Shown piece by piece: positions 1 through 59,930 of a DNA stretch of 59,930 nt (its first letter is position 1; each line of letters opens with the position of its first letter). The stretch is from IMG/VR virus record IMGVR_UViG_3300021962_000115, positions 1 to 59,930 of that record; one strand, written 5' to 3'. The translations under genes were made by a program, and so were the position numbers. This DNA comes from a virus. Below the pieces are notes generated by a model. That model saw only the letters and a list, made by a program, of their open reading frames with translations, had not been told where the DNA came from and did not search any database.

Positions 1-581
1 TAAATGGTTATTTGAATCTAAATGGTAATACAGAAATATATAATACTAATCTAACATTTAGATGGAAAAATGGAAATACTTTTTGGGCAGGAGCAGGTGA
101 TTTAAGTGGTACTACAGGTATTGCAGATATGGGGTCTTCCCAAGTAAATGATTTTAGTAGTTTTTCTAATTGGGAGCAAGTTTACTATAATGGATTAGTA
201 ATAAAAGGGTGTACTTTTACAAGTGCAGGAAGTGCTTCAGTAGGTCAGTTAGTTTATCAACGTGCTGATGGAACTTGGGCATTGGCAGATGCAGATAATA
301 GTTCGGCATCATTCCTTTTGGGAATTGCATTAGATGATGTGGTTGCAGATGGGTCATTCTCTGTTTTATTAAATGGTATTTATGCTACCTCTTATCACGA
401 CCAAAATGGAAGTGCTAATTTAGGTTATCCATTATATGTTTCACCAACGGCAGGGAATGTAACTGAAACTGCACCATCAACAAGTGGTCAATATGTTAGA
501 TTAATTGGTCACAATTTAAATACAGGAACAGATGTTCAAGTTATTAGATTTGACCCCGATTGTACTTGGATAGTAATTTAA
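1..581 (+). CDS. Fibre or decoration protein, C-terminal part (5' partial)
   Basis: The reading frame is open from the first base, so the gene starts outside the window; a TTG at 12 is not needed as a start. The visible 190 or so residues are rich in Gly, Ser, Thr and Asn and look like beta structure. The C-terminal part has the pattern of a domain common at the end of phage fibre and decoration proteins: a VYQRADGTWALADA-like stretch, then LLGIAL, then a PLYVSPTAGNVT segment, ending in RFDPDCTWIVI. By inference it is an exposed virion protein, perhaps for host binding. It is followed at 21 bp by two more small genes of similar composition. The family is not identified with certainty. Confidence 0.6.
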   Translation, partial: NGYLNLNGNTEIYNTNLTFRWKNGNTFWAGAGDLSGTTGIADMGSSQVNDFSSFSNWEQVYYNGLVIKGCTFTSAGSASVGQLVYQRADGTWALADADNSSASFLLGIALDDVVADGSFSVLLNGIYATSYHDQNGSANLGYPLYVSPTAGNVTETAPSTSGQYVRLIGHNLNTGTDVQVIRFDPDCTWIVI

Positions 582-601
582 AATAAAAAATAAAATGAGA
601 T

Positions 602-1123
602 ATGGCAAGTGTTAATGGTATCCCTTTTGCAAGTGTAAACCCAACAGATTATTGTTTACCAATGAATAATAGTGGTGGTGGATTTGATAATTCAGCACTA
701 TTTTATAAAAGGGTATATCCGTGGGATGTACAAGAAACATTATTTACAGATTTTGAATATTTTTCTACAGGTTTTCCAAGTGGTGGATTGTATATTTTTC
801 CTCAACAAAATATTCCTTTCAGCACATTAAAATATAGAACATATATAGGAGATTTTAATAATAATTCTACAGGAGAGGCTATATTAATGGACAATGGTGG
901 CATTTCAATAGTGGGTAACACTTCTATATCAATAAACTCGCAAGGTAGTCTTGGAATAACTGCAGGAGAACAAATTCAAATTGTAAATGGATATGGTCAG
1001 AGTCCTTTAAATATAAGGTCTTTAATTATGGCTACAAATGGTGATGCAGGATTTGGTTTTGTAGTTGATGTACCCGATATGGGTGGTCAATATGTTATAC
1101 CTTGCTTTAATATGAACAGATAA
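602..1123 (+). CDS. Putative virion surface or fibre-associated protein
   Basis: This 173-residue protein has no cysteine-rich or catalytic motif. It is rich in Gly, Asn, Ser and aromatic residues, with runs such as GGISIVGNTSISINSQGSLGI around residues 98-118 that suggest repeated beta strands. It has no signal peptide or membrane segment. The ATG at 602 follows an A-rich leader typical of Bacteroidota phages. It lies between the fibre-like fragment upstream and a 99-residue gene downstream, so a structural role is inferred from position and composition only. I do not recognise the family. Confidence 0.5.
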   Translation: MASVNGIPFASVNPTDYCLPMNNSGGGFDNSALFYKRVYPWDVQETLFTDFEYFSTGFPSGGLYIFPQQNIPFSTLKYRTYIGDFNNNSTGEAILMDNGGISIVGNTSISINSQGSLGITAGEQIQIVNGYGQSPLNIRSLIMATNGDAGFGFVVDVPDMGGQYVIPCFNMNR

Positions 1124-1135
1124 AAAATAAAAAAG

Positions 1136-1435
1136 ATGGCTTTAATAGTTTCTAATTCAAAAATAAAAAATACAGAAATAGATGCGCCTACAATGTATGT
1201 TAGGTTGCAATTTATTGCATTATATGATGGTTCTAAATCTAATGTCTTTCTAAAATCATATTTAAGTAAAGAAGTATTTGATAATGATTCAAAAGCATTT
1301 GTAGAAACAAATATACCCGAACTATTGTTGGTACAAATTCCTGTTGGACAGAATCAAGATTTATCAACAATCCATACATTGACTAAAGATGCTTTAGAAC
1401 AATTAGGATTTGTAGTAACTATAGATTTAACATAA
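1136..1435 (+). CDS. Hypothetical protein next to fibre genes
   Basis: A 99-residue protein that starts 12 bp after the preceding stop. It has alternating hydrophobic and charged residues and no recognisable motif, membrane segment or cysteine. Its C-terminus contains a likely helix (TLTKDALEQLGF) followed by a strand (VVTIDL). It could be a small chaperone or accessory factor for the adjacent fibre-like proteins, but only the position supports this. The family is unknown to me. Confidence 0.5.
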   Translation: MALIVSNSKIKNTEIDAPTMYVRLQFIALYDGSKSNVFLKSYLSKEVFDNDSKAFVETNIPELLLVQIPVGQNQDLSTIHTLTKDALEQLGFVVTIDLT

Positions 1436-1459
1436 ATTAAATTAAAAAACCAAATAAAC

Positions 1460-1597
1460 ATGGATCCAGAAAAAGCTATAAAAATGCTTGAACAAGCATT
1501 GAATCAAGCAACTATAAAAGGAGCATTTGATCTTAATGAAGTTTCTCATATTATACAAGCACTTCAAGCATTAAAACCTTTAATTGATAAAAAATAA
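1460..1597 (+). CDS. Small helical hypothetical protein (45 aa)
   Basis: A short ORF begins with ATG at 1460 after an A-rich leader resembling the AAACCAACA-type element and ends at TAA 1595-1597. The 45 residues (MDPEKAIKMLEQALNQ at the N-terminus, ending LKPLIDKK) should form two amphipathic helices separated by a GAFDLNE turn. Its spacing and leader match its neighbours, and it fills the gap before the promoter-like element at 1598. It could be a small oligomerisation or fibre-assembly factor. Function unknown. Confidence 0.5.
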   Translation: MDPEKAIKMLEQALNQATIKGAFDLNEVSHIIQALQALKPLIDKK

Positions 1598-1622
1598 TTG
1601 TATATTTGCTTAAAACCAACAG
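1598..1622 (+). promoter_or_regulatory. Promoter-like TATATTTG box with AAAACCAACAG leader
   Basis: TATATTTG at 1601-1608 matches the Bacteroidota -7 consensus TAnnTTTG. It is followed at 1612-1622 by AAAACCAACAG, and the gene starts at 1626. No convincing -33 box is visible. The same box and leader combination recurs before other units in this window. Confidence 0.5.
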
Positions 1623-1625
1623 CAA

Positions 1626-3818
1626 ATGAACAACATATGTCAACTGGCATTAGCTAATGGAGGCTCTGTCAATTATCTTATAATCCCAGGAAATATTACT
1701 GAAGGTTTAGGTCTTACTAATCCATCTATCTATTATAGTGATGGGTTATACACATTAAACCTAAGACATGTTCAATATGCACTATATCATAGTGAGAATG
1801 AACAAAAGTATCAGACTCCATGGGGACCATTAGCATATCTTAACCCAGAAGATGACGTAACTCTTAGAACTACAAACTATGTTTGTTATCTAGATCCTAA
1901 TACTCTAGCAATTGATAGTCACTATAAAGTAGATACATCTAAGTTAGATGTAGCTCCTGTATGGGAATTTATTGGATTGGAAGATGCAAGAATTGCATAT
2001 TGGAATGATAAGTTCTATCTCACAGGTGTACGTAGAGATACTAAAACAGATGGTGAAGGAAGAATGGAACTATCTGTAATTGACAATAATGCTAAAGAAA
2101 CTGAGAGATATAGAATAGAACCACCTACACATTCTTATTGTGAGAAGAACTGGATGCCTATTCTTGATATGCCATACCATTATGTTAAATGGACTAACCC
2201 TACAGAAGTAGTAAAAGTAGATCCTAAAAAAGGCACCTCAGTTTCAGTAAAGATTGTTGAACAAGATGTTAAGTTTCCTAGAGATATTAGAGGTGGATCC
2301 CAAGTTATTACGTACGGTGATTACTATGTAGCTCTCACACATGAAGTAGACCTATGGTTTAATGAGCAAGGAAAGAAAGATGCTCATTATTATCACCGCT
2401 TTATTGTTTGGGATAAAGACTGGAAGATAGTTCATTACTCTCCAGAGTTTAAGTTTATGACAGGAAATATTGAGTTCTCCTGTGGTTTAGCATATGATGG
2501 TGATAGTTTTATTATCCCATTTGGTTTTCAGGACTCTACGGCCTTTATTTTAAAACTTCCTGTCACAGTTTTTAATGAAATTTGTGACATACCAAATACA
2601 GAAGTTAAACCAATTACTAGAGGTATAACACCATCTAAGTTAGAAAAGTTTATTAATGATCCATACAATGCATCAAAAGCATTTGATATGGGTAACTATT
2701 ATTTTACTAATTCTCACTATGCCTCTGCAATGTCATTCTTCTTAAGAGCTGCAGAATACAGTAAGAATAATGAACTAACATATGACTCACTAATTATGGT
2801 TGCTAAGTCTCTATCTGCTTTAGGTAGAAGAAAAGTAACTGAATTAGGTCTATGGCAAAATGCTATTGCTCTTGAACCAACAAGACCAGATGCATATTTA
2901 CATATAAGTGAGTATCATGAACAAATGAAAAACTATCATCAATCTTATTCACATGCTGTAATGGGTTTACACTTTACAGAAGTAGGTAGTACTCATTACT
3001 GGGAACTTATGTTTCAAAAAGCAGTTGCTGCATGGTGGATTGGTAGAGGTAAAGAAGCAAGAGATACATTTGCATACCTTGCTGACAATGCAAAGAATCT
3101 TACAGAAAAGTACCAAAAATTGGTACAAACTAATATTACATCATTAGGCTCAGGACCAGATCCATTCCTTAGATATCATAAAGGATTCTATGATCAGCTA
3201 AGATATAAGTTTCCAGGAGCAGAAAAAATTGAGAAAAACTATTCTCAGACATATCAAGATATGTTTGTTTTAACAATGCTTGATGGTAAAAGAAATGGTA
3301 AGTACTTTGAGATTGGTGCAGCAGATCCATACTATGGTAGTAACTCAGCATTACTAGAAGAGTTTGGTTGGACTGGAACATCTTTAGAAATTAAAGAAGA
3401 AGAAGTAACTAAGTTCAATGGAGTACGTAAGAACAAAGCTACACTAGTAGATGCTACTAAATTTGATTATAGTGTTCTTAAAGGTCACATAGACTATTTA
3501 CAAGTAGACTGTGAACCACCAAGCACAACATTTGAGATTCTTAAAATGATCCCATTTGATAAATGTACATTTGGAGTAATTACATTTGAACATGACTACT
3601 ATGCAGATATTACAAGATCCTACAGAGAGTTAGGAAGACATTATCTTTTATCAAGAGGATATGTACTTGTAGCAAGTAACATTGCACCTAATGACACTAG
3701 TGCATATGAAGACTGGTATGTACATCCTAAACATGTTGATGATAAAATACTTAAGATTATGTTAGCAGCAGATGACACAGTTAAAAATGCAGAAAAATAT
3801 ATGCTAGGAATGTTATAA
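1626..3818 (+). CDS. Propeller-like + TPR + FkbM-type methyltransferase fusion protein
   Basis: This 730-residue protein has three visible parts. Residues about 20-330 resemble a beta-propeller of the glycoside phosphorylase/hydrolase GH130 type, with GLEDARI at 117-123 and CEKNW at 172-176. Residues about 345-510 contain TPR-like helical repeats. Residues about 545-725 form an FkbM-type SAM-dependent methyltransferase: YFEIGAADP at 560-568 is the glycine-rich SAM loop, with a later DYLQVDCEP strand. The expected role is modification of a sugar or glycan, perhaps on the virion or the host surface. It stands alone between its own promoter-like element and the lysis cassette. The methyltransferase call is firm; the propeller substrate and the biological target are unknown. 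Confidence 0.7.
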   Translation: MNNICQLALANGGSVNYLIIPGNITEGLGLTNPSIYYSDGLYTLNLRHVQYALYHSENEQKYQTPWGPLAYLNPEDDVTLRTTNYVCYLDPNTLAIDSHYKVDTSKLDVAPVWEFIGLEDARIAYWNDKFYLTGVRRDTKTDGEGRMELSVIDNNAKETERYRIEPPTHSYCEKNWMPILDMPYHYVKWTNPTEVVKVDPKKGTSVSVKIVEQDVKFPRDIRGGSQVITYGDYYVALTHEVDLWFNEQGKKDAHYYHRFIVWDKDWKIVHYSPEFKFMTGNIEFSCGLAYDGDSFIIPFGFQDSTAFILKLPVTVFNEICDIPNTEVKPITRGITPSKLEKFINDPYNASKAFDMGNYYFTNSHYASAMSFFLRAAEYSKNNELTYDSLIMVAKSLSALGRRKVTELGLWQNAIALEPTRPDAYLHISEYHEQMKNYHQSYSHAVMGLHFTEVGSTHYWELMFQKAVAAWWIGRGKEARDTFAYLADNAKNLTEKYQKLVQTNITSLGSGPDPFLRYHKGFYDQLRYKFPGAEKIEKNYSQTYQDMFVLTMLDGKRNGKYFEIGAADPYYGSNSALLEEFGWTGTSLEIKEEEVTKFNGVRKNKATLVDATKFDYSVLKGHIDYLQVDCEPPSTTFEILKMIPFDKCTFGVITFEHDYYADITRSYRELGRHYLLSRGYVLVASNIAPNDTSAYEDWYVHPKHVDDKILKIMLAADDTVKNAEKYMLGML

Positions 3819-3838
3819 ATTTTTCGTATATTATATGT
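3818..3838 (+). promoter_or_regulatory. Promoter-like element before lysis cassette
   Basis: TATATTAT at 3827-3834, preceded by a T-run and CG, matches the recurrent box of this window. It lies only 5 bp before the annotated ATG at 3839, so a transcript from it would be almost leaderless or would start at the ATG at 3878 in the same frame. Confidence 0.4.
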
Positions 3839-4345
3839 ATGAAGTATATACATATATCACGGATTAATCTTTCTACTATGTTGCAGGTATGTCTAATAGT
3901 GATGTGCCTGTTTCTGCTTTTAAGGAAACCTAAGCAAGTTTATCCAGTAAGCAAGCAGAAAACCATAGAAAGAAGAATAGAAGGTAGGGAGACTATTATT
4001 AGGGAGCAAGGTAAAGTAATTGATAACAGTAAATCAATCATAGCTCAACTTAATAATGGTCTTTCTGATTTACAGGCTCAGCTAGAAGAAGTAAAAAATG
4101 CTAGAGATACCTTCAGAATTATCCAGATCCAAGATACAATGATCCATGTACTTTATAGAAGAGATAAAGAAAAAGATGCTATTATAGCTGCCCAAGATAC
4201 TGTTATACAAGCGCAGAGATATATTATCAACTCAAAAGATACTATAATAACAGCTCAAGCCTTTGATTTGAAAAGAATAAAAAGACAAAGAAACATCTCA
4301 ATACTAATAAACGGATTATTAACCACAGGATTAATTATCAAATGA
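3839..4345 (+). CDS. Spanin-like membrane-anchored coiled-coil protein
   Basis: The 168-residue protein has one N-terminal membrane segment (MLQVCLIVMCLFLLL, residues 14-28) followed by a basic stop and a long coiled coil, about residues 38-145, rich in Ile, Gln, Asp and Lys with repeated KDTII-like heptads. The C-terminus is again hydrophobic. This is the architecture of an i-spanin (Rz-like), which links the inner membrane to the cell envelope in the last step of lysis. It sits directly before the holin and endolysin and overlaps the holin by 4 bp. The start is uncertain: ATG at 3878 would put the membrane anchor at the very N-terminus and leave room for a leader. The call rests on topology and context. 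Confidence 0.6.
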   Translation: MKYIHISRINLSTMLQVCLIVMCLFLLLRKPKQVYPVSKQKTIERRIEGRETIIREQGKVIDNSKSIIAQLNNGLSDLQAQLEEVKNARDTFRIIQIQDTMIHVLYRRDKEKDAIIAAQDTVIQAQRYIINSKDTIITAQAFDLKRIKRQRNISILINGLLTTGLIIK

Positions 4346-4839
4346 AAACTAAAATAACTTTTTTTACATTGTCAGTCTTATCAATATTTTCTCCGATAGA
4401 ATTGAGTTCTATTCTTTTAATGTTTGTAATCTTTGTTGATACTATAATTAAACTAATTTCTCTTAAGAAAATAGCCTGTGCAGAAAACAGAACTTATAAG
4501 GAAGTGTTTAAATCTAAAATATTAAGAAGAGGTTATATATTTAAAGCCGCTGGTTACTACATATTAGCAATAGCAGTATTTCCTTTAGACTATTATGGTT
4601 TTACACCATTTGTTAATACACTTCTTAAAACAGCCGGATATGATGTTGTAATACCTACCACAGCACTATTTACAAACATACTTATTTATATATTTGCTAT
4701 AATTGAACTATCTTCAATTAATGAAAATTGGTTTGATCTTACAGGTAATAATATATTTAAATCAGTATATAGAGTAGTTAAAGCTATTAGAGGAGGTATT
4801 CAAAAAGTCTCTGATACTTATAAAGAATTTAAAAACTAA
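4342..4839 (+). CDS. Phage holin, holin-4-like family
   Basis: The 165-residue protein has about three hydrophobic segments, at about residues 5-38, 66-84 and 103-122. Between the first two are a VDTIIKLISLK motif and a basic LRRGY loop. After the last segment is SINENWFDLTG (125-135), matching the NE-x-x-SI-x-EN-x-x-x-x-G pattern of type 4 phage holins common in Bacteroidota and Firmicutes phages. Holins form inner-membrane lesions that release the endolysin. It overlaps the spanin-like gene by 4 bp (ATGA) and is followed 1 bp later by the endolysin, which strongly supports a lysis operon. Confidence 0.75.
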   Translation: MKTKITFFTLSVLSIFSPIELSSILLMFVIFVDTIIKLISLKKIACAENRTYKEVFKSKILRRGYIFKAAGYYILAIAVFPLDYYGFTPFVNTLLKTAGYDVVIPTTALFTNILIYIFAIIELSSINENWFDLTGNNIFKSVYRVVKAIRGGIQKVSDTYKEFKN

Positions 4840-4840
4840 T

Positions 4841-5359
4841 ATGAACTATAACTTTTTAAAAGAAGAGAAGTCTCCACAGATTCTAGTTCAAGCTGTAAAG
4901 ATGCTTGGTACTAAAGAGATTGTAGGTAAAGAACATAACCCTGTAATTATGGGATGGGCTAAGGAACTCGGATTACAAAAAGTATATACTGCAGATGAGA
5001 TTCCATGGTGTGGTTTAGCAGTAGCCTATGCAGCACATAAAGCAGGAGTACAAGTAGTAGATAAACCACTATGGGCACTTAACTGGGCTAAGTTTGGAAA
5101 CAAAGTTAGTGAACCTATGTTAGGTGATGTACTCACTTTTAAAAGAAATGGTGGTGGACATGTAGGAATATATGTTGGAGAAGATAAGGATTGTTATCAT
5201 GTACTTGGAGGAAACCAAGGAAATGCAATGAGTGTAACTAGAATATTAAAATCAAGATTGTACCAGGCAAGAAGAACAGCATGGAAAGTTGCTCAACCCA
5301 AAAATGTCCGTAAGATATTTTTAGATGCAAAAGGTACAATCAGTAAAAATGAAGCATAA
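4841..5359 (+). CDS. Endolysin, NlpC/P60- or CHAP-like cysteine amidase/peptidase (TIGR02594-type)
   Basis: A 172-residue peptidoglycan hydrolase of the papain-like NlpC/P60-CHAP fold. The catalytic triad is visible: Cys57 in PWCGLAVAY, His107 in GGGHVGIYVG, and Asn125 in VLGGNQGN. This matches the TIGR02594 group often found as phage lysis enzymes. It should cleave peptide or amide bonds in the cell wall. There is no signal peptide, so export depends on the holin encoded immediately upstream. It ends in a TAATG overlap with a 52-residue ORF. Confidence 0.8.
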   Translation: MNYNFLKEEKSPQILVQAVKMLGTKEIVGKEHNPVIMGWAKELGLQKVYTADEIPWCGLAVAYAAHKAGVQVVDKPLWALNWAKFGNKVSEPMLGDVLTFKRNGGGHVGIYVGEDKDCYHVLGGNQGNAMSVTRILKSRLYQARRTAWKVAQPKNVRKIFLDAKGTISKNEA

Positions 5360-5517
5360 TGAAATTTAGAAACGGTTGGAATACCTACACAAAACAATGG
5401 GACAAACTTGCAATCAAGTTAAGATTCTCATTCATTGATATCTTATCTATAGAAGTAGATATATCAAGAAACTTTTATTTACTGACAGTATTTAACTTAA
5501 CTATTAAAAGCAGATAA
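5359..5517 (+). CDS. Small hypothetical protein (52 aa) coupled to endolysin
   Basis: An ATG at 5359 overlaps the endolysin stop in TAATG, and the frame runs to TAA at 5515-5517. The product is 52 residues: a basic N-terminus (MKFRNGWNTYTKQWDKL), then an amphipathic and partly hydrophobic stretch with no clear membrane segment. The tight coupling with the lysis genes and exact fit into the gap before 5520 support a real gene. It could be an accessory lysis factor, but no family is recognised. Confidence 0.5.
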   Translation: MKFRNGWNTYTKQWDKLAIKLRFSFIDILSIEVDISRNFYLLTVFNLTIKSR

Positions 5518-5519
5518 TC

Positions 5520-5777
5520 ATGAAAAAGGCAAAAGGACTAGCTGGTACTAAGTGCGCTCTAGAACATTCAAAAACAATGTATTCAACAGGTGGATCCATG
5601 ATTAAACCTAAATACCAAATGGGGGGTGAGTCTCAAATGACAGATCTAGGAACTCTTAAGAGAAAAATTAAAAAAGGTTTTAGAAAGGTTAAAAATGCAA
5701 TAAAAAATCCTGGAGGAGGTAGTCATACCCCTACATTCCATAAACCTAAGTGTGGAGGCCCAGGTCACTATTGTTAA
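5520..5777 (+). CDS. Small basic Gly-rich protein with double-glycine motifs
   Basis: This 85-residue protein is strongly basic (KRKIKKGFRKVKNAIKN in the middle). It carries two copies of the double-glycine signature seen throughout the putative virion proteins of this phage: STGGSM and QMGGES. The C-terminus has Cys and His (KCGGPGHYC) that might bind zinc. It is the last gene of the lysis unit, immediately before a rho-independent terminator. The composition suggests nucleic acid or capsid association. No known family is recognised. Confidence 0.55.
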   Translation: MKKAKGLAGTKCALEHSKTMYSTGGSMIKPKYQMGGESQMTDLGTLKRKIKKGFRKVKNAIKNPGGGSHTPTFHKPKCGGPGHYC

Positions 5778-5795
5778 TATAACTTAAACTACTAG

Positions 5796-5829
5796 AGTCC
5801 AGGTACTTTCAGTGCCTGGATTTTTTTAT
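5796..5829 (+). terminator. Rho-independent terminator after lysis unit
   Basis: A perfect 6-bp stem TCCAGG (5798-5803) with CCTGGA (5815-5820) is followed directly by seven T residues. It separates the lysis unit from the packaging operon. Confidence 0.75.
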
Positions 5830-5850
5830 TTAAACAATATACATTTAAAC

Positions 5851-5881
5851 TTTTTTTGTATATTTGTTGTAAACCAATAAA
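5851..5881 (+). promoter_or_regulatory. Promoter-like element and leader of packaging operon
   Basis: TATATTTG at 5859-5866, preceded by a T-run, matches the Bacteroidota -7 box. It lies just after a terminator. The leader AAACCAATAAA (5871-5881) is a variant of the recurrent AAACCAACA element. The first gene starts at 5891. Confidence 0.6.
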
Positions 5882-5890
5882 TTAATTATT

Positions 5891-6184
5891 ATGGAAAACC
5901 AACAAGAAAGAGAGTTGACAGCTGAAGAACTAGCTGCTCAAAAAGAACAAATGCTTCAATTTTATACTGAATCTCTACCATATTTAGAAGCACAGCTTAA
6001 GTATGAAGAAGTTCTTATGAAAATTGATGAGGTAAGATTCAAAAGAACTAATATCCAGATGCAGTATGCAATGATGGCACAAGCTCAACAAGAAGCTGAA
6101 GGAGAATTAGAAGGAGAAGATTCTGACATTGATAATCAGCCTGAAGTACCTGAACAAGGTAAGAGGAAGCTTAGAAAACAATAG
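5891..6184 (+). CDS. Coiled-coil protein, first gene of packaging operon
   Basis: A 97-residue protein, highly helical, with predicted coiled coil over about residues 5-72 and an acidic then basic tail (GEDSDIDN, then GKRKLRKQ). It contains no catalytic motif. It heads a unit that leads through HU-like and nuclease genes to TerL and portal, so a packaging or assembly role is possible. The downstream gene begins 2 bp after its stop. I do not recognise the family. Confidence 0.55.
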   Translation: MENQQERELTAEELAAQKEQMLQFYTESLPYLEAQLKYEEVLMKIDEVRFKRTNIQMQYAMMAQAQQEAEGELEGEDSDIDNQPEVPEQGKRKLRKQ

Positions 6185-6186
6185 TC

Positions 6187-6564
6187 ATGGCTATAGTAAA
6201 TCAAGTACAGAAGAGAGTAAAAATGCCTAAATGGGATTTGGTTAAATTTCAAATTCTAACTCACTGCTATATTAATAAGTTTTCAATAAGTGAATCTGAC
6301 TTGAATTGTTTAACACTATTAAGCTTTAATCAACCAATTGAACTAACTGATTTCTGTTATGATGCTTCTTCAGAAGAAGGATGGATTTTTAAATCACCCC
6401 AAACTGTTAGAAATTCAATAAATAAAGCAGAAAAACTTGGACTAGTCATAAGAGACCAAGAAAACAAAAAATCTATTTTATTAAACCCAAACATGAAAGT
6501 GCAAACTGAGGGTACAGTTTTGTTAGATTTTAAATTCTTAGGATATGAATCCAAAGAAGTCTAG
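6187..6564 (+). CDS. Putative winged-helix DNA-binding protein
   Basis: The 125-residue protein shows a helix-turn-helix pattern in its middle: SPQTVRNSINKAEKLGLV at about residues 74-91, followed by a two-strand wing (IRDQENKKSILLNP). The N-terminal half is helical, with FQILTHCYINKFSIS. This is the layout of a winged helix. It could be a late regulator, a DNA-recognition factor for packaging, or a replication accessory protein. It overlaps the HU-like gene by 20 bp. The DNA-binding role is inference from the pattern. Confidence 0.5.
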   Translation: MAIVNQVQKRVKMPKWDLVKFQILTHCYINKFSISESDLNCLTLLSFNQPIELTDFCYDASSEEGWIFKSPQTVRNSINKAEKLGLVIRDQENKKSILLNPNMKVQTEGTVLLDFKFLGYESKEV

Positions 6565-6937
6565 TACTTTATATAAAGAAGTTTCAGAAGAAAATAATGT
6601 TTCTGAAATGCTTGTAAGTGATGTTGTAGAATATTACTATAAAGAACTTAGATTATTACTAAGTGGTCTTAAGTACCCAAGAATAAATGTTGAAGGTTTA
6701 GGTCAATTTGTTATTAAACAAAAGCTTGCTGAGACATACATAGAAAAGCTAAATAAAATACTACCCTCACATGATGTTTCTACTTTTAAAGCATATCACA
6801 ACAAAAAGTCCATGGAAGAAAAACTTCAGTTGCTAAATGATGTGTCACTAAAAATAGAGGAAGAAAGAAAGAGGAAAATAGAATTTTTTAAAAACAAGAA
6901 CAATGAAAACAGTACTGAAAGCAATTTGGGAGAATAG
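6545..6937 (+). CDS. HU/IHF-like DNA-binding protein
   Basis: A 130-residue protein. Residues about 9-60 match the HU/IHF N-terminal arrangement: a helical pair (LYKEVSEENNVSEMLV, then VVEYYYKELRLLLS), then the INVEGLGQFVI strand that resembles the V-x-I-x-G-x-G-x-F motif of HU-family proteins. The C-terminal half is a charged helix instead of a clear DNA-binding arm. crAss-like phages encode an IHF-like subunit near their packaging genes, which fits here. It probably bends phage DNA. The ATG at 6545 is required because the conserved part starts at residue 9. Confidence 0.6.
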   Translation: MNPKKSSTLYKEVSEENNVSEMLVSDVVEYYYKELRLLLSGLKYPRINVEGLGQFVIKQKLAETYIEKLNKILPSHDVSTFKAYHNKKSMEEKLQLLNDVSLKIEEERKRKIEFFKNKNNENSTESNLGE

Positions 6938-7196
6938 AAAAGGAATCCTAGAAGGTATAAAAAACTCAGTAATTAGAGATGAGTTTGTAGAAGATGTATC
7001 ACGTATGAGATATGATGTCTGTGATGAATGTCCTAGTAAAGGAAAGAAATGTGCAGTAAAAGGTACAGCTCCATGTTGTAATGAATGTGGTTGTTCATTA
7101 GCTTTTAAGACAAGATCTCTTTCTTCAGAATGTCCTCTTGGTAAATGGCAAGCTATTACCACAGAAGAGGAAGAAGATAAATTAGACCAGTTATGA
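6903..7196 (+). CDS. Zinc-ribbon-like protein
   Basis: The 97-residue protein has eight cysteines: Cys40, 43, 50, 58, 59, 62, 64 and 77, arranged as C-x2-C, then CC-x2-C-x-C, ending in CPLGKW. This pattern should bind one or two zinc ions and is one I recall from phages of Bacteroidota. The N-terminal 35 residues are helical. It overlaps the HU-like gene by 35 bp and the nuclease gene by 4 bp. No other in-frame ATG precedes the first Cys except at residue 35. The likely role is nucleic-acid binding in packaging or late regulation. Confidence 0.6.
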   Translation: MKTVLKAIWENRKGILEGIKNSVIRDEFVEDVSRMRYDVCDECPSKGKKCAVKGTAPCCNECGCSLAFKTRSLSSECPLGKWQAITTEEEEDKLDQL

Positions 7197-8029
7197 GCAT
7201 AGTATTTAATGCAGATGATCATAGTTATGTTAGTGTAGATCCAAATGATCAGATCAAATGGACTAGTGTAACTACATTAATTTCAAGTTTAAAGAAACCT
7301 TTTGATGCAAAAACAGTTGCAGCTAAAGTATCTAAGAACAAGAAGTCTAAATGGTATGGTATTACTCAGAAAACCATATTAGAAATATGGGAAAATGAAG
7401 CTAATAGAGCTACTACACTTGGTACATTTTATCATAACCAAAGAGAATCTGACTTGTGCTCATTAGCATCTATTGAAAGAGAAGGTGTTACTGTTCCAGT
7501 ATTTAAGCCTTATGAAGCAGAAAATGGTCTAAAAATTGCTCCTTCACAAAAATTAGAACCAGGCGTGTATCCTGAACATATGGTCTATCTTAAGTCAGCA
7601 GGCTTATGCGGCCAATCAGATTTAGTTGAAGTAGTCAATGGTAGAGTTAATATCATTGACTACAAAACTAATAAGGAAATTAAAACAGAATCTTTTAAGA
7701 ACTGGGAAGGAATGTCTGAGAAAATGCTTCCACCTGTAGATCATTTAGATGATTGTAATTTTAATCACTATGCATTACAGTTAAGTGTATATATGTACAT
7801 TATCTTAAAGCATAATCCTAAACTTCAACCAGGAAAGATATTTATTCATCATATTACATTTGAAACATCAGGAGAAGATCAATATGGTTACCCTATTGCT
7901 AAATTAGATGATAATGGAGAACCAAAAGTATTAGAAGTAATACCAATGCCAGTACCTTATCTTTATGATGAGGTTATCTCAGTTATCAACTATCTTAAGG
8001 AGAATCCTTATATTATTAAAAAGAAGTAA
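7193..8029 (+). CDS. PD-(D/E)XK superfamily nuclease (RecB/Cas4-like)
   Basis: A 278-residue protein with the ordered motifs of RecB-type PD-(D/E)XK nucleases: GTFYHNQRE with His81 and Glu85, GQSDLVEV with Asp143, IIDYKT with Asp156 and Lys158, and QLSVY with Gln196 and Tyr200. The metal-binding and catalytic residues are all present, so it should be an active DNA nuclease. crAss-like phages have such nucleases near their packaging block; a role in trimming DNA before packaging is plausible. It lies four genes into the packaging operon and overlaps the zinc-ribbon gene by 4 bp. Confidence 0.8.
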   Translation: MSIVFNADDHSYVSVDPNDQIKWTSVTTLISSLKKPFDAKTVAAKVSKNKKSKWYGITQKTILEIWENEANRATTLGTFYHNQRESDLCSLASIEREGVTVPVFKPYEAENGLKIAPSQKLEPGVYPEHMVYLKSAGLCGQSDLVEVVNGRVNIIDYKTNKEIKTESFKNWEGMSEKMLPPVDHLDDCNFNHYALQLSVYMYIILKHNPKLQPGKIFIHHITFETSGEDQYGYPIAKLDDNGEPKVLEVIPMPVPYLYDEVISVINYLKENPYIIKKK

Positions 8030-8030
8030 T

Positions 8031-8546
8031 ATGCTAGTCAGACTATTTGACGTACAAAATGGTATAGTAATTCCTACGGAACATTGCTATACATTAAAAG
8101 CCCTCAAAGATATCATGGATAACTATCCAGATGATTATCTTAAAATATATCTCTATTTGTTTTATATGACTTGTCCTAATCCGGATATGAATCCTTTCTT
8201 TCATACTCCAGAGATAGATAAAGAACACATTATTCTAAAAGAAATAGAAGCTGAATTCTCAACTGAAGATGATGATATACATACAGCTCTTTTATTTTGT
8301 GAAAGAATGTATGAAACACCTACATCTAGAGCATATAAAGGAATGGCTTCTATGTTGGATAGATTAGCTAGATATATGGAAACAACCCCCATTTCTGCTG
8401 GTAGAGATGGAAATATTAATTCACTAGTGGCTGCAGCCAAAAACTTTGACCAGATTAGAGCATCATTTAAAGGAGTATATAAAGACCTTCAAGATGAACA
8501 GTCTAGTAAAGTACGCGGAGGCCAGGGACTTGCTTATGATAGTTAA
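8031..8546 (+). CDS. Conserved protein before TerL; candidate small terminase subunit
   Basis: The frame opens upstream at 7965 inside the nuclease gene, but ATG 8031, one base after the nuclease stop, is the natural start and gives 171 residues. The protein is mostly helical, with conserved-looking segments YETPTSRAYKGMASMLDRLA (about residues 91-110), GRDGNINSL and a C-terminal RGGQGLAYDS. I recall this pattern as a conserved uncharacterised family upstream of TerL in Bacteroidota phages. Position and all-helical character suggest TerS or another packaging partner, but no DNA-binding motif is obvious. Confidence 0.6.
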   Translation: MLVRLFDVQNGIVIPTEHCYTLKALKDIMDNYPDDYLKIYLYLFYMTCPNPDMNPFFHTPEIDKEHIILKEIEAEFSTEDDDIHTALLFCERMYETPTSRAYKGMASMLDRLARYMETTPISAGRDGNINSLVAAAKNFDQIRASFKGVYKDLQDEQSSKVRGGQGLAYDS

Positions 8547-8548
8547 TT

Positions 8549-10756
8549 ATGAGTGAGATTTATCAAGACATACCAACCTATGACAATGGAACATGGACAA
8601 CAACAAGCTTTGAATCCAGAGAGGACTTCAGCAACTTCATATTTGGGCTTTTCAGAGAACCCGGTAATTACAAGTTCAACAATACAACTAATCAGATATT
8701 TATATCTGAGTCAAACAAATTTAGAGATACTGGAGTATATTGTACAGCCCCGTTCAAATCAAAAGACTTTATTGCCTATTGGGATGATCAAAAGCTAAAG
8801 TGTAGAAAAGGTGTTATTATAAAAGATGAAACTGATACATGGTTTCTTGCAAGAGAATACTACATGTGGCTTAACTTTTTACCAATCTTTGATAAGGAAC
8901 AACAAAAATTTGACTTTGCTAAGATTAGAGATGCACAGTATCATATGGCTCTTTATGAGTTATTAGCTGAGTTAAACTATAAACATGCAGCTATCTTAAA
9001 GAAACGTCAGATTGCATCTTCTTATTATCATATGGCCAAGTTTATAAACCAACAATGGTTTGAAGCTGGGGTTACCCTTAAAATGGGAGCAAGTCTTAAA
9101 GATTACATTAATGAGAAAGGATCCTGGAAATTCTTACAAGAATATGCAGCCTTCTTAAATGAACATACTGCATGGTATAGACCTATGTCACCAGATAAGG
9201 TAATGATGTGGCAACAGAAGATTGAAGTAAGAAAAGGAGATAGAAAAACAGAAGTTGGTCTTAAAGGCACTATACAAGGTATGTCATTTGAGAAAGATCC
9301 AACAAATGGTGTAGGAGGTCCAGTAAAATACTTCTTTCATGAGGAAGCAGGAATTGCCCCTAAGATGGATCAGACATATGAGTATATGCGCCCAGCTATG
9401 AGATCTGGTATGGTTACTACAGGAATGTTTATTGCAGCAGGATCTGTGGGTGACTTGTCCCAGTGTAATCCACTAAGAGATATGATTCTTAATCCACTCT
9501 CTAAAGATATCTATGCTGTAGAAACAAATCTATTAGATAATAAAGGAACTGTAGGTTTGTCAGGTTTGTTTATTCCTGAACAATGGTCAATGCCTCCATA
9601 CATAGATGACTTTGGTAATTCTAAAGTAGAAGAAGCATTAAAAGCTTTAGATGATCAATTTGAACAGTGGAAAAAAGAACTTGCTCCAGAAGATTATCAG
9701 TTACGTATTTCTCAGCATCCAAGAAATATCAGAGAAGCATTTGCACATAGATCTGTATCTGTATTCCCAATGCATTTAGTTGCTGCTCAACAAAGAAGAA
9801 TAGAAGAAAAAGAATATTCTTATGAGTTCTTAGATATATTTACTGATGAAAATGGTAAGGTAGCTGTTAAGTCTACAGATAAACAACCAATTAAAGAATT
9901 TCCAGTTCCCAAAAAACTAGAAGATAAAACAGGAGTTTTAGTAGTATGGGAGAGACCAATAGCAGATCCTACATTTGGACAGTACTATGCTTCTATTGAC
10001 CCCGTATCTGAAGGTAAAACAACAACATCAGAATCTCTCTGTTCTATTTATATTATGAAAGCTCCTGTAGAAGTTACTAAGGTAACTCTAGGAGAAACAG
10101 AAACCTATATTGAACCAGATAAAATTGTAGCAGCTTGGTGCGGAAGATTTGATGATATTAACAAAACTCACCAAAAATTAGAGCTAATTATAGAATGGTA
10201 CAATGCATGGACAGTAATAGAGAACAACATCTCTCTGTTCATACAGTATATGATATCAAGAAAGAAACAAAGATATCTAGTACCTAAAAGTCAAATCATG
10301 TTCTTAAAAGATTTAGGAGCAAATGCAAATGTATTCCAGGAGTATGGTTGGAAAAACACAGGTACTCTATTTAAAGCACACTTATTAAGTTACGCTATTG
10401 AATACACCAAAGAAGAATTAGATGTAGAAACTAAAACAGATGGTTCTGTAGTTAGAACCAAATATGGAATAGAACGTATTCCAGATCCAATGTTATTAAA
10501 AGAAATGCAAGAATATGCAGATGGAGTCAACGTGGATAGACTAGTATCTTTTGCAGCACTTGTTGCATTTATGAGAATACAACAAGCAAACAGAGGATAT
10601 AGTAAAAGAGTAATCATGGATGATGCTTCTAAAAACTTGCAAAAGTCAAATAATTTGTTTAAATTAAATAGAACCCCGTTCCGTCATATGGGATCTGGGG
10701 GACGAGTTATTAATGGTCAAGTTTTTAATAGGTCTGCTTTTAAAAACCTTAAATAA
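8549..10756 (+). CDS. terL: Terminase large subunit (TerL)
   Basis: This 735-residue protein is the ATPase-nuclease packaging motor. The ATPase region has a variant Walker A-type segment, KKRQIASSYYHMAK (151-164), and a Walker B with catalytic Glu at YFFHEEAG (His264, Glu265, Glu266). The C-terminal RNase H-like nuclease has Asp484 in SIDPVSEG and the Asp658/Asp663 pair in DGVNVDRL. It lies directly upstream of the portal, as in most tailed phages. The Walker A lacks the standard GK[ST] ending, as in many terminases with degenerate P-loops. The C-terminus is a basic tail that could contact the portal. Confidence 0.85.
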   Translation: MSEIYQDIPTYDNGTWTTTSFESREDFSNFIFGLFREPGNYKFNNTTNQIFISESNKFRDTGVYCTAPFKSKDFIAYWDDQKLKCRKGVIIKDETDTWFLAREYYMWLNFLPIFDKEQQKFDFAKIRDAQYHMALYELLAELNYKHAAILKKRQIASSYYHMAKFINQQWFEAGVTLKMGASLKDYINEKGSWKFLQEYAAFLNEHTAWYRPMSPDKVMMWQQKIEVRKGDRKTEVGLKGTIQGMSFEKDPTNGVGGPVKYFFHEEAGIAPKMDQTYEYMRPAMRSGMVTTGMFIAAGSVGDLSQCNPLRDMILNPLSKDIYAVETNLLDNKGTVGLSGLFIPEQWSMPPYIDDFGNSKVEEALKALDDQFEQWKKELAPEDYQLRISQHPRNIREAFAHRSVSVFPMHLVAAQQRRIEEKEYSYEFLDIFTDENGKVAVKSTDKQPIKEFPVPKKLEDKTGVLVVWERPIADPTFGQYYASIDPVSEGKTTTSESLCSIYIMKAPVEVTKVTLGETETYIEPDKIVAAWCGRFDDINKTHQKLELIIEWYNAWTVIENNISLFIQYMISRKKQRYLVPKSQIMFLKDLGANANVFQEYGWKNTGTLFKAHLLSYAIEYTKEELDVETKTDGSVVRTKYGIERIPDPMLLKEMQEYADGVNVDRLVSFAALVAFMRIQQANRGYSKRVIMDDASKNLQKSNNLFKLNRTPFRHMGSGGRVINGQVFNRSAFKNLK

Positions 10757-10761
10757 TAGAT

Positions 10762-13506
10762 ATGCAGGTATATAATGCTTTACAGTTAAAAAATGGTGCT
10801 AAAGTCAAACAGAATAGACTTGGTAGCATTATGCAACCATTACAATTTTTACCTGAGAAAGAAAAGGATGAAGAATGGGCAGCATGGAATCTTGACTGGT
10901 TAGAATGGCAGGGACTGAAACAAATCCGTAGAAATGCCCGCAGGTTAATGAAGAACTACAAACTTGCTAAGGGTATTATTGATAGAACTGATTACATAGT
11001 AGAAGAGAATAATGAATACAGAGATGTTGTTGAACTACTTACTAAAGATGATCCCTCAGCATTAGAATTAAAGTTCTATCCAATTATTCCAAATGTTATT
11101 AATGTTCTTGTAGCTGAATTTGCAAAGAGAACAACTAAACTTACTTATAGAGCAATTGATGAGCTCTCATATAATGAGATGCTAGAGCAAAAAAGACAGA
11201 TGGTTGAAGAAACCCTTATGGCAGATGCTAAAACAAAAATTATTGCAGCTCTAGTTGAACAAGGTTTAGATCCAGATTCTGAAGAAGCACAAGCAGAAAC
11301 TTCTCCTGAAAAACTTAAGTCACTTCCTGAAATTGAACAGTTCTTTAAAAAGAGCTACAGATCAATGATTGAAGAATGGGCAACTCATCAGCATAAAGTT
11401 GATGTAGAAAGATTTAAAATGGATGAGCTTGAAGAAAGAGCTTTCCGTGATATGCTTATTACAGATAGGGAGTTCTGGCATTTCCATATGATGGAAGATG
11501 ACTATGATGTAGAACTATGGAATCCAGTAACTACATTCTATCATAAATCCCCGGACATTAGATATATTTCTCAAGGTAACTGGGTAGGTAAAATTGATAT
11601 GCTTACACCTTCTGATGTTATTGATAAGTATGGTTATGTAATGACAGAAGAACAACTTGCTGCATTAGAAGCTATTTACCCTATTAGATCAGCAGGTTAT
11701 ACTATTGGTGGCTATCAAAATGATGGTACTTACTATGATGGTACTAAATCACATGAGTGGAACACCAATATGCCATCTCTTGCATATAGACAATATACAT
11801 CTGCAGTAGCAGGATCTGTAACTGATGGTGGTGATATTATAAATCAAATTCTATCTCAGGGAGAAGATTATTTTGATAACGGTCAATCTTTCTTATTAAG
11901 AGTTACTACAGGTTATTGGAAGTCTCAAAGAAAGGTTGGACACTTAACTAAAGTTAGTGATACAGGAGAAGTAGTTACTGAAATTGTTACTGAAGCATAT
12001 AAAGTAATTGATAAACCTGTATATGATACAAGACTCTTTAAAAACAAAACAAGAGATAATGTGATCTTTGGAGAACATATTGATTGGATTTGGGTAAATG
12101 AAGTTTGGGGTGGTGTTAAAATTGGACCTAACATCCCATCTTTCTGGGGTATGAACAATCCAGGTGGATTTAGTCCAATTTATATTGGTGTTCAGAAAAA
12201 TCATATTGGACCGCTTAAGTTTCAATTTAAGGGAGATTCATCTCTCTATGGTTGCAAACTTCCTGTAGAAGGTTCTGTATTCTCAGATAGAAATACTAAG
12301 TCTACAGCACTAATAGATCTAATGAAACCATACCAGATTGGGTACAACATTGTAAACAATCAAATTGCAGATATCCTTGTAGATGAGCTAGGAACTGTAA
12401 TTATGTTAGATCAGAATACTTTACCTAAACACTCACTTGGTGAAGACTGGGGTAAAGGTAATTACGCTAATGCATATGTAGCAATGAAGAACTTCCAAAT
12501 TCTTCCTCTTGATACCTCTATTACAAATACTGAGAATGCATTAAATTTCCAACACTTCCAAAAACTTGATCTTGATCAGACTAATAGATTGATGTCAAGA
12601 ATTCAGTTAGCTAATCACTTTAAACAACAAGCATATGATGTAATTGGTGTTAATCCACAAAGGATGGGACAACAGTTATCTCAAATGACTGCTACAGGAG
12701 TAGAACAGGCTGCTGCAGCGTCTTATGCTCAGACAGAGGTATTCTTTATCCAGCACTGTGATTATCTAATGCCTAGAGTCCACCAAATGCGTACAGACTT
12801 AGCTCAGTACTATAATTCAACTAAGCCATCTGCAAGATTAAGTTATATGACTGCAGCAGATGAAAAAGTAAACTTTGAGATTAATGGTACTGATTTATTA
12901 ATGAGAGATCTTAATATATTCTGTAGTACTACTGCAAACCATAGATCAATTCTTGAGCAATTGAAACAAATGGCAATGCAGAATAATACTACTGGAGCAT
13001 CTATCTATGACCTAGGTAAAATTGTACAATCTGAATCAGTTGCTGAACTTACTACTGCACTTAAAGATTCTGAGCAAAAACAACAAGCTCAAAAAGAACA
13101 AGAAATGCAGCAACAACAAGAAATGCAGCAACAACAAATTCAATCTCAACAAGAAATTGAGAAGATGAAGATTGATTCAGTAGCTGCTGAAAAAGAAAAA
13201 GATAGACAAAGAGATATCTTGGTTGCTGAAATTAGAGCTGCTGGTTATGGATCTATGGTTGATGTTAATAAAAATGAGCAATCAGATTATGTTGATGCTA
13301 TGAAAGATATTAGACAATCTGAATCATATCAGCAACAAACTACTCTTCAAAGAGAAAAGCAGTCTAATGAAAACCTTAGGCAATCTCAAAAGATGGATAT
13401 AGAAAGAGAAAAGATACAAGCACAAAAAGAAATAGCAGATAAACAACTTCAAATTGCTAGAGAGAATAAAAATAGATTTGATAAAAAATCAAATGAAAAG
13501 AAATAG
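10762..13506 (+). CDS. Portal protein
   Basis: A 914-residue protein in the standard position between TerL and scaffold/MCP. The N-terminal part has the helical region FYPIIPNVINVLVAEFAKRT (about residues 105-124) and a central mixed domain typical of large portals that form the dodecameric capsid vertex ring. The last 150 residues are a long Gln/Glu/Lys-rich coiled coil with a poly-Gln tract, possibly a barrel or capsid-interior extension. The length is large but compatible with crAss-like portals. It starts 5 bp after TerL stops. Confidence 0.75.
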   Translation: MQVYNALQLKNGAKVKQNRLGSIMQPLQFLPEKEKDEEWAAWNLDWLEWQGLKQIRRNARRLMKNYKLAKGIIDRTDYIVEENNEYRDVVELLTKDDPSALELKFYPIIPNVINVLVAEFAKRTTKLTYRAIDELSYNEMLEQKRQMVEETLMADAKTKIIAALVEQGLDPDSEEAQAETSPEKLKSLPEIEQFFKKSYRSMIEEWATHQHKVDVERFKMDELEERAFRDMLITDREFWHFHMMEDDYDVELWNPVTTFYHKSPDIRYISQGNWVGKIDMLTPSDVIDKYGYVMTEEQLAALEAIYPIRSAGYTIGGYQNDGTYYDGTKSHEWNTNMPSLAYRQYTSAVAGSVTDGGDIINQILSQGEDYFDNGQSFLLRVTTGYWKSQRKVGHLTKVSDTGEVVTEIVTEAYKVIDKPVYDTRLFKNKTRDNVIFGEHIDWIWVNEVWGGVKIGPNIPSFWGMNNPGGFSPIYIGVQKNHIGPLKFQFKGDSSLYGCKLPVEGSVFSDRNTKSTALIDLMKPYQIGYNIVNNQIADILVDELGTVIMLDQNTLPKHSLGEDWGKGNYANAYVAMKNFQILPLDTSITNTENALNFQHFQKLDLDQTNRLMSRIQLANHFKQQAYDVIGVNPQRMGQQLSQMTATGVEQAAAASYAQTEVFFIQHCDYLMPRVHQMRTDLAQYYNSTKPSARLSYMTAADEKVNFEINGTDLLMRDLNIFCSTTANHRSILEQLKQMAMQNNTTGASIYDLGKIVQSESVAELTTALKDSEQKQQAQKEQEMQQQQEMQQQQIQSQQEIEKMKIDSVAAEKEKDRQRDILVAEIRAAGYGSMVDVNKNEQSDYVDAMKDIRQSESYQQQTTLQREKQSNENLRQSQKMDIEREKIQAQKEIADKQLQIARENKNRFDKKSNEKK

Positions 13507-13509
13507 TTA

Positions 13510-13530
13510 TTGGATAGCTATATAATCCAA
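13510..13530 (+). other. Imperfect hairpin after portal
   Basis: A 6-bp stem TTGGAT/ATCCAA with a 9-nt loop follows the portal stop. No T-run follows on the + strand, so it is at most a weak terminator or RNA stability element. Confidence 0.35.
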
Positions 13531-13565
13531 AAAATTATCAAATCCATTTTAAATATTTGAAGTTT

Positions 13566-13599
13566 AATTTGTATATTAAATTATAAACAAAACCAACAG
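13566..13599 (+). promoter_or_regulatory. Promoter-like element and leader for scaffold-MCP unit
   Basis: TATATTAA at 13572-13579 is preceded by AATTTG and followed by AAAACCAACAG at 13589-13599, 2 bp before the scaffold ATG at 13602. It repeats the box-plus-leader layout seen before the 730-residue protein. Confidence 0.5.
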
Positions 13600-13601
13600 T
13601 T

Positions 13602-14867
13602 ATGGCAGAACCAACAAAAAATCCTGAGGAAGATCAGGTGTTAGACACTACAACGGTAGGTCAAGCAGATGTTAACATTGATGAGCTATTTGGAATGCCT
13701 GGAGCAGAAAATGTAATGCTTCCTTCAGATAGTCCAACAGAAGATAGTCCAAAGTCAGTTTTCTCAAAAGCTGATAATTTAGACACTACGTTCCTTGACA
13801 AAACTGAAACTAAATCTGATGATACAACTAAACCAGTTAGTTCCACAGAGGTAGATGAAGCAATTGCTCAACTGGATGATATGATCACCCAAGAAGAGGA
13901 TGCAGGTAATAAGGGAAGACCTAAAGTAGATAAATCAGGTCTTGCTGAGCTAGCAAGTAAAATGATTGAGGAAGGTGCTCTTATTCCATTTGATGATGAT
14001 AAACCATTAGAGGAATATACTACAAAGGACTTCCGTGAATTATTTGAAGCTAACTTTCAGGAAAGAGAAAACAAAATTAGACAAGACACTCCAAAAGAGT
14101 TCTTTCAATCTCTACCAGAAGAACTTCAAGTTGCTGCTAAATATGTAGCTGATGGAGGTACAGATCTTAAATCTCTTTTTAGAACTCTTGCAGAAGTAGA
14201 AGAAGTAATTGATCTTGATCCTACAAATGAATATGATCAAGCAGAAATTGCAAGACAGTACTTATATGCTACAAGATTTGGTACTCCTGAAGAAATTGAA
14301 GCTGAGATTAATGATTGGGCTGATATGGGTAGACTAGAGCAAAAGGCTCAACAGTTCAAACCAAAGTTGGACAGAATGCAAGAGGAAGTTGTAGCTAGAA
14401 AACTTGCAGAACAAGAATATAAAAAACAGCAACAAGCAGAGCAAGCAAAAGCATATACAGAAAATGTATATAACACACTTCTTGCTGGTGAACTAAATGG
14501 TATTAAATTAGATAAGAAAACACAAAGCATGTTGTACTCAGGTTTGGTACAACCTAGTTATCCTTCTATCTCAGGGAGACAAACTAATTTATTAGGACAC
14601 TTACTTGAGAAGTATCAGTTTGTTGAACCAAGACATGATTTAATTTCAGAAGCTCTCTGGTTACTTTCTGATCCAGAAGGTTATAAAGGAAGAATAAAAG
14701 AACAAGGGTCTAAAGCAGCTGTAGAAAAAACAGTAAGACAATTGAAAACAGAAGAAGCAAGAAAAATTTCTTCATCTGCACAACAAGAGTCTGATGATGC
14801 AAGAAGACCAAGTAATAAACCACAAAGAACACTCTCTAGACAAAACAATTTGTTCAAGAGATTTTAA
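13602..14867 (+). CDS. Putative capsid scaffolding protein
   Basis: The 421-residue protein sits between portal and MCP. Its first 120 residues are acidic and low in complexity (many Asp, Glu, Thr, Ser, Pro). The middle contains helices and coiled coil (about residues 245-290, LAEQEYKKQQQAEQAKA), and the end is basic and disordered, finishing in RQNNLFKRF. An acidic start, helical middle and basic C-terminus in this position are typical of scaffold proteins whose C-terminal tail binds the MCP. No protease motif is seen, so it is not an obvious fused prohead protease. The short leader and promoter-like element suggest co-expression with the MCP. Confidence 0.65.
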   Translation: MAEPTKNPEEDQVLDTTTVGQADVNIDELFGMPGAENVMLPSDSPTEDSPKSVFSKADNLDTTFLDKTETKSDDTTKPVSSTEVDEAIAQLDDMITQEEDAGNKGRPKVDKSGLAELASKMIEEGALIPFDDDKPLEEYTTKDFRELFEANFQERENKIRQDTPKEFFQSLPEELQVAAKYVADGGTDLKSLFRTLAEVEEVIDLDPTNEYDQAEIARQYLYATRFGTPEEIEAEINDWADMGRLEQKAQQFKPKLDRMQEEVVARKLAEQEYKKQQQAEQAKAYTENVYNTLLAGELNGIKLDKKTQSMLYSGLVQPSYPSISGRQTNLLGHLLEKYQFVEPRHDLISEALWLLSDPEGYKGRIKEQGSKAAVEKTVRQLKTEEARKISSSAQQESDDARRPSNKPQRTLSRQNNLFKRF

Positions 14868-14896
14868 TTAGTAACAAATAAACAAATAAATAAAAA

Positions 14897-16513
14897 ATGG
14901 CAACTCCAGTTTTAAACAATGGTATATTCCTTAGGGATACCGCTTACAACGCAAGTTCCCATGTGGATTCTTACCACTTGGTGAATATGCTGAAAGATGC
15001 TGAGCCAATGGATCTTGGTCCAGTGGATCTATGGGCTATGGCTCAGAAAGTAGAAATGCCCCTTTATCAAATGTCTTCATTTGGTGGCAAAAATGTAATC
15101 AACGTAGATAATGCTCGTGGAGAGTATAGATGGCAGACTCCTGTATCTATTGATCTTCCTTACATTGTTGAGGATATTGAGCCAAACAATGATTTCAAAG
15201 GTATTGAAGGTACTACTTTCCGTATCAAACTCAACAAAAGAGAATTTGGACATGGTGATATCATCACTTATGACAAATACAATGGTGTTGAGATGTACAT
15301 CACTGCAGAAGATATTCTTCCTTTAGGTGATGGCTTTATCTATACTGTACAGTTAGTTAACAATGATAACTACAAATATCTTGATAGCAAGTATTTGGCT
15401 AATGGTACTAAAGTATTCCGTAAAGGTTCTGCAAGAGGTGAATATGGTGAAAGATTCTCTGACATCATTACTAATGCTGGTTTCCGTGAATTCTACAACT
15501 TTGTAGGAGGTGCTGAAGCTCACGTTCACTACTCTATCTCTAGCCGTGCTGACTTGATGATCAAAGGTGGTATGAATGCAGATGGTACAGTTCCTGTAAC
15601 TGAAATCTGGAGAACTCATGACAAAAACTTAGATCCATCAATTGCTTCTTTGGAAGACATGGTTAAAGTTATGGGTAAAGATGCAGTTAAGAAAGCATTT
15701 GACAATGGTAACTTGTCACGTACATTCTTGACCAATATGGAAGCTGCTCACTTGAGCAAAATTGCTACTGACATTGAAACTTACTTAATGTGGGGTCATG
15801 GTGGTAGAGTTCGTCAAGATGGTCCAGATGATGTTAGATTGTCTGTGGGTCTTTGGAAGCAGTTGGATAACTCATTCAAAAGAGTATACAACAAAAACAA
15901 CTTCACACTTGACTTGTTCCGTTCTGAGATCTACAACTTCTTCAATGGTAAAGTTGAATTCCAAGGTCCAGATCCAAAACGTAGCCTAGTTGTACAAACA
16001 GGTATGGGTGGTATGCGTATGGTTAATGAGGCTATCAAACAAGAGGCTATCTCTTCTGGTCTTCTTATCCAAGCTGCTGACATAGGTGCAATCACTGGTA
16101 AAGGTATGGACTTGAACTTTGGTTTTGCATATACTTCATATGTAATTCCATTCTTGGCAAATGTTAAGTTTGTTCTTAACCCAGCATTTGACAATGTTAA
16201 TACTAATGACATTGAGAACCCAATCATTGATGGTTTCCCATTATCTTCTTACTCATTCATTATCTTTGATATCACTGACAATACTAATGACAACATCTTC
16301 TTGTTGAAATTGTCTTGGGATAATCAATTGAAATGGTGGTATCAAAATGGTACTATGGACTACATGGGACGTAGCCAAGGCTTCCAGTCTTCAGGTCAGT
16401 TCAATGGTTACCGTGTAATGATGTCTCAAACAATGCCAGCTATCTGGGTTAAAGACCCTACTAAAGTGTTGAAAATTGTTATGAGAAACCCAATTACTGG
16501 TGGATCATTCTAA
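14897..16513 (+). CDS. Major capsid protein (MCP)
   Basis: A 538-residue protein encoded after portal and scaffold and closed by a strong terminator. Its length and position fit an HK97-fold MCP of the crAss-like type, which is longer than the simplest HK97 MCPs because of inserted domains. The codon use supports very high expression: unlike its neighbours it often uses CGT for Arg and C-ending codons for Asn, Phe, Tyr and Ile. The N-terminus (MATPVLNNGIFLRDTAYN) shows no obvious cleavable delta domain, agreeing with a separate scaffold. The HK97 assignment is inference from context. Confidence 0.75.
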   Translation: MATPVLNNGIFLRDTAYNASSHVDSYHLVNMLKDAEPMDLGPVDLWAMAQKVEMPLYQMSSFGGKNVINVDNARGEYRWQTPVSIDLPYIVEDIEPNNDFKGIEGTTFRIKLNKREFGHGDIITYDKYNGVEMYITAEDILPLGDGFIYTVQLVNNDNYKYLDSKYLANGTKVFRKGSARGEYGERFSDIITNAGFREFYNFVGGAEAHVHYSISSRADLMIKGGMNADGTVPVTEIWRTHDKNLDPSIASLEDMVKVMGKDAVKKAFDNGNLSRTFLTNMEAAHLSKIATDIETYLMWGHGGRVRQDGPDDVRLSVGLWKQLDNSFKRVYNKNNFTLDLFRSEIYNFFNGKVEFQGPDPKRSLVVQTGMGGMRMVNEAIKQEAISSGLLIQAADIGAITGKGMDLNFGFAYTSYVIPFLANVKFVLNPAFDNVNTNDIENPIIDGFPLSSYSFIIFDITDNTNDNIFLLKLSWDNQLKWWYQNGTMDYMGRSQGFQSSGQFNGYRVMMSQTMPAIWVKDPTKVLKIVMRNPITGGSF

Positions 16514-16527
16514 TCTAAACTAGAAAC

Positions 16528-16557
16528 AAGGGAGGGGGAAACTCCTCCCTTTTTTTC
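16528..16557 (+). terminator. Strong rho-independent terminator after MCP
   Basis: A perfect 8-bp stem AAGGGAGG (16528-16535) with CCTCCCTT (16544-16551) runs into a T-tract. It closes the scaffold-MCP unit. Confidence 0.85.
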
Positions 16558-16590
16558 TCTATATTTAACCAACAAAAAATAAAACCAACA
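16558..16590 (+). promoter_or_regulatory. Promoter-like element with doubled AACCAACA leader
   Basis: TATATTTA at 16560-16567 follows the MCP terminator directly. Two AACCAACA copies follow (16567-16574 and 16583-16590) before the ATG at 16595. Confidence 0.45.
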
Positions 16591-16594
16591 AAAC

Positions 16595-17611
16595 ATGGAA
16601 AATTTCACAATGGTAGAAACCGGTCATGGTACCGTAAAGAAATCAGCAATTGCTGTAAGACCGTTCTTTGACAATGCAGTCTCTAATATGGGGCTAGAAA
16701 ATTATGGCTTATCTCTATATGATGGAGTTAAGCACTTTGAACAACTTGCTTGTTTAGAGCAGAATGGAGTAGTAAGATACCTTACTGGTCTAAATGAATT
16801 TGCTCCAGAAGTTAAACTTCTTAAGGGTGATGATAAAGAAGCAAGAATAAGAGAAATTAGAACAGCTGTTGCTGAACTTGAGCAAGAGTTAGCAGCTAAT
16901 GTTTTAGATATTAATGATCCTCAGTTCTGGAATCAAGTTAAATTACTTAAACCAGATAACAAAGAATTCTGGAATAGAATTAGTATATCTTGTGGTAATG
17001 AGCCTTTATTTCTAGATCCTAATGATCCTTATGATAGAATTAAACTATATGCTATTGAGGCTGGTGGTTTTTCTATTGTAGCAAAAAGTTTTGATGATGC
17101 AAGATCAAGAGCTGTTCCACCTAAGTTTTACTTAGACAAACAAGAGCAGACAGTTATTGCAAGAACTGAATACAAGAAAATGCGTAACAAAGCACTTTCT
17201 GAACTTCAGAAATTATTTGACAAAAACAGTACTAAACTATTCTATGTAGCTAAAGTAGTAGATGGTAACAGTACACAATATAGAAAGTCAACACCTAATG
17301 ATGTTATGTATGAGAATATGGACTTGTACATCAATGGAGAAGGAGTTGAAAGCAACAAAGAAAGAGCTGCAAAATCTTTCCTTGAAGCAGTAAATATGGA
17401 TATGGAAACTCTAAAAATTAAATCAATTGTAAGAGATTCCGTATTTTTTAAGTATATTATTAATAAGGCTGATGGTTACATTTACCATGCTAAGACTAAT
17501 GCTATGTTAGGTAGAAATGTGTCAGATGTAATTGAGCACTTGAAGAACCCACTCAATGAGGATGTTCTAACAGATCTCAATAAAGCCTGTGAAAAATTTT
17601 GGAATAGTTAA
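16595..17611 (+). CDS. Conserved virion-associated protein after MCP
   Basis: The 338-residue protein begins a long unit of small and medium structural genes after the MCP terminator. It contains helical segments (about residues 84-100, EARIREIRTAVAELEQELA) and a mixed second half (SNKERAAKSFLEAVNMD, about 248-264). No catalytic motif or membrane segment is visible. The place after the MCP suggests a head completion, head-tail joining or internal protein. It joins the next gene through a TAATG overlap at 17611. Family not recognised. Confidence 0.5.
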   Translation: MENFTMVETGHGTVKKSAIAVRPFFDNAVSNMGLENYGLSLYDGVKHFEQLACLEQNGVVRYLTGLNEFAPEVKLLKGDDKEARIREIRTAVAELEQELAANVLDINDPQFWNQVKLLKPDNKEFWNRISISCGNEPLFLDPNDPYDRIKLYAIEAGGFSIVAKSFDDARSRAVPPKFYLDKQEQTVIARTEYKKMRNKALSELQKLFDKNSTKLFYVAKVVDGNSTQYRKSTPNDVMYENMDLYINGEGVESNKERAAKSFLEAVNMDMETLKIKSIVRDSVFFKYIINKADGYIYHAKTNAMLGRNVSDVIEHLKNPLNEDVLTDLNKACEKFWNS

Positions 17612-17808
17612 TGGCAACTAAAAAAACAACTAAAAGCAAAGTAAACCAGGCTGGTGTCTACACTAAGCCTGGTATGCGTAAGTCTTTATTTGAGAGAATT
17701 AAAGCTGGTACTAAAGGTGGTGACCCAGGAGAATGGTCTGCTAGAAAAGCACAACTCCTAGCTAAAGAATATAAAGCTAAAGGGGGTGGTTATAAAACTA
17801 AAAAGTAA
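17611..17808 (+). CDS. Small Lys-rich protein, WSARKAQ-type
   Basis: The 65-residue basic protein has the pattern YTKPGMRKSLFERIKAG followed by KGG, PGEWSARKAQLLAKEYKAKG and GGY. I recall this compact pattern from many environmental phages and some large eukaryotic DNA viruses, without a known function. It could bind DNA or the capsid interior. It is joined to both neighbours by TAATG junctions, and is the first of six small basic genes in a row. Confidence 0.65.
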   Translation: MATKKTTKSKVNQAGVYTKPGMRKSLFERIKAGTKGGDPGEWSARKAQLLAKEYKAKGGGYKTKK

Positions 17809-18074
17809 TGGCTAAAGATCCTCAACAAAGTCTTAGAGATTGGTCTGCTCAAAAATGGATGACTTCTGGTACTTATGCTAATAAAAAGAAAGGTAAGAAC
17901 AAAGAAGTAAAATCTAAGGGTAAGAAGAGGTATTTACCAGAAGCTGCTTGGAGTGCACTATCCTCTGGAGAGAAAGCTGCTACAAATAAAGCAAAGGCTT
18001 CAGGTAATAGTAAAGGAAAACAATTTGTTAAACAGCCTAAGAACATTGCAAAAAAGGCATCAAAATATAGATAG
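17808..18074 (+). CDS. Small Lys-rich protein, SLRDWSAQKW-type
   Basis: The 88-residue protein contains SLRDWSAQKWMTSGTY near the start, then RYLPEAAWSALSSGEKAATN and a basic end with GKQFVKQPKNIAKKASKYR. This order matches a small basic family I recall from environmental phages and large DNA viruses, where no function is established. It is rich in Lys, Ser and Ala and has no cysteine. It is coupled to the preceding gene by TAATG. A nucleic-acid-associated virion role is inference. Confidence 0.65.
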   Translation: MAKDPQQSLRDWSAQKWMTSGTYANKKKGKNKEVKSKGKKRYLPEAAWSALSSGEKAATNKAKASGNSKGKQFVKQPKNIAKKASKYR

Positions 18075-18075
18075 T

Positions 18076-18315
18076 ATGGCAATGAAAAAAACAACTACAA
18101 AGAAAACACCAGCTAAGAAATCATCTTCAGTTGGCATTTCTATTTTAGGTGGTAGTAAAGCAGAGATGAGAAAGTGGGAAGTTGAATCTGCTATGTCTAC
18201 ATTACAGAGGGCAGCAGATATTCAGAAGAATGCTAAACTCATGAATGATGTAAAAAAACTTGCAGCAGAAAAAGCTAAACAGTTTAATAGTATTGCTTCA
18301 GGTAAAAAGATTTAA
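18076..18315 (+). CDS. Small Lys-rich protein with histone-tail-like N-terminus
   Basis: The open frame extends back to 17953 but that part lies in the preceding gene. ATG 18076, one base after the previous stop, gives 79 residues. The first 20 residues are almost all Lys, Thr, Ala and Pro, resembling a histone-like basic tail. The remainder is helical (EMRKWEVESAMSTLQRAADI) with another helix rich in Lys and Ala. Function unknown; binding to packaged DNA is plausible. Confidence 0.55.
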   Translation: MAMKKTTTKKTPAKKSSSVGISILGGSKAEMRKWEVESAMSTLQRAADIQKNAKLMNDVKKLAAEKAKQFNSIASGKKI

Positions 18316-18317
18316 TC

Positions 18318-18590
18318 ATGGCAAAGTCACCAGCATGGCAGAGAAAAGCAGGTAAGAATCCATCTGGAGGTCTTAATGCAAAAGGTGTTGCTTCCTATAG
18401 AAGAGAGAATCCGGGAAGTAAACTTAAGATGGCTGTGACTACTAAGCCCTCTAAACTTGATCCAGATAGTAAAGATGCAAAGAGAAGAAAATCTTTTTGT
18501 GCTAGAATGTCTGGTGTTAAAGGTCCTATGAAGGATGAGAAAGGAAGACCTACTAGAAAGGCTCTTGCTCTAAGAAAATGGAATTGTTAA
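18318..18590 (+). CDS. Small basic protein, SPAWQRKAGKN/GGLNAKG family
   Basis: The 90-residue protein carries a highly recognisable series of motifs: SPAWQRKAGKNPSGGLNAKG, SYRRENPGSKL, RRKSFCARMSGVKGPMKDE and RPTRKALALRKWNC. I recall this exact arrangement as a family shared between phages (including cyanophages) and nucleocytoplasmic large DNA viruses, annotated as a domain of unknown function. Two Cys near the C-terminal half may bind metal. It is one of six small basic genes following the capsid block, so a virion or DNA-associated role is likely but unproven. Confidence 0.7.
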   Translation: MAKSPAWQRKAGKNPSGGLNAKGVASYRRENPGSKLKMAVTTKPSKLDPDSKDAKRRKSFCARMSGVKGPMKDEKGRPTRKALALRKWNC

Positions 18591-18603
18591 AATATATATA
18601 ATC

Positions 18604-19083
18604 ATGGCAAAGAAAAAATTAGCTTGTGCAAGCTGTGGAATGGCAGTTAAAAGAAAAATGAAAACAGGTGGAACTACAGGTTCTGCTGGTATTCCTTATG
18701 CTACTGGTGCTGGTCAAACAGACGGTAAAAATGGAATGATGAAAAAAGGTGGTGCTACACGTGGTGCAACAGACTGTCCAAAAGGACAATATTGGGATGG
18801 TACAGCATGTGTTTCTAATGCAAGTCCTAAAATAGCTGCTGGAGTTCTTGGTGCAGTTATGGCTGCATTAGGTGTTAGAATTGGACAAAACATTAAAGCA
18901 AATAAACCAGTTAGACAAGCTAAGAAAGCTGCTAAGACTATGGCAAATGATATTGCTAAGAAAAAAATGGGTGGTTCATTAAAACCTGTTCCTTCTGGTA
19001 ATAAAGGATTAGCTAAACTTCCAACAGCAGTTAGAAATAAAATGGGCTACCAAAAAAGAGGTGGTGCTATAAAAAGAAAATAG
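18604..19083 (+). CDS. Basic protein with CxxC start, double-glycine motifs and a hydrophobic segment
   Basis: A 159-residue protein. It starts with a basic region and C-x-x-C (ACASCGMAV). A Cys pair follows near residues 60-70 (DCPKGQYWDGTAC). One hydrophobic or amphipathic segment (KIAAGVLGAVMAALGVRIG) occupies about residues 76-94. Four double-glycine signatures are present: KTGGTT, KKGGAT, KMGGSL and KRGGAI. It ends in a basic tail. The hydrophobic segment could interact with membrane during ejection. The family is unknown. Confidence 0.55.
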   Translation: MAKKKLACASCGMAVKRKMKTGGTTGSAGIPYATGAGQTDGKNGMMKKGGATRGATDCPKGQYWDGTACVSNASPKIAAGVLGAVMAALGVRIGQNIKANKPVRQAKKAAKTMANDIAKKKMGGSLKPVPSGNKGLAKLPTAVRNKMGYQKRGGAIKRK

Positions 19084-19085
19084 TC

Positions 19086-19475
19086 ATGGCTGTTAAAAAG
19101 ATTATTTCACCAAGAGAATCTAAACAAAAGTTTTACTCACCTGATGGTAAGTATAAAACAACTGTTAAGAAAAGGTATGATATGCCTGAAACAGCAAAAG
19201 AAACTAGAACTGTTAAAGGTGTTATTACTAGAGCTGCAAAACCTATAAAAGAAAGTGCTCCATTAATTAAAGATGAAGCTCCTTTAAGATATGCAAAAAA
19301 AGGTGGATGGATTCAGGGTGCTATTAAAAAACCAGGTGCTCTCAGAGAACAACTTGGTGTAAAGAAAGGTGAAAAGATTCCTAAAGCTAAATTAGAAGCA
19401 GCAGCTAAGAAAGGTGGTAAACTTGGTCAAAGAGCAAGACTTGCTATTACTCTTGGTAAAATGAAGAAAAAATAA
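19086..19475 (+). CDS. Small basic protein with WIQ-AIKKPGALREQLGVKKG domain
   Basis: The 129-residue protein has a variable first half and a C-terminal module: KKGGWIQGAIKKPGALREQ, then LGVKKGEKIPKAKLEAAAKK and GGKLGQRARLAITLGKMKK. I recall this module as a small domain fused to or standing beside many phage virion proteins; function is not known. It carries two double-glycine signatures, KKGGWI and KKGGKL. It is the last of the six basic genes and lies 6 bp before a ring-type structural gene. Confidence 0.6.
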   Translation: MAVKKIISPRESKQKFYSPDGKYKTTVKKRYDMPETAKETRTVKGVITRAAKPIKESAPLIKDEAPLRYAKKGGWIQGAIKKPGALREQLGVKKGEKIPKAKLEAAAKKGGKLGQRARLAITLGKMKKK

Positions 19476-19481
19476 TACTAG

Positions 19482-20180
19482 ATGTTAAATAGTACAATTG
19501 AAATAAAGATCAAGCAACGGCTAAACAAATTAGATAGCCAGGACTATGACAACATTGAATGTTGGCAAATAGTTGAGGCATTTAATAAAGCACAGGTTGA
19601 GTGGGCTAGAAGACAATTGCATGGAATTAACTTAGTTAAAGAAGGTGATGAGGGTTCTACCCGTAGAAAAGATGATCTTCAAGTACTATTAAGTACTACA
19701 GATCTAGATCTTACAGATAAAGAATACTACTACTTTGGTAAACTCCCTGAAGAATATTTACAGTGGAAACGTGTAGATGTTTATGCTAAAAAAGGGTGTT
19801 GTGATAAGAGAAGGATGACAGTTTATCTTGCACAAGAGGGTGACTTAAATCAACTTTTAAGAGATAAAGCTAAACAACCAAACTTTGATTGGGCAGAAAC
19901 ATTTGCTACTCTTATTGGAAATACTACTCATATTTATACCAACGGAGATTTTGAAGTACAAGCTGCTAATTTAGTATACTACAGACAACCTATTAAAATT
20001 CAAATAGATGGTTGTATTGATCCATATACAAGTGTAGCTTCAGTAGGAAATGTAGAATGTGAGTTTAAAGATGATATAATAGAATTAATAATTGATGAAG
20101 CAGTGAGTATCCTTGCAGGAGATATAGAATCAGGAAACCAATTCTCTAGAGGTACAGAGACTGCAGAACGTAACAACTAA
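19482..20180 (+). CDS. Putative ring/connector protein (crAss-like ring-type)
   Basis: The 232-residue protein has a helical start (EIKIKQRLNKLDSQDYDNIECWQIVEAFNKAQ), a beta-rich middle and a C-terminal helical motif, DDIIELIIDEAVSILAGDIE (about residues 199-218). This end motif is one I associate with head-tail connector (ring) proteins of crAss-like and related phages. Such proteins stack below the portal. It lies among post-MCP structural genes, 6 bp after the basic-protein array and 2 bp before the Dps-like gene. Assigning a particular ring number is not possible from sequence alone. Confidence 0.5.
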   Translation: MLNSTIEIKIKQRLNKLDSQDYDNIECWQIVEAFNKAQVEWARRQLHGINLVKEGDEGSTRRKDDLQVLLSTTDLDLTDKEYYYFGKLPEEYLQWKRVDVYAKKGCCDKRRMTVYLAQEGDLNQLLRDKAKQPNFDWAETFATLIGNTTHIYTNGDFEVQAANLVYYRQPIKIQIDGCIDPYTSVASVGNVECEFKDDIIELIIDEAVSILAGDIESGNQFSRGTETAERNN

Positions 20181-20182
20181 TT

Positions 20183-20701
20183 ATGGACACAAAAACAAGA
20201 GTACTAAAAAGAAATCCTGAACCTGCTAGAACAATTAGCAGACCTCAACCTGTTGTTACTCAACCAAAGAGTGAACCAGCTAAACCAGAACCAACTTCAG
20301 ATGCTGGAGTAGGTGGAAGCTCACTTGATACTATGACAGCAGCTTGTGCTACAGAGATGATGAATGCTGCAACTAGTTTTCATAGATTACATCTAAAAGT
20401 TACAGGGGATGGTTCATATTCTGCTCATAAGGCATTGGGAGAATTTTATGAAGCAATGCATGGTCATGCAGATACATTGGTAGAAGGTTATCAAGGTGTA
20501 TCAGAAAAACTTCTTAAGTATACTGACATGCCAATTAGAACTCTAGATGATACAGCAGATGCAGTAAGATATCTCAGAGATTTATATAATTCAGTTAACA
20601 AGCTCCAGGGTATGATGCCCTATTCAGAGATAGTAAATAATCTAGATCTTGTTAAAGACCTAATTAACTCAACTAAATACAAATTACTTTTCCTAAAATA
20701 A
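20183..20701 (+). CDS. Dps/ferritin-like protein
   Basis: The 172-residue protein has a Pro/Lys-rich disordered first 45 residues followed by a helical bundle. The bundle carries FHRLHLKVTGDGSYSAHKAL and GEFYEAMHGHADTLVEGYQG, with His67, His70, His82, Glu87, Glu90, His93, His95, Asp97 and Glu101. The H-x-x-H followed by H...E..Y....D..aE resembles the ferroxidase-centre arrangement of Dps-like ferritins. It could sequester iron or protect DNA inside the head or the infected cell. It is the last gene of this unit. The fold assignment is from pattern recognition; metal activity is not shown. Confidence 0.6.
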   Translation: MDTKTRVLKRNPEPARTISRPQPVVTQPKSEPAKPEPTSDAGVGGSSLDTMTAACATEMMNAATSFHRLHLKVTGDGSYSAHKALGEFYEAMHGHADTLVEGYQGVSEKLLKYTDMPIRTLDDTADAVRYLRDLYNSVNKLQGMMPYSEIVNNLDLVKDLINSTKYKLLFLK

Positions 20702-20705
20702 TTTT

Positions 20706-20744
20706 GAAAGTTCAAAAACTTTCACTATATTATAGTATATATTT
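20706..20744 (+). promoter_or_regulatory. Hairpin plus TATATTAT box before the 427-aa gene
   Basis: A perfect 7-bp hairpin GAAAGTT (20706-20712), loop CAAA, AACTTTC (20717-20723) is followed at once by TATATTAT (20726-20733) and TATATATTT. There is no T-run. It may act as a weak terminator fused to the promoter of the next gene at 20765. Confidence 0.45.
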
Positions 20745-20764
20745 ATTAATTAAACTTTATAAAA

Positions 20765-22048
20765 ATGGCTTATTTTAATCATGCTTTTCAAAAAAGCTTT
20801 TATGTATCTGAGTTATTAGACTATACTGGTGCTTTAGGTACTAATGGTCTTTTAACTACAGGTCAGTTATCTGCATTTAATGCAAAAACTTGGCAAGGTA
20901 TTGCTTGGGCAGATCTTGCTAATGATTGTTGTAATCTTGTAATTGCTAATGGTTCACTCTATCAAAATGATAAGATTGGTCCTTTCGCGGGTGGTTACTT
21001 GGAATCAAATAAATCAAAAGAGATCAATGCTAAGTATGTTTCTAGACTTTATTCTGTAACAGCTAATGGTCCTCAAGCAATGGTGGTAAACGTAGGTTCT
21101 ACTCCATTTACTGTTGCTGAAGGAACTGCAGGATGTTGCAAAGAATTTTTATGTGGTGAGACTTACTACTTACGTATTGATGTTAAAGGTTCTCCTGCAA
21201 TGAGATTCTTAGATCACAATGCATACCTTACTGTTGATGCTTACACTGGTTGTTGTCCTGATGGTGCTATTGCACCAGTTGCAGTTGACTCAACTGAAGT
21301 AATGATCAAGTGGGCAGATGCAATTGTTAACTCTCCATTGATTTCTCCATTTATCCTTCCAGTAGTTGTAGCTGAAGATTTATCTTTATGGTATGCTCCA
21401 GGTACTGACACTACAGGATACGTTGCTCCAGCAGGTTACACTATCGGTGGTACTTGGGATGAGTATGTATCTCCAGGACATACAGATGGTGAGTGTGCAG
21501 GTCTTGTACTTAATGGTGCATATGTAGATACTAAATTCTTAGATTGTACATTCCAAATCTCTGACTTCTATGAAAAAGAGCCTGTAAGAATCTATGCTTC
21601 TGAAGTAGATCTTAATGGTGATCCATGTGCATTTGATGGTATCTGTGTAGTTAATGAGTGTCTTGGTCTTCAAGTAAATGGTCTTGGTGAGTCAGTTGCT
21701 CGTGAGATGATCCTCTCTGAAAGTTACAGACAATCATTCTTTGCTACTGATCTCCGTATCCGTGAGATTACTCAAGGTAACCAAATCTTGGATGTTATTG
21801 ATAGAACAGAACTGTATGATGCTGTTTACTTACAACACAATGTTCCACGTTTCAATAACCCAACCGGTGTGTTTGATAATGATCAATACTTACTTGCATT
21901 CTATTCATTGAACAGTACTACTCTTGCTGCTGATTTATACAGTGCATTAAATACTTGGTTAGGTGCATGCGGTTCAACTTGTAACTCTGAAGAAATTTCT
22001 GCACAAACAGATTGTACAGCACTTGTTCCAATTGCTCCAGCAGCATAA
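20765..22048 (+). CDS. Putative second major virion protein
   Basis: A 427-residue protein alone in its own transcription unit, with a promoter-like element upstream and a strong terminator downstream. As in the MCP, Arg is often CGT and C-ending codons are common, suggesting high expression. It opens with NHAFQKSFYVSELLDYTG and has about a dozen cysteines, including two CC pairs (GCCKEFLCG and GCCPDG). No enzyme motif is visible. Candidates are a head decoration, major tail, or abundant fibre protein. The family is not recognised with certainty, and its abundance is inferred from codon use and gene layout. Confidence 0.55.
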   Translation: MAYFNHAFQKSFYVSELLDYTGALGTNGLLTTGQLSAFNAKTWQGIAWADLANDCCNLVIANGSLYQNDKIGPFAGGYLESNKSKEINAKYVSRLYSVTANGPQAMVVNVGSTPFTVAEGTAGCCKEFLCGETYYLRIDVKGSPAMRFLDHNAYLTVDAYTGCCPDGAIAPVAVDSTEVMIKWADAIVNSPLISPFILPVVVAEDLSLWYAPGTDTTGYVAPAGYTIGGTWDEYVSPGHTDGECAGLVLNGAYVDTKFLDCTFQISDFYEKEPVRIYASEVDLNGDPCAFDGICVVNECLGLQVNGLGESVAREMILSESYRQSFFATDLRIREITQGNQILDVIDRTELYDAVYLQHNVPRFNNPTGVFDNDQYLLAFYSLNSTTLAADLYSALNTWLGACGSTCNSEEISAQTDCTALVPIAPAA

Positions 22049-22070
22049 TTAATTAAACATTAATAACTAG

Positions 22071-22108
22071 AAAGGGGAGAGAGAGCTTAGACTCCTCTTC
22101 CCTTTTTT
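22071..22108 (+). terminator. Strong rho-independent terminator
   Basis: An 11-bp stem, AAAGGGGAGAG (22071-22081) with CTCTTCCCTTT (22095-22105) containing one G-T wobble, runs into a T-run. It closes the unit of the 427-residue protein. Confidence 0.85.
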
Positions 22109-22119
22109 ATTAAATTCTT

Positions 22120-22662
22120 ATGGCAAATCACGTATTAAGTTTAGAAGTTCCTACAGTAATGAACACCTGCATATTGACAGTAATGGATACTAGTCAATAT
22201 ACAGATCTTATTCCTGTAGTATGTGAGCAGTTAAATATTACTGTTCCTGGATTTCAGTATTCTGTACAGCTAGATGTTAGTGCAGGGTTTATCCAAAACA
22301 TCACAGCATGTGATCTTAATTTACAGACAGAAAACTGCGGAACAGAATATGTAGATATCCCAGATGGAATTTATATTATCAAATACAGTGTTTCTCCTAA
22401 TGATGTAGTATATGTAGAATACAATCATATGAGAATCACTAAAGCATTAAACAGATACTACAATATTCTTTGTAGATTAGATATGGCAGACTGTGATCCG
22501 CCATTTAAGATTAAACAAAAACTTGAACAACTTAATCTTATCAAAATGTATTTAGAGGCTGCTAAGTCTAAAGTAGAGTTTTGTCATGAACCTCAGAAAG
22601 GAATGACACTCTATAATTATGCTTGGAAGCTACTTAATAAAATGGATTGTATTAATTGTTAA
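22120..22662 (+). CDS. Conserved phage structural protein (LPDG/YSVSPND-type)
   Basis: The 180-residue protein has a beta-rich first half with DIPDGIYIIKYSVSPNDVVY (about 98-117) and VEYNHMR, and a helical second half with EQLNLIKMYLEAAKSKVEFC followed by EPQKGMTLYNYA. I recall this combination as conserved in phages of Bacteroidota, including crAss-like members, without assigned function. The Cys content is moderate. It is the first of a group of Cys-containing tail genes and follows a terminator at 12 bp, so its promoter is probably inside or near that terminator. Confidence 0.55.
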   Translation: MANHVLSLEVPTVMNTCILTVMDTSQYTDLIPVVCEQLNITVPGFQYSVQLDVSAGFIQNITACDLNLQTENCGTEYVDIPDGIYIIKYSVSPNDVVYVEYNHMRITKALNRYYNILCRLDMADCDPPFKIKQKLEQLNLIKMYLEAAKSKVEFCHEPQKGMTLYNYAWKLLNKMDCINC

Positions 22663-22667
22663 ATTCT

Positions 22668-22679
22668 AAAAACCAACAG
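22668..22679 (+). promoter_or_regulatory. AAAAACCAACAG leader element
   Basis: This short leader lies directly before the ATG at 22682 and matches the leaders at 1612, 13589 and 16583. No promoter-like box precedes it here, which argues that the element acts in translation and not only in transcription initiation. Confidence 0.45.
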
Positions 22680-22681
22680 CT

Positions 22682-22822
22682 ATGGCAATGTGCTCAAATT
22701 GTAAATCAAATCTTTCTTGTGGATGTCAGAAGAGAACAGCATCAGACGGAAAGTCAGTATGTACAAAATGTCAAACCTCTTATGAGGCAAAATTAAAACA
22801 AAGGAATACATTAACTAAGTAA
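22682..22822 (+). CDS. Zinc-finger microprotein (46 aa)
   Basis: ATG 22682, preceded by the AAAAACCAACAG leader, opens a 46-residue frame ending at TAA 22820-22822. Six cysteines are arranged as C4-x2-C7, C13-x-C15 and C27-x2-C30, matching a small treble-clef or zinc-ribbon fold. The next gene starts 1 bp after its stop codon. I recall similar short Cys-rich ORFs between tail genes of Bacteroidota phages. It might bind the cysteine-rich tail proteins or nucleic acid. Function unknown. Confidence 0.6.
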   Translation: MAMCSNCKSNLSCGCQKRTASDGKSVCTKCQTSYEAKLKQRNTLTK

Positions 22823-22823
22823 T

Positions 22824-24707
22824 ATGTCTTTTTCTACAGCTTATTTTTCATTTGAACCTTGTTGCGGTGGTACAACATTGTATTTTGCTTTTGATGGTGA
22901 TGTAGTTGTTGAACCATCACAAGGTATCAATATATATGAAGGATCAGCTGTATTTGGTTATGACCCTATTACTGGAACATACCTTCCTTTATCAAATCAA
23001 TGTTATAAGTTAGTAAGGGGAACTGCAGGTGATGGTGGACCAATTACGGGACCTATATATGGTAGCTTACCTATGGTTCCTTCTAATACACCTAGTAACT
23101 ATACTTTTGACAGTACAACTAATTATGAGACTCCTTGTGGAGGACAAGATCCTTCTTTTGAGTGTCCTACTTGTGCCCCAGCATGTTATACTATTTATTC
23201 ATGTACAGGACAATATCCACCTCTTTCAGTATCTACTGATCTATCAGCTTATGTAAATGGCTATGCTAGCATTCAAGTTGATGCTGATTTTGGGTACTTC
23301 TGCTTCTATGTAGTAGCTTCTTCAGATTGTACTAATGCAATTGAAGTTATAGTAGATACAGAAAATCCTTGCTCATGTGACTGTGTATGCTATGAAATAC
23401 CAGAAGGCACAGCAAAACTCAGTTATATTGACTGTGATGGCAATGAAGTAAATGAACTAGTAACTGGTTATTGGAAAAATTGTTCTAAAGTATATCCGTA
23501 TACATCTCCAATGTTACAAGTTGTAACTAGTGGAGATTGTATTGATGGTCAGTGTCCAACAGAATGCTATGAACTTGTAGACTGTGAAGGGATAAGAGAT
23601 CATATTTATACTACTGCTCAATCATTATCACCAATGGCAACATTGGGTCAAACTGTTGTCATACAGGGATACGATAACTGTTGGACAGTTAGTGAAGTAG
23701 TTTCATGTGATTGTGCTATTGATGTAGTAGTTCTCCAGGTATATGATGACTGTGCTACATGTAAACCAAATCCAAACTACAAACTCACTAATTGTGATGA
23801 CTCAGGTACAATAGCTTATACTTCATCTGATCTCAGTGCTTATGTAGGACAAGTAATCCAAAGAGAACCTGATTGTCCTGGATGCTGGATTGTTGAAGAA
23901 GTAAATGGTCCTATTCCATCTGACACAGCTGTAATAGTTTCAGAAGCATTTGATGATTGTGAAGCTTGTAAATCTGTTTACTATTCACTTACAGATTGTA
24001 CAGGAACAGAAACAACAATAATTACTAACACAGATTTATCAGATTACATAGGTCAAGTAATTATTCTTGAATGGTGTCCTACTACTTGTTGGACAGTTGC
24101 TGTTTCACAAACAAGTGCTGGTTCTGGAATCCTTGGAGATATTTCAGGTGTATTCCAAGCATGTGTAGATTGTTTAGTAAGTTTTCCATGTGTATGCAAA
24201 AGAATTAAAAATCATGATACAGTTGATCATGATTATAATTATGTAGACTGCACTGGGACAGTGCAAACTATAACAATCCCAGCAGGAGTAAGGTCTGAAA
24301 GAATATGTATGGGTGTACTACTTACATCATATTCTACAGATTATGTAGAAACATTTGGAGATTGTATTGATGGAGAATGTCCTCCTCCTGTATATCCAAG
24401 AAGATCTTTAAGACCAGGGTATAATACTCCACACTGTACTACTTGGAAATATGAAGAGATATCTTGTAAAGCAGCAGAAGCACTTTACAAACAAGTTCTT
24501 GAACTTAGATATGGAATTACTAATTGTTGCCCTGAAGAAGATCAGGAGTATTTAATTAAAAAACAACTTATAGACTTAAAAGCTCTAGTCAATCCAGACT
24601 ATACTTGTGCTACTCCATCATGTGGTTGTAATACAGGATGTAACTGTGGAGGATCTTGTGGTGGTAACTGTGGTTGCAGTAGTACAGGTAGAACTTGTCA
24701 GTCTTAA
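22824..24707 (+). CDS. Cys-rich tandem-repeat virion protein (putative tail-tip or fibre protein)
   Basis: The 627-residue protein contains about four tandem modules of roughly 65-70 residues starting near residues 120, 247, 317 and 385. Each has a Y-x-L-x-[DN]-C start, a DLSxYxGQVI-like strand, a CW[TI]V strand, and most close with DDC-x-x-C. The last 50 residues carry a GC-rich tail (SCGCNTGCNCGGSCGGNCGC). A helical segment lies before it (EALYKQVLELRYGI). Small beta-sandwich repeats are typical of exposed tail or fibre proteins. The many cysteines are unusual for a cytoplasmically assembled phage protein and may bind metal or form disulfides after release. Confidence 0.55.
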   Translation: MSFSTAYFSFEPCCGGTTLYFAFDGDVVVEPSQGINIYEGSAVFGYDPITGTYLPLSNQCYKLVRGTAGDGGPITGPIYGSLPMVPSNTPSNYTFDSTTNYETPCGGQDPSFECPTCAPACYTIYSCTGQYPPLSVSTDLSAYVNGYASIQVDADFGYFCFYVVASSDCTNAIEVIVDTENPCSCDCVCYEIPEGTAKLSYIDCDGNEVNELVTGYWKNCSKVYPYTSPMLQVVTSGDCIDGQCPTECYELVDCEGIRDHIYTTAQSLSPMATLGQTVVIQGYDNCWTVSEVVSCDCAIDVVVLQVYDDCATCKPNPNYKLTNCDDSGTIAYTSSDLSAYVGQVIQREPDCPGCWIVEEVNGPIPSDTAVIVSEAFDDCEACKSVYYSLTDCTGTETTIITNTDLSDYIGQVIILEWCPTTCWTVAVSQTSAGSGILGDISGVFQACVDCLVSFPCVCKRIKNHDTVDHDYNYVDCTGTVQTITIPAGVRSERICMGVLLTSYSTDYVETFGDCIDGECPPPVYPRRSLRPGYNTPHCTTWKYEEISCKAAEALYKQVLELRYGITNCCPEEDQEYLIKKQLIDLKALVNPDYTCATPSCGCNTGCNCGGSCGGNCGCSSTGRTCQS

Positions 24708-24709
24708 TT

Positions 24710-24729
24710 AATTTTTGTATATTATATTA
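24710..24729 (+). promoter_or_regulatory. Promoter-like element before fibre gene
   Basis: TATATTAT at 24718-24725 preceded by a five-T run; the next ATG is at 24741. The layout resembles that at 3821-3834. Confidence 0.45.
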
Positions 24730-24740
24730 ATAGAAGAAAT

Positions 24741-26375
24741 ATGAAGCCACTAAACTATGATAACTCACCATGTAGCCCAATTTCAAGTAATTGTGTAATT
24801 TGGCAAGGACCAGATATTCCTTGTATTAAATTGTGTGCTGGTGATACTGTATCAGATGTTGTATTTAAACTTGCAACAGAACTATGTACTGTGTTAGATA
24901 CACTTAATGTAACTAACTATGATCTTTCATGTTTCAATCTAACTGCTTGTGGACCAAATGATTTTCAAGCACTTATCCAATTTTTGATTGAACAGATTTG
25001 TGCATTACAAAATCCAACAACTACAACTAATACTCTAAGTTCAACAAGTGCAGATACACTAGTAACAGTAGCCTCTTGTTTTGTAGTTGGTGGTGTAACA
25101 GTTATGACTGTTGCAGAATATGCTCAAGCAATTGGTACTAAAGTATGTTCATTAGTGTCTGAGATAGCAGCAATTCAAGCAAGCATAACAAACCTTGACG
25201 TAAGAGTAACAGCCCTAGAATCTGCTCCAGCACCAACGTTTACACTTCCTTCTATTCCTGTAGACTGTACACTTAGTGGTACAATTGTATCTCCAGGATC
25301 ATATCAAATTGATCAAGTACTGAACGCTCTTATAAATGATAGTACATATGGATACTGTGCTCTAAAGTCTGCAACTGGAGAACCAGCAGATATTTCAGCA
25401 GCAGTACTATCACAGTGTATAGCAGATGCAGATCTATCACTTACATATGGCACACAGTTCTCTATTGCATATGCTGGCTCATGGGTTACATCAGGTAGTC
25501 TTACTACTGCTGCAGATGCAATTAACAACTTATGGGTAGCAGTTTGTGATATCTATAATTATGTTAGTACATTCTCAATTAGTGTAGATAATACTGCTAC
25601 AATTAATCTTGACAATACAGGAAATGTTATTACTGCAAATATCACAGATACAGGTTGGGTAGATCTTGAAGGTTTTACTTTCTACTCAGGAGTAGCAAAA
25701 CCGCAGTGTAGAAGAATTGGAAACCAAATTCACTTTAGAGGTACTGTGTATGTACCACTAGAGAATCCATCTTCTCCTGGTTCTGTAGTTACTCTATCAT
25801 CAACTTCTGCGTATAATTCAGTAGCTGGATGTACAACATGGAGTGGTGTAGGTGGATGTTCAATTAATGCTAACGGAGCTATATCATTTAATAATGGTGG
25901 TTCTGTAATTCCAGCATCTGTAACAGCTGGGAATCTAGATAACACATATTCAAAAGCTTGGGACGTTGCTCTTAGAGCTATTGATATTGATACAGAGTAT
26001 GGAACTTGTTTAACTTCTGCTATCAGAGCTTCAATAACTTCTACTAAAGGATTAACTGTACAACTTGTTCATGATATTGAAATTACTACAACAAGAGGCT
26101 CTGGTATTCAAGGTAACTCTCCATTGAGACTTGTTACTAGTAATGTAAGAGTTGGAGAATACCTACCTAACTATTTAGGTACAGGAACAGATATACATAA
26201 TGCTCCTTCAAACGCAACTTTTCCACTACAATCAGATACATTTAATCTTACATGGCCATTTAGTTGTGATGCAGGAGATGAGAATGAAATAGGTGGATTT
26301 AACTTTAATCTTGATGGATTAGTAGCTTATGTAGATCCATGTAATACAGAAACTGGTTTTTCAGCAACATGTTAA
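24741..26375 (+). CDS. Putative tail/head fibre protein with GPDIPC anchor module
   Basis: The 544-residue protein begins with a Cys-containing anchor module, CVIWQGPDIPCIKLC (residues 18-32), followed by a helical DVVFKLATELC segment. A coiled-coil-like region spans about residues 135-165 (EIAAIQASITNLDVRVTALE), suitable for trimerisation. The rest is Thr/Ser/Asn/Gly-rich beta structure ending in a Cys-containing tip. This is the layout of a trimeric fibre with a virion-binding N-terminus and receptor-binding C-terminus. The following 78-residue gene contains a related anchor module. Confidence 0.6.
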   Translation: MKPLNYDNSPCSPISSNCVIWQGPDIPCIKLCAGDTVSDVVFKLATELCTVLDTLNVTNYDLSCFNLTACGPNDFQALIQFLIEQICALQNPTTTTNTLSSTSADTLVTVASCFVVGGVTVMTVAEYAQAIGTKVCSLVSEIAAIQASITNLDVRVTALESAPAPTFTLPSIPVDCTLSGTIVSPGSYQIDQVLNALINDSTYGYCALKSATGEPADISAAVLSQCIADADLSLTYGTQFSIAYAGSWVTSGSLTTAADAINNLWVAVCDIYNYVSTFSISVDNTATINLDNTGNVITANITDTGWVDLEGFTFYSGVAKPQCRRIGNQIHFRGTVYVPLENPSSPGSVVTLSSTSAYNSVAGCTTWSGVGGCSINANGAISFNNGGSVIPASVTAGNLDNTYSKAWDVALRAIDIDTEYGTCLTSAIRASITSTKGLTVQLVHDIEITTTRGSGIQGNSPLRLVTSNVRVGEYLPNYLGTGTDIHNAPSNATFPLQSDTFNLTWPFSCDAGDENEIGGFNFNLDGLVAYVDPCNTETGFSATC

Positions 26376-26386
26376 TAATATAAAAA

Positions 26387-26623
26387 ATGGCAACAACAAA
26401 ATGTTCTAATTGTGGATGTGAGGATAGTTTCTTAACTAGTCCAGCACCATGCCCTACACCGGCAGGATGTCCAACTCCTGAACCGTGTTATACAGTTACT
26501 GATTCTCAGTGTACAATCTATACTGGACCAGACATTATGTGTGGAACAGATGTGATTGTTGCAACTAATACTAATGTCAATGATGCTCTACAAGCTATAG
26601 CAGCATATTTTTGTCAACTATAA
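26387..26623 (+). CDS. Small Cys-rich protein with stand-alone GPDI anchor module
   Basis: The 78-residue protein has a Cys/Pro-rich N-terminal half (KCSNCGCED, then repeated CPTP motifs) and a C-terminal half, CTIYTGPDIMCGTDVI followed by NVNDALQAIAAYFC. That half aligns with the N-terminal anchor of the preceding 544-residue fibre-like protein. It could be a fibre adaptor or assembly factor, or the remnant of a second fibre gene after loss of its distal part. It is followed by a strong terminator. Confidence 0.55.
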   Translation: MATTKCSNCGCEDSFLTSPAPCPTPAGCPTPEPCYTVTDSQCTIYTGPDIMCGTDVIVATNTNVNDALQAIAAYFCQL

Positions 26624-26633
26624 GAGGTTACAG

Positions 26634-26657
26634 TTTGTTGGTTTCTGTGACAACAAA
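26634..26657 (+). other. Hairpin before terminator
   Basis: A perfect 7-bp stem TTTGTTG (26634-26640) with CAACAAA (26651-26657) and a 10-nt loop lies 7 bp before the terminator hairpin. It has no T-run and could protect the 3' end of the transcript. Confidence 0.4.
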
Positions 26658-26663
26658 GGCAAA

Positions 26664-26692
26664 GCCCCTGCACTCGCGGGGGTTTTGTTTTA
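26664..26692 (+). terminator. Rho-independent terminator after fibre unit
   Basis: A 7-bp GC-rich stem, CCCCTGC (26665-26671) with GCGGGG (26676-26681), one G-T wobble, loop ACTC, followed by TTTTGTTTTATT. Confidence 0.8.
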
Positions 26693-26694
26693 TT

Positions 26695-26735
26695 ACTATA
26701 TTTGCTAAAGTGCATAATTTTTAGTATATTAACTT
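26695..26735 (+). promoter_or_regulatory. Tandem promoter-like boxes before connector and cargo unit
   Basis: Two copies of the recurrent box occur between the terminator and the ATG at 26743: TATATTTG (26697-26704), an exact TAnnTTTG match, and TATATTAA (26725-26732). The unit that follows is more than 11 kb long. Confidence 0.5.
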
Positions 26736-26742
26736 ATATGGT

Positions 26743-27324
26743 ATGAAAGAATTTAAGAGTCCGGACTTGACAGCCCCAAGATATAGGCCTAAAGTACATA
26801 CTATGTTGAACAAAGAGTTCTTTGATAGTTTTAGAAAGAAGTATCCAAGATACAAAGATCAAGAGAATGATCAGTTAAAGAAAATAATTAGATCCTTTAA
26901 CAACACTCTCTGGAACAAAGTAATTGATACAAGAGATGGGATGCAACTTCCTAACTCAGTTGGTTGGCTATTTATTGGAACATGTGACAATAGTAAGAAA
27001 GAGAATATTGACTATGCAAAGTCCAAAAAGTATGGAGTTAAAGTAACCAATAAAAACTGGGAAACAGATGGCAAACTTGCAAAGATCTTTTTTACAAGCT
27101 TTGCTCTCAAACATAAGATGAAGAATAGAGAACTATGGAAGTTTGTAGCAAATAGAGATTTTAAAAGAGCAGTTGCAAAATCATACCCTGTAAATTGGAA
27201 TACATATATTGTAGTTGATCCTACAAAAAAACTAAGACTAGAAAGTAGAAAACAATATTATAAAGGTGTTCTTTTAAAACAACAAACTGCTGGTTTAAAA
27301 GACTATAATGAATTTGATCTATGA
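26743..27324 (+). CDS. Conserved phage protein (LPNSVGWLFIGTC-type)
   Basis: The 193-residue protein contains DTRDGMQLPNSVGWLFIGTC (about residues 62-81), then ENIDYAKSKKYGVKVTNKNW and LAKIFFTSFA, followed by RELWKFVANRDFKRAVAK. I recall this combination as a conserved uncharacterised family in Bacteroidota phages, next to ring and tail genes. It has no catalytic motif known to me. It overlaps the next gene by 4 bp (ATGA). A head-tail joining or assembly role is suggested by the neighbourhood. Confidence 0.55.
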   Translation: MKEFKSPDLTAPRYRPKVHTMLNKEFFDSFRKKYPRYKDQENDQLKKIIRSFNNTLWNKVIDTRDGMQLPNSVGWLFIGTCDNSKKENIDYAKSKKYGVKVTNKNWETDGKLAKIFFTSFALKHKMKNRELWKFVANRDFKRAVAKSYPVNWNTYIVVDPTKKLRLESRKQYYKGVLLKQQTAGLKDYNEFDL

Positions 27325-27983
27325 CCACAATTGGAGAAGCAATCTCAAGAGTAAGAAATACTCTAAAAGCTGTAAAGGAAGATCCATTCTTAACAGATAG
27401 AACAATTTACTTTCTATTAACTAAGTATGGACAGACTCTTCTTAAAAGAGAAGATAACCAATTTAGACTTATGAAAATAAGCTCTATATTTCAAGTACTA
27501 CCCTATATTGAACTAATTGATGTAGATAAAGTAGAGGCTGGATGTGTTGGTGTATACTCAGGTTGCTACTTCAAAAGATCAAAAGAAAAACTACCAACTA
27601 TACTTGATGGTATCTTTGGACCAATTATACGTACTGTATCTTCAATTGATGGAAGCATAGAAATGTTTAGAACAGATCCCGGCACATGGGTATCTATGAC
27701 TAAGACCACTACATTTAAATACAATAAAAATAAATACTTCTGGTACCTTAACGGTTATTTATATGCTCCTAATGTAGATTGGGAAGCTGTAAGAATGGAA
27801 GCTATTTTTGAAGGGCAGGCAGATACATGTACTACAGATGACTGTCTTGTAAAACAAGATCAACCATTACCATTTCCAGAATACTTATTTTCTGAAATTG
27901 AACAGTATGTGGTAAAAGAATTAACCATATCAATGCAGGTTCCCCAAGATCCTTCAGATGATAGTCAAAATATACTTAGATAA
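27321..27983 (+). CDS. Putative ring/connector protein
   Basis: The 220-residue protein has a helical N-terminus (IGEAISRVRNTLKAVKED), a beta-rich middle with KTTTFKYNKNKYFWYLNGYL (about residues 134-153) and a helical C-terminus, FPEYLFSEIEQYVVKELTIS. A helix-beta-helix order of this kind is common to connector proteins, and I associate this pattern with ring proteins of crAss-like phages. It is coupled to both neighbours (ATGA and TAATG). The exact ring position cannot be given. Confidence 0.5.
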   Translation: MTTIGEAISRVRNTLKAVKEDPFLTDRTIYFLLTKYGQTLLKREDNQFRLMKISSIFQVLPYIELIDVDKVEAGCVGVYSGCYFKRSKEKLPTILDGIFGPIIRTVSSIDGSIEMFRTDPGTWVSMTKTTTFKYNKNKYFWYLNGYLYAPNVDWEAVRMEAIFEGQADTCTTDDCLVKQDQPLPFPEYLFSEIEQYVVKELTISMQVPQDPSDDSQNILR

Positions 27984-29041
27984 TGGACTTCAATTACACC
28001 TTAAAATATAGAACCTTTGATCAACTCTTAGAAGATGTAACTGTTGACCTAAATACTTTTGCTCTTGAAAATATGATAGAGCCTCAACAGTTGATTAAAC
28101 TTGTTAAGAAGATTAACTATGATCTTGGTCTAAGAATTAATCAAACAAGAGAAGTTATTTTAGATGTCTGTCATGGTAAGGTAAAACTTCCTGATGACTT
28201 CTATACTTTTAACTTTGCATTTATCTGTGGTGAATTTACAGAACATGTAGGTTATAATGGTTGGGTTGGTGGAACTAACATACAAGAAGTTCCATATGTG
28301 GAAACACCATCTACGGTTGATGTTTGTGCTCCTGCAACAATAAACTGCTCTGTGTGCAATGCAAATCCATGTAACCATACTGCAGCATGTCCAGACAATA
28401 CATGTCCCACTACATGCACTCCTAGTGCTATCCCTACGGCATATGATCCATTAAATCCTTATGGTGATACTTGTACTAGACCAAGAGTATTTATGAACTG
28501 TAAAGGAGATAAATATGAACTTGTTCAAGTTATAAATAGCGCAGGTACTACAAGAACATATTCAGAACTACTTCCATTAAGAATGAGAGCAAGTGAGAAT
28601 ATAGAATGTGATTGTCCTAATTTATATTGGAATGCACCCAATGAGGGTTGGATTAAAGGAGGTTATCTTTTTACAACTTTTGAAACAGGAAAAGTATATT
28701 TAAACTATCAGGGTCAGATGGAAGATGAAGATGGTAATCTTTTAGTTCCAGATCATGATCTGATTAATGAATACTATGAGTATGCTCTCAAGTCAAGAAT
28801 TTTAGAAAATCTTTACATGAATGGTGAAGATGTAGCACAAAGAATGCAGCTTATTGAGCAGAGACTTAAGTCTGCTAGAAATAATGCTCTTAGTGTTGTG
28901 AATACTCCAAACTTTAAAGAGATGGCACAAGTATGGTGGGCAAATAGAAAAGCTATGTATGGTAAATATTACTATATGTTCTCAAGCTATTCACCAAACA
29001 ATAAATACATCAATTCAGCATACAATAGAAGAGTAATGTAA
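27983..29041 (+). CDS. Putative ring/connector protein with Cys-rich insertion
   Basis: The 352-residue protein opens with YRTFDQLLEDVTVDLNTFAL and continues with LIKLVKKINYDLGLRINQ and VKLPDDFYTFNFAFI, a pattern I associate with a conserved connector family of crAss-like phages. Residues about 114-165 hold an insertion with about ten Cys (CSVCNANPC, then CPDNTCPTTC) and many Pro. The second half is helical, including a YEYALKSRILENLYM stretch. It sits directly upstream of the muzzle-type gene through a TAATG junction. It probably forms part of the stacked neck beneath the portal. Confidence 0.55.
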   Translation: MDFNYTLKYRTFDQLLEDVTVDLNTFALENMIEPQQLIKLVKKINYDLGLRINQTREVILDVCHGKVKLPDDFYTFNFAFICGEFTEHVGYNGWVGGTNIQEVPYVETPSTVDVCAPATINCSVCNANPCNHTAACPDNTCPTTCTPSAIPTAYDPLNPYGDTCTRPRVFMNCKGDKYELVQVINSAGTTRTYSELLPLRMRASENIECDCPNLYWNAPNEGWIKGGYLFTTFETGKVYLNYQGQMEDEDGNLLVPDHDLINEYYEYALKSRILENLYMNGEDVAQRMQLIEQRLKSARNNALSVVNTPNFKEMAQVWWANRKAMYGKYYYMFSSYSPNNKYINSAYNRRVM

Positions 29042-32000
29042 TGGCAAAGATTCAGAATACATCTAAAGAAGTTACTAATACATTTGTCAAGGGTCTAAAT
29101 AAAGATTCTGATCCTTCATTTGTATCAGAAGGGATGTGGATACATGCCCGCAACGCAACTAATAATACAGCAGAAGGTAACTTAGGTACTCTATCAAATG
29201 AAGCATCAAACTACTTATGTGCTTCTGTTGGAACTACTATGCCTTCATTTGGAGCAAATGCTGTAACTGATGTATATATTATTGGAGCTATTCATCTCTT
29301 TTCAGATAAATGGGTAATTTTTTCTGCAGGACATTCATTAACAGGTAAGCCTGTAATGTCTGAGATAGGATTACTAGAAGAATCAAGATGTATATATAGA
29401 CCTATTGTACAAGATTCATGTCTAGGTTTTGATAAAAGAAACCTAGTACTTGGAACATCAAGAGAAAAAGAAGACTGTTCTTGGCAAGTATACTGGGCAG
29501 ATGGTCTGAATCCAGATAGATTTCTAAATGTAGGTGATCCACAAACATGGCCTACAAGTGATTTTCAATGGCAGTTAAATACAATGCCAAATCCAACTCC
29601 TATAGCTTATTCTGCATTAGTAAATAATTATGTAAATAGTGCTGGAGATACAATACTTTGGCCTGGAGTTAGATGGATAGAAGACTGTTCAACTAATTTA
29701 AATTGTACTACATGTACAGATACTAATGAACTTGACTGTGATCATATAAGATTAGCAAGACTTGTTAGTACACCATGTCTTACAATTCAGAGAGGAGAGT
29801 CTGGAGGTAATCTAAGAAATGGAACTTACTTTGCTACTATAGCTTATGCAATAAATGGTCAGAGAGTAACTGATTATTTTTCTCCAAGTAATACTCAACC
29901 CATTTGGTTTCCAGATGATTTACAAGGATCTATTACAATCAATGTAGAAGCTGACTCTGAGAACTTTGATGAGTTTATTTTAGTTGTAGTACAAAATATT
30001 AATCAAGGTACTGTTGCAAAACAGATTGGAACATACTCAACTAAGACAACAAGTATTGAATTAGATCAAATTAAAGATGAACTAATTACAGTTCCTATAG
30101 AACAAATACCAATTATTAATCCTGTATATGAAACATCTGATCAAATGACAGATGTAAACAATTACTTGTTAAGAGTTGGTCCTAGAACTAAATTTGATTT
30201 CAACTATCAACCGCTAGCAAACTTAATTAAGACTAAATGGGTATCTGTAGAATATCCCGCAGACTATTATACTAAAGGTGGCAATAAAGGAAGTTATCTA
30301 AGAGATGAAGTATATGCTTTCTTTATCCGTTGGGTATATGATACAGGTGATAAATCTGCATCTTATCATATTCCTGGTAGACCCCCAAAAGATTATTCAT
30401 ATTTACTTACAGGAACTGCAACTACAATAACAGCTAATGAAGCTAGTAATTCTACACATGATGTAAATTCACTTACAAGTACAGATCAATTATTTGAGAT
30501 GTACAATACTGCAAATACTAATGGCATTCCCTCGCTACTAAATACTACAACTAGTGATGGAGGCACAATTATTGCAACTGGTGAAATGGGTTATTGGGAA
30601 TCTTCAGAAAGATATCCAGATAATCAACCAGAGATATGGAATCCAAGTGAGTATTGTTGGACTGGAGCAGAAGGTCATAGCAGTTATACAGATCCACAGG
30701 GAAATACAATTTATCCTAATGATCTCTGTGGTCAACATATTAGACACCATAAATTTCCAGATAACTATTTAAATAGTAAAACACTTCACTATAAACCTAG
30801 TGCATCTACTGTACCCGGGGACTCAAATAATCTTGACATAAGATTAATGGGTGTAGTATTTCAGAATATAGCATTTCCAAAAGATCAAGATGGTAATGAC
30901 ATTCCAGGAATTGTAGGTTATGAAATCTTAAGAGGTTCAAGAGAAGGTAATAGATCTATTGTTGCTAAGGGTATTCTCAACAATATGAGAACCTATAAAA
31001 TCAAGGGAGATGTAGCAAGAAATAGAACAGGACTATATCCTAACTATCCATTTAACTGTTTACAATCTCCAATGAATACTGGAACAGTTGCTGATGCAAA
31101 CTATCAGTTTAATGATCCATATATTCAACTAGATGAAAACTACTATCAATCTATTCCTGTTGAAATAAATACATTTCACTCACCAGATACAATGTTTAGA
31201 ACTCCATTCTTGGAATCTACTGAACTTAAATTATATGGTGCAGTAAGTGGATATTCAGCACAGAACTTTAAATATCCGGATGAACATCCTAAGTTTAAAC
31301 TACTTAGTGATGCTGGTATGGGATTAGCTTTACTGATTGGTTTTGCAGAAGCTCTTGTTGCTATGACAGGCAAGAAGACAATGAGACAACCTGGTGCTAG
31401 TTTTACCACACAACCTGTACAGAACTTAATTAGTGGTCCTGGTGGTGTAACTATTACAAATCCTGCAGACCCATATTATGAAGCTCCTAATCAAGTTCAA
31501 CAGCAGATTATACAAACAACTGATGTAGGTGATCCAAATGGCTTGAGTTTACCGCCAGTACCTGGTTTACCAGCTCCGTTCTTTACAAAATTAAAGAGTT
31601 ATTTTGGTAATGGAAGCATTATAACTAATGTGGTGGGGGTACCACCCTCCCAAACACTTGACCAAATATTTGAAGAATTCAACTACAATGTTGGTTTTAA
31701 AGTAGGTGGTACATTCACTGCTCCAGATATTGATGTAGAATTATCTGCAGCAACATACCTAGAATCTGCTAATAACCTATCTTTCTTTACAGCTGTAAGT
31801 AATGCACTAGGTGGTTTAAACAAGTTCTTCTATTACTTTTCTTCTGGCTCTGATGCTACATTAGAATTGATTTATGCATTCCTACCATTTGATCAGTATG
31901 CTCTTCAAATGATTGCACATGGTCTATATGATAGTTTCTTATCTCCAAATTATATTGCAAGATTAGGTGAGCCATATGTAACAAGACTTAAAATTGATGA

Positions 32001-34653
32001 TGCATTTTATATTAGAGGTAATATACAAGAAATGCCATATTATCAATCTCAGTGGCCAGCAGTTGTAAATAATAGATACTCAATAAACAATCTTAAAAGA
32101 TCTGACGCAGTTGTATTAAGAACTATGAGTGGTCCTTACTTCCAACCGGCTTATCCAGACGGAGTAGATTTAGGACCTAAGTTTATTAAAAACACAACAG
32201 GAGAGTATTATGATAAATCTCTTGTAACACTGTCCTACTTTAATAACACTGCATCTGGACAAGCTAATGCTTGGGGTAATATTGCAGGTCCATCTTTTGA
32301 TGATAGAGAAATCTCTACTCCATTCTCATTACCAATTGCTAGTCACTATGGTGCAATTAAAATTAGAAAGAGAAACTTATATGGACAATTACAATCTATT
32401 AAACAAATTGTAATTACACCATGTGAGCAGAAACTAAGTGATTCTTTCTATAATAATAAAGTTTGGCCAGAATTGTACACATGTAATGGTACGCAATACT
32501 TGATAAATTGGATAACTCAAACTCCAGTGTTCTTTGGTGGAGATACTTTTGTAAATAGATATACAGAAAAGAATTCAATGTTCTTCTTCTATGATTGGTT
32601 ATATGGCCAACCAGATGGATATGAATTTAATTATCTATTGAGACAAATGATACCAGAACCTAAATTCTGGGTCAACTCAACTAAGTATGACATCTCAGAT
32701 TTTTCAAATGTATTTACTCAGTGGTTTAATGGTGGTGGGGCTCCTGGTACAGGATGGAAACCTACAAACTTCTATCAAATGGACTTTAATAAGTTTGACT
32801 ATAGAGACAATACTGCAGGAGATTATCCAGGAATATTTAGACCAAAGGACTGTTATTTCTACTTAGCTGTTTCTTCTGTAAGAGATTTCTTTGTAGAATC
32901 AGAAGTACTTGTTGATTTTAGAATACAAGGTATTACTGAATCTGAAAAATATTATGACCCATACGGATATACTGATCTATATAGTATGTTTAATATGGAT
33001 CCACAGATTATTACAAGAGGTAATGAATATAGATATGACTATTCACTAAGTATTACTAAAGCATTTAGTCAGTACTTCTCTGCAGGAAATTTGCAGAGTA
33101 GATATTATAATCCTAGTGTTGCTAAGCTCTGCTATACATACTACCCAGATAGAATTATCTATTCTCTACCACAGCAGCAAGAGTCTTTTAAAGATAGCTG
33201 GTTTGTGTATCTAGTAAACAACTATAAAGAATTCCAGCATCAAATATCTGGTGTTAAATCTATTAATAAGAATGGTATTGTAATTACTTTTAAAAATGCT
33301 AGCCCATTAATGCATCAAGGAGTTGATACATTACAAACAGACTTAGGTACTAAAATTACAATTGGGGATGGTGGTCTATTTAGTCAACCAGGACAATCTG
33401 TAATTAATGCTGATGCATCATATGAATATGGTTCATCACAAAATAAACTATCTGTAATCTCTACTCCTGCAGGTATATATTATATATCCCAGAACCAAGC
33501 TAAGATATTTTCATTAGGTTCAGGTTTAAAAGAGATATCACAAATAGGTTTAAAATGGTGGTTTACTAATTTCCTACCATACAAGCTTACTGATGATTTT
33601 CCTGATTATCCTTATCAAGATAATCCTGTATCTGGTATTGGTTGTCAATCCTTATATGATAATGAAAACTCAATAATATACTTTTCTAAGAGAGATTATA
33701 AGTTATTGGACAAATGGAAGAGTCCATTGTTTAATGGTAAGATTCTATACATTCCACTAGTAACTTCAGGAAAAGATAAAGGAACTGGTGATTACTTTCA
33801 GATTCAAAATGCTAATGGTGTTATTCAACCTGGTATATATCAATTAGGTGATCCATTCTTATTTGAAGATGCTTCTTGGACAGTAAGTTTTGACCCTAAA
33901 AATGAATTCTGGATCTCATTTCATGACTGGCATCCTAATCTCAGTATTGGGACTAAAAGTGTTTTCTTAACCACTAAGAAAAATGGAATCTGGAAACACA
34001 ATGATGTATGCAATAGTTACTGTAACTTCTATGGGCAGTCTTATCCATTTGAAATAGAACTACCTATAATAACAGGTCAATCAGTTACTACAGTAAAATC
34101 AATTGAGTACATACTTGAATGTTATAGAAGAAAAAATAATTGTATAGATCAGTTCCATGTACTTGATTACAATTTTGATCATGCCGTTGTATACAATTCT
34201 GAACAAGTTTCTGGATACCTTAATCTAAATATTTTTCCTAAGAATAATGTTACTCTTAGTCAAACATATCCTAAACTAAATCAATCTAACTTACAATCTT
34301 TTGATATTCTATTTAGCAAAGAAGAAAACAAGTATAGATTTAATCAGTTCTGGGATATTACAAGAGACCGTGGAGAATTTCCTATTGGATCAGATTATCC
34401 ACCAACAGGACCAGTTGTTCCAGGAACTACAGTACTACAGGGTAATTATGACCAAGAATCTATCTGGTATACAGAAGCAAATGGATATAAGAGAACATTA
34501 AATCCGGTAAACTTAGATTATAATAAATCTGAACTACAAAGAAAGAAGTTTAGACATTACTTAAATTACTTAACTTTAATTAGAGAAGATAGTACAGATA
34601 CAAATATGATCTTAAAAATAGTTAATAGTAAGAACCAAATATCTCTTAGGTAA
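29041..34653 (+). CDS. Muzzle-like/tail tubular giant protein (crAss-like)
   Basis: A 1870-residue protein that follows three connector genes. The N-terminus contains VKGLNKDSDPSFVSEGMWIH and ARNATNNTAEGNLGTLSNEA (about residues 17-56), the signature of T7 gp12-like tail tubular/stabilisation proteins and of the muzzle protein of crAss-like phages. The rest is largely beta-rich with many Asn, Tyr and Thr. The muzzle forms the distal tail barrel through which DNA and cargo leave. Length is large but in the range expected for this role. No membrane segment is seen. It joins the next gene by TAATG. Confidence 0.65.
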   Translation: MAKIQNTSKEVTNTFVKGLNKDSDPSFVSEGMWIHARNATNNTAEGNLGTLSNEASNYLCASVGTTMPSFGANAVTDVYIIGAIHLFSDKWVIFSAGHSLTGKPVMSEIGLLEESRCIYRPIVQDSCLGFDKRNLVLGTSREKEDCSWQVYWADGLNPDRFLNVGDPQTWPTSDFQWQLNTMPNPTPIAYSALVNNYVNSAGDTILWPGVRWIEDCSTNLNCTTCTDTNELDCDHIRLARLVSTPCLTIQRGESGGNLRNGTYFATIAYAINGQRVTDYFSPSNTQPIWFPDDLQGSITINVEADSENFDEFILVVVQNINQGTVAKQIGTYSTKTTSIELDQIKDELITVPIEQIPIINPVYETSDQMTDVNNYLLRVGPRTKFDFNYQPLANLIKTKWVSVEYPADYYTKGGNKGSYLRDEVYAFFIRWVYDTGDKSASYHIPGRPPKDYSYLLTGTATTITANEASNSTHDVNSLTSTDQLFEMYNTANTNGIPSLLNTTTSDGGTIIATGEMGYWESSERYPDNQPEIWNPSEYCWTGAEGHSSYTDPQGNTIYPNDLCGQHIRHHKFPDNYLNSKTLHYKPSASTVPGDSNNLDIRLMGVVFQNIAFPKDQDGNDIPGIVGYEILRGSREGNRSIVAKGILNNMRTYKIKGDVARNRTGLYPNYPFNCLQSPMNTGTVADANYQFNDPYIQLDENYYQSIPVEINTFHSPDTMFRTPFLESTELKLYGAVSGYSAQNFKYPDEHPKFKLLSDAGMGLALLIGFAEALVAMTGKKTMRQPGASFTTQPVQNLISGPGGVTITNPADPYYEAPNQVQQQIIQTTDVGDPNGLSLPPVPGLPAPFFTKLKSYFGNGSIITNVVGVPPSQTLDQIFEEFNYNVGFKVGGTFTAPDIDVELSAATYLESANNLSFFTAVSNALGGLNKFFYYFSSGSDATLELIYAFLPFDQYALQMIAHGLYDSFLSPNYIARLGEPYVTRLKIDDAFYIRGNIQEMPYYQSQWPAVVNNRYSINNLKRSDAVVLRTMSGPYFQPAYPDGVDLGPKFIKNTTGEYYDKSLVTLSYFNNTASGQANAWGNIAGPSFDDREISTPFSLPIASHYGAIKIRKRNLYGQLQSIKQIVITPCEQKLSDSFYNNKVWPELYTCNGTQYLINWITQTPVFFGGDTFVNRYTEKNSMFFFYDWLYGQPDGYEFNYLLRQMIPEPKFWVNSTKYDISDFSNVFTQWFNGGGAPGTGWKPTNFYQMDFNKFDYRDNTAGDYPGIFRPKDCYFYLAVSSVRDFFVESEVLVDFRIQGITESEKYYDPYGYTDLYSMFNMDPQIITRGNEYRYDYSLSITKAFSQYFSAGNLQSRYYNPSVAKLCYTYYPDRIIYSLPQQQESFKDSWFVYLVNNYKEFQHQISGVKSINKNGIVITFKNASPLMHQGVDTLQTDLGTKITIGDGGLFSQPGQSVINADASYEYGSSQNKLSVISTPAGIYYISQNQAKIFSLGSGLKEISQIGLKWWFTNFLPYKLTDDFPDYPYQDNPVSGIGCQSLYDNENSIIYFSKRDYKLLDKWKSPLFNGKILYIPLVTSGKDKGTGDYFQIQNANGVIQPGIYQLGDPFLFEDASWTVSFDPKNEFWISFHDWHPNLSIGTKSVFLTTKKNGIWKHNDVCNSYCNFYGQSYPFEIELPIITGQSVTTVKSIEYILECYRRKNNCIDQFHVLDYNFDHAVVYNSEQVSGYLNLNIFPKNNVTLSQTYPKLNQSNLQSFDILFSKEENKYRFNQFWDITRDRGEFPIGSDYPPTGPVVPGTTVLQGNYDQESIWYTEANGYKRTLNPVNLDYNKSELQRKKFRHYLNYLTLIREDSTDTNMILKIVNSKNQISLR

Positions 34654-36203
34654 TGAATAATAAGAAAGTACTCAGTAAAGCAGTTAAGAATCTTTCTAAA
34701 ACTAAGAAGGTTGCAAAACCTAAAAATATAATAGAAGATCCTAGAGGTCAGTGGGCACATCCTGGTGAGATAACCAGGATACCATCTGATACTATAACTA
34801 TGCAAGGAGTACCTTATCCTGTTATGGCATACCCTAATATAGGACAACCACAAATGATGTATCCAGGACAAGAGTACTATTTTCCAGGGGCAGCTCATGT
34901 AGATGAGTATCCACAGATGCAAGATGGAGGTATAATTTCTCAAGAAGAAATAGATGCCGCTAATAGAGCTATGATGAAAGCAAGATTAGCATATGCTCAA
35001 ATGCATGGTAATCCTGCTGCTCAAAGAATGGTGGTTGCACCAGATCAACCCTATCAGTTTGATAATGGAATGATAGGTACACACTATATGGCATCTATGG
35101 ACAATTATGCTGTACCACAAATTCAAGGTGTTGATGGACAACTAGTGCTAGGTGATTTTGGTCCAGAGTCTGCAGAAGCTATGAGATTTGATAATCCTGA
35201 AGATGCAATGTACTTTGCAGAAAATTATAAACAGATAACCCCAGATGAATCATATAGACAAGAAGAAGATGCCTATATAGAAACAGAACTTACCCCAGAA
35301 GAAATACAAGAATACGCTAAGGGGGGTTGGGTTGTAGAAGAAGTAGATGAAATTTCTGCACCAACAGATCTTGATCCAAAAACAATGGCTAAGTACAAGA
35401 AAGCACTCAAGAACCAAGAGAATGCTGGAAAGGCTGGTTACAATAAAGCACAGGATAGATGGTATCCACATGTAAGTCCAGAAGGAGGAAAGAAAACAAT
35501 TGGTTATGGACATAAGCTTACAACTAACAATTATGCTAATGGTTTATCAACAGCAGAAGTAGAAAGTTTACTTGACTCAGATATATTAAAACATCAAGCT
35601 ATTGCTGAAAAACAAGTTGATGAGCAATATGGTAAAGGAACTTTTGATAAACTTCCACAAGATTCTCAGATGCTTCTTGTAGACTATGCTTATAACCTAG
35701 GTACATTAAAAGAATTTCCAAAGTTTGTTAATGGTGTAGTTACAGGTGACAAAGAAAAAATGTTGGCTGAGCATAAAAGATATAGTGGTTCTAGTCCTAT
35801 TACTAGAAGGAACCAATGGACTGTTGATACAATAAATACTATGGATACTACTATTCCATCAAAAATAAACTTACCTGTCCCTACTAATTCTACACAAACA
35901 ACTAAATCTAATAAGGATAGATGGGGAAGATCTCCTAATACTATTTGGTATGGTTTTAATCCTGAGACTAAATTATATGAACAAAAAGGTTTGCTCTGGC
36001 CTCAATATGGAGATCCAGGCCCTGGTATTGGAGGACCACTACCAGGATCTTATATATCCCCAGGACAAAGACTAAGAGAATATCAAGAAGGATTAAAGAA
36101 ACAATCTAAAGGTGGTCAGTATAATATTGGAGATGAGGTTGAGCTTACAGAAGCTGAAGTAAAGAGATTAAGAAGTTTAGGTTATACCATTGAAAAAATC
36201 TAG
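34653..36203 (+). CDS. Virion lysozyme (GH24-like) with tagged ends
   Basis: The 516-residue protein has a lysozyme domain at about residues 245-400. Glu256, Asp268 in QDRWYPHVSPEGGKK and Thr282 in TIGYGHKL are the likely catalytic set of T4-type muramidases, with slightly longer spacing than in T4 lysozyme. It should open peptidoglycan for tail penetration, distinct from the endolysin at 4841. The N-terminal 200 residues are Pro/Met/Tyr-rich. A motif at 211-231 (LTPEEIQEYAKGGWVVEEV core) aligns with the C-terminal motif at 496-516. A DRWGR module at 422-447 recurs in the 1551-residue protein. The muzzle upstream supports a virion location. Confidence 0.65.
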   Translation: MNNKKVLSKAVKNLSKTKKVAKPKNIIEDPRGQWAHPGEITRIPSDTITMQGVPYPVMAYPNIGQPQMMYPGQEYYFPGAAHVDEYPQMQDGGIISQEEIDAANRAMMKARLAYAQMHGNPAAQRMVVAPDQPYQFDNGMIGTHYMASMDNYAVPQIQGVDGQLVLGDFGPESAEAMRFDNPEDAMYFAENYKQITPDESYRQEEDAYIETELTPEEIQEYAKGGWVVEEVDEISAPTDLDPKTMAKYKKALKNQENAGKAGYNKAQDRWYPHVSPEGGKKTIGYGHKLTTNNYANGLSTAEVESLLDSDILKHQAIAEKQVDEQYGKGTFDKLPQDSQMLLVDYAYNLGTLKEFPKFVNGVVTGDKEKMLAEHKRYSGSSPITRRNQWTVDTINTMDTTIPSKINLPVPTNSTQTTKSNKDRWGRSPNTIWYGFNPETKLYEQKGLLWPQYGDPGPGIGGPLPGSYISPGQRLREYQEGLKKQSKGGQYNIGDEVELTEAEVKRLRSLGYTIEKI

Positions 36204-36205
36204 TC

Positions 36206-38314
36206 ATGGCTAAATATAGAATTACAAGTACTCCAGATGATTCTTTCAAAAAAGGTGGAGAACGTAAAAAGAAAAAGAGGAATAATGACAAAGACTACCG
36301 ACATATTCCTATAACTCCAGAAATGCAAGCAGAGATGCCTGCAGATGAGTGGGGTCAATACATTCAAGAAGTACCTGAAGTATATACTACTAGAACTAGA
36401 GAACAACAGGATATTAGAAATGCTCTTGACTATCAACAAAGAATGGCTGAATTATATCCGGGTAGACCTACTCAGTCAGATGCAATACAACCTGCTGATT
36501 GGTTTTGGCAGTTAGGTGCTCTTGGAGCAACAGGAGCTGCAGGAGATCTATTAAGTGCAGGAGAAACTTTAGGTACTAAAGCACTACCTTATATTGAAAG
36601 TGCTCTTAATACTTCAATACCTAAAATGAGTTCAATTCCTGGAGCCACTTTTGGTAATGCTATGGGAGCTTATTTTGCAGGAGATGCTATAGTTAATAGA
36701 TTATACCCATCTGCAGGTAAAATACAAGAAGGTGAATATGGTGAAGCTGCAACGGATATAGGAACAGGTTTATTAGACCTATGGGGAGCTAACATGTTAA
36801 GTCCTCTATATAAAGGAGCAAAAGCTACAGCATCTGAACTTAGTAAGTTTATAGGTGCTGAGGATTTTAGTATATTTCCTAAACAACCTATTCCGCTTGA
36901 AGGCTATGATCTATCAAAAGGAAGAGCAACTAAATCACTTATTCCTGAAGTAGTTGAAGAACAAAAAGTTATAGAGCCTTGGAGAATGCAACCTATGCCA
37001 GGATTACATTTAAAGTCTACAATGACAACTAATCCAAAAGGTTTACATACACAAGTAGCAAAAGATGGAACTATAAATGTAGAAAATGCTTTAAAATTTA
37101 TTAAAAATAATGAAGGACAAGACAAGTATAATCTAGTAACTAAAGCCTTAGGACAAAACCTACCTAAGAAAATGGACTATAATCAATTTAGAAATCTCAT
37201 ACAAAAAGAATTAGTACCATTAGAAAAAACTGTAGGTGTCCGAGATAATAGTGTATATGGTTTACAAAGACTTGGTTATACTGTTGAACAGCCTAATGTA
37301 ACTACATATTATTCAGATGGTGAAGCAAAAATTATAGAAAATCAAACTATTCTATTAGGTAATAGAAATCAATTTGGTAGGGGATCTACTGCACATGGTA
37401 ATCCTGATGAAACTTTAGGTCATATTCATTTCTTTAGAGATTCTGATACTCCAGATGCATTAACTATTTCACAAATACAATCAGATGCATTTCAAGGTAC
37501 ACATCGGTCATCAATAAGAACTAAAGAACAGGCTGAATCTTCTCTAAGAGAAACGGAAAAACATTATGAAAGATTAAAAAAATCCTTTGACCAACTTACT
37601 CTAGGACCTGATGGTTTCTATCAATTACCCGATGGACAAGTAATGCGTAAAGATATGGCTGATGCTATGCTTAAATCACAAGCAGAAACAATTAATCTAA
37701 TGAAATCAGATTTAAAAAACTTTGATCAAAGACAACTATTAGATAAAAATCATCAAGAAAGATACTTACAAGAAATTGTACAATATGCTGCAGAAAGAGG
37801 TGATGTTAACAGAATTAAATTACCTACTTCAGAAACAGCAGCTAAAATACAAAAATATTCAAAAGAGACATGGGATGATATTGAGGATTTTAGAAGCTAT
37901 ATGCAAGCAGAATATGACCTTGATCAAGCACAACAATTTGGAGACCCTGAAATTATTAAGTCAGCACAACAAAAAGTTGATAAAATTAAACAACAACAAA
38001 TAGATAGAGTACCAGATTATAGATCAAAACATAAAACTATTCTTAAAAAATATAATGAATTACCTAAAATAATTAAGAAATTATATGGTACAGAACCTAA
38101 AATAGTAACAGATAGTAAAGGTAATACGTGGTATGAACTTAATATTCCATATGAATTTAAAGAGGGACCAGCAGAAATAAAAGCATTTAAGAGTGGTGGA
38201 CAATATGCAGCTGCTCTACCACAAGAACAAGATAGAGGTATTGTCACTTCTCTAACAGATGCTGAAATCAAACAATATATAAAAGATGGTTATATTGTAG
38301 AAGAGATCAAGTGA
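36206..38314 (+). CDS. Putative ejected protein with polyvalent-type domain and C-terminal tag
   Basis: The 702-residue protein begins with MAKYRITSTPDDSFKKGG followed by a very basic stretch. Residues about 95-185 are Gly/Ala-rich and hydrophobic (LGALGATGAAGDLLSAGE), possibly membrane-active. Residues about 400-680 match a domain I recall from very large phage and integrative-element polyvalent proteins: GHIHFFRDSD, LTISQIQSDAFQG, YLQEIVQYAAERGD, LPTSETAAKI and GNTWYELNIP. The activity of that domain is not established. The C-terminus (681-701) carries the LTDAEIKQYIKDGYIVEEI motif shared with two neighbours. It probably enters the host with the DNA. Confidence 0.55.
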   Translation: MAKYRITSTPDDSFKKGGERKKKKRNNDKDYRHIPITPEMQAEMPADEWGQYIQEVPEVYTTRTREQQDIRNALDYQQRMAELYPGRPTQSDAIQPADWFWQLGALGATGAAGDLLSAGETLGTKALPYIESALNTSIPKMSSIPGATFGNAMGAYFAGDAIVNRLYPSAGKIQEGEYGEAATDIGTGLLDLWGANMLSPLYKGAKATASELSKFIGAEDFSIFPKQPIPLEGYDLSKGRATKSLIPEVVEEQKVIEPWRMQPMPGLHLKSTMTTNPKGLHTQVAKDGTINVENALKFIKNNEGQDKYNLVTKALGQNLPKKMDYNQFRNLIQKELVPLEKTVGVRDNSVYGLQRLGYTVEQPNVTTYYSDGEAKIIENQTILLGNRNQFGRGSTAHGNPDETLGHIHFFRDSDTPDALTISQIQSDAFQGTHRSSIRTKEQAESSLRETEKHYERLKKSFDQLTLGPDGFYQLPDGQVMRKDMADAMLKSQAETINLMKSDLKNFDQRQLLDKNHQERYLQEIVQYAAERGDVNRIKLPTSETAAKIQKYSKETWDDIEDFRSYMQAEYDLDQAQQFGDPEIIKSAQQKVDKIKQQQIDRVPDYRSKHKTILKKYNELPKIIKKLYGTEPKIVTDSKGNTWYELNIPYEFKEGPAEIKAFKSGGQYAAALPQEQDRGIVTSLTDAEIKQYIKDGYIVEEIK

Positions 38315-38315
38315 A

Positions 38316-38336
38316 TGTAAACTAAATAAGTTTACA
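38316..38336 (+). terminator. Hairpin after the 702-aa gene (weak terminator)
   Basis: A perfect 8-bp stem TGTAAACT (38316-38323) with AGTTTACA (38329-38336) and a 5-nt loop starts 1 bp after the stop. The T content that follows is broken (GTTTAAATTTT), so termination may be partial. Confidence 0.5.
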
Positions 38337-38350
38337 GTTTAAATTTTAAT

Positions 38351-38370
38351 TTACTATATTTAGTATATAC
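38351..38370 (+). promoter_or_regulatory. Promoter-like element before the 1551-aa gene
   Basis: TATATTTA at 38355-38362, in the context ACTATATTTAGTATATAC, matches the recurrent box. The ATG is at 38379. Confidence 0.45.
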
Positions 38371-38378
38371 ACTGTGTA

Positions 38379-41300
38379 ATGAAGAAAAAAGTAAGAATTT
38401 ATAAAGCCGAAGATGGAAAGGGGAAGTTTGTAAATAAGACTTCTAAGTTTCTTGCTAAAGCTCAAGAAGGTGGTATGCCAGATATGTCAAGGCTTACATA
38501 TCCTGGATCACAACCCACATCACAAGAAGATCAAACTTCTCAATTAATACAACTTGTTGTTAGTGATATTACTTCAAATGTTCCAAGAGAAAAGACCCTT
38601 ACAAAGTTATCTAATGTAATGGGTATTCCATTTGATAAAGCTACAGAACTTTATATGGCTATTGCTGAACAAATTACACAGCAGATTGAACAACAGGACA
38701 ACCAGGACTATGAAGAAGAAACAGGAAGTCCAAGAGAGAAAGAAGAAGCTCTTCCTGTTGATGCAGTAATTACACAAGAGCCTGAGCAAGATTATGACTA
38801 TGATCTAAATGATGATACTGGAGCTGAAATTGCAATGGCAGATTCTGGAGAGCCTGATGTACTTGATGAAGCTCTTGACCCACTAGAAGGAATGTACCAG
38901 TACGGTGGTATGACAGGAGATGAATATACCTTTGCATACCCTGAAGTAGATAATGAACAATATAATAATCAGGTGTCACAGATGGCATGGCCAGGATCAG
39001 ATGAATCTTCTGAAGAAAATCCATATGCCTCTGACTATTATGGTGATGCTATACTAGAGAATACTGGTTATGCAAAAGGTGGTTCTTATAAGAAAAGTAA
39101 AGCCAAGTATGTAAGTTCTGTAATGAAGCTTCTCAAAAAGCAAATGGGTGGAGATTCTGAAGATATACCAAACCCTAATAATGGAGATCCCACAGGTACT
39201 AACTTTAGAGAAAATAGATTAAAATCATTTACAAGTAGTGTTAAAAATACAGCGCAACAACAAGCACTTAAAGAACAACTTGAACAACAGTATGATCAAA
39301 TGATGCAAGAGGGTGGTCAATCTGGAGATTTTGAAAATCCAATGCACCACTTAAATTTATATTCTCAAGCAACTAGAGGTATATTCAATAATCCAATGAA
39401 CCAAATGGTTCAAGCCAGAAGAGGTATGAACGTTGATCCAGATCTTCCAGTGCAGAATCAAGATCTATTAAATTTACCAAGAGGATTCTCTAGAAGAACT
39501 GTAAGAAGATTTGGAAATATTCCTAATCTCAGAGAAGTTGATGTAAGAAGATCTGGTTTATTTGGTCCAAAGGAATATACAATGTACTTTGAACCATCCC
39601 CACTCCAACAAATAAGTAACCCTCTCTCGGCAGAGATATATGGTTATGGAGCAAACCAATCAGCTGCAAGAAAACAAACTAGAACTTTTGAGGCTACAAA
39701 AACATATACTAATCTTCTTGAAGACAAAGCAGAAAAAGAAGCAGAGAAAGAAGTAAAAGAACAAGTATCTGAAGAACAAAAAGCAGTAGAAGCTGCAACT
39801 CAACAAGGCAGTACAGCGCAAGGATCAACAGCACAAGGATCTAATAAGAGAACTCCTGTTAGTACTCAAAGTTATGCAGCAGAAATACAAAGAGATAAGT
39901 GGGGCAGGCCTGAAGGTGATAAGTGGTATAACTTTAATCCAGATACAAAACAATTTGAAGGTGAGTCACTACCATTCCAAAGAGTAGAAGGAAGTGATTT
40001 TTTATATGGGCGCACACCAGAAGGACAGTGGGCATATCTAAATCCTGCTGCCGCTGCATATTATCCTGTTAGTGAGGGCAGTCCTAATATGAAAGCTCTA
40101 AAAGCAGGTCAATCTAAATCTGCATCATTTGTTACTTTAGATTCTAAACCAGGATACTACTATAGAGTAAGAAATGATGGTGCATATGTAAAGTTCCAGG
40201 GGGACCCTCTAACACATACTGCAAGTACTAAACCACTTGAAGTTATTACATCAGGAGACAAGAGACATGCTTACATTAAAAAGAATGCTAAAGCTAGTTC
40301 CAATGTATTACCTGCAGTTATGTTTGGGCAGCCTTCTGCTAGTCCTAGTTCTAATAGTTTAGACATCTATAATCAGATGGTAAATAAGATGTATGGACAA
40401 CATCCTGCTCTTAAACAACTCATAACACAGCAGTATGGTGGGAATATAGAAAATCCATTTGCCAATCCAATGGAACCCCTACAAAAGTTTATAGGTGGTG
40501 GTTATGATCCTACAGAAGCTCAGATAGATTATTCAGATTCTATTGATACTTCAGATGCATATTTCCAAAGAGGTGGTAACTTTATAAAGAACTTTGTTCC
40601 CGCTAATCTTACTGATGGTAACAGACAAGCTGTTGTACAAAAGATCTATAATCCTGTAACTGGAGAGACTAGACAACAATTTGTTCCAGGTCCTGGAAAT
40701 CAACTTGCAGCAATTGATGTAAGAAAAACAGGTTTAACAGGTAGACCTAAGAAGTATACTGTTTATTATGGTGCTGCAGGTGATCCAAGATATTCTAACT
40801 TGATTACTATGGATGGAGCTAAAGGTGAATCAGGTAAAAAAGCTTCTGGTAATAAAACTACATCAAGTAAATCTGAAAGACAACAAGCACTAGAAAATGC
40901 TGGATATGGTGATAGAACTGATGTAACTGGTCTTAAAGGTAAATCTAAAAGAGCAATTAGACAGGGAGAAAGACAAAGAGATAGAGATCTTAAAAAACTC
41001 TATAAAGAAGATCCTACTAATGTAGAGTTTGAAAAAACTAATATCAATGCTCCATATGATTACCAGATAGAGCAACCTATGCAGATCAGGAGTGCACAAG
41101 ATGAACTAAACAAACTTATCAAACAAGGTCCAGAACAACTAGTAACACAAAAACAAATTGATGATCTTAGATCTCAAGTTAACATGGACTGGTTTCCGCA
41201 GAAGGACAAAGAGTTGGATGATTATTTTATGGATCTATTTAATAATCATAAGGAATATAGAGATCTTGCCATAGAAAATAATTTTAAGGATCCTGATGGA

Positions 41301-43034
41301 AAGACTACAGATCAAGAAAGAAACATAGAAAGAGCTTCGACACTTATACCTAATTATGATTTAGATTGGGTCTTCTCTAATACAAAATCAGATGATATCA
41401 ATAAACGTTATGATCTTAATGTAGATCCAAATAACCTTCTAGATCCTAGACTCCAAGTTGAAGGTATAGATGCAAACAGAAGAGTAGAAGATTGGTACAG
41501 AAAACCCAAAGAAGTATCTGATGATCCAATGCTTCAAGATAATGGGGATGATGCGGCATGGGGACTACCAACTTCACCAGAAGAAAGAGAAGCGGCTGCT
41601 GCAGCTGCACTACAGGATAATGTTGCATATGAACTTCCTCAGGGAGACTATAATGAAGATTCTGGATGGGGTGAAGTAGGTGCTAGATCTTTCCAAGATT
41701 ATGTACCAGGAATTGGACCAGCTGCGGATGAAACAGATCAATTTCCTTCATTTGAAGAACAATACCTACAAGAAGGTTATCAACCTGCATATTCACAAGA
41801 TATGCTTGATAGAGCATCTGGTTTAAGAATGGCCCAACCTGAGCAACCAATGACTGATATGGGTGCATGGTCAGGTATGGGATCTTCAGCAGATATAGTT
41901 TCTCCTGGTGTAAATCCATTTGAGCTACCTACAATGATTGATCCAGGTGGAATACCTAGGTACTTAAATGACTACTACTCACCATTTGAGCAGCCAACAA
42001 GATCTGCAAGACCTACTGCACCTACTGCACCTACTCTAAACCAACTCAGAGCACAACAGCAATCTAGACCAAACGCAAATAAACAATACACTTATAATGT
42101 AGATACGTCTGGTGCTACTAAAGATTCAGACTATATTGCTGCAATGCAAAGAGCTCGTCAAGATGGTGTAGTTACAAATGCAGAAGCAAATGCTGCACTA
42201 AGAGGTTATAAGCAGAAGATAGCTGAAAAGGAAAAAATTAAAGTTGCATCACAAGCTCAGAGAACTATTGATCAAATTATGAATAGTAGTTCTTCTAAAT
42301 CTGAAAAGATAGCGGCTAGAGATAAAGTTCTTGCTCAACTGCAACAGAGATTTGAGATAATTGATAATAGTGTAGGTAGCCGCAAATATGGTGGTGCACT
42401 GAGTAGATTTGTAGATGGTGGTAATAACCAACCCTTTACAGGTGAAAACCCTGTGGCTTATACAAACAATCCTATGATGCAAGGTAAATCTGATTTAGAT
42501 CTTATCACTCTCAATCAAGGTATACAAGGAGCACAAGGATCAGTGAACTGGGGCAGTATGGCTTCAAATCCTGCAAATGCAACATATACAGGTGCACAAC
42601 CAGAACAATATAAAATTGATCCAAATCAAAGAGAAGAGTATCAAGTTGCTAAAACTTATTCTGAACCAATGGCTGTTGATATTAAAGTTCCTATGTCACA
42701 AGCACAAAGAGAAGCTAGTTTAATTACAGGTAATGCACTTATGAGAGGTGTAACTGGTATCAAGAATAGAAGAACAGATGCTCAACAAATGGAAGGTTTC
42801 TATGATAATTTCAGTGCTGATAATCTTTATGCTTCAGATCCAAGTAGAGACCGTGGAGACTATGCAGAATCAGGACTATATAGACCAGATGAACAAGGTC
42901 AAGTATGGAACAGTAGATCTGCTCAATACGGTGGTTATATAGATGATGACTTTGAAGATGGAGAAGAAGTTTATATGACTGATGAAGAGATCAAAGAGTA
43001 CATGGCAAATGGTGGCCAAATAGAATTTATTTAA
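38379..43034 (+). CDS. Giant putative capsid-cargo protein with repeated double-glycine motifs
   Basis: The 1551-residue protein starts MKKKVRIYKAEDGKGK and has long acidic, Gln-rich and disordered parts. Double-glycine signatures recur throughout: QEGGMP, QYGGMT, AKGGSY, QMGGDS, QEGGQS, QYGGNI, QRGGNF, KYGGAL and QYGGYI. Two internal copies of a DVR[RK][ST]GL module lie at about residues 388 and 780, and a DKWGR module at 506-533 matches one in the lysozyme protein. The C-terminus (1531-1551) carries the MTDEEIKEYMANGGQIEFI motif. There is no enzyme motif. Position after muzzle and lysozyme suggests an internal, ejected or scaffold-like virion protein. Confidence 0.55.
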   Translation: MKKKVRIYKAEDGKGKFVNKTSKFLAKAQEGGMPDMSRLTYPGSQPTSQEDQTSQLIQLVVSDITSNVPREKTLTKLSNVMGIPFDKATELYMAIAEQITQQIEQQDNQDYEEETGSPREKEEALPVDAVITQEPEQDYDYDLNDDTGAEIAMADSGEPDVLDEALDPLEGMYQYGGMTGDEYTFAYPEVDNEQYNNQVSQMAWPGSDESSEENPYASDYYGDAILENTGYAKGGSYKKSKAKYVSSVMKLLKKQMGGDSEDIPNPNNGDPTGTNFRENRLKSFTSSVKNTAQQQALKEQLEQQYDQMMQEGGQSGDFENPMHHLNLYSQATRGIFNNPMNQMVQARRGMNVDPDLPVQNQDLLNLPRGFSRRTVRRFGNIPNLREVDVRRSGLFGPKEYTMYFEPSPLQQISNPLSAEIYGYGANQSAARKQTRTFEATKTYTNLLEDKAEKEAEKEVKEQVSEEQKAVEAATQQGSTAQGSTAQGSNKRTPVSTQSYAAEIQRDKWGRPEGDKWYNFNPDTKQFEGESLPFQRVEGSDFLYGRTPEGQWAYLNPAAAAYYPVSEGSPNMKALKAGQSKSASFVTLDSKPGYYYRVRNDGAYVKFQGDPLTHTASTKPLEVITSGDKRHAYIKKNAKASSNVLPAVMFGQPSASPSSNSLDIYNQMVNKMYGQHPALKQLITQQYGGNIENPFANPMEPLQKFIGGGYDPTEAQIDYSDSIDTSDAYFQRGGNFIKNFVPANLTDGNRQAVVQKIYNPVTGETRQQFVPGPGNQLAAIDVRKTGLTGRPKKYTVYYGAAGDPRYSNLITMDGAKGESGKKASGNKTTSSKSERQQALENAGYGDRTDVTGLKGKSKRAIRQGERQRDRDLKKLYKEDPTNVEFEKTNINAPYDYQIEQPMQIRSAQDELNKLIKQGPEQLVTQKQIDDLRSQVNMDWFPQKDKELDDYFMDLFNNHKEYRDLAIENNFKDPDGKTTDQERNIERASTLIPNYDLDWVFSNTKSDDINKRYDLNVDPNNLLDPRLQVEGIDANRRVEDWYRKPKEVSDDPMLQDNGDDAAWGLPTSPEEREAAAAAALQDNVAYELPQGDYNEDSGWGEVGARSFQDYVPGIGPAADETDQFPSFEEQYLQEGYQPAYSQDMLDRASGLRMAQPEQPMTDMGAWSGMGSSADIVSPGVNPFELPTMIDPGGIPRYLNDYYSPFEQPTRSARPTAPTAPTLNQLRAQQQSRPNANKQYTYNVDTSGATKDSDYIAAMQRARQDGVVTNAEANAALRGYKQKIAEKEKIKVASQAQRTIDQIMNSSSSKSEKIAARDKVLAQLQQRFEIIDNSVGSRKYGGALSRFVDGGNNQPFTGENPVAYTNNPMMQGKSDLDLITLNQGIQGAQGSVNWGSMASNPANATYTGAQPEQYKIDPNQREEYQVAKTYSEPMAVDIKVPMSQAQREASLITGNALMRGVTGIKNRRTDAQQMEGFYDNFSADNLYASDPSRDRGDYAESGLYRPDEQGQVWNSRSAQYGGYIDDDFEDGEEVYMTDEEIKEYMANGGQIEFI

Positions 43035-43043
43035 CTTTATATC

Positions 43044-45215
43044 ATGTTAAGAAAAGTAAGAATTATTAAGTCAGCTCCTAAAGCAAGAACCGGGTACCAA
43101 GTACAAGGTTCTCTTGCTAATGATGTACCTGCATTTGGTGGAGCAGACTATAATGCCTACATAGGAACCCCTAATCCTGAAGTATCTAAAACTATTACTG
43201 CAGTACCTAGAAGTATTGCAAACTTAGAAGCTGAAGGTGGAGAGACTGTAGTAGGTAATCTTGATGGTAGTAAGATGCCTTCATTTAAAACTATTAAGGG
43301 ACCAAGGCATTCTAATGGTGGTGTACCACTTTTATTACCTGAAGATAGTTTTATCTTTAGTGATACTAAATCTATGAAGATTACAGATCCAAAAATGTTA
43401 AGCATGTTTGGACTATCTCCTAAGAAAGGTGGGTATACTCCTGCAGAGATATCTAAAAGATATGATATAAACAACTATAGAAAAATTCTTCAAGATCCTA
43501 ATTCTGATCACATTTCTAGAAAGACAGCAGAGATGATGATTAAGAACTATGTAATGAAACTTGGAGCTCTTGCTATTGCTCAAGAATCTAAGAAAGCATT
43601 TCCACAGGGAATACCTTTAATTGCAAGACCTTATATGGAAGCTATGGGACTTAGAGATGAAGATCTTATACCAGAGCTTGCACAAGAGGAACAGCAAGAA
43701 AGTGCGCAGTATGAGCAACAAGAAACACCACAATATGAGCAAGAAGAGATGATGTCTCAGGAGATGCCAATGGGTGAGTACGGTATGTCATTAGGTGCAG
43801 GTATGTCTCAAAACTACATGGGTCGTAAAAGAAGAATGTATGCTTATGGAGGTGATCTACCTATTGCTGAAGATGGCACACCAAGACCTAAAACAGCTAC
43901 AAAAGTAGATCCAGAAGCTTACAAGAAGAGTACCTGGGAAACCAGAAGTGATGCACAAGGTGAGTACAAGTACAATCAAACAAGAGGTCAAGTAGAAGGT
44001 AGAAAAGAATACGATAGACAACAAGCACCATCTGGAGGTTCTAATCCTAATCTAATTTCTGATCTATGTAGAAATATGAAAACTAAGGGTAGTAGACACT
44101 ATGGTAAAACTGCTGAGGAAGTTCTTGCATATGCTGGATATAAACCGGGTTCATCCCTATATAGTAAACACTTGGTTACTCTTAAAGCTTGTGAACAAAA
44201 AGGTGAAGTGATTGAAGAGCAAGCTATTTATACAGAACAACCACCATCAACAGATTGTCCATGTAAAGATAAAGATGGAAATGTAATACCTGGTAAGTTT
44301 GCAAAGAGAGATGAGAATGGTAAATGTCTTCCTTGTCTAGAAGAATGTGAATGTAAAAAATCTGATGGTTCTACATATACTGTTGGTAAAGATGCTAATG
44401 GTAATTGTGAGAAATGTGAAGAAGAAATTGATACAGAAACAAATACTGTAGTAGATACACCGCAATCAGATCCTGAATGGTGGTTACAAGATACTGTAAA
44501 TGCTGCAGGTGCTTTTGGTGATCTAATGAGTGTTAGAAAACAAATGCCATGGGAAGCAAGAGTTGATCTTGAAGAACCAAGACCTACATTCTTAGATATT
44601 ACATCAGAAGCAAATCAATTAAATGCATTAGCTAATGTTAATGCTCAAGCTTTAGCTAGTACAGCTAGTCCTCAAACTACTGCTGTAAATTTATTAGCAA
44701 ATCAAGGTAAATTAGCGGATCAAGTTGCAGCAATGCAATCTAGATATAACAATCAAAATGTAAATATTGCTAATCAATTTGAAGGAACACAAGTTGGTAT
44801 CAGAAACCAAGAACAACTTATGAACCAACAAATGTCTAATAGACTCTATGATAAGAATGTTATTGCAAATCAGCAATTCCAAAATGCTAAACGTCAGGGA
44901 AGAGCTAACATGGCACAAGCATACAATACTGCAGTAACTAATAAATGGAAAGCAGATGCTGAGAACCAACTTAGAGAAGATGTTAAACTACATCCTGGAG
45001 TAGGTGGTAGAGTAGAGATGCAACCAACTGCTAAGAACCCACAAGCTACTAAGCCAGAAATGACAATGGAAGAATTTTATGAAGCTAATAAGGGAATGCC
45101 TGAAGGAGTACTTAAAGAAATGATGAGAATTAAGTATGGTAAGAAGTATGGTGGACCTACTAGTTTTAGAGATGGAGGCTATATTTATACAGTCTTTCCA
45201 ATTGTAACACTCTAG
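43044..45215 (+). CDS. Putative virion cargo protein with Cys repeats
   Basis: The 723-residue protein starts MLRKVRIIKSAPKARTGYQV, similar to the start of the preceding gene product. Residues about 60-200 hold a module with EAEGGETVVGN, GPRHSNGGVPLLLPEDSFIF and DTKSMKI that I recall from other environmental phage proteins. Residues about 400-465 contain two tandem Cys motifs (DCPCKDKDG...GKCLPC and CECKKSDG...GNCEKC), possibly zinc-binding. The region 510-660 is Gln/Asn/Ala-rich and helical. Double-glycine signatures occur at AYGGDL, KYGGPT and RDGGYI. Its end differs from the tagged neighbours, finishing YIYTVFPIVTL. Confidence 0.5.
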   Translation: MLRKVRIIKSAPKARTGYQVQGSLANDVPAFGGADYNAYIGTPNPEVSKTITAVPRSIANLEAEGGETVVGNLDGSKMPSFKTIKGPRHSNGGVPLLLPEDSFIFSDTKSMKITDPKMLSMFGLSPKKGGYTPAEISKRYDINNYRKILQDPNSDHISRKTAEMMIKNYVMKLGALAIAQESKKAFPQGIPLIARPYMEAMGLRDEDLIPELAQEEQQESAQYEQQETPQYEQEEMMSQEMPMGEYGMSLGAGMSQNYMGRKRRMYAYGGDLPIAEDGTPRPKTATKVDPEAYKKSTWETRSDAQGEYKYNQTRGQVEGRKEYDRQQAPSGGSNPNLISDLCRNMKTKGSRHYGKTAEEVLAYAGYKPGSSLYSKHLVTLKACEQKGEVIEEQAIYTEQPPSTDCPCKDKDGNVIPGKFAKRDENGKCLPCLEECECKKSDGSTYTVGKDANGNCEKCEEEIDTETNTVVDTPQSDPEWWLQDTVNAAGAFGDLMSVRKQMPWEARVDLEEPRPTFLDITSEANQLNALANVNAQALASTASPQTTAVNLLANQGKLADQVAAMQSRYNNQNVNIANQFEGTQVGIRNQEQLMNQQMSNRLYDKNVIANQQFQNAKRQGRANMAQAYNTAVTNKWKADAENQLREDVKLHPGVGGRVEMQPTAKNPQATKPEMTMEEFYEANKGMPEGVLKEMMRIKYGKKYGGPTSFRDGGYIYTVFPIVTL

Positions 45216-45217
45216 TC

Positions 45218-45245
45218 TTAAACTTTTTAAGTTTAGTAAACTTAA
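45218..45245 (+). other. Mutually exclusive hairpins/dyad after the 723-aa gene
   Basis: TAAACTT (45219-45225) can pair with AAGTTTA (45229-45235), but TTAAGTTTA (45227-45235) can also pair with TAAACTTAA (45237-45245) in a near-perfect dyad. Only one stem can form at a time. It could be a weak terminator or an operator. Confidence 0.4.
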
Positions 45246-45281
45246 AAAATTTTAATATTTTTATAATATAAAGAATTACTT

Positions 45282-48188
45282 ATGGCAACCTACTTACAGG
45301 GAGTTACAGATTACATACCACAGTTTCAACCGTTTCAACCGGATCTGAACTTCTATGATAATGTAATGCAAACAAAGCAGACCCAGTATGATAATAACTG
45401 GAAAGCTTTGAATACTATGTATAGTAAATACTACTATGCTGATCTCACACGTGATAACAATGTTAAAGCAAGGGATTCTTTCATTAAAGATGCTCAGTTT
45501 AACTTAAAGAGAATCTCTCAGTTAGATCTATCTCTTGAACAAAATGTTCAACAAGCAGCTCAAGTATTTAGACCGTTCTATGAAAACCAAGACCTAATGA
45601 AAGATATGGCTTGGACAAAAACTAAGAACACTGAACTTGCAGCAGCAGATAGTTTTAGAAAATCTCTTGATCCTGAAATGAATAAAAAGTACTGGGATAC
45701 AGGAGTACGTGAAATTAATTATCTAACAGAAGAATTTAAGAATGCTACTAATGAAGAAGCATTAGGCTTTAGTAATGTAAGATATACGCCAAATATAGAT
45801 ATCATGGGCAGAGCTCAGGAAATTGCAAAAGAATTTGGTGACATTCAAACTGTTAAGTTTACTGAAGATAAGAGATGGATTGTAAAGACTAAGAATGGAG
45901 AACAACTTGAAGAACCACTTCAAAAGTTATTTGAAGCTAGATTAGGTAATGATCCATCTGTACAATCATACTTTAAAACACAAGCATACGTTCAGAGAAA
46001 GGACTATGCTATGGCAAATGCTGCACAATTCAATGGTGATAAAAATGCTGCTGAAATGAAATACCTTCAAGATAAGTTTAATATCATGAAGATTCAAAAT
46101 CAGAATGCTTACAAACAAATGAAGGAGCAGAATGCTGTATATGATAATAAGATAGCAGATATCCAATCTCAAATAGATAAGGGTAATAAAGATCCACTTC
46201 TACAAAAAGCACTGGATCAATATACTATGAACAAGGATATCAATAATGAAGTACTAACTAGGATTGAAAAAGAGAATGCTTTGATGGAAACAAATCAAGC
46301 AGATCCAAATAATCCTTATGGTGATATCCAATCATTTAGATACAAAGTTGATTCAGGTGTTGCATCTCAACTAATGAGCAAATCTTTGGGTGAAGCAGCT
46401 CACACATATGCATTTAGAAACTATTTTGAAGATCTTGATGCTAATCCATATCAAGTTAACCAAGAGAAGTTCCAACAGAATATGGCTCTTGCTAATCAAA
46501 AATATCAAAATGATAGAAAGCTTGCTGAATATAAAGCTGGCCTAAAAGAAAAACTTGATGATAGAAAGTACAAACTTGATGCTGGTACACACTTCTTAAA
46601 TGAAAAAGGTGAACTAGTTGAGAAGTTTGATCAAAATCACTTCTTTACTGAATCTAATGACTCAGGTACAGCAACTGATAAAACAAATGTAAGATCTACA
46701 GCTGAGTATGTACAAAAGAGATATACAGAAAACTATGCTAGTCCATACTTTCAGACTATGATGAGAGTTCTTACTGAAGCTACTGATAGTGATACAGGAA
46801 AGAAATTAACTCAAAAACAGATCAACTATATTATAAATGGTGATGAGAATAAGTACGCTGATTTAAATAGATGGGCTAATAAGATACAAACAAATGCCAA
46901 TTCATTCCTTACTGATAAAGTTGGTGAAGGTTGGATGAAAGCTATTAACTATAGATTTAAAAACTTTGTGGCTCAGAATCCACAATTAACTACTATTAAA
47001 GATAATCAAGAAGCCCTAGCTACAACAGCAACTAAGTTTGATGACTATTTATTATTCTTAGGTGAGAGTAAGAAGTTTGAGAAAACTCTTACATCTGGTG
47101 TAGAAAAAGAACTTGCAAAACAAGGATTTAAGCATGCTAAGTACTTGTATGATGAAAATGGTAATATAAGAAGTAAAGAAGCATTTTTTAGAGCTCTACC
47201 AAAAGGTGCAAATCTAGATGCTGAAGGAAAAACTTCAGGAACACCCTTATATGTAAGTAGTGGTTCTCCATTAACAATGGGAACATCTGGTGATACATAT
47301 GTTAGTGTACCAAAGAATTACTATGAAAATCTTATAAGTGCTGCAAGATCTATTGTAACAGATCAAAATAAAGTATCTAAAATTACAGGAAGACAATCTA
47401 TACCAGGATTAGAAAAAATATCTGATGGTACAGGTATGTTTGGAAAATCAATGTTTACAACAGTTAATCCAAAAAGTTCTTGGGGTACTTATCACTATGG
47501 ACAAGTATTAAATAACTTAAGATCACAAGACTTAGGTTCTAATAATGTTAAGATTAGTGTAGGTGGTCTGAGTGTTACCGGATTAAAAAATAGTTTATCT
47601 GATGAACAAGGTCTAGCATTTCTACGAGAACTACAAAGAGAAATGGATAAAGGCACCAAAGGGTTTAACTTCAAAATGGGAGTCGCACCTATTGCTCTAA
47701 ATAATGCAAATAAATCAGCGTACATATTCCAGGTTTCACCTGACTTAATCAAAAGTCTTACAGGTAAACTTGATGATGATGGTAATCTTACAGGAGGTAT
47801 ATTTACTCCAACACAGGCATCAGAAGTTATGACAAATGGTGTATCATTTATAATGGACAAAAATATGTTCAATTCTGATATGTATAACAGTATGTTTGCT
47901 GATCCATTAGCTGCTTATGTAGATAGAAATAAAAAGTATAGTTGGTCTGATCCTGTAGATCCAAGATATACAATTAATATTAGTAAATCTGGAATTGGAG
48001 GAGATGGTAGCTATCAAATAGATAATTCAATGCCAGTATTTGATGAAAAAACAAATACATGGACAGTTGCTAGCTTTACTAATATTGTAGATAATGCTAA
48101 ACAAAATTTAAGTGATCTTAGAGATTCAACAATCCAACAAGGTAATCAAGTAAAACTTTATAACAATAACCTCCTTAATGGCTACTGA
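45282..48188 (+). CDS. Putative internal/cargo virion protein
   Basis: The 968-residue protein starts MATYLQGVTDYIPQFQPFQP, then contains NFYDNVMQTKQTQYDNNW, YYADLTRDNNVKARDSFIKD and LDLSLEQNVQQAAQVF. This opening is one I associate with conserved internal or cargo proteins of Bacteroidota podoviruses. The middle (about residues 260-460) is highly helical with coiled coil, and the C-terminal third is mixed. No enzyme motif or membrane segment is seen. Its stop overlaps the start of the 2226-residue gene by 11 bp, suggesting translational coupling and a shared role in ejection. Confidence 0.55.
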   Translation: MATYLQGVTDYIPQFQPFQPDLNFYDNVMQTKQTQYDNNWKALNTMYSKYYYADLTRDNNVKARDSFIKDAQFNLKRISQLDLSLEQNVQQAAQVFRPFYENQDLMKDMAWTKTKNTELAAADSFRKSLDPEMNKKYWDTGVREINYLTEEFKNATNEEALGFSNVRYTPNIDIMGRAQEIAKEFGDIQTVKFTEDKRWIVKTKNGEQLEEPLQKLFEARLGNDPSVQSYFKTQAYVQRKDYAMANAAQFNGDKNAAEMKYLQDKFNIMKIQNQNAYKQMKEQNAVYDNKIADIQSQIDKGNKDPLLQKALDQYTMNKDINNEVLTRIEKENALMETNQADPNNPYGDIQSFRYKVDSGVASQLMSKSLGEAAHTYAFRNYFEDLDANPYQVNQEKFQQNMALANQKYQNDRKLAEYKAGLKEKLDDRKYKLDAGTHFLNEKGELVEKFDQNHFFTESNDSGTATDKTNVRSTAEYVQKRYTENYASPYFQTMMRVLTEATDSDTGKKLTQKQINYIINGDENKYADLNRWANKIQTNANSFLTDKVGEGWMKAINYRFKNFVAQNPQLTTIKDNQEALATTATKFDDYLLFLGESKKFEKTLTSGVEKELAKQGFKHAKYLYDENGNIRSKEAFFRALPKGANLDAEGKTSGTPLYVSSGSPLTMGTSGDTYVSVPKNYYENLISAARSIVTDQNKVSKITGRQSIPGLEKISDGTGMFGKSMFTTVNPKSSWGTYHYGQVLNNLRSQDLGSNNVKISVGGLSVTGLKNSLSDEQGLAFLRELQREMDKGTKGFNFKMGVAPIALNNANKSAYIFQVSPDLIKSLTGKLDDDGNLTGGIFTPTQASEVMTNGVSFIMDKNMFNSDMYNSMFADPLAAYVDRNKKYSWSDPVDPRYTINISKSGIGGDGSYQIDNSMPVFDEKTNTWTVASFTNIVDNAKQNLSDLRDSTIQQGNQVKLYNNNLLNGY

Positions 48189-51100
48189 TAACACAAATGA
48201 AGGTATAAGCCCTCTAGATAACTTAGGGTCAAGTTTTGGAGGTCTCAATCTTCCTAACACTCCTCAGGCTATGCAGCCATTTGAAGGAGATAGAATCAAA
48301 ATGGATGAAATTAACTTTCCAAAACCTGATTCTTTTAGACCAATACAACCAGCTTTTGACAGTCTTAGTCAAGAACAACTTAATGTAAAAAGAAATTTTG
48401 TAGGCAATGCACCTGGAAAGACTGGTGCTCCAAAGGGTACTGATATATCAGATGTAATATCAGCTATTGGTTCTAATCTAACAGCAACTCTAAAGACCAG
48501 TCAAGATAAAAATACTTATGGTAGAATCTATCAATATAACTCTGGTCCAGATAGTAATGCATTCTATAAGAGATATGCTGCATATGGGCAAGAGAAATTT
48601 GATAAAATTGGTTTTACTCCCCTTAGAGATAATGAAGCTACCTTTAACGCTAATACAACAGGATGGGATGACTTTAAAAGAATGATGCAATACTCATTCA
48701 TTCCACTTGTTGGACATGGTTTTATTGCAGGTCCTAAGAGTTTAATAAATGCATTAGGTGGTGATTTTGGTGGAGATCTAGATGAAGCACGTGCATATGA
48801 AGAAGCTACAGCAATTGGATACTCATCAAAAGGTGGTGTAGGATCATTCTTTAACAATGCTCTAATGAACTTTGGGTACACTGCTGGTATTATTACAGAA
48901 GTGCTTGCTGAAGAAGCTCTCTTAGGTGCTATTACTGGATTAACTGGTGGAGCAACTGGAGCCCTAGCAGCTACAAGAACAGGTGCTAACTTAGCAAGAA
49001 TTGGTAAGGGCTTTGCGCAAACCTTCTACATGGACAGATTTGCAGCACAGTTAGGAAAAGCAGTAACCAGTCTTAAGAATACAACAGCAGCAAGAAATTT
49101 CTGGAAAGCTGCAAACAGTCCTGCAGGTAGATTTTTTAATCCACTTACAAATACATTTGAAGCTGTAGGAAATATATCTAAGATTAGTAAGTTTGATAAC
49201 CTTACAGGCCTAGCAAAACTTTCTAAAACAGCGGGAGGTTTTTATGCTGATGTAAGAAGACTCAATGCTGCTTTTTCTGAAGCAAGATTAGAAGGTGGTC
49301 TTGTAGAGAACCATGTGTATGATAATCTCTACAATGAATACTGGGATAAAAACGGCAAAGCTCCATCTAATGATGAAGAATATCAGATGCTGAAAATGGC
49401 AAAAGATGCTTCTAAAGAAACAATAGGTTGGAATACAGCTCTAGTGTATCTCTCTGAAGGTCTTGTGTTTAATAATATATTTACCCCTAAGGGTGGTATG
49501 CGTAGACTTCTTGCTGGTAAAACAGAAGAACTCATGCAACTTGCTGAGGGTAGACTTGTTGCTGAAGTAGGTACAAAAGCTGGAACAAAAGCTCAAGAAG
49601 TTACAGCAAAATATATCAAAAACTCTTTTAAAGAATCTTGGAAAAAGTTTAAAGCTGCTCCAGTTAGATCTACTCTTAAAGGTATTGGGACATATGCAAA
49701 AGCAAATTTTGTAGAGGGTCTCCAAGAAAATGCTCAAGAGACAATTGCTCAAGCAACAGAAACTTATTACAAAGATCTTTATAACCAAAGTGAAGCTCTA
49801 AGGAGTCACATGTTTGCTAGAGCTGCTATGACAAACGGTATGAGAAGTAAGTTCTCATACTATTCAGATGCTTGGGCTGAACAAAATCCACTTACTGAAA
49901 AAGGATTTGAAACCTTTGCTACTGGTTTTGTTATGGGTATATTTGGTGGTGGTCTGAATATGGTTCCTGGATTTGTATCTAAGGGATACAATAAAATCTT
50001 TGATCCAGCTGAATATAAAAAGTACTATGATAAAAAACATAAGTATGGAGAACAACTAGCACAAACTCTAAACGACAATTTATTCAAAGATCCAATGAAG
50101 TTCTTTGATGAGAAGTTATTTAATCTTGCAGTTCAAGATGTAGCTGGTAAACAAAAACTATCAGGTTCAAGAAAGCAAGTTATTGATGCTATGACTGATG
50201 ACTCAATGACAACTGCTATTCTAACTGCTATTAATACAGGAACTCTTGGTGCATTTAAATCACAATTAAACTCATATAAAGAACTTACTGATGTTGAATT
50301 TGAAGATGCTTTTAAATTAGAAAAGGGTGAAGGAGCAAAGAGAAAAGCTAAAATTGATTCAGTTCTACAAAGAATGGATGAAATTGAAGCAGACCACAAG
50401 GAATACAATGATAGATATCCAGATCCAATAGATCTCTCAGGTTATAAGAAAGGTACAGAAGCTTACAATAAAGCTGCTATATATTTATCTGCATGGCAGA
50501 GATCTAGAAACAATGCTATATTCCTAGGTCAGACATTTAAAAATGCTAAACTTAGAAGGGATGATATTAGAAAACTATTAGGTACTAATAAGCCATTATC
50601 AAAAATGACTGATACTGAGCTTATGGTTCTATTAGATACTGATAGACTACCTTCTGAAATTGGTATTCTTGAAAATGAAATTGCTGCAGGTAAAGATGTA
50701 CTATCTGCAAAAGAACTTGCAAAGAAACAACGGAAGTTGGATGCTCTAAAAAACTTTAGAGATAAGGTTGAGTACTTCTATAAATATGATAATGCTGAAC
50801 TAGAAGGCCAGATATCTAGTCTTAGAGAGCAAGGTAGATTTAAAAATGTTAGAGATGATGAGGGTAACCTCATTGATGAACAAGAAGCAGAGGAGATAAC
50901 AAGAGATATTATCCGTAAGCAACTTAATATAAAAGAAAGATCTGATAGGAATACTACTCAAGCTGAATCAGAATTAGAACTTGCATACAAAGACTATTTA
51001 AAAGCACTAGCAGGTTTAAATAATGATGAGTACTTAGACAAAAATGCTGACAAAGCTTTTGAAGAACTTCTTGATAACTATAAACTAGGTAGAGAAGCTT

Positions 51101-54100
51101 CAATTCTAAACAAGCATGTAAACCTGTTATATGATCCTAATGAGTTTATGAAACATGTAGAGAGAAACTTTGCATGGATGTCAGACACTTATAACAATAG
51201 AAAAGAATACTTTGATTCTCTTGTCAACCAGGAGCTAGATAACATTGAACTCAATGCTCTACTAAACGTACTTGCAAATGATAATGTATATGTAAGTCCA
51301 GAAGCTCTATATGAATTTAAGAGAAGTGGAAGAATTCCAACTGAGTTCTTTGATGCAAGTAGAAATATGGTAATACAACCTGGAAGTCTTGAGTACAATA
51401 AATACGTACTAATATTCCAGAATGCTCTTAGATTAAAAAATCTTGATCCAAAAGCAAAAACAAATACCAATGAAAAACTATTCTTACAGCTGAACCAATT
51501 ACATGCTGAAGAACAAAGAGAGCTAAATGCTCTACCACAAAAAGAAGTAAGAGAAGAAAAAGCTAATCTAGATATGCTAGGTAAGCAAACAGTATTATTA
51601 TCTGAAATTGCAAATCAATTAGCTGATGGTGATACACTATCTGCATTCTATTTAGATAATGGTCAACCAAGAGAAATACTTATATACAAGGATGGTGATG
51701 TCTTCAAAGCAGATAACAAAGAGGGAGCTGAAATCAATGTAGAGTCTGTTCAATTTAAACTAATAGACGGTAAGATATTTACAACTAAACAAATTCCTGC
51801 TGATCCTATTGCAGCTCAAAAAATTAAAAATGAGTATGCACAGAAAAGAGAACAAGCTATAAGAGCTGCTATTGATGAGGTAAAAGAAACTCCTGAGTCA
51901 ACAGTTAAAGACTTTGTTCCATTCACAGAACTCACTCCACTTGATGAAATGGATGAAGCTCTATATAAAGATCTACAATTACTATTCAATACACACATAG
52001 AAAAAAATAATCTTGAAGAAGAATATGGTAATCTATCAGATGAAGCTGTAAAAGAAAAGTTTCAAGAATTTGTTAGAGATAGTAAAGAGGCTAAAGAAGC
52101 CATTGAGGAATATAACTCTAAAGCAAAAGCTGAAAACCTTGAAGCAAAAGCTGCAAATGTTAAAGCACCTTCTATCTATGTTAATGATGTTCTAGTTGAC
52201 ATGAGTACAGTCAGTCTAGAAGAAGCAAAGAGAGTTCTTGCAGATTTAGAGAAACAATATGATGCAAAAAAAGATAGAGACCTTTCCAATGAGGAAAGAG
52301 AACAACTACTTATTGATGAACTTCAGATAACTGAACTAAGAAAGTATATTGAAAGTGTAGAGGCTTTAGAAGTAGATGAAGCTACTGGTGAAAAGAAAGC
52401 CAAAACTGAGTTAGAAGAACTTGCAGCTGAAACTGCTAAACGCAGAAAACTAGCTGAACAAGCTCTACAAAGAAGAATAGACTTAGTTGAGGAGAAGAGA
52501 AAACTAATTGAAATAGAGGAGTCCAATATAAAAGATACCCTAGACTATTTAGAGCAATTACTTGATAATACTGTTGAACTAACAGGAGTACAGGTTGAAG
52601 ATCTCATAAATAAAATTGCACAATTAGATAAGACAACTGCTCAACTCTTAAAATCTAATCAGAAGAAACAATCAGGTAAGATAAAAGAGAGATCTAGATT
52701 ATATAAACAACAACTGAGAAGAGAATTTGCTCTATTAAATGATATCATGAATAGAGTACGTGAACTAAAACAGGAACAAGCTCAACTCAATGCAATTAAA
52801 AAAGATCTTAAGAAACAAGCAGATTACTATAGAAACTTATTAGCTGATCCTAAGTTTGATCTATTTACTAAAACTGACATCCGAAATAAGATCCAAAGAA
52901 TTGAAAAGAAAATAGGAACTATTCAAAGACTGATTGAGATCCTAAGGAATGCCATTGCTAGTTCTGTTGAATATATGAAAGAATATCTTTCTATATGGAA
53001 GACTCAAAATGCTGCTCTCAATAAAATTAAAAACTCTGGGTTTAAAGAACTTAGTAGAGAAGAGTTTGATGCTCTTGTAAAAGCTGTAGATGAAACTAGT
53101 AAACAGGAACTAGAAGATCATTTTGAAACTAAGAGAATGCTGGCTCAACTGGAAAGAGATATCAATGAAAGCATGGACAATGTAGAATTCATTGATGCTG
53201 TAAGGGAGCAAGAGCAGAATAGAATGATGCAACTTGAAGGTGCTATACAAAAGTACCAAGATCAAGTAAGATATCTATATGATCTTCTTGAACCGGTTGC
53301 TGGAGAAGCTGTCTCTGAAAAATTAAGTAGTGAGGGTCAAAATGGTCCTGTTCCAACAGAAGTACGTACACAAACTGTAGAGGAGTTATTTGAACAAGAA
53401 GAAAAGAAAACTATTCTTTCTACATTCTCTCTTGCTGATATTGCTGATCTTGATAATGCTTTAACAAGTGAAAGGGTTGGTAGACCACTTACACCACAAG
53501 AAGAAAAACTTGAGTCAGTAAGGTCCATTATAAAAGATGTATTAAGAAATGCATCATTTATAAAACTATCAGAAGATGGTAGCAAGTATGTAAATACTAA
53601 AACTGGAAAAGAATATCAGCGTGTAACAAGTTATACTAAAGAAGAAGATATTAAAGATCCTATTCTACCAAATGAAAGTATAGAAGAATACAGAAAGAGA
53701 TTAACAGACCAGGGTTATTCACCTAAAGATGTTAATAGAAAACTTGTGATGGCTTCTTCTCAAATTATTGGTAATAAGGTAGATGACTTCATTAGAGACT
53801 TCTTCTCTGGTAAAGTAAAGGATATTTCTAAATATAACTTTGCACCGGTAGAAGAAATTGAAAAACTTAAAGCTAGACTAGAAGAAATCAAAAAGAACCT
53901 TGATGCAAAAGGTGAAATAGTTCTTGCTAATAATGTTGTACTATATAATGATGATCTTGGTGTTGCAGGCACTGTGGACTTATTAACTTTTGATGTAAAT
54001 GGAGACGTAAGAATCTATGACATTAAAACAATGAGAGGTAACCAATTTGCTGAAACATATGCTGGGGATACAAAAGTTAAATATGAATCTAATAACTTTG

Positions 54101-54858
54101 GTAAGAGTAATCGTCAGAAACATACTGAGCAACTATCACTATACAGAATTCTATTAAATAATACTCATGGTCTAAAAGCTAAAATGTTGGCTATCATGCC
54201 AATAGCTCTTGACTATGCTGGTGGAGATACATCTAGTAATTCAGTTGATTTACTAAAAGGACTTGAGATTATACCTCAAGATGCTGTAGGTAACGCAGTA
54301 TTAGTAGAACAAAAATCTACTGTTGAAAATGTTCAAGATTCACCACAAGCAACTACAGGAATTAAAGTAGCAACTGATATACAAAAAGAGCTCAGACAGC
54401 AATTAAATCAAATGGGTTACTCAAATACTACAATTGACTTACTACCCAAAGCAGAAATTGAGTATATTATAAGAAACGGAATTCCAAAAGAGCAATATGC
54501 TAATAGAATTGTTACTGACACATTATCTGATGAGAATGGACACTTCTGGGCACTCAAAGGAGATCCTGTAGTTATAAAATCTATTACAGATAAGGGTGTT
54601 AATATAGGAAAAGTTAATAGAAATAGTAGTATCTTTATTACTTTCAAACAGTTACAAGATTCAACAGAAATGAGCACAGCAGTTAAACCTAAAGCACCTG
54701 TTGCAAAAGCAACTCCAGAACAACAAACCATTCTGAAAGAAAGCACTGATCTAGCACAAGATGTTATTAAAAAAGAAATTAATAATACAGAAGATAGAAT
54801 TAAAGATGCTAAACTAGAAGAATTAGAGAATACTTTATTTAATACAGAAATCTGTTAA
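48178..54858 (+). CDS. Giant ejected protein with membrane-active region, coiled coils and PD-(D/E)XK nuclease domain
   Basis: The 2226-residue protein has Gly/Ala-rich hydrophobic segments at about residues 230-265 (FGYTAGIITEVLAEEALLGA, then ITGLTGGATGALAAT) and 580-600 (FATGFVMGIFGGG), which could insert in membrane. Residues about 690-1750 are charged helices and coiled coils. A RecB-like PD-(D/E)XK nuclease lies at about 1830-2050, with Asp1934 in GTVDLL, Asp1948 and Lys1950 in YDIKT, and Gln1985/Tyr1989 in QLSLY. All catalytic residues are present. It may travel with the phage DNA and attack or process DNA in the new host. It overlaps the upstream gene by 11 bp and is followed 3 bp later by another giant gene. 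Confidence 0.65.
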   Translation: MATDNTNEGISPLDNLGSSFGGLNLPNTPQAMQPFEGDRIKMDEINFPKPDSFRPIQPAFDSLSQEQLNVKRNFVGNAPGKTGAPKGTDISDVISAIGSNLTATLKTSQDKNTYGRIYQYNSGPDSNAFYKRYAAYGQEKFDKIGFTPLRDNEATFNANTTGWDDFKRMMQYSFIPLVGHGFIAGPKSLINALGGDFGGDLDEARAYEEATAIGYSSKGGVGSFFNNALMNFGYTAGIITEVLAEEALLGAITGLTGGATGALAATRTGANLARIGKGFAQTFYMDRFAAQLGKAVTSLKNTTAARNFWKAANSPAGRFFNPLTNTFEAVGNISKISKFDNLTGLAKLSKTAGGFYADVRRLNAAFSEARLEGGLVENHVYDNLYNEYWDKNGKAPSNDEEYQMLKMAKDASKETIGWNTALVYLSEGLVFNNIFTPKGGMRRLLAGKTEELMQLAEGRLVAEVGTKAGTKAQEVTAKYIKNSFKESWKKFKAAPVRSTLKGIGTYAKANFVEGLQENAQETIAQATETYYKDLYNQSEALRSHMFARAAMTNGMRSKFSYYSDAWAEQNPLTEKGFETFATGFVMGIFGGGLNMVPGFVSKGYNKIFDPAEYKKYYDKKHKYGEQLAQTLNDNLFKDPMKFFDEKLFNLAVQDVAGKQKLSGSRKQVIDAMTDDSMTTAILTAINTGTLGAFKSQLNSYKELTDVEFEDAFKLEKGEGAKRKAKIDSVLQRMDEIEADHKEYNDRYPDPIDLSGYKKGTEAYNKAAIYLSAWQRSRNNAIFLGQTFKNAKLRRDDIRKLLGTNKPLSKMTDTELMVLLDTDRLPSEIGILENEIAAGKDVLSAKELAKKQRKLDALKNFRDKVEYFYKYDNAELEGQISSLREQGRFKNVRDDEGNLIDEQEAEEITRDIIRKQLNIKERSDRNTTQAESELELAYKDYLKALAGLNNDEYLDKNADKAFEELLDNYKLGREASILNKHVNLLYDPNEFMKHVERNFAWMSDTYNNRKEYFDSLVNQELDNIELNALLNVLANDNVYVSPEALYEFKRSGRIPTEFFDASRNMVIQPGSLEYNKYVLIFQNALRLKNLDPKAKTNTNEKLFLQLNQLHAEEQRELNALPQKEVREEKANLDMLGKQTVLLSEIANQLADGDTLSAFYLDNGQPREILIYKDGDVFKADNKEGAEINVESVQFKLIDGKIFTTKQIPADPIAAQKIKNEYAQKREQAIRAAIDEVKETPESTVKDFVPFTELTPLDEMDEALYKDLQLLFNTHIEKNNLEEEYGNLSDEAVKEKFQEFVRDSKEAKEAIEEYNSKAKAENLEAKAANVKAPSIYVNDVLVDMSTVSLEEAKRVLADLEKQYDAKKDRDLSNEEREQLLIDELQITELRKYIESVEALEVDEATGEKKAKTELEELAAETAKRRKLAEQALQRRIDLVEEKRKLIEIEESNIKDTLDYLEQLLDNTVELTGVQVEDLINKIAQLDKTTAQLLKSNQKKQSGKIKERSRLYKQQLRREFALLNDIMNRVRELKQEQAQLNAIKKDLKKQADYYRNLLADPKFDLFTKTDIRNKIQRIEKKIGTIQRLIEILRNAIASSVEYMKEYLSIWKTQNAALNKIKNSGFKELSREEFDALVKAVDETSKQELEDHFETKRMLAQLERDINESMDNVEFIDAVREQEQNRMMQLEGAIQKYQDQVRYLYDLLEPVAGEAVSEKLSSEGQNGPVPTEVRTQTVEELFEQEEKKTILSTFSLADIADLDNALTSERVGRPLTPQEEKLESVRSIIKDVLRNASFIKLSEDGSKYVNTKTGKEYQRVTSYTKEEDIKDPILPNESIEEYRKRLTDQGYSPKDVNRKLVMASSQIIGNKVDDFIRDFFSGKVKDISKYNFAPVEEIEKLKARLEEIKKNLDAKGEIVLANNVVLYNDDLGVAGTVDLLTFDVNGDVRIYDIKTMRGNQFAETYAGDTKVKYESNNFGKSNRQKHTEQLSLYRILLNNTHGLKAKMLAIMPIALDYAGGDTSSNSVDLLKGLEIIPQDAVGNAVLVEQKSTVENVQDSPQATTGIKVATDIQKELRQQLNQMGYSNTTIDLLPKAEIEYIIRNGIPKEQYANRIVTDTLSDENGHFWALKGDPVVIKSITDKGVNIGKVNRNSSIFITFKQLQDSTEMSTAVKPKAPVAKATPEQQTILKESTDLAQDVIKKEINNTEDRIKDAKLEELENTLFNTEIC

Positions 54859-54861
54859 TCA

Positions 54862-57800
54862 ATGGCAATTACTTGTACACTTGGTCGTGATAATATTATT
54901 AAACTTTTAGATGCTGTCTACAAGAAAATGCTTACTGTTCCTGAGGGAGAGGTATTTAATGTAGATGAATATATAAACTATTTGTACAATGGTTTTGAAA
55001 AAGCACAAAGTAGAGATGTTGCATTACAATATATTCAACAAGTACCGTATGTTATAGGTGCTGTAGAAGCACAACTAGGTGGTGATCTCAAGTTAAATAT
55101 ACCAATTGAAAGACTTAGAGAAATAACAAGAGCTTTTAGAAATGCTGAGACAGGTTTAAATGCTATTGAAGAGTACCTAGGTCTTGCACCAATGACACCT
55201 GAGCAACTTCAAGCTAAAGCAAACTACACAGCAAATACACCAACTGGAACAGATGCGGAGCCAGTATCAGAAGGTAGAGCTACTGAGATAGGTGACATTG
55301 CTCTAAAAAGTAGGACTATATTCTCATCAACAGGTATTGAGTTTTTAACTCTTGACCCTAAAACAAAAACCGCAGAGACTGTAGAAATAATTGATAAAGA
55401 TAAACTTAGAATCTATAATACAATTTCTAGAATCTATAATGCTACATACAACTTTGATAGTACACTAGGTAATCCAGTGTATCAGGGTCAAGAAATAACA
55501 CTTGTTCCTGTTGCTCTAAACAAACTACCAGCAGATCAAATGACTGATGAGCTTAGTGCCCTGTTGGCTAAAATGAACGCTATTAATAAACAGGGAACAG
55601 GTACAGGAAAAGTATCCCTTCCAAGTGAAGTATTCTTGTTAGTAGTTTCTGATAGAAGTGGTAATCCAATTTACTTTAATGAAGTAGGAGATATAACAGA
55701 TAAAAAAACCGGTAAACTAGTTTATCAAACACTAAGAGATGTAAGAGAAACTAAAGATGGTTATGCTGTAACCAACATGTACGGTTATGAAAAGATAATC
55801 ACTCCAGCTGAAGAAGCTAATCTCCGTTATAAAGAAATGGGATATACTTCAAAAGTTGACTATGAAAAACAGACTGGAAAATCATTTAAAGATTTAATTG
55901 AAGAAGTAAGATTACAACAACAAGAAGAAGCTAAACAACTCTTTAATCTTAGACAAAAACTAATTAAAGGTGAGAAGTTTAAACTCACCATTACAGGTGC
56001 AAGTAGAGGTGTTTCTAATAAATCTATAAAAGAAAATATTAGACTAGATCAAATAGATTCTTTCTACGCAGAACTTGCAACTGAAATCTTAAATAGTATT
56101 AGGATACTAGATACGCCAGCATACGGTCTTAAACAAGGAGAAGCATATATTATGCTTGGAGAAGGTATTGATCAAATTTATGCTCTAGATAGAGCTGATG
56201 TCAAGCAAGAACTTGCTGATAAGATTGGTCAGATACTAACTTCAAATGATCTCTCAGCAGATGAGAAGTTCAAACTTTACTCACAGTTTTATGCTGAGGA
56301 AATAGTTGATGTACCAGATAAAACAAGAAGACACCAAGTATACTTTGATAAAGATACTGGAGTTCTAACATTTGAGTACTATGAGTTTACTAAACAAGAA
56401 ATGGATGCAAAGGGCATCAGTCTAGAGAATAATCCAGTTAAACAAATTGATTTAACTTCTCCAAGAGAAGGAGCCCTTAAGGATATAGTTTATGTTCTAA
56501 TGCATGGTAAATCATCTGCAAAAGGTAAGAGATACCCTGCAAAGTTTGACTATAGTAGAGATCTAATCAAGCAAGGTACATACTCTGATTATGTAAATGG
56601 TGAGATTGTAGAAAAGAGCTACCATGAGTTCTTAAAACAACAGGGAGCAGAAATTTTCTTAGGTAAGAAAGGTGGTCTACCACTATTCAACTCTTACATT
56701 AAGTTTGCTGCACCCAATACTATAGTAGCTGAAGTTGCAGGTACTAATGAGGAACCGGTTGATAACAGATCTGAGATACGTAAGTTTAAGGACAAAATGG
56801 TGGAGGAGATCTTGTTTGCACCAGAAAAATCTATTAAAGCTAAAGTTACTGATGTAACTCCAATACAATCAAATGGACCAACTACCTATAACTATAATGT
56901 AACTATTGAAGGTCAAGAAGGCACACATAGATTCTATGGTGCACAGGCTAGAGTAGATGTAGGTGATACTTATTATCTAACAGTTGAAGATGTTATTGAT
57001 AATGGTTTCTTATATAAAGATGTTGTAAAGGCTCGTGTAGAATCTCAAAAGAGTGGCATTCTTGATATGGGTTCTCTTGGTGAAACAGATTTTAAAACTA
57101 ATGAGCCTGCCAGAGAACCAATTCCTGTTCAAACTGTAACTGCAGCAAAAGAAGCACAAAAGGAAAGTTTAGATAAAGTTGAACCCTTTCCAAATACTGT
57201 AACTGAAGATCAAGCTGCAATGGGTGATGTAAATCTTACAAACCCACAGAACACTGCACAGCCTGAAGATGCTTCTGATATCAGTGATCTAATAGCTAGT
57301 TTTCAGTTAGAAAGATCTTCTAAGTTACCAAATGGAGTTACTGCAGCACAAGTAGAAAAAGCACTTGAATGGTGGAGTAACTCTCCACTTTCTCAGTATA
57401 TCAAACTTATACAAGCAGCTAACATTGTAAACTCTGATGTATATGCTAAGTTTGTAGCAGCTGGTGCAAGATTAATTACAGATAAAAGCCTTGACCTTGA
57501 TGGTAAACTAGGTGCTATCATAATTAATCCAACTACAGGTGGTACAATGGTTGACGGGTACCATGAAGCATGGCACGTTTTCTCTCAGTTGTTTTTAACA
57601 AAAGAAGAGAAAAGAGCACTATATGATGAAGTAAGAAAATTAAAACCTGAATATGCTAAACTATCTTCAAGAGAAGTTGAAGAAATGCTTGCAGAAGATT
57701 TTAGATCCTATGCTCTTAATCCAAAAGTAATTAAAGGTCAGACTAAAAGAAACACACTCTTCAGAAGAATTCTTAACTTCCTCAAGAAGTTATTTAGAAT

Positions 57801-59930
57801 TAACCCATCTACAACAGATTTAATTAGAAGTGAGGAACTTGCAACAGAAGGTGTTGCTGGTGAGTTATTCCAAAACTTATACTTTGCATCTAAGAATCCA
57901 GCATTACTTAATAACTACACACCATTAATAGACAATGTTCTATTAGATGAACTGAACCGTGGTATTGAGTTAGCAGGTAATAAGAATGAAGATGCACTAA
58001 CAGATTATGATTCTGCAATTGCTATTGAGTCTATTGACTCTCTCTTAGCTGAAGTAACAGATGCTACTTTTAAAAGCAAGGGTGCTTTAGATGCTAGTGT
58101 ATCTATCATTACAAATGAAGAAAATAAGGCTAAGTTCTTCAACTTTGCTAAGCAAAGATTTGAGAAACAAATTAAAGATATCCAAGATAAATTAGAAGTA
58201 AAGCCAGCTAAATCTTTTAACTCTTTTGAAACTCTTAAGAACCTTGAAGACAATGCGGTTGCTATCCTTAGAACTACTAAGGGTGATGATAAGTATGTTT
58301 TCCTTAGAGGTCAAGTTGAAGATTTTAATAATCTAGACCTAAACACTAAAGGTGGTGAGAGAATTAAGGGTGAATTATTTGGTGGTGTTGTTGAAATTAT
58401 AGGTGACTATTTTAATCACAATAAGATAAAGGGTAGGAATGAAGCAGGAGCAGGAATAATTATAGTAAATACTATTGAAGAAGCTCAAGCTCAATTTGAT
58501 GCTTATGCAAAAGCACAAGAAAAATTAGATAAGGAATCAAGATCCTATACAAATATTGAACTATTTCCAGATAGAACTGTAAATGCATTTGAAGTTAATT
58601 ATGATCAAGGACAACTCTTAGATAATCTAAGGATCCTTCAGTCAATGGTTAACAACTGGGAGAACACAATTAGGTACTTTACTAAAAACTCTGCGTTTAA
58701 CATCATGACTAAAAAAGTCACTGTTAAAATGCAAGAAGAAGATCCTACTGATGAAGCTCAGACAGATCCAACTAAAGCACAGACATTTGATAAGACCTAT
58801 GATGTAAACCTACTAGACATTGCAGATAAAGAAGTAGTATACATTCTCAAAAGTTTATTTGCAGTAACTAGAGACAATAGTGGTAAACCTATATATCAGT
58901 ACAATAAACTGGGGTATAGGAAGCTTGCAAACTATAAGAAGGTTTGGAATGCTGTAGTACGAGCTACTAATAGCACAAAGGACCCACAAGAGATGTACAA
59001 GAATATTGTCAATGCTGTAGCTACTTATCCTGAGTTACAACAACTTGTAGAGAGTAGATTACCTAATCCACAACTTGTTGGTGCTCAGGGATATACAGGA
59101 AATGTAAGTAGAGCATTTGATATCACAACATCTTTCTGGTCTGTATTTAGTTTACCCAGAGTCCCTTATATGCAGTTAACTGTATTCAAGGACGGTGATA
59201 ATGTTACTGGAGTTGAAGTAACTAATGCTGCAACAGATATTGGTAATACAATTAGAAAGTTTGAAAACAACTTTGCATCAAGACTAGACAGCTACTTTAC
59301 ACGTAGAGATGAGAACAATAAAACAGTACTAAAACTTGGTGCTGTTGTAGATGCATTCAGTGATAAAGCTGGTAACTTTATATCAGGTAGAGAATTTGAA
59401 TTCTTAAATGCTATTGGATTTAGCCTTGATGATATTGGTAAAATTAAAACTGCTCTATCTAATCCCGCAAACAAACAGAAGTTTGGAATTGATTATATCT
59501 TCAAAACAGTAAAAGATCTATATGAAGCAGAAGCTGCAGGATCAATGACTGATGCTGCAAGAAGATATCTAAATGACTTCATTTCTAAACCAATTACTAC
59601 ATTAAAAAAGGGTGTTGAGCCAGGAGTAATAGGTTTAAGAAATAGTTTCTTATTTACAAGAGGTTCAAAGCAAACTCAGATTGATAAGATCATTGAACTA
59701 CAAAACAAATTTGGTGCAGCATCTTCAACATTTTCAGTTCAAAATCCAGAGAAGAATAGAGTAAATGAGCATGTCAATGATAGTACACTAACAGTTATTG
59801 CAGATGGAATCAATACTTCTGCAATGAGAACTGATATGTATAGATTCGGCAAGACTACACAGCACTTGGATCCTAAAATGAATCCATTTGCTGAAGTATC
59901 TCTTGCACTAAAATCTATGTTCCTTCCTGA
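54862..59930 (+). CDS. Giant protein with HExxH metallopeptidase motif (3' partial)
   Basis: ATG 54862, 3 bp after the previous stop, opens a frame without a stop codon to the window end: at least 1689 residues. I followed this frame codon by codon to the end. HEAWH at residues 901-905, within DGYHEAWHVFSQLF, is an HExxH zinc-binding motif, and a conserved-looking EEMLAEDF (940-947) about 35 residues later supplies the likely third ligand, Glu941 or Glu945. The N-terminal 850 residues are mixed and the part after 1000 is helical. I recall similar peptidase motifs in giant polyvalent proteins of phages. An RNA polymerase signature such as DxDGD is not visible in this part. Confidence 0.65.
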   Translation, partial: MAITCTLGRDNIIKLLDAVYKKMLTVPEGEVFNVDEYINYLYNGFEKAQSRDVALQYIQQVPYVIGAVEAQLGGDLKLNIPIERLREITRAFRNAETGLNAIEEYLGLAPMTPEQLQAKANYTANTPTGTDAEPVSEGRATEIGDIALKSRTIFSSTGIEFLTLDPKTKTAETVEIIDKDKLRIYNTISRIYNATYNFDSTLGNPVYQGQEITLVPVALNKLPADQMTDELSALLAKMNAINKQGTGTGKVSLPSEVFLLVVSDRSGNPIYFNEVGDITDKKTGKLVYQTLRDVRETKDGYAVTNMYGYEKIITPAEEANLRYKEMGYTSKVDYEKQTGKSFKDLIEEVRLQQQEEAKQLFNLRQKLIKGEKFKLTITGASRGVSNKSIKENIRLDQIDSFYAELATEILNSIRILDTPAYGLKQGEAYIMLGEGIDQIYALDRADVKQELADKIGQILTSNDLSADEKFKLYSQFYAEEIVDVPDKTRRHQVYFDKDTGVLTFEYYEFTKQEMDAKGISLENNPVKQIDLTSPREGALKDIVYVLMHGKSSAKGKRYPAKFDYSRDLIKQGTYSDYVNGEIVEKSYHEFLKQQGAEIFLGKKGGLPLFNSYIKFAAPNTIVAEVAGTNEEPVDNRSEIRKFKDKMVEEILFAPEKSIKAKVTDVTPIQSNGPTTYNYNVTIEGQEGTHRFYGAQARVDVGDTYYLTVEDVIDNGFLYKDVVKARVESQKSGILDMGSLGETDFKTNEPAREPIPVQTVTAAKEAQKESLDKVEPFPNTVTEDQAAMGDVNLTNPQNTAQPEDASDISDLIASFQLERSSKLPNGVTAAQVEKALEWWSNSPLSQYIKLIQAANIVNSDVYAKFVAAGARLITDKSLDLDGKLGAIIINPTTGGTMVDGYHEAWHVFSQLFLTKEEKRALYDEVRKLKPEYAKLSSREVEEMLAEDFRSYALNPKVIKGQTKRNTLFRRILNFLKKLFRINPSTTDLIRSEELATEGVAGELFQNLYFASKNPALLNNYTPLIDNVLLDELNRGIELAGNKNEDALTDYDSAIAIESIDSLLAEVTDATFKSKGALDASVSIITNEENKAKFFNFAKQRFEKQIKDIQDKLEVKPAKSFNSFETLKNLEDNAVAILRTTKGDDKYVFLRGQVEDFNNLDLNTKGGERIKGELFGGVVEIIGDYFNHNKIKGRNEAGAGIIIVNTIEEAQAQFDAYAKAQEKLDKESRSYTNIELFPDRTVNAFEVNYDQGQLLDNLRILQSMVNNWENTIRYFTKNSAFNIMTKKVTVKMQEEDPTDEAQTDPTKAQTFDKTYDVNLLDIADKEVVYILKSLFAVTRDNSGKPIYQYNKLGYRKLANYKKVWNAVVRATNSTKDPQEMYKNIVNAVATYPELQQLVESRLPNPQLVGAQGYTGNVSRAFDITTSFWSVFSLPRVPYMQLTVFKDGDNVTGVEVTNAATDIGNTIRKFENNFASRLDSYFTRRDENNKTVLKLGAVVDAFSDKAGNFISGREFEFLNAIGFSLDDIGKIKTALSNPANKQKFGIDYIFKTVKDLYEAEAAGSMTDAARRYLNDFISKPITTLKKGVEPGVIGLRNSFLFTRGSKQTQIDKIIELQNKFGAASSTFSVQNPEKNRVNEHVNDSTLTVIADGINTSAMRTDMYRFGKTTQHLDPKMNPFAEVSLALKSMFLP

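Follow-up and report, generated by a model that had tools for sequence, protein, structure and literature searches.

A portable C-terminal motif on probable cargo proteins of crAss-like phages as a putative docking or loading signal

The gene cluster and its four motif copies

The window, i.e., the whole stretch of DNA that was analysed, comprises the 59,930 bases of an IMG/VR virus record, in which genes for terminase, portal, and major head protein were recognised by PHROGs matches. Judged by its characteristic muzzle and RNA-polymerase-related cargo genes, which lie in the usual order, the window phage appears to be crAss-like (Crassvirales or a close relative). Relatives of its muzzle-like protein were found by profile search in csAssE-Sib and Cellulophaga phi4:1; the profile did not extend to the muzzle of crAss001. 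The features discussed here, all on the + strand, are the following.

29041..34653, +, muzzle-like virion structural protein (by sequence comparison), upstream border of the cluster
34653..36203, +, 516-aa tagged protein, with A-module, B module, internal motif, GH24 lysozyme, WGR module, and terminal motif
34734..34931, +, A-module (residues 28-93 of the 516-aa protein), the conserved N-terminal module of the first cargo gene
35283..35345, +, internal motif copy of the 516-aa protein (residues 211-231), GYIVEE type, lying after module B and ahead of the lysozyme domain
36138..36200, +, C-terminal motif copy of the 516-aa protein, LGYTFEKI type, resembling the end of DUF7210 below the cut-off
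36206..38314, +, 702-aa tagged protein, no function assigned
38246..38308, +, C-terminal motif copy of the 702-aa protein, GYIVEE type, one residue short of the end
38379..43034, +, 1551-aa tagged protein, orthologous in relatives, no function assigned
42969..43031, +, C-terminal motif copy of the 1551-aa protein, GGEVEYI type
43044..45215, +, 723-aa protein without the motif, downstream border of the cluster
48178..54858, +, 2226-aa protein related to crAss001 gp47 (E 3.6e-23), context only, 3' of the tagged genes

The first-pass annotation had described a motif, [LM]TxxE[IV]xx[YL]xxxGxx[IV]Ex[IV], that closes three successive proteins and occurs once internally, and this description holds. 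The four DNA intervals encode the claimed peptides in frame, and these are the only four matches of the pattern in the six frames of the window. The 516-, 702-, and 1551-aa proteins have 0, 1, and 0 residues left between the motif and the stop, respectively, the 702-aa protein carrying one extra K; the internal copy precedes the lysozyme catalytic domain and ends 285 residues before the stop of the 516-aa protein. As to extent, the core is present as described, but the true element is longer, most copies having a GG and a gap of variable length before the helix. The statement that the three proteins otherwise differ was nearly right, except that the 516- and 1551-aa proteins have a WGR...WYxFNPxTK stretch in common. 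In its longer form, WGR...WYxFNPxTKxxE, this repeated stretch lies at window positions 35859-36002 and 39840-39980, and it recurs in one relative (L042).

Several neighbouring proteins deserve brief comment. The 702-aa protein has no relatives in viral contigs or named phages, and a polyvalent-protein domain suspected in it by eye received no support from Pfam. The window lysozyme weakly resembles the lysozymes of phages 21 and T4 by fold. Homology of the 723-aa protein to crAss001 gp45 was considered and dropped, no match being detected, nor was one found between the 723-aa family and gp46. In 723-like proteins, a GG-containing, hydrophobic C-terminal signature, GG-x-YVYxxxxFPFxx, stands in place of the tag, both in the window (45150-45212) and in relatives.

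Distribution and anatomy of the motif

Relatives were collected as 29 loci fetched by the 516-aa protein and 65 by the muzzle protein, and a motif model was grown from the four window copies. The resulting profile HMM, a test proposed along with the motif, gave 102 matches in 783 distinct proteins and none in the reversed or shuffled versions. Relative to the muzzle gene, the matches were one-sided: none of the 605 proteins encoded upstream carried one, as against 92 of the 227 encoded downstream. Across 30 whole records, all motif matches with E < 0.001 fell within the cargo cluster by coordinates, circular permutation being allowed for. Hits at random positions in unrelated proteins, which would speak against a tag, were not seen; the copies lie in one cluster, an outcome that favours a tag. 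A held-out set, fetched via the N-terminal A-module and consisting of 35 contigs without sequence in common with the earlier set, contained 57 motif copies, 41 of them no more than three residues from the C-terminus and 16 internal (reversed control, 0). When the HMM was built from the relatives' copies with the window copies excluded, three window copies were recovered (E 8.5e-11, 1.6e-9, and 7e-9), and the copy at the C-terminus of the 516-aa protein was matched weakly (E 0.1); a 48-row model including the window copies found all four at E 3e-12 to 1e-14.

A resemblance by chance among short, common helix-cap sequences might be suspected, given that the element is short and that its profile matches solved structures only in weak fragments, as chance would give. 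This explanation is hardly credible against 102 matches versus none in reversed or shuffled proteins and 57 versus none in the held-out contigs, and a chance origin is ruled out by the reversed and shuffled controls.

The slot between the muzzle and the 723-like gene yielded 102 distinct genes, of which 76 score as motif-terminated; of the 26 that do not, at least three are motif-terminated by eye. A genome has one to five copies, usually on two or three successive genes, and some proteins have an internal copy only. Among the first cargo genes of one subgroup (L023, L025, L026, L031, L132, L141, and L162), basic tails such as KKHGIKVTYKK or SSQRIDYNHKRNK replace the tag. A second terminal signature, KLxKFI, closes some cargo proteins (L004, L017, L076, L078, L114, and L156), directly after the motif in L076 and L078.

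Of the named phages, the Leptolyngbya phage Lbo-JY46 (L098, PP438436.1) was the only one in which the motif was found (E 1.1e-12). This cultured phage of a cyanobacterium encodes a muzzle homologue, has the A-module in the gene after the muzzle, and carries the tag on one protein, the product of a 674-aa gene (PP438436, 79333-81357). No motif was present in the examined stretches of crAss001, Cellulophaga phi4:1, Flavobacterium Fpv1, and csAssE-Sib, so the motif is not a general requirement of cargo loading. Short-peptide tblastn against named phages returned nothing or a single match at E 6, there was no convincing PHROG family for the element, and no described family matched it, nor did the literature searched, of which coverage was partial, contain a description of the motif. 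The closest Pfam entry is DUF7210 (PF23843), whose positions 15-37 of 38 match copies of the LGYTFEKI type. It weakly matched 8 of 48 motif copies (best E 2.9e-5); membership was rejected, the best score being 21.9 bits against a curated cut-off of 27, with 0 of 17 records above it.

The core comprises 19 residues, a helix and a strand, and the element as a whole about 19-30. In the alignment of relatives' copies, the G after the helix and the E in the last strand are invariant or nearly so, and there is strong preference for hydrophobic-T/S/D-x-x-E at the helix start, I or L, Y or F, and then [YG]x[VI]E. Read from sequence, the element is predicted to open with a linker that contains GG; a short strand often comes next, followed by an amphipathic helix with caps, and [YG]x[VI]Ex[ILV] forms the closing strand. 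In our reading, the conserved residues represent a helix capping pattern. The first-pass annotation had suggested looking for a common fold with AlphaFold. Single chains were folded, the 1551-aa protein being represented by its 263-residue end, and a short helix did appear in both models (residues 500-508 of the 516-aa protein and 247-255 of the 1551-aa end), although the models were poor overall, with mean pLDDT of 60 and 54, respectively. In both, the helix comes after a long low-confidence stretch. Given the quality of these models, the element may be a small helical island past a probably flexible linker.

The signature of an N- and C-capped helix, together with the resemblance of one variant to part of the small DUF7210 domain, could also mean that the element just closes or stabilises the end of a module, spreads with modules, and binds nothing. 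We regard such a structural cap as improbable, because the same cap would hardly be needed by unrelated domains, and in one gene cluster only, and because AlphaFold, albeit in poor models, places the element after low-confidence linkers and not packed against a domain.

Modules, variants, and lineage signal

Portability is most evident from what precedes the motif. By BLAST, the 200 residues before the 123 terminal copies represent up to 37 unrelated contexts, a number that is an upper estimate because of low-complexity linkers. Among 38 tagged or cluster proteins, Pfam (E 0.001) recognised eight SET domains, four GH24 lysozymes, and one each of Amidase_2, SLT, Phage_lysozyme2, Amidase_6, and GNAT, so that peptidoglycan hydrolases of several families are represented among the tagged proteins. 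In the following probable cargo proteins of relatives, SET domains (lysine methyltransferase fold) exceed the Pfam cut-off.

L032, 9404-12940
L054, 15523-19917
L050, 15499-20106
L093, 15553-18411
L094, 15502-19503

The A-module is highly conserved and is present in 278 IMG/VR contigs as well as in Cellulophaga phi4:1 gp040; no case was confirmed in prokaryotic genomes. In L079, module B and its motif form the very C-terminus; in the window and in L032, both are internal. The lysozyme is found at many positions among relatives. Sequence comparison thus portrays the cargo proteins of relatives as shuffled assemblies of modules, and internal copies are best read as probable module ends later joined to a further domain, since the module B motif is terminal in L079 and internal elsewhere and since the lysozyme position varies.

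Internal copies at module boundaries are likewise what would be expected if the GG-containing element marked cut sites of a polyprotein cargo. GG in a [YFM]Q-rich context is frequent in the cargo proteins, and polyvalent proteins are thought to be processed by their own metallopeptidase domain (PMC5512222). Most held-out copies, however, are already at a natural C-terminus, where a cut after them releases nothing, and conservation peaks in the helix and strand rather than at one bond; short of a systematic search, no protease was recognised either. Proteolytic processing is therefore very unlikely. As a separate observation on the composition of these proteins, GG pairs in cargo proteins of the window and its relatives prefer [YFM]Q before and [YF][IV] after them, a pervasive short pattern.

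Recent duplication or concerted evolution of the copies was rejected, as motif pairs within a genome are no more alike than pairs between genomes (56.0 vs 55.1); the two copies of L015 are an exception, being alike at 22 of 31 residues. The proposal that the motif is a portable tag is well supported by sequence comparison: it forms the exact C-terminus of most cluster genes, has unrelated domains before it, occurs nowhere else in the 30 records, and travels with modules.

The 190 distinct copies fall into three types, all of which are present in the window. Copies of the GYIVEE type are internal in 64 cases, terminal in 40, and cut in one; the LGYTFEKI type, which comprises two clusters, is terminal in 35 of 36; and the GGEVEYI type is terminal in all 49 cases, each time in the gene directly before the 723-like gene. 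Copies of this last type belong to an orthologous gene with a conserved tail, and their fixed position is therefore partly inheritance. Neighbouring genes carry different variants. Among the variable genes, the motifs tend to be more alike the more identical the muzzles are, and this holds even for genes in which the 250 residues before the motif are unrelated (rho 0.32, permutation p ~0.001). This relationship fits a partner in the phage backbone, but it would also be expected, and to that extent counts against docking, if the end of a gene stayed while the preceding domain was replaced.

Proposed role and comparison with known systems

We lean, with some reserve, towards the view that the element serves the probable ejection (cargo) proteins of a clade of crAss-like phages as a portable recognition peptide at the C-terminus and would dock these proteins to a shared phage partner; as a best inference, it is a putative loading or docking signal. 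This partner, itself encoded by the phage, could be the portal, tail barrel, muzzle, scaffold, or shell, and docking would take place during assembly; different variants would mark different docking sites, and lysozymes, SET-domain proteins, and other enzymes could be exchanged without loss of packaging. The tagged proteins are placed in the virion, presumptively, because their neighbours and modules are related to virion proteins, namely crAss001 gp47 and phi4:1 gp040; the latter has the A-module with which the 516-aa protein begins, and its annotation lists it as a virion protein seen by MS/MS.

The arrangement of the copies invites two further interpretations. Neighbouring genes may use a combinatorial system of C-terminal addresses, in which their variants set docking sites or the order of ejection and enzymes are exchanged while addresses are kept; we put this forward tentatively, as a rather doubtful elaboration. 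Alternatively, successive tags might bind each other or one hub and so build an ejection complex, with no docking to portal, tail, or shell. Such cargo-to-cargo docking, which can be likened to matched docking domains, would accommodate the one to five copies per genome, their location on successive genes, the differing variants of neighbours, and the fixed position of one variant. A single pattern running through all variants fits one kind of partner equally well, however, and we consider cargo-to-cargo docking unlikely. Among the rivals of docking to a shared phage partner, it ranks as the likeliest, followed by a structural cap and then by proteolytic processing.

Encapsulin shells and phage capsids have a common fold, HK97 (PMC7355545), a relation that is also general knowledge. 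Encapsulins load unrelated cargo enzymes encoded near the shell gene, which have in common a short conserved cargo-loading peptide (CLP), usually C-terminal (PMC7355545). The phage element resembles the CLP in being a short peptide at the terminus of several unrelated cargo proteins. It differs in length, with about 19-30 residues against about 10, and in occurring inside proteins as well; furthermore, shell binding and sufficiency for loading have been shown for the CLP, whereas the phage element is a candidate for such a role. In phage T4, different ejected proteins all carry a short peptide, the capsid targeting sequence (CTS), by which they are brought into the prohead (PMC7411985). The present element is similarly common to different probable ejected proteins, yet the CTS is N-terminal and is cut off by the prohead protease, whereas the element is C-terminal or internal. 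The best reading, by analogy, is that it may work like the encapsulin CLP or the T4 CTS, and membership in neither class is claimed.

The cargo protein in the head and tail of crAss001 virions is estimated at ~5.5 MDa, and gp47, one of the cargo proteins, was detected in virions by mass spectrometry; no loading signal is described in the available part of that work (PMC10172136). Beside the crAss001 muzzle, a helical stretch of 14 residues was left unassigned (PMC10172136). Its gp45-gp47 occupy the same slot after the muzzle as the window cargo, with gp47 related to the 2226-aa protein; unlike the window, crAss001 is without any motif copy. A terminal peptide common to exchangeable enzymes provides a short, testable candidate for a loading signal in phages related to crAss001. 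If it is one, the last 20 residues of a protein would suffice to predict that it is injected, also in metagenomic phages that lack annotation, and the peptide might serve as a laboratory tool for bringing foreign proteins into phage particles.

Polyvalent proteins of phages and conjugative elements are large, modular, and probably injected, with exchangeable enzyme domains and genes near late genes, and the available part of their description mentions no common terminal peptide (PMC5512222). The tagged proteins are likewise large, modular, probable cargo with exchangeable enzyme domains. According to Pfam, the three tagged proteins of the window contain no known polyvalent domain families but a lysozyme, and most tagged proteins combine at most one recognised enzyme domain with uncharacterised modules.

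Follow-up and report, generated by a model that had tools for sequence, protein, structure and literature searches.

Predicted Metallopeptidases in Phage-Delivered Polymerase Proteins

No viruses of the human gut are more abundant than the crAss-like phages, which inject giant proteins. The virion RNA polymerase of phage N4 is of the single-subunit, T7-related type, and that of the window (the whole stretch of 59,930 nucleotides analyzed here) is of the two-barrel crAss type. A peptidase attached to a virion polymerase is already known, from N4-like phages and from a “ZnMc_tr” label in one crAss-like genome. The zincin-like metallopeptidase (MPTase) domains of polyvalent proteins, which include those of N4-type virion RNA polymerases, carry their HExxH and their Glu on successive helices and reside inside very large multidomain phage proteins that are delivered with the genome; those of the N4 type are fused to a virion RNA polymerase (Iyer et al., 2017; PMC5512222). 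Metallopeptidases in N4-type virion polymerases and in other multidomain injected phage proteins have been proposed to process those proteins (PMC5512222). The window encodes a predicted zincin-like domain that resembles these systems in both motif layout and setting, but it is only weakly related in sequence to the N4 metallopeptidase domain (hhalign probability of 7.6%; E-value of 0.0046 with one template, with the strand preceding HExxH in register) and has no Pfam match. Two unrelated kinds of virion RNA polymerase, the N4 type and the crAss type, are thus each linked to a metallopeptidase.

Among the giant proteins of Crassvirales (crAss001 gp47, gp49, and gp50, and phi14:2 gp65-gp67), the same domain was found at the C-end of crAss001 gp47 (residue 2157, E-value of 1.6e-45) and in the fused giants of Suoliviridae, in which domain and polymerase are contained within one giant ORF. 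Only approximately 150-240 residues follow the domain in crAss001, cr128_1, and Dulem virus 41, where it forms the C-terminal part of a protein encoded beside a separate polymerase gene. In contrast to the arrangement in crAss001 gp47, the domain in the group of the window shares its ORF with the polymerase, and the nuclease is found in the preceding ORF. In Rudgehvirus jaberico, the ORF labeled “ZnMc_tr” contains a peptidase-like HExxH in the equivalent position, but its motif (HEGIH..EEFVVEA) was not matched by the profile of the window domain. The text of the open crAss-like phage papers that were searched does not mention a peptidase in this block; the rectangles in Fig. 3 of PMC7886860 (Yutin et al., 2021) may mark the domain. 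We place the window domain among the zincin-like domains of virion polymerase proteins rather than in a specific peptidase family.

Genomic Context and Link to RNA Polymerase

The window is a fragment of a crAss-like phage, in which terminase, portal, and Crass_capsid major capsid protein genes are followed by tail genes and giant ORFs. Two adjacent ORFs (34653-36203 and 36206-38314) have similar tails, with a GGQY stretch followed by L-T-x-A-E-[IV]-K ... GY-x-[IV]-E, and the first of them contains a phage lysozyme domain (PF00959). The last giant ORF (54862..>59930, + strand) was still open at the end of the window, in accordance with its initial description as 3'-partial, and it comprises the first 1,689 aa of a protein of approximately 4,100 aa. 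It was 66% identical, over its full length, to residues 1-1705 of a 4,071-aa ORF of one relative (L008), and consists of an N-terminal region, a linker, the zincin-like domain, and the first part of a virion RNA polymerase region. Directly upstream is a cargo-type protein of 2,226 aa (48178..54858, + strand), which contains a C-terminal PD-(D/E)XK nuclease domain (53518-54339, + strand, residues 1781-2054; phrog_298 exonuclease, E-value of 2.9e-12). The same nuclease domain is present in crAss001 gp47 (1709-1875, E-value of 1.6e-31), and DAC15 gp78 ends shortly past its own copy of this type. A second PD-(D/E)XK nuclease (PF12705, E-value of 8.6e-6) is encoded at 7193-8029, shortly ahead of the terminase gene.

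The close relatives with enough sequence carried HE[AS][WF]H and, downstream in the same ORF, the RNA polymerase motif DxDxDK. In these relatives the [SG]D[FY]DxDK site (e.g., GDFDVDK or SDFDGDK) followed HExxH after approximately 1,450-1,715 residues (approximately 1,600-1,690 in the nearest ones), and complete ORFs spanned approximately 3,630-4,450 aa. A profile built from the sequence that follows the domain matched gp66 of Cellulophaga phage phi14:2, the catalytic RNA polymerase subunit (E-value of 3.4e-74; the gp66 link was drawn from genome records), and crAss001 gp50 (2.2e-47), and a phmmer search of the polymerase part against the PDB returned no matches. The N-terminal part of the polymerase region (58606..59928, + strand, residues ~1249-1688) matches gp66 from residue 168. 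The window ends before the catalytic site of the polymerase, and both DxDxD and gp66 homology were found in relatives of the same ORF; the window protein is therefore a crAss-like virion RNA polymerase, truncated short of its active site.

Alignment of profiles with phi14:2 gp66, crAss001 gp50, cr128_1, DAC15, and Dulem41 mapped the N-termini of separate polymerase genes to residues ~1021-1086 (57922..58119, + strand, an extrapolated position), and gene boundaries therefore lie just C-terminal to the domain. This stretch is a predicted zone of gene fission or processing, where, we infer, cleavage may occur. The crAss001 proteins gp47, gp49, and gp50 are virion cargo (PMC10172136; PMC6235969), and therefore the peptidase is packaged and presumably ejected together with the polymerase. 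As in the polyvalent MPTase proteins, peptidase and RNA polymerase are combined in one large multidomain ORF in the relatives, and delivery with the genome rests on the published presence of gp47 in crAss001 virions.

Motif Layout and Conservation of the Domain

Translation of 54862-59928 placed HEAWH at residues 901-905 (57562-57576, + strand) and EEMLAEDF at residues 940-947 (57679-57702, + strand), exactly where the initial annotation had reported them, with E940 35 residues past H905 and E941 40 residues past H901. HEAWH is the sole HExxH among the 19,385 aa encoded by those + strand ORFs of the window that are at least 100 aa long. In 20,000 shuffles of the giant protein, the mean was 0.0036 HExxH per copy, and no shuffled copy had EExxAExF 20-70 residues downstream of HExxH. 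H901 and H905 are predicted zinc ligands, E902 is the predicted catalytic residue, and E941 (57682-57684) is the predicted third ligand. The domain was delimited to residues 822-985 (57325..57816, + strand) by a 98-sequence alignment, AlphaFold2, and a conservation peak at residues 881-960. It is preceded by a variable, gap-rich linker (residues 641-800; 56782..57261, + strand), which had a mean identity of 15-19% and 23-40% gaps in a comparison of 18 relatives.

Homologues of the domain were found in 37 loci with a close query, in 171 and at least 405 loci with wider queries, and in 18 annotated phage records. Close-relative scans from cr118_1 and L038 added no new relatives, and that from crAss001 returned crAss001 itself and one relative. 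The genome-contig matches, mostly apparent phage contigs in metagenome bins, included no cellular homologue of known function. Five columns (H901, E902, H905, E941, and A944) were invariant in the 98 aligned homologues, the identity of which to the window extended down to ~19%; rows of this alignment had to hold HExxH and the Glu motif, and five of the 108 loci tried were without a usable segment. Nearby relatives have Y900, H901, E902, H905, E940, E941, A944, D946, F947, and other residues in common. No other stretch of 80 residues in the window protein is as well conserved as residues 881-960; this profile carries a mild bias, as its relatives were found by a query covering the region.

These data agree with the zinc metallopeptidase layout that had been read from the sequence at the outset, namely, an invariant HExxH on one predicted helix and, 40 residues past its first His, a Glu on the helix that follows. 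The HExxH of zincin-like metallopeptidases is present as HEAWH, and is altered in some distant lineages; the Glu that serves as third ligand on the next helix corresponds to E941. The third ligand is probably E941, which is the second Glu in EEMLAEDF, rather than E940, because E941 aligned with a zinc ligand of the Pro-Pro endopeptidase Zmp1, namely E185, the second Glu in PEEFFAESF. Zinc binding and proteolysis are predicted for the domain, and HEAWH probably supplies the catalytic center of a zincin-like metallopeptidase embedded in the giant virion RNA polymerase protein.

Predicted Structure and Family Assignment

The first AlphaFold2 model (residues 800-1119, 27 close relatives) had a pLDDT of 59.6 and gave no fold match. 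The second model (residues 822-985, 98 diverse sequences) reached a mean pLDDT of 77.7 and a pTM of 0.72. It predicted one helix with HExxH, at model residues 75-90 (blocks with a pLDDT of 61 and 82), and another with E941, at model residues 115-131 (blocks with a pLDDT of 89-96). The stretch before HExxH, where the edge strand of a zincin is expected, had a pLDDT of 40-60 and no predicted strand. A zincin fold is thus not proven by the models, in which both motif helices are predicted and the beta-sheet is absent.

Foldseek comparison of the second model with solved and viral structures yielded nothing significant, and scans of the domain against Pfam, PHROGs, and NCBIfam returned noise only. 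The only matches in a profile search of the PDB were Pro-Pro endopeptidases (Zmp1/PPEP), whose HETAH..PEEFFAESF was in register with HEAxH..EExLAEDF at a sub-threshold E-value of 0.11. PPEP-2 appeared at rank 22 for the first model, a weak match (E-value of 9.4), and PPEP-3 was retrieved in a structural second look at the second model at a level below significance (Z of 2.9, 105 residues, 21% identity). The PPEPs are small secreted enzymes and are not known to be phage cargo. The initial annotation had proposed double-glycine sites as possible targets; nothing ties the domain to Gly-Gly sites, and the structures that resemble it, weakly and below threshold, are those of Pro-Pro endopeptidases.

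Distribution, Loss, and Replacement in crAss-Like Phages

The domain was present in 14 of 17 transcription blocks. Besides the window, these came from a single close relative and from 15 annotated crAss-like phages, part of which had been picked because they matched the domain. The blocks of phi14:2, DAC15, and Rudgehvirus are without it; those of phi14:2 and Rudgehvirus contain a different HExxH, and DAC15, a cultured phage, makes virions without the domain. Of 136 distinct RNA-polymerase-motif loci, 63 had the domain in the ORF of the polymerase motif and 17 had it in a different ORF, and 12 loci were too short to judge. HExxH was intact in 64 of the 79 loci with a readable domain, and every relative in the group of the window retained it. 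It was changed (HExxE) or lost, with neither His left (YWEAFR), in 15 of the 136 loci, which belong to at least three groups on the polymerase tree; these loci kept the domain and had no other peptidase-like motif in the region covered. Catalysis therefore does not always appear to be needed. Apparent pseudo-peptidases within the polymerase ORF were seen in L262, L263, L269, L272, L278, L282, L289, L348, and L352, as well as in L244, L245, L247, L248, L249, and L332.

Another peptidase-like HExxH was detected in the block in 26 of 56 RNA-polymerase loci that lack the domain, vs. 10 of 2,720 shuffled sets. Several relatives and phi14:2 also contain a second, different HExxH (of the HE[FY]AH..RFKEE or HEI[LM]H..EEF/HEF type) in the ORF after the RNA polymerase. 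These ORFs are L011 19393-20904, L015 19019-20917, L020 13876-15129, L037 17328-20588, and L038 17085-20501, and, in phi14:2, g065 (L041 22038-26303).

One relative (L386 22-6429) carries a NADAR domain (residues 1762-1864) approximately 130 residues ahead of the peptidase (1994), at the C-end of a 2,136-aa protein. This NADAR domain occupies the place of the PD-(D/E)XK nuclease in crAss001 gp47, which suggests an interchangeable effector slot ahead of the peptidase. A Pfam search of eight upstream cargo proteins detected no effector domain.

Proposed Processing of the Injected Cargo

We propose, with a probability of roughly 0.5, that the embedded zincin-like domain processes the giant cargo polypeptide(s) around ejection. 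The giant polymerase protein would be packaged in the virion and enter the host with the DNA. The domain, which lies between a flexible linker and the polymerase module, would act on the cargo polypeptide(s) in cis or in trans, either while ejection takes place or afterward, and would thereby cut the RNA polymerase away from the nuclease/effector part. If the cut fell at about residues 1005-1090, the polymerase that remained would look like gp66 or gp50, which other crAss-like phages encode as separate proteins. Self-processing, cut site, and timing are all proposed here. This reading was preferred because gene boundaries lie just after the domain and because of the published proposal for metallopeptidases of polyvalent proteins. 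The invariance of HExxH and E941, the fused relatives, the replacement motifs in 26 of 56 loci, and the NADAR domain upstream in one relative were also counted in its favor.

Evidence counted on the other side includes the lack of the domain in DAC15, the altered HExxH in 15 of 136 loci, the lack of a significant library match and of a modeled beta-sheet, and the N4 virion polymerase, which is packaged uncut (PMC5512222). The crAss001 virion has bands at 270 and >300 kDa (PMC6235969), and extensive cleavage inside the virion is therefore unlikely there. Furthermore, because crAss001, cr128_1, and Dulem 41 have a separate polymerase gene and an intact domain, cutting that junction cannot be the only job of the domain. 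A broader picture, which we offer as speculation and consider rather improbable in full, is that crAss-like phages inject a self-maturing polymerase, in which the zincin would free the active polymerase and the upstream effectors; several lineages would retain it as a dead scaffold or use other metallopeptidases, and the zincin would be at most distant kin of that of N4, gained beside a polymerase of an unrelated type. The conserved, readable active site directly before the polymerase offers a single-residue handle, E902 (or the matching Glu in crAss001 gp47), on entry processing vs. attack on the host.

Alternative Functions

The strongest alternative to cargo processing, which we regard as possible although clearly less probable, is that the domain acts as an effector, which after ejection would cut at least one host protein involved in defence or transcription and for which the polymerase protein only ensures delivery. 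This alternative was named by Iyer et al. (PMC5512222). The presence of the homologue gp47 in the virion cargo is consistent with it, and so are the intact domains in phages whose polymerase gene is separate. Patchy presence, replacement by other HExxH motifs, absence in DAC15, and motif loss in several lineages are expected of conflict proteins, and a conflict-type NADAR domain lies upstream in one relative. However, the motif and its position before the polymerase are deeply conserved, gene boundaries fall directly after the domain, and no host target is known. As to the site of action, the initial suggestion of activity after ejection is possible, since crAss001 gp47 is virion cargo, but the suggested processing of virion structural proteins is not supported.

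Next in rank, and doubtful in our estimation, is a structural or packaging module that would assist the entry of the giant protein into the head or keep the parts of the polymerase joined, with catalysis secondary or lost. The loci in which the domain persists with HExxE or without the motif, in at least three groups, are in line with such a role, as is the region of N4 with the metallopeptidase domain, which is needed for encapsidation (PMC5512222). On the other hand, the motif is intact in most readable loci and throughout the window's own group.

A prohead-type protease that processes capsid or tail proteins during virion maturation is very improbable. As noted at the outset, no dedicated prohead protease was recognized in the scanned window ORFs, and no protease family was found among the scanned head-region ORFs; Peptidase_S78 likewise had no match in five relatives of 107-123 kb or in crAss001. 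Such gaps would leave room for a maturation protease, but the domain is part of the ejected RNA polymerase cargo protein, outside the head gene cluster, and therefore is unlikely to be a capsid-maturation protease. The cryo-EM atlas of the crAss001 virion contains no word starting with “cleav,” DAC15 makes virions without the domain, and a retropepsin-like protease is encoded elsewhere in other crAss-like phages. No known prohead protease family, such as Peptidase_S78, was found among the scanned ORFs of the head cluster, and the capsid-maturation reading was rejected.

The view that HExxH arose by chance in a helical region and serves no function, for which the missing fold match and zincin sheet would speak, was refuted by conservation, given the shuffle expectation, the invariance in 98 sequences, and the location in the best conserved 80 residues, and its probability is negligible.

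Annotation of Giant Proteins in crAss-Like Genomes

Some of the annotations in crAss-like genomes that read “hypothetical protein” or “nuclear pore complex protein-like” are accounted for by the domain. The giant polymerase-peptidase protein is annotated as “nuclear pore complex protein-like” in NC_055890 and related genomes (cr56_1, cr52_1, cr60_1, and cr115_1) and as “DNA helicase” in MT774379 (cr118_1), and both labels look like misannotations. In the Suoliviridae loci L039, L129, L134, L136, and L138, the giant transcription-block genes each contain 18-74 in-frame stops under code 11, which are recoded stops.
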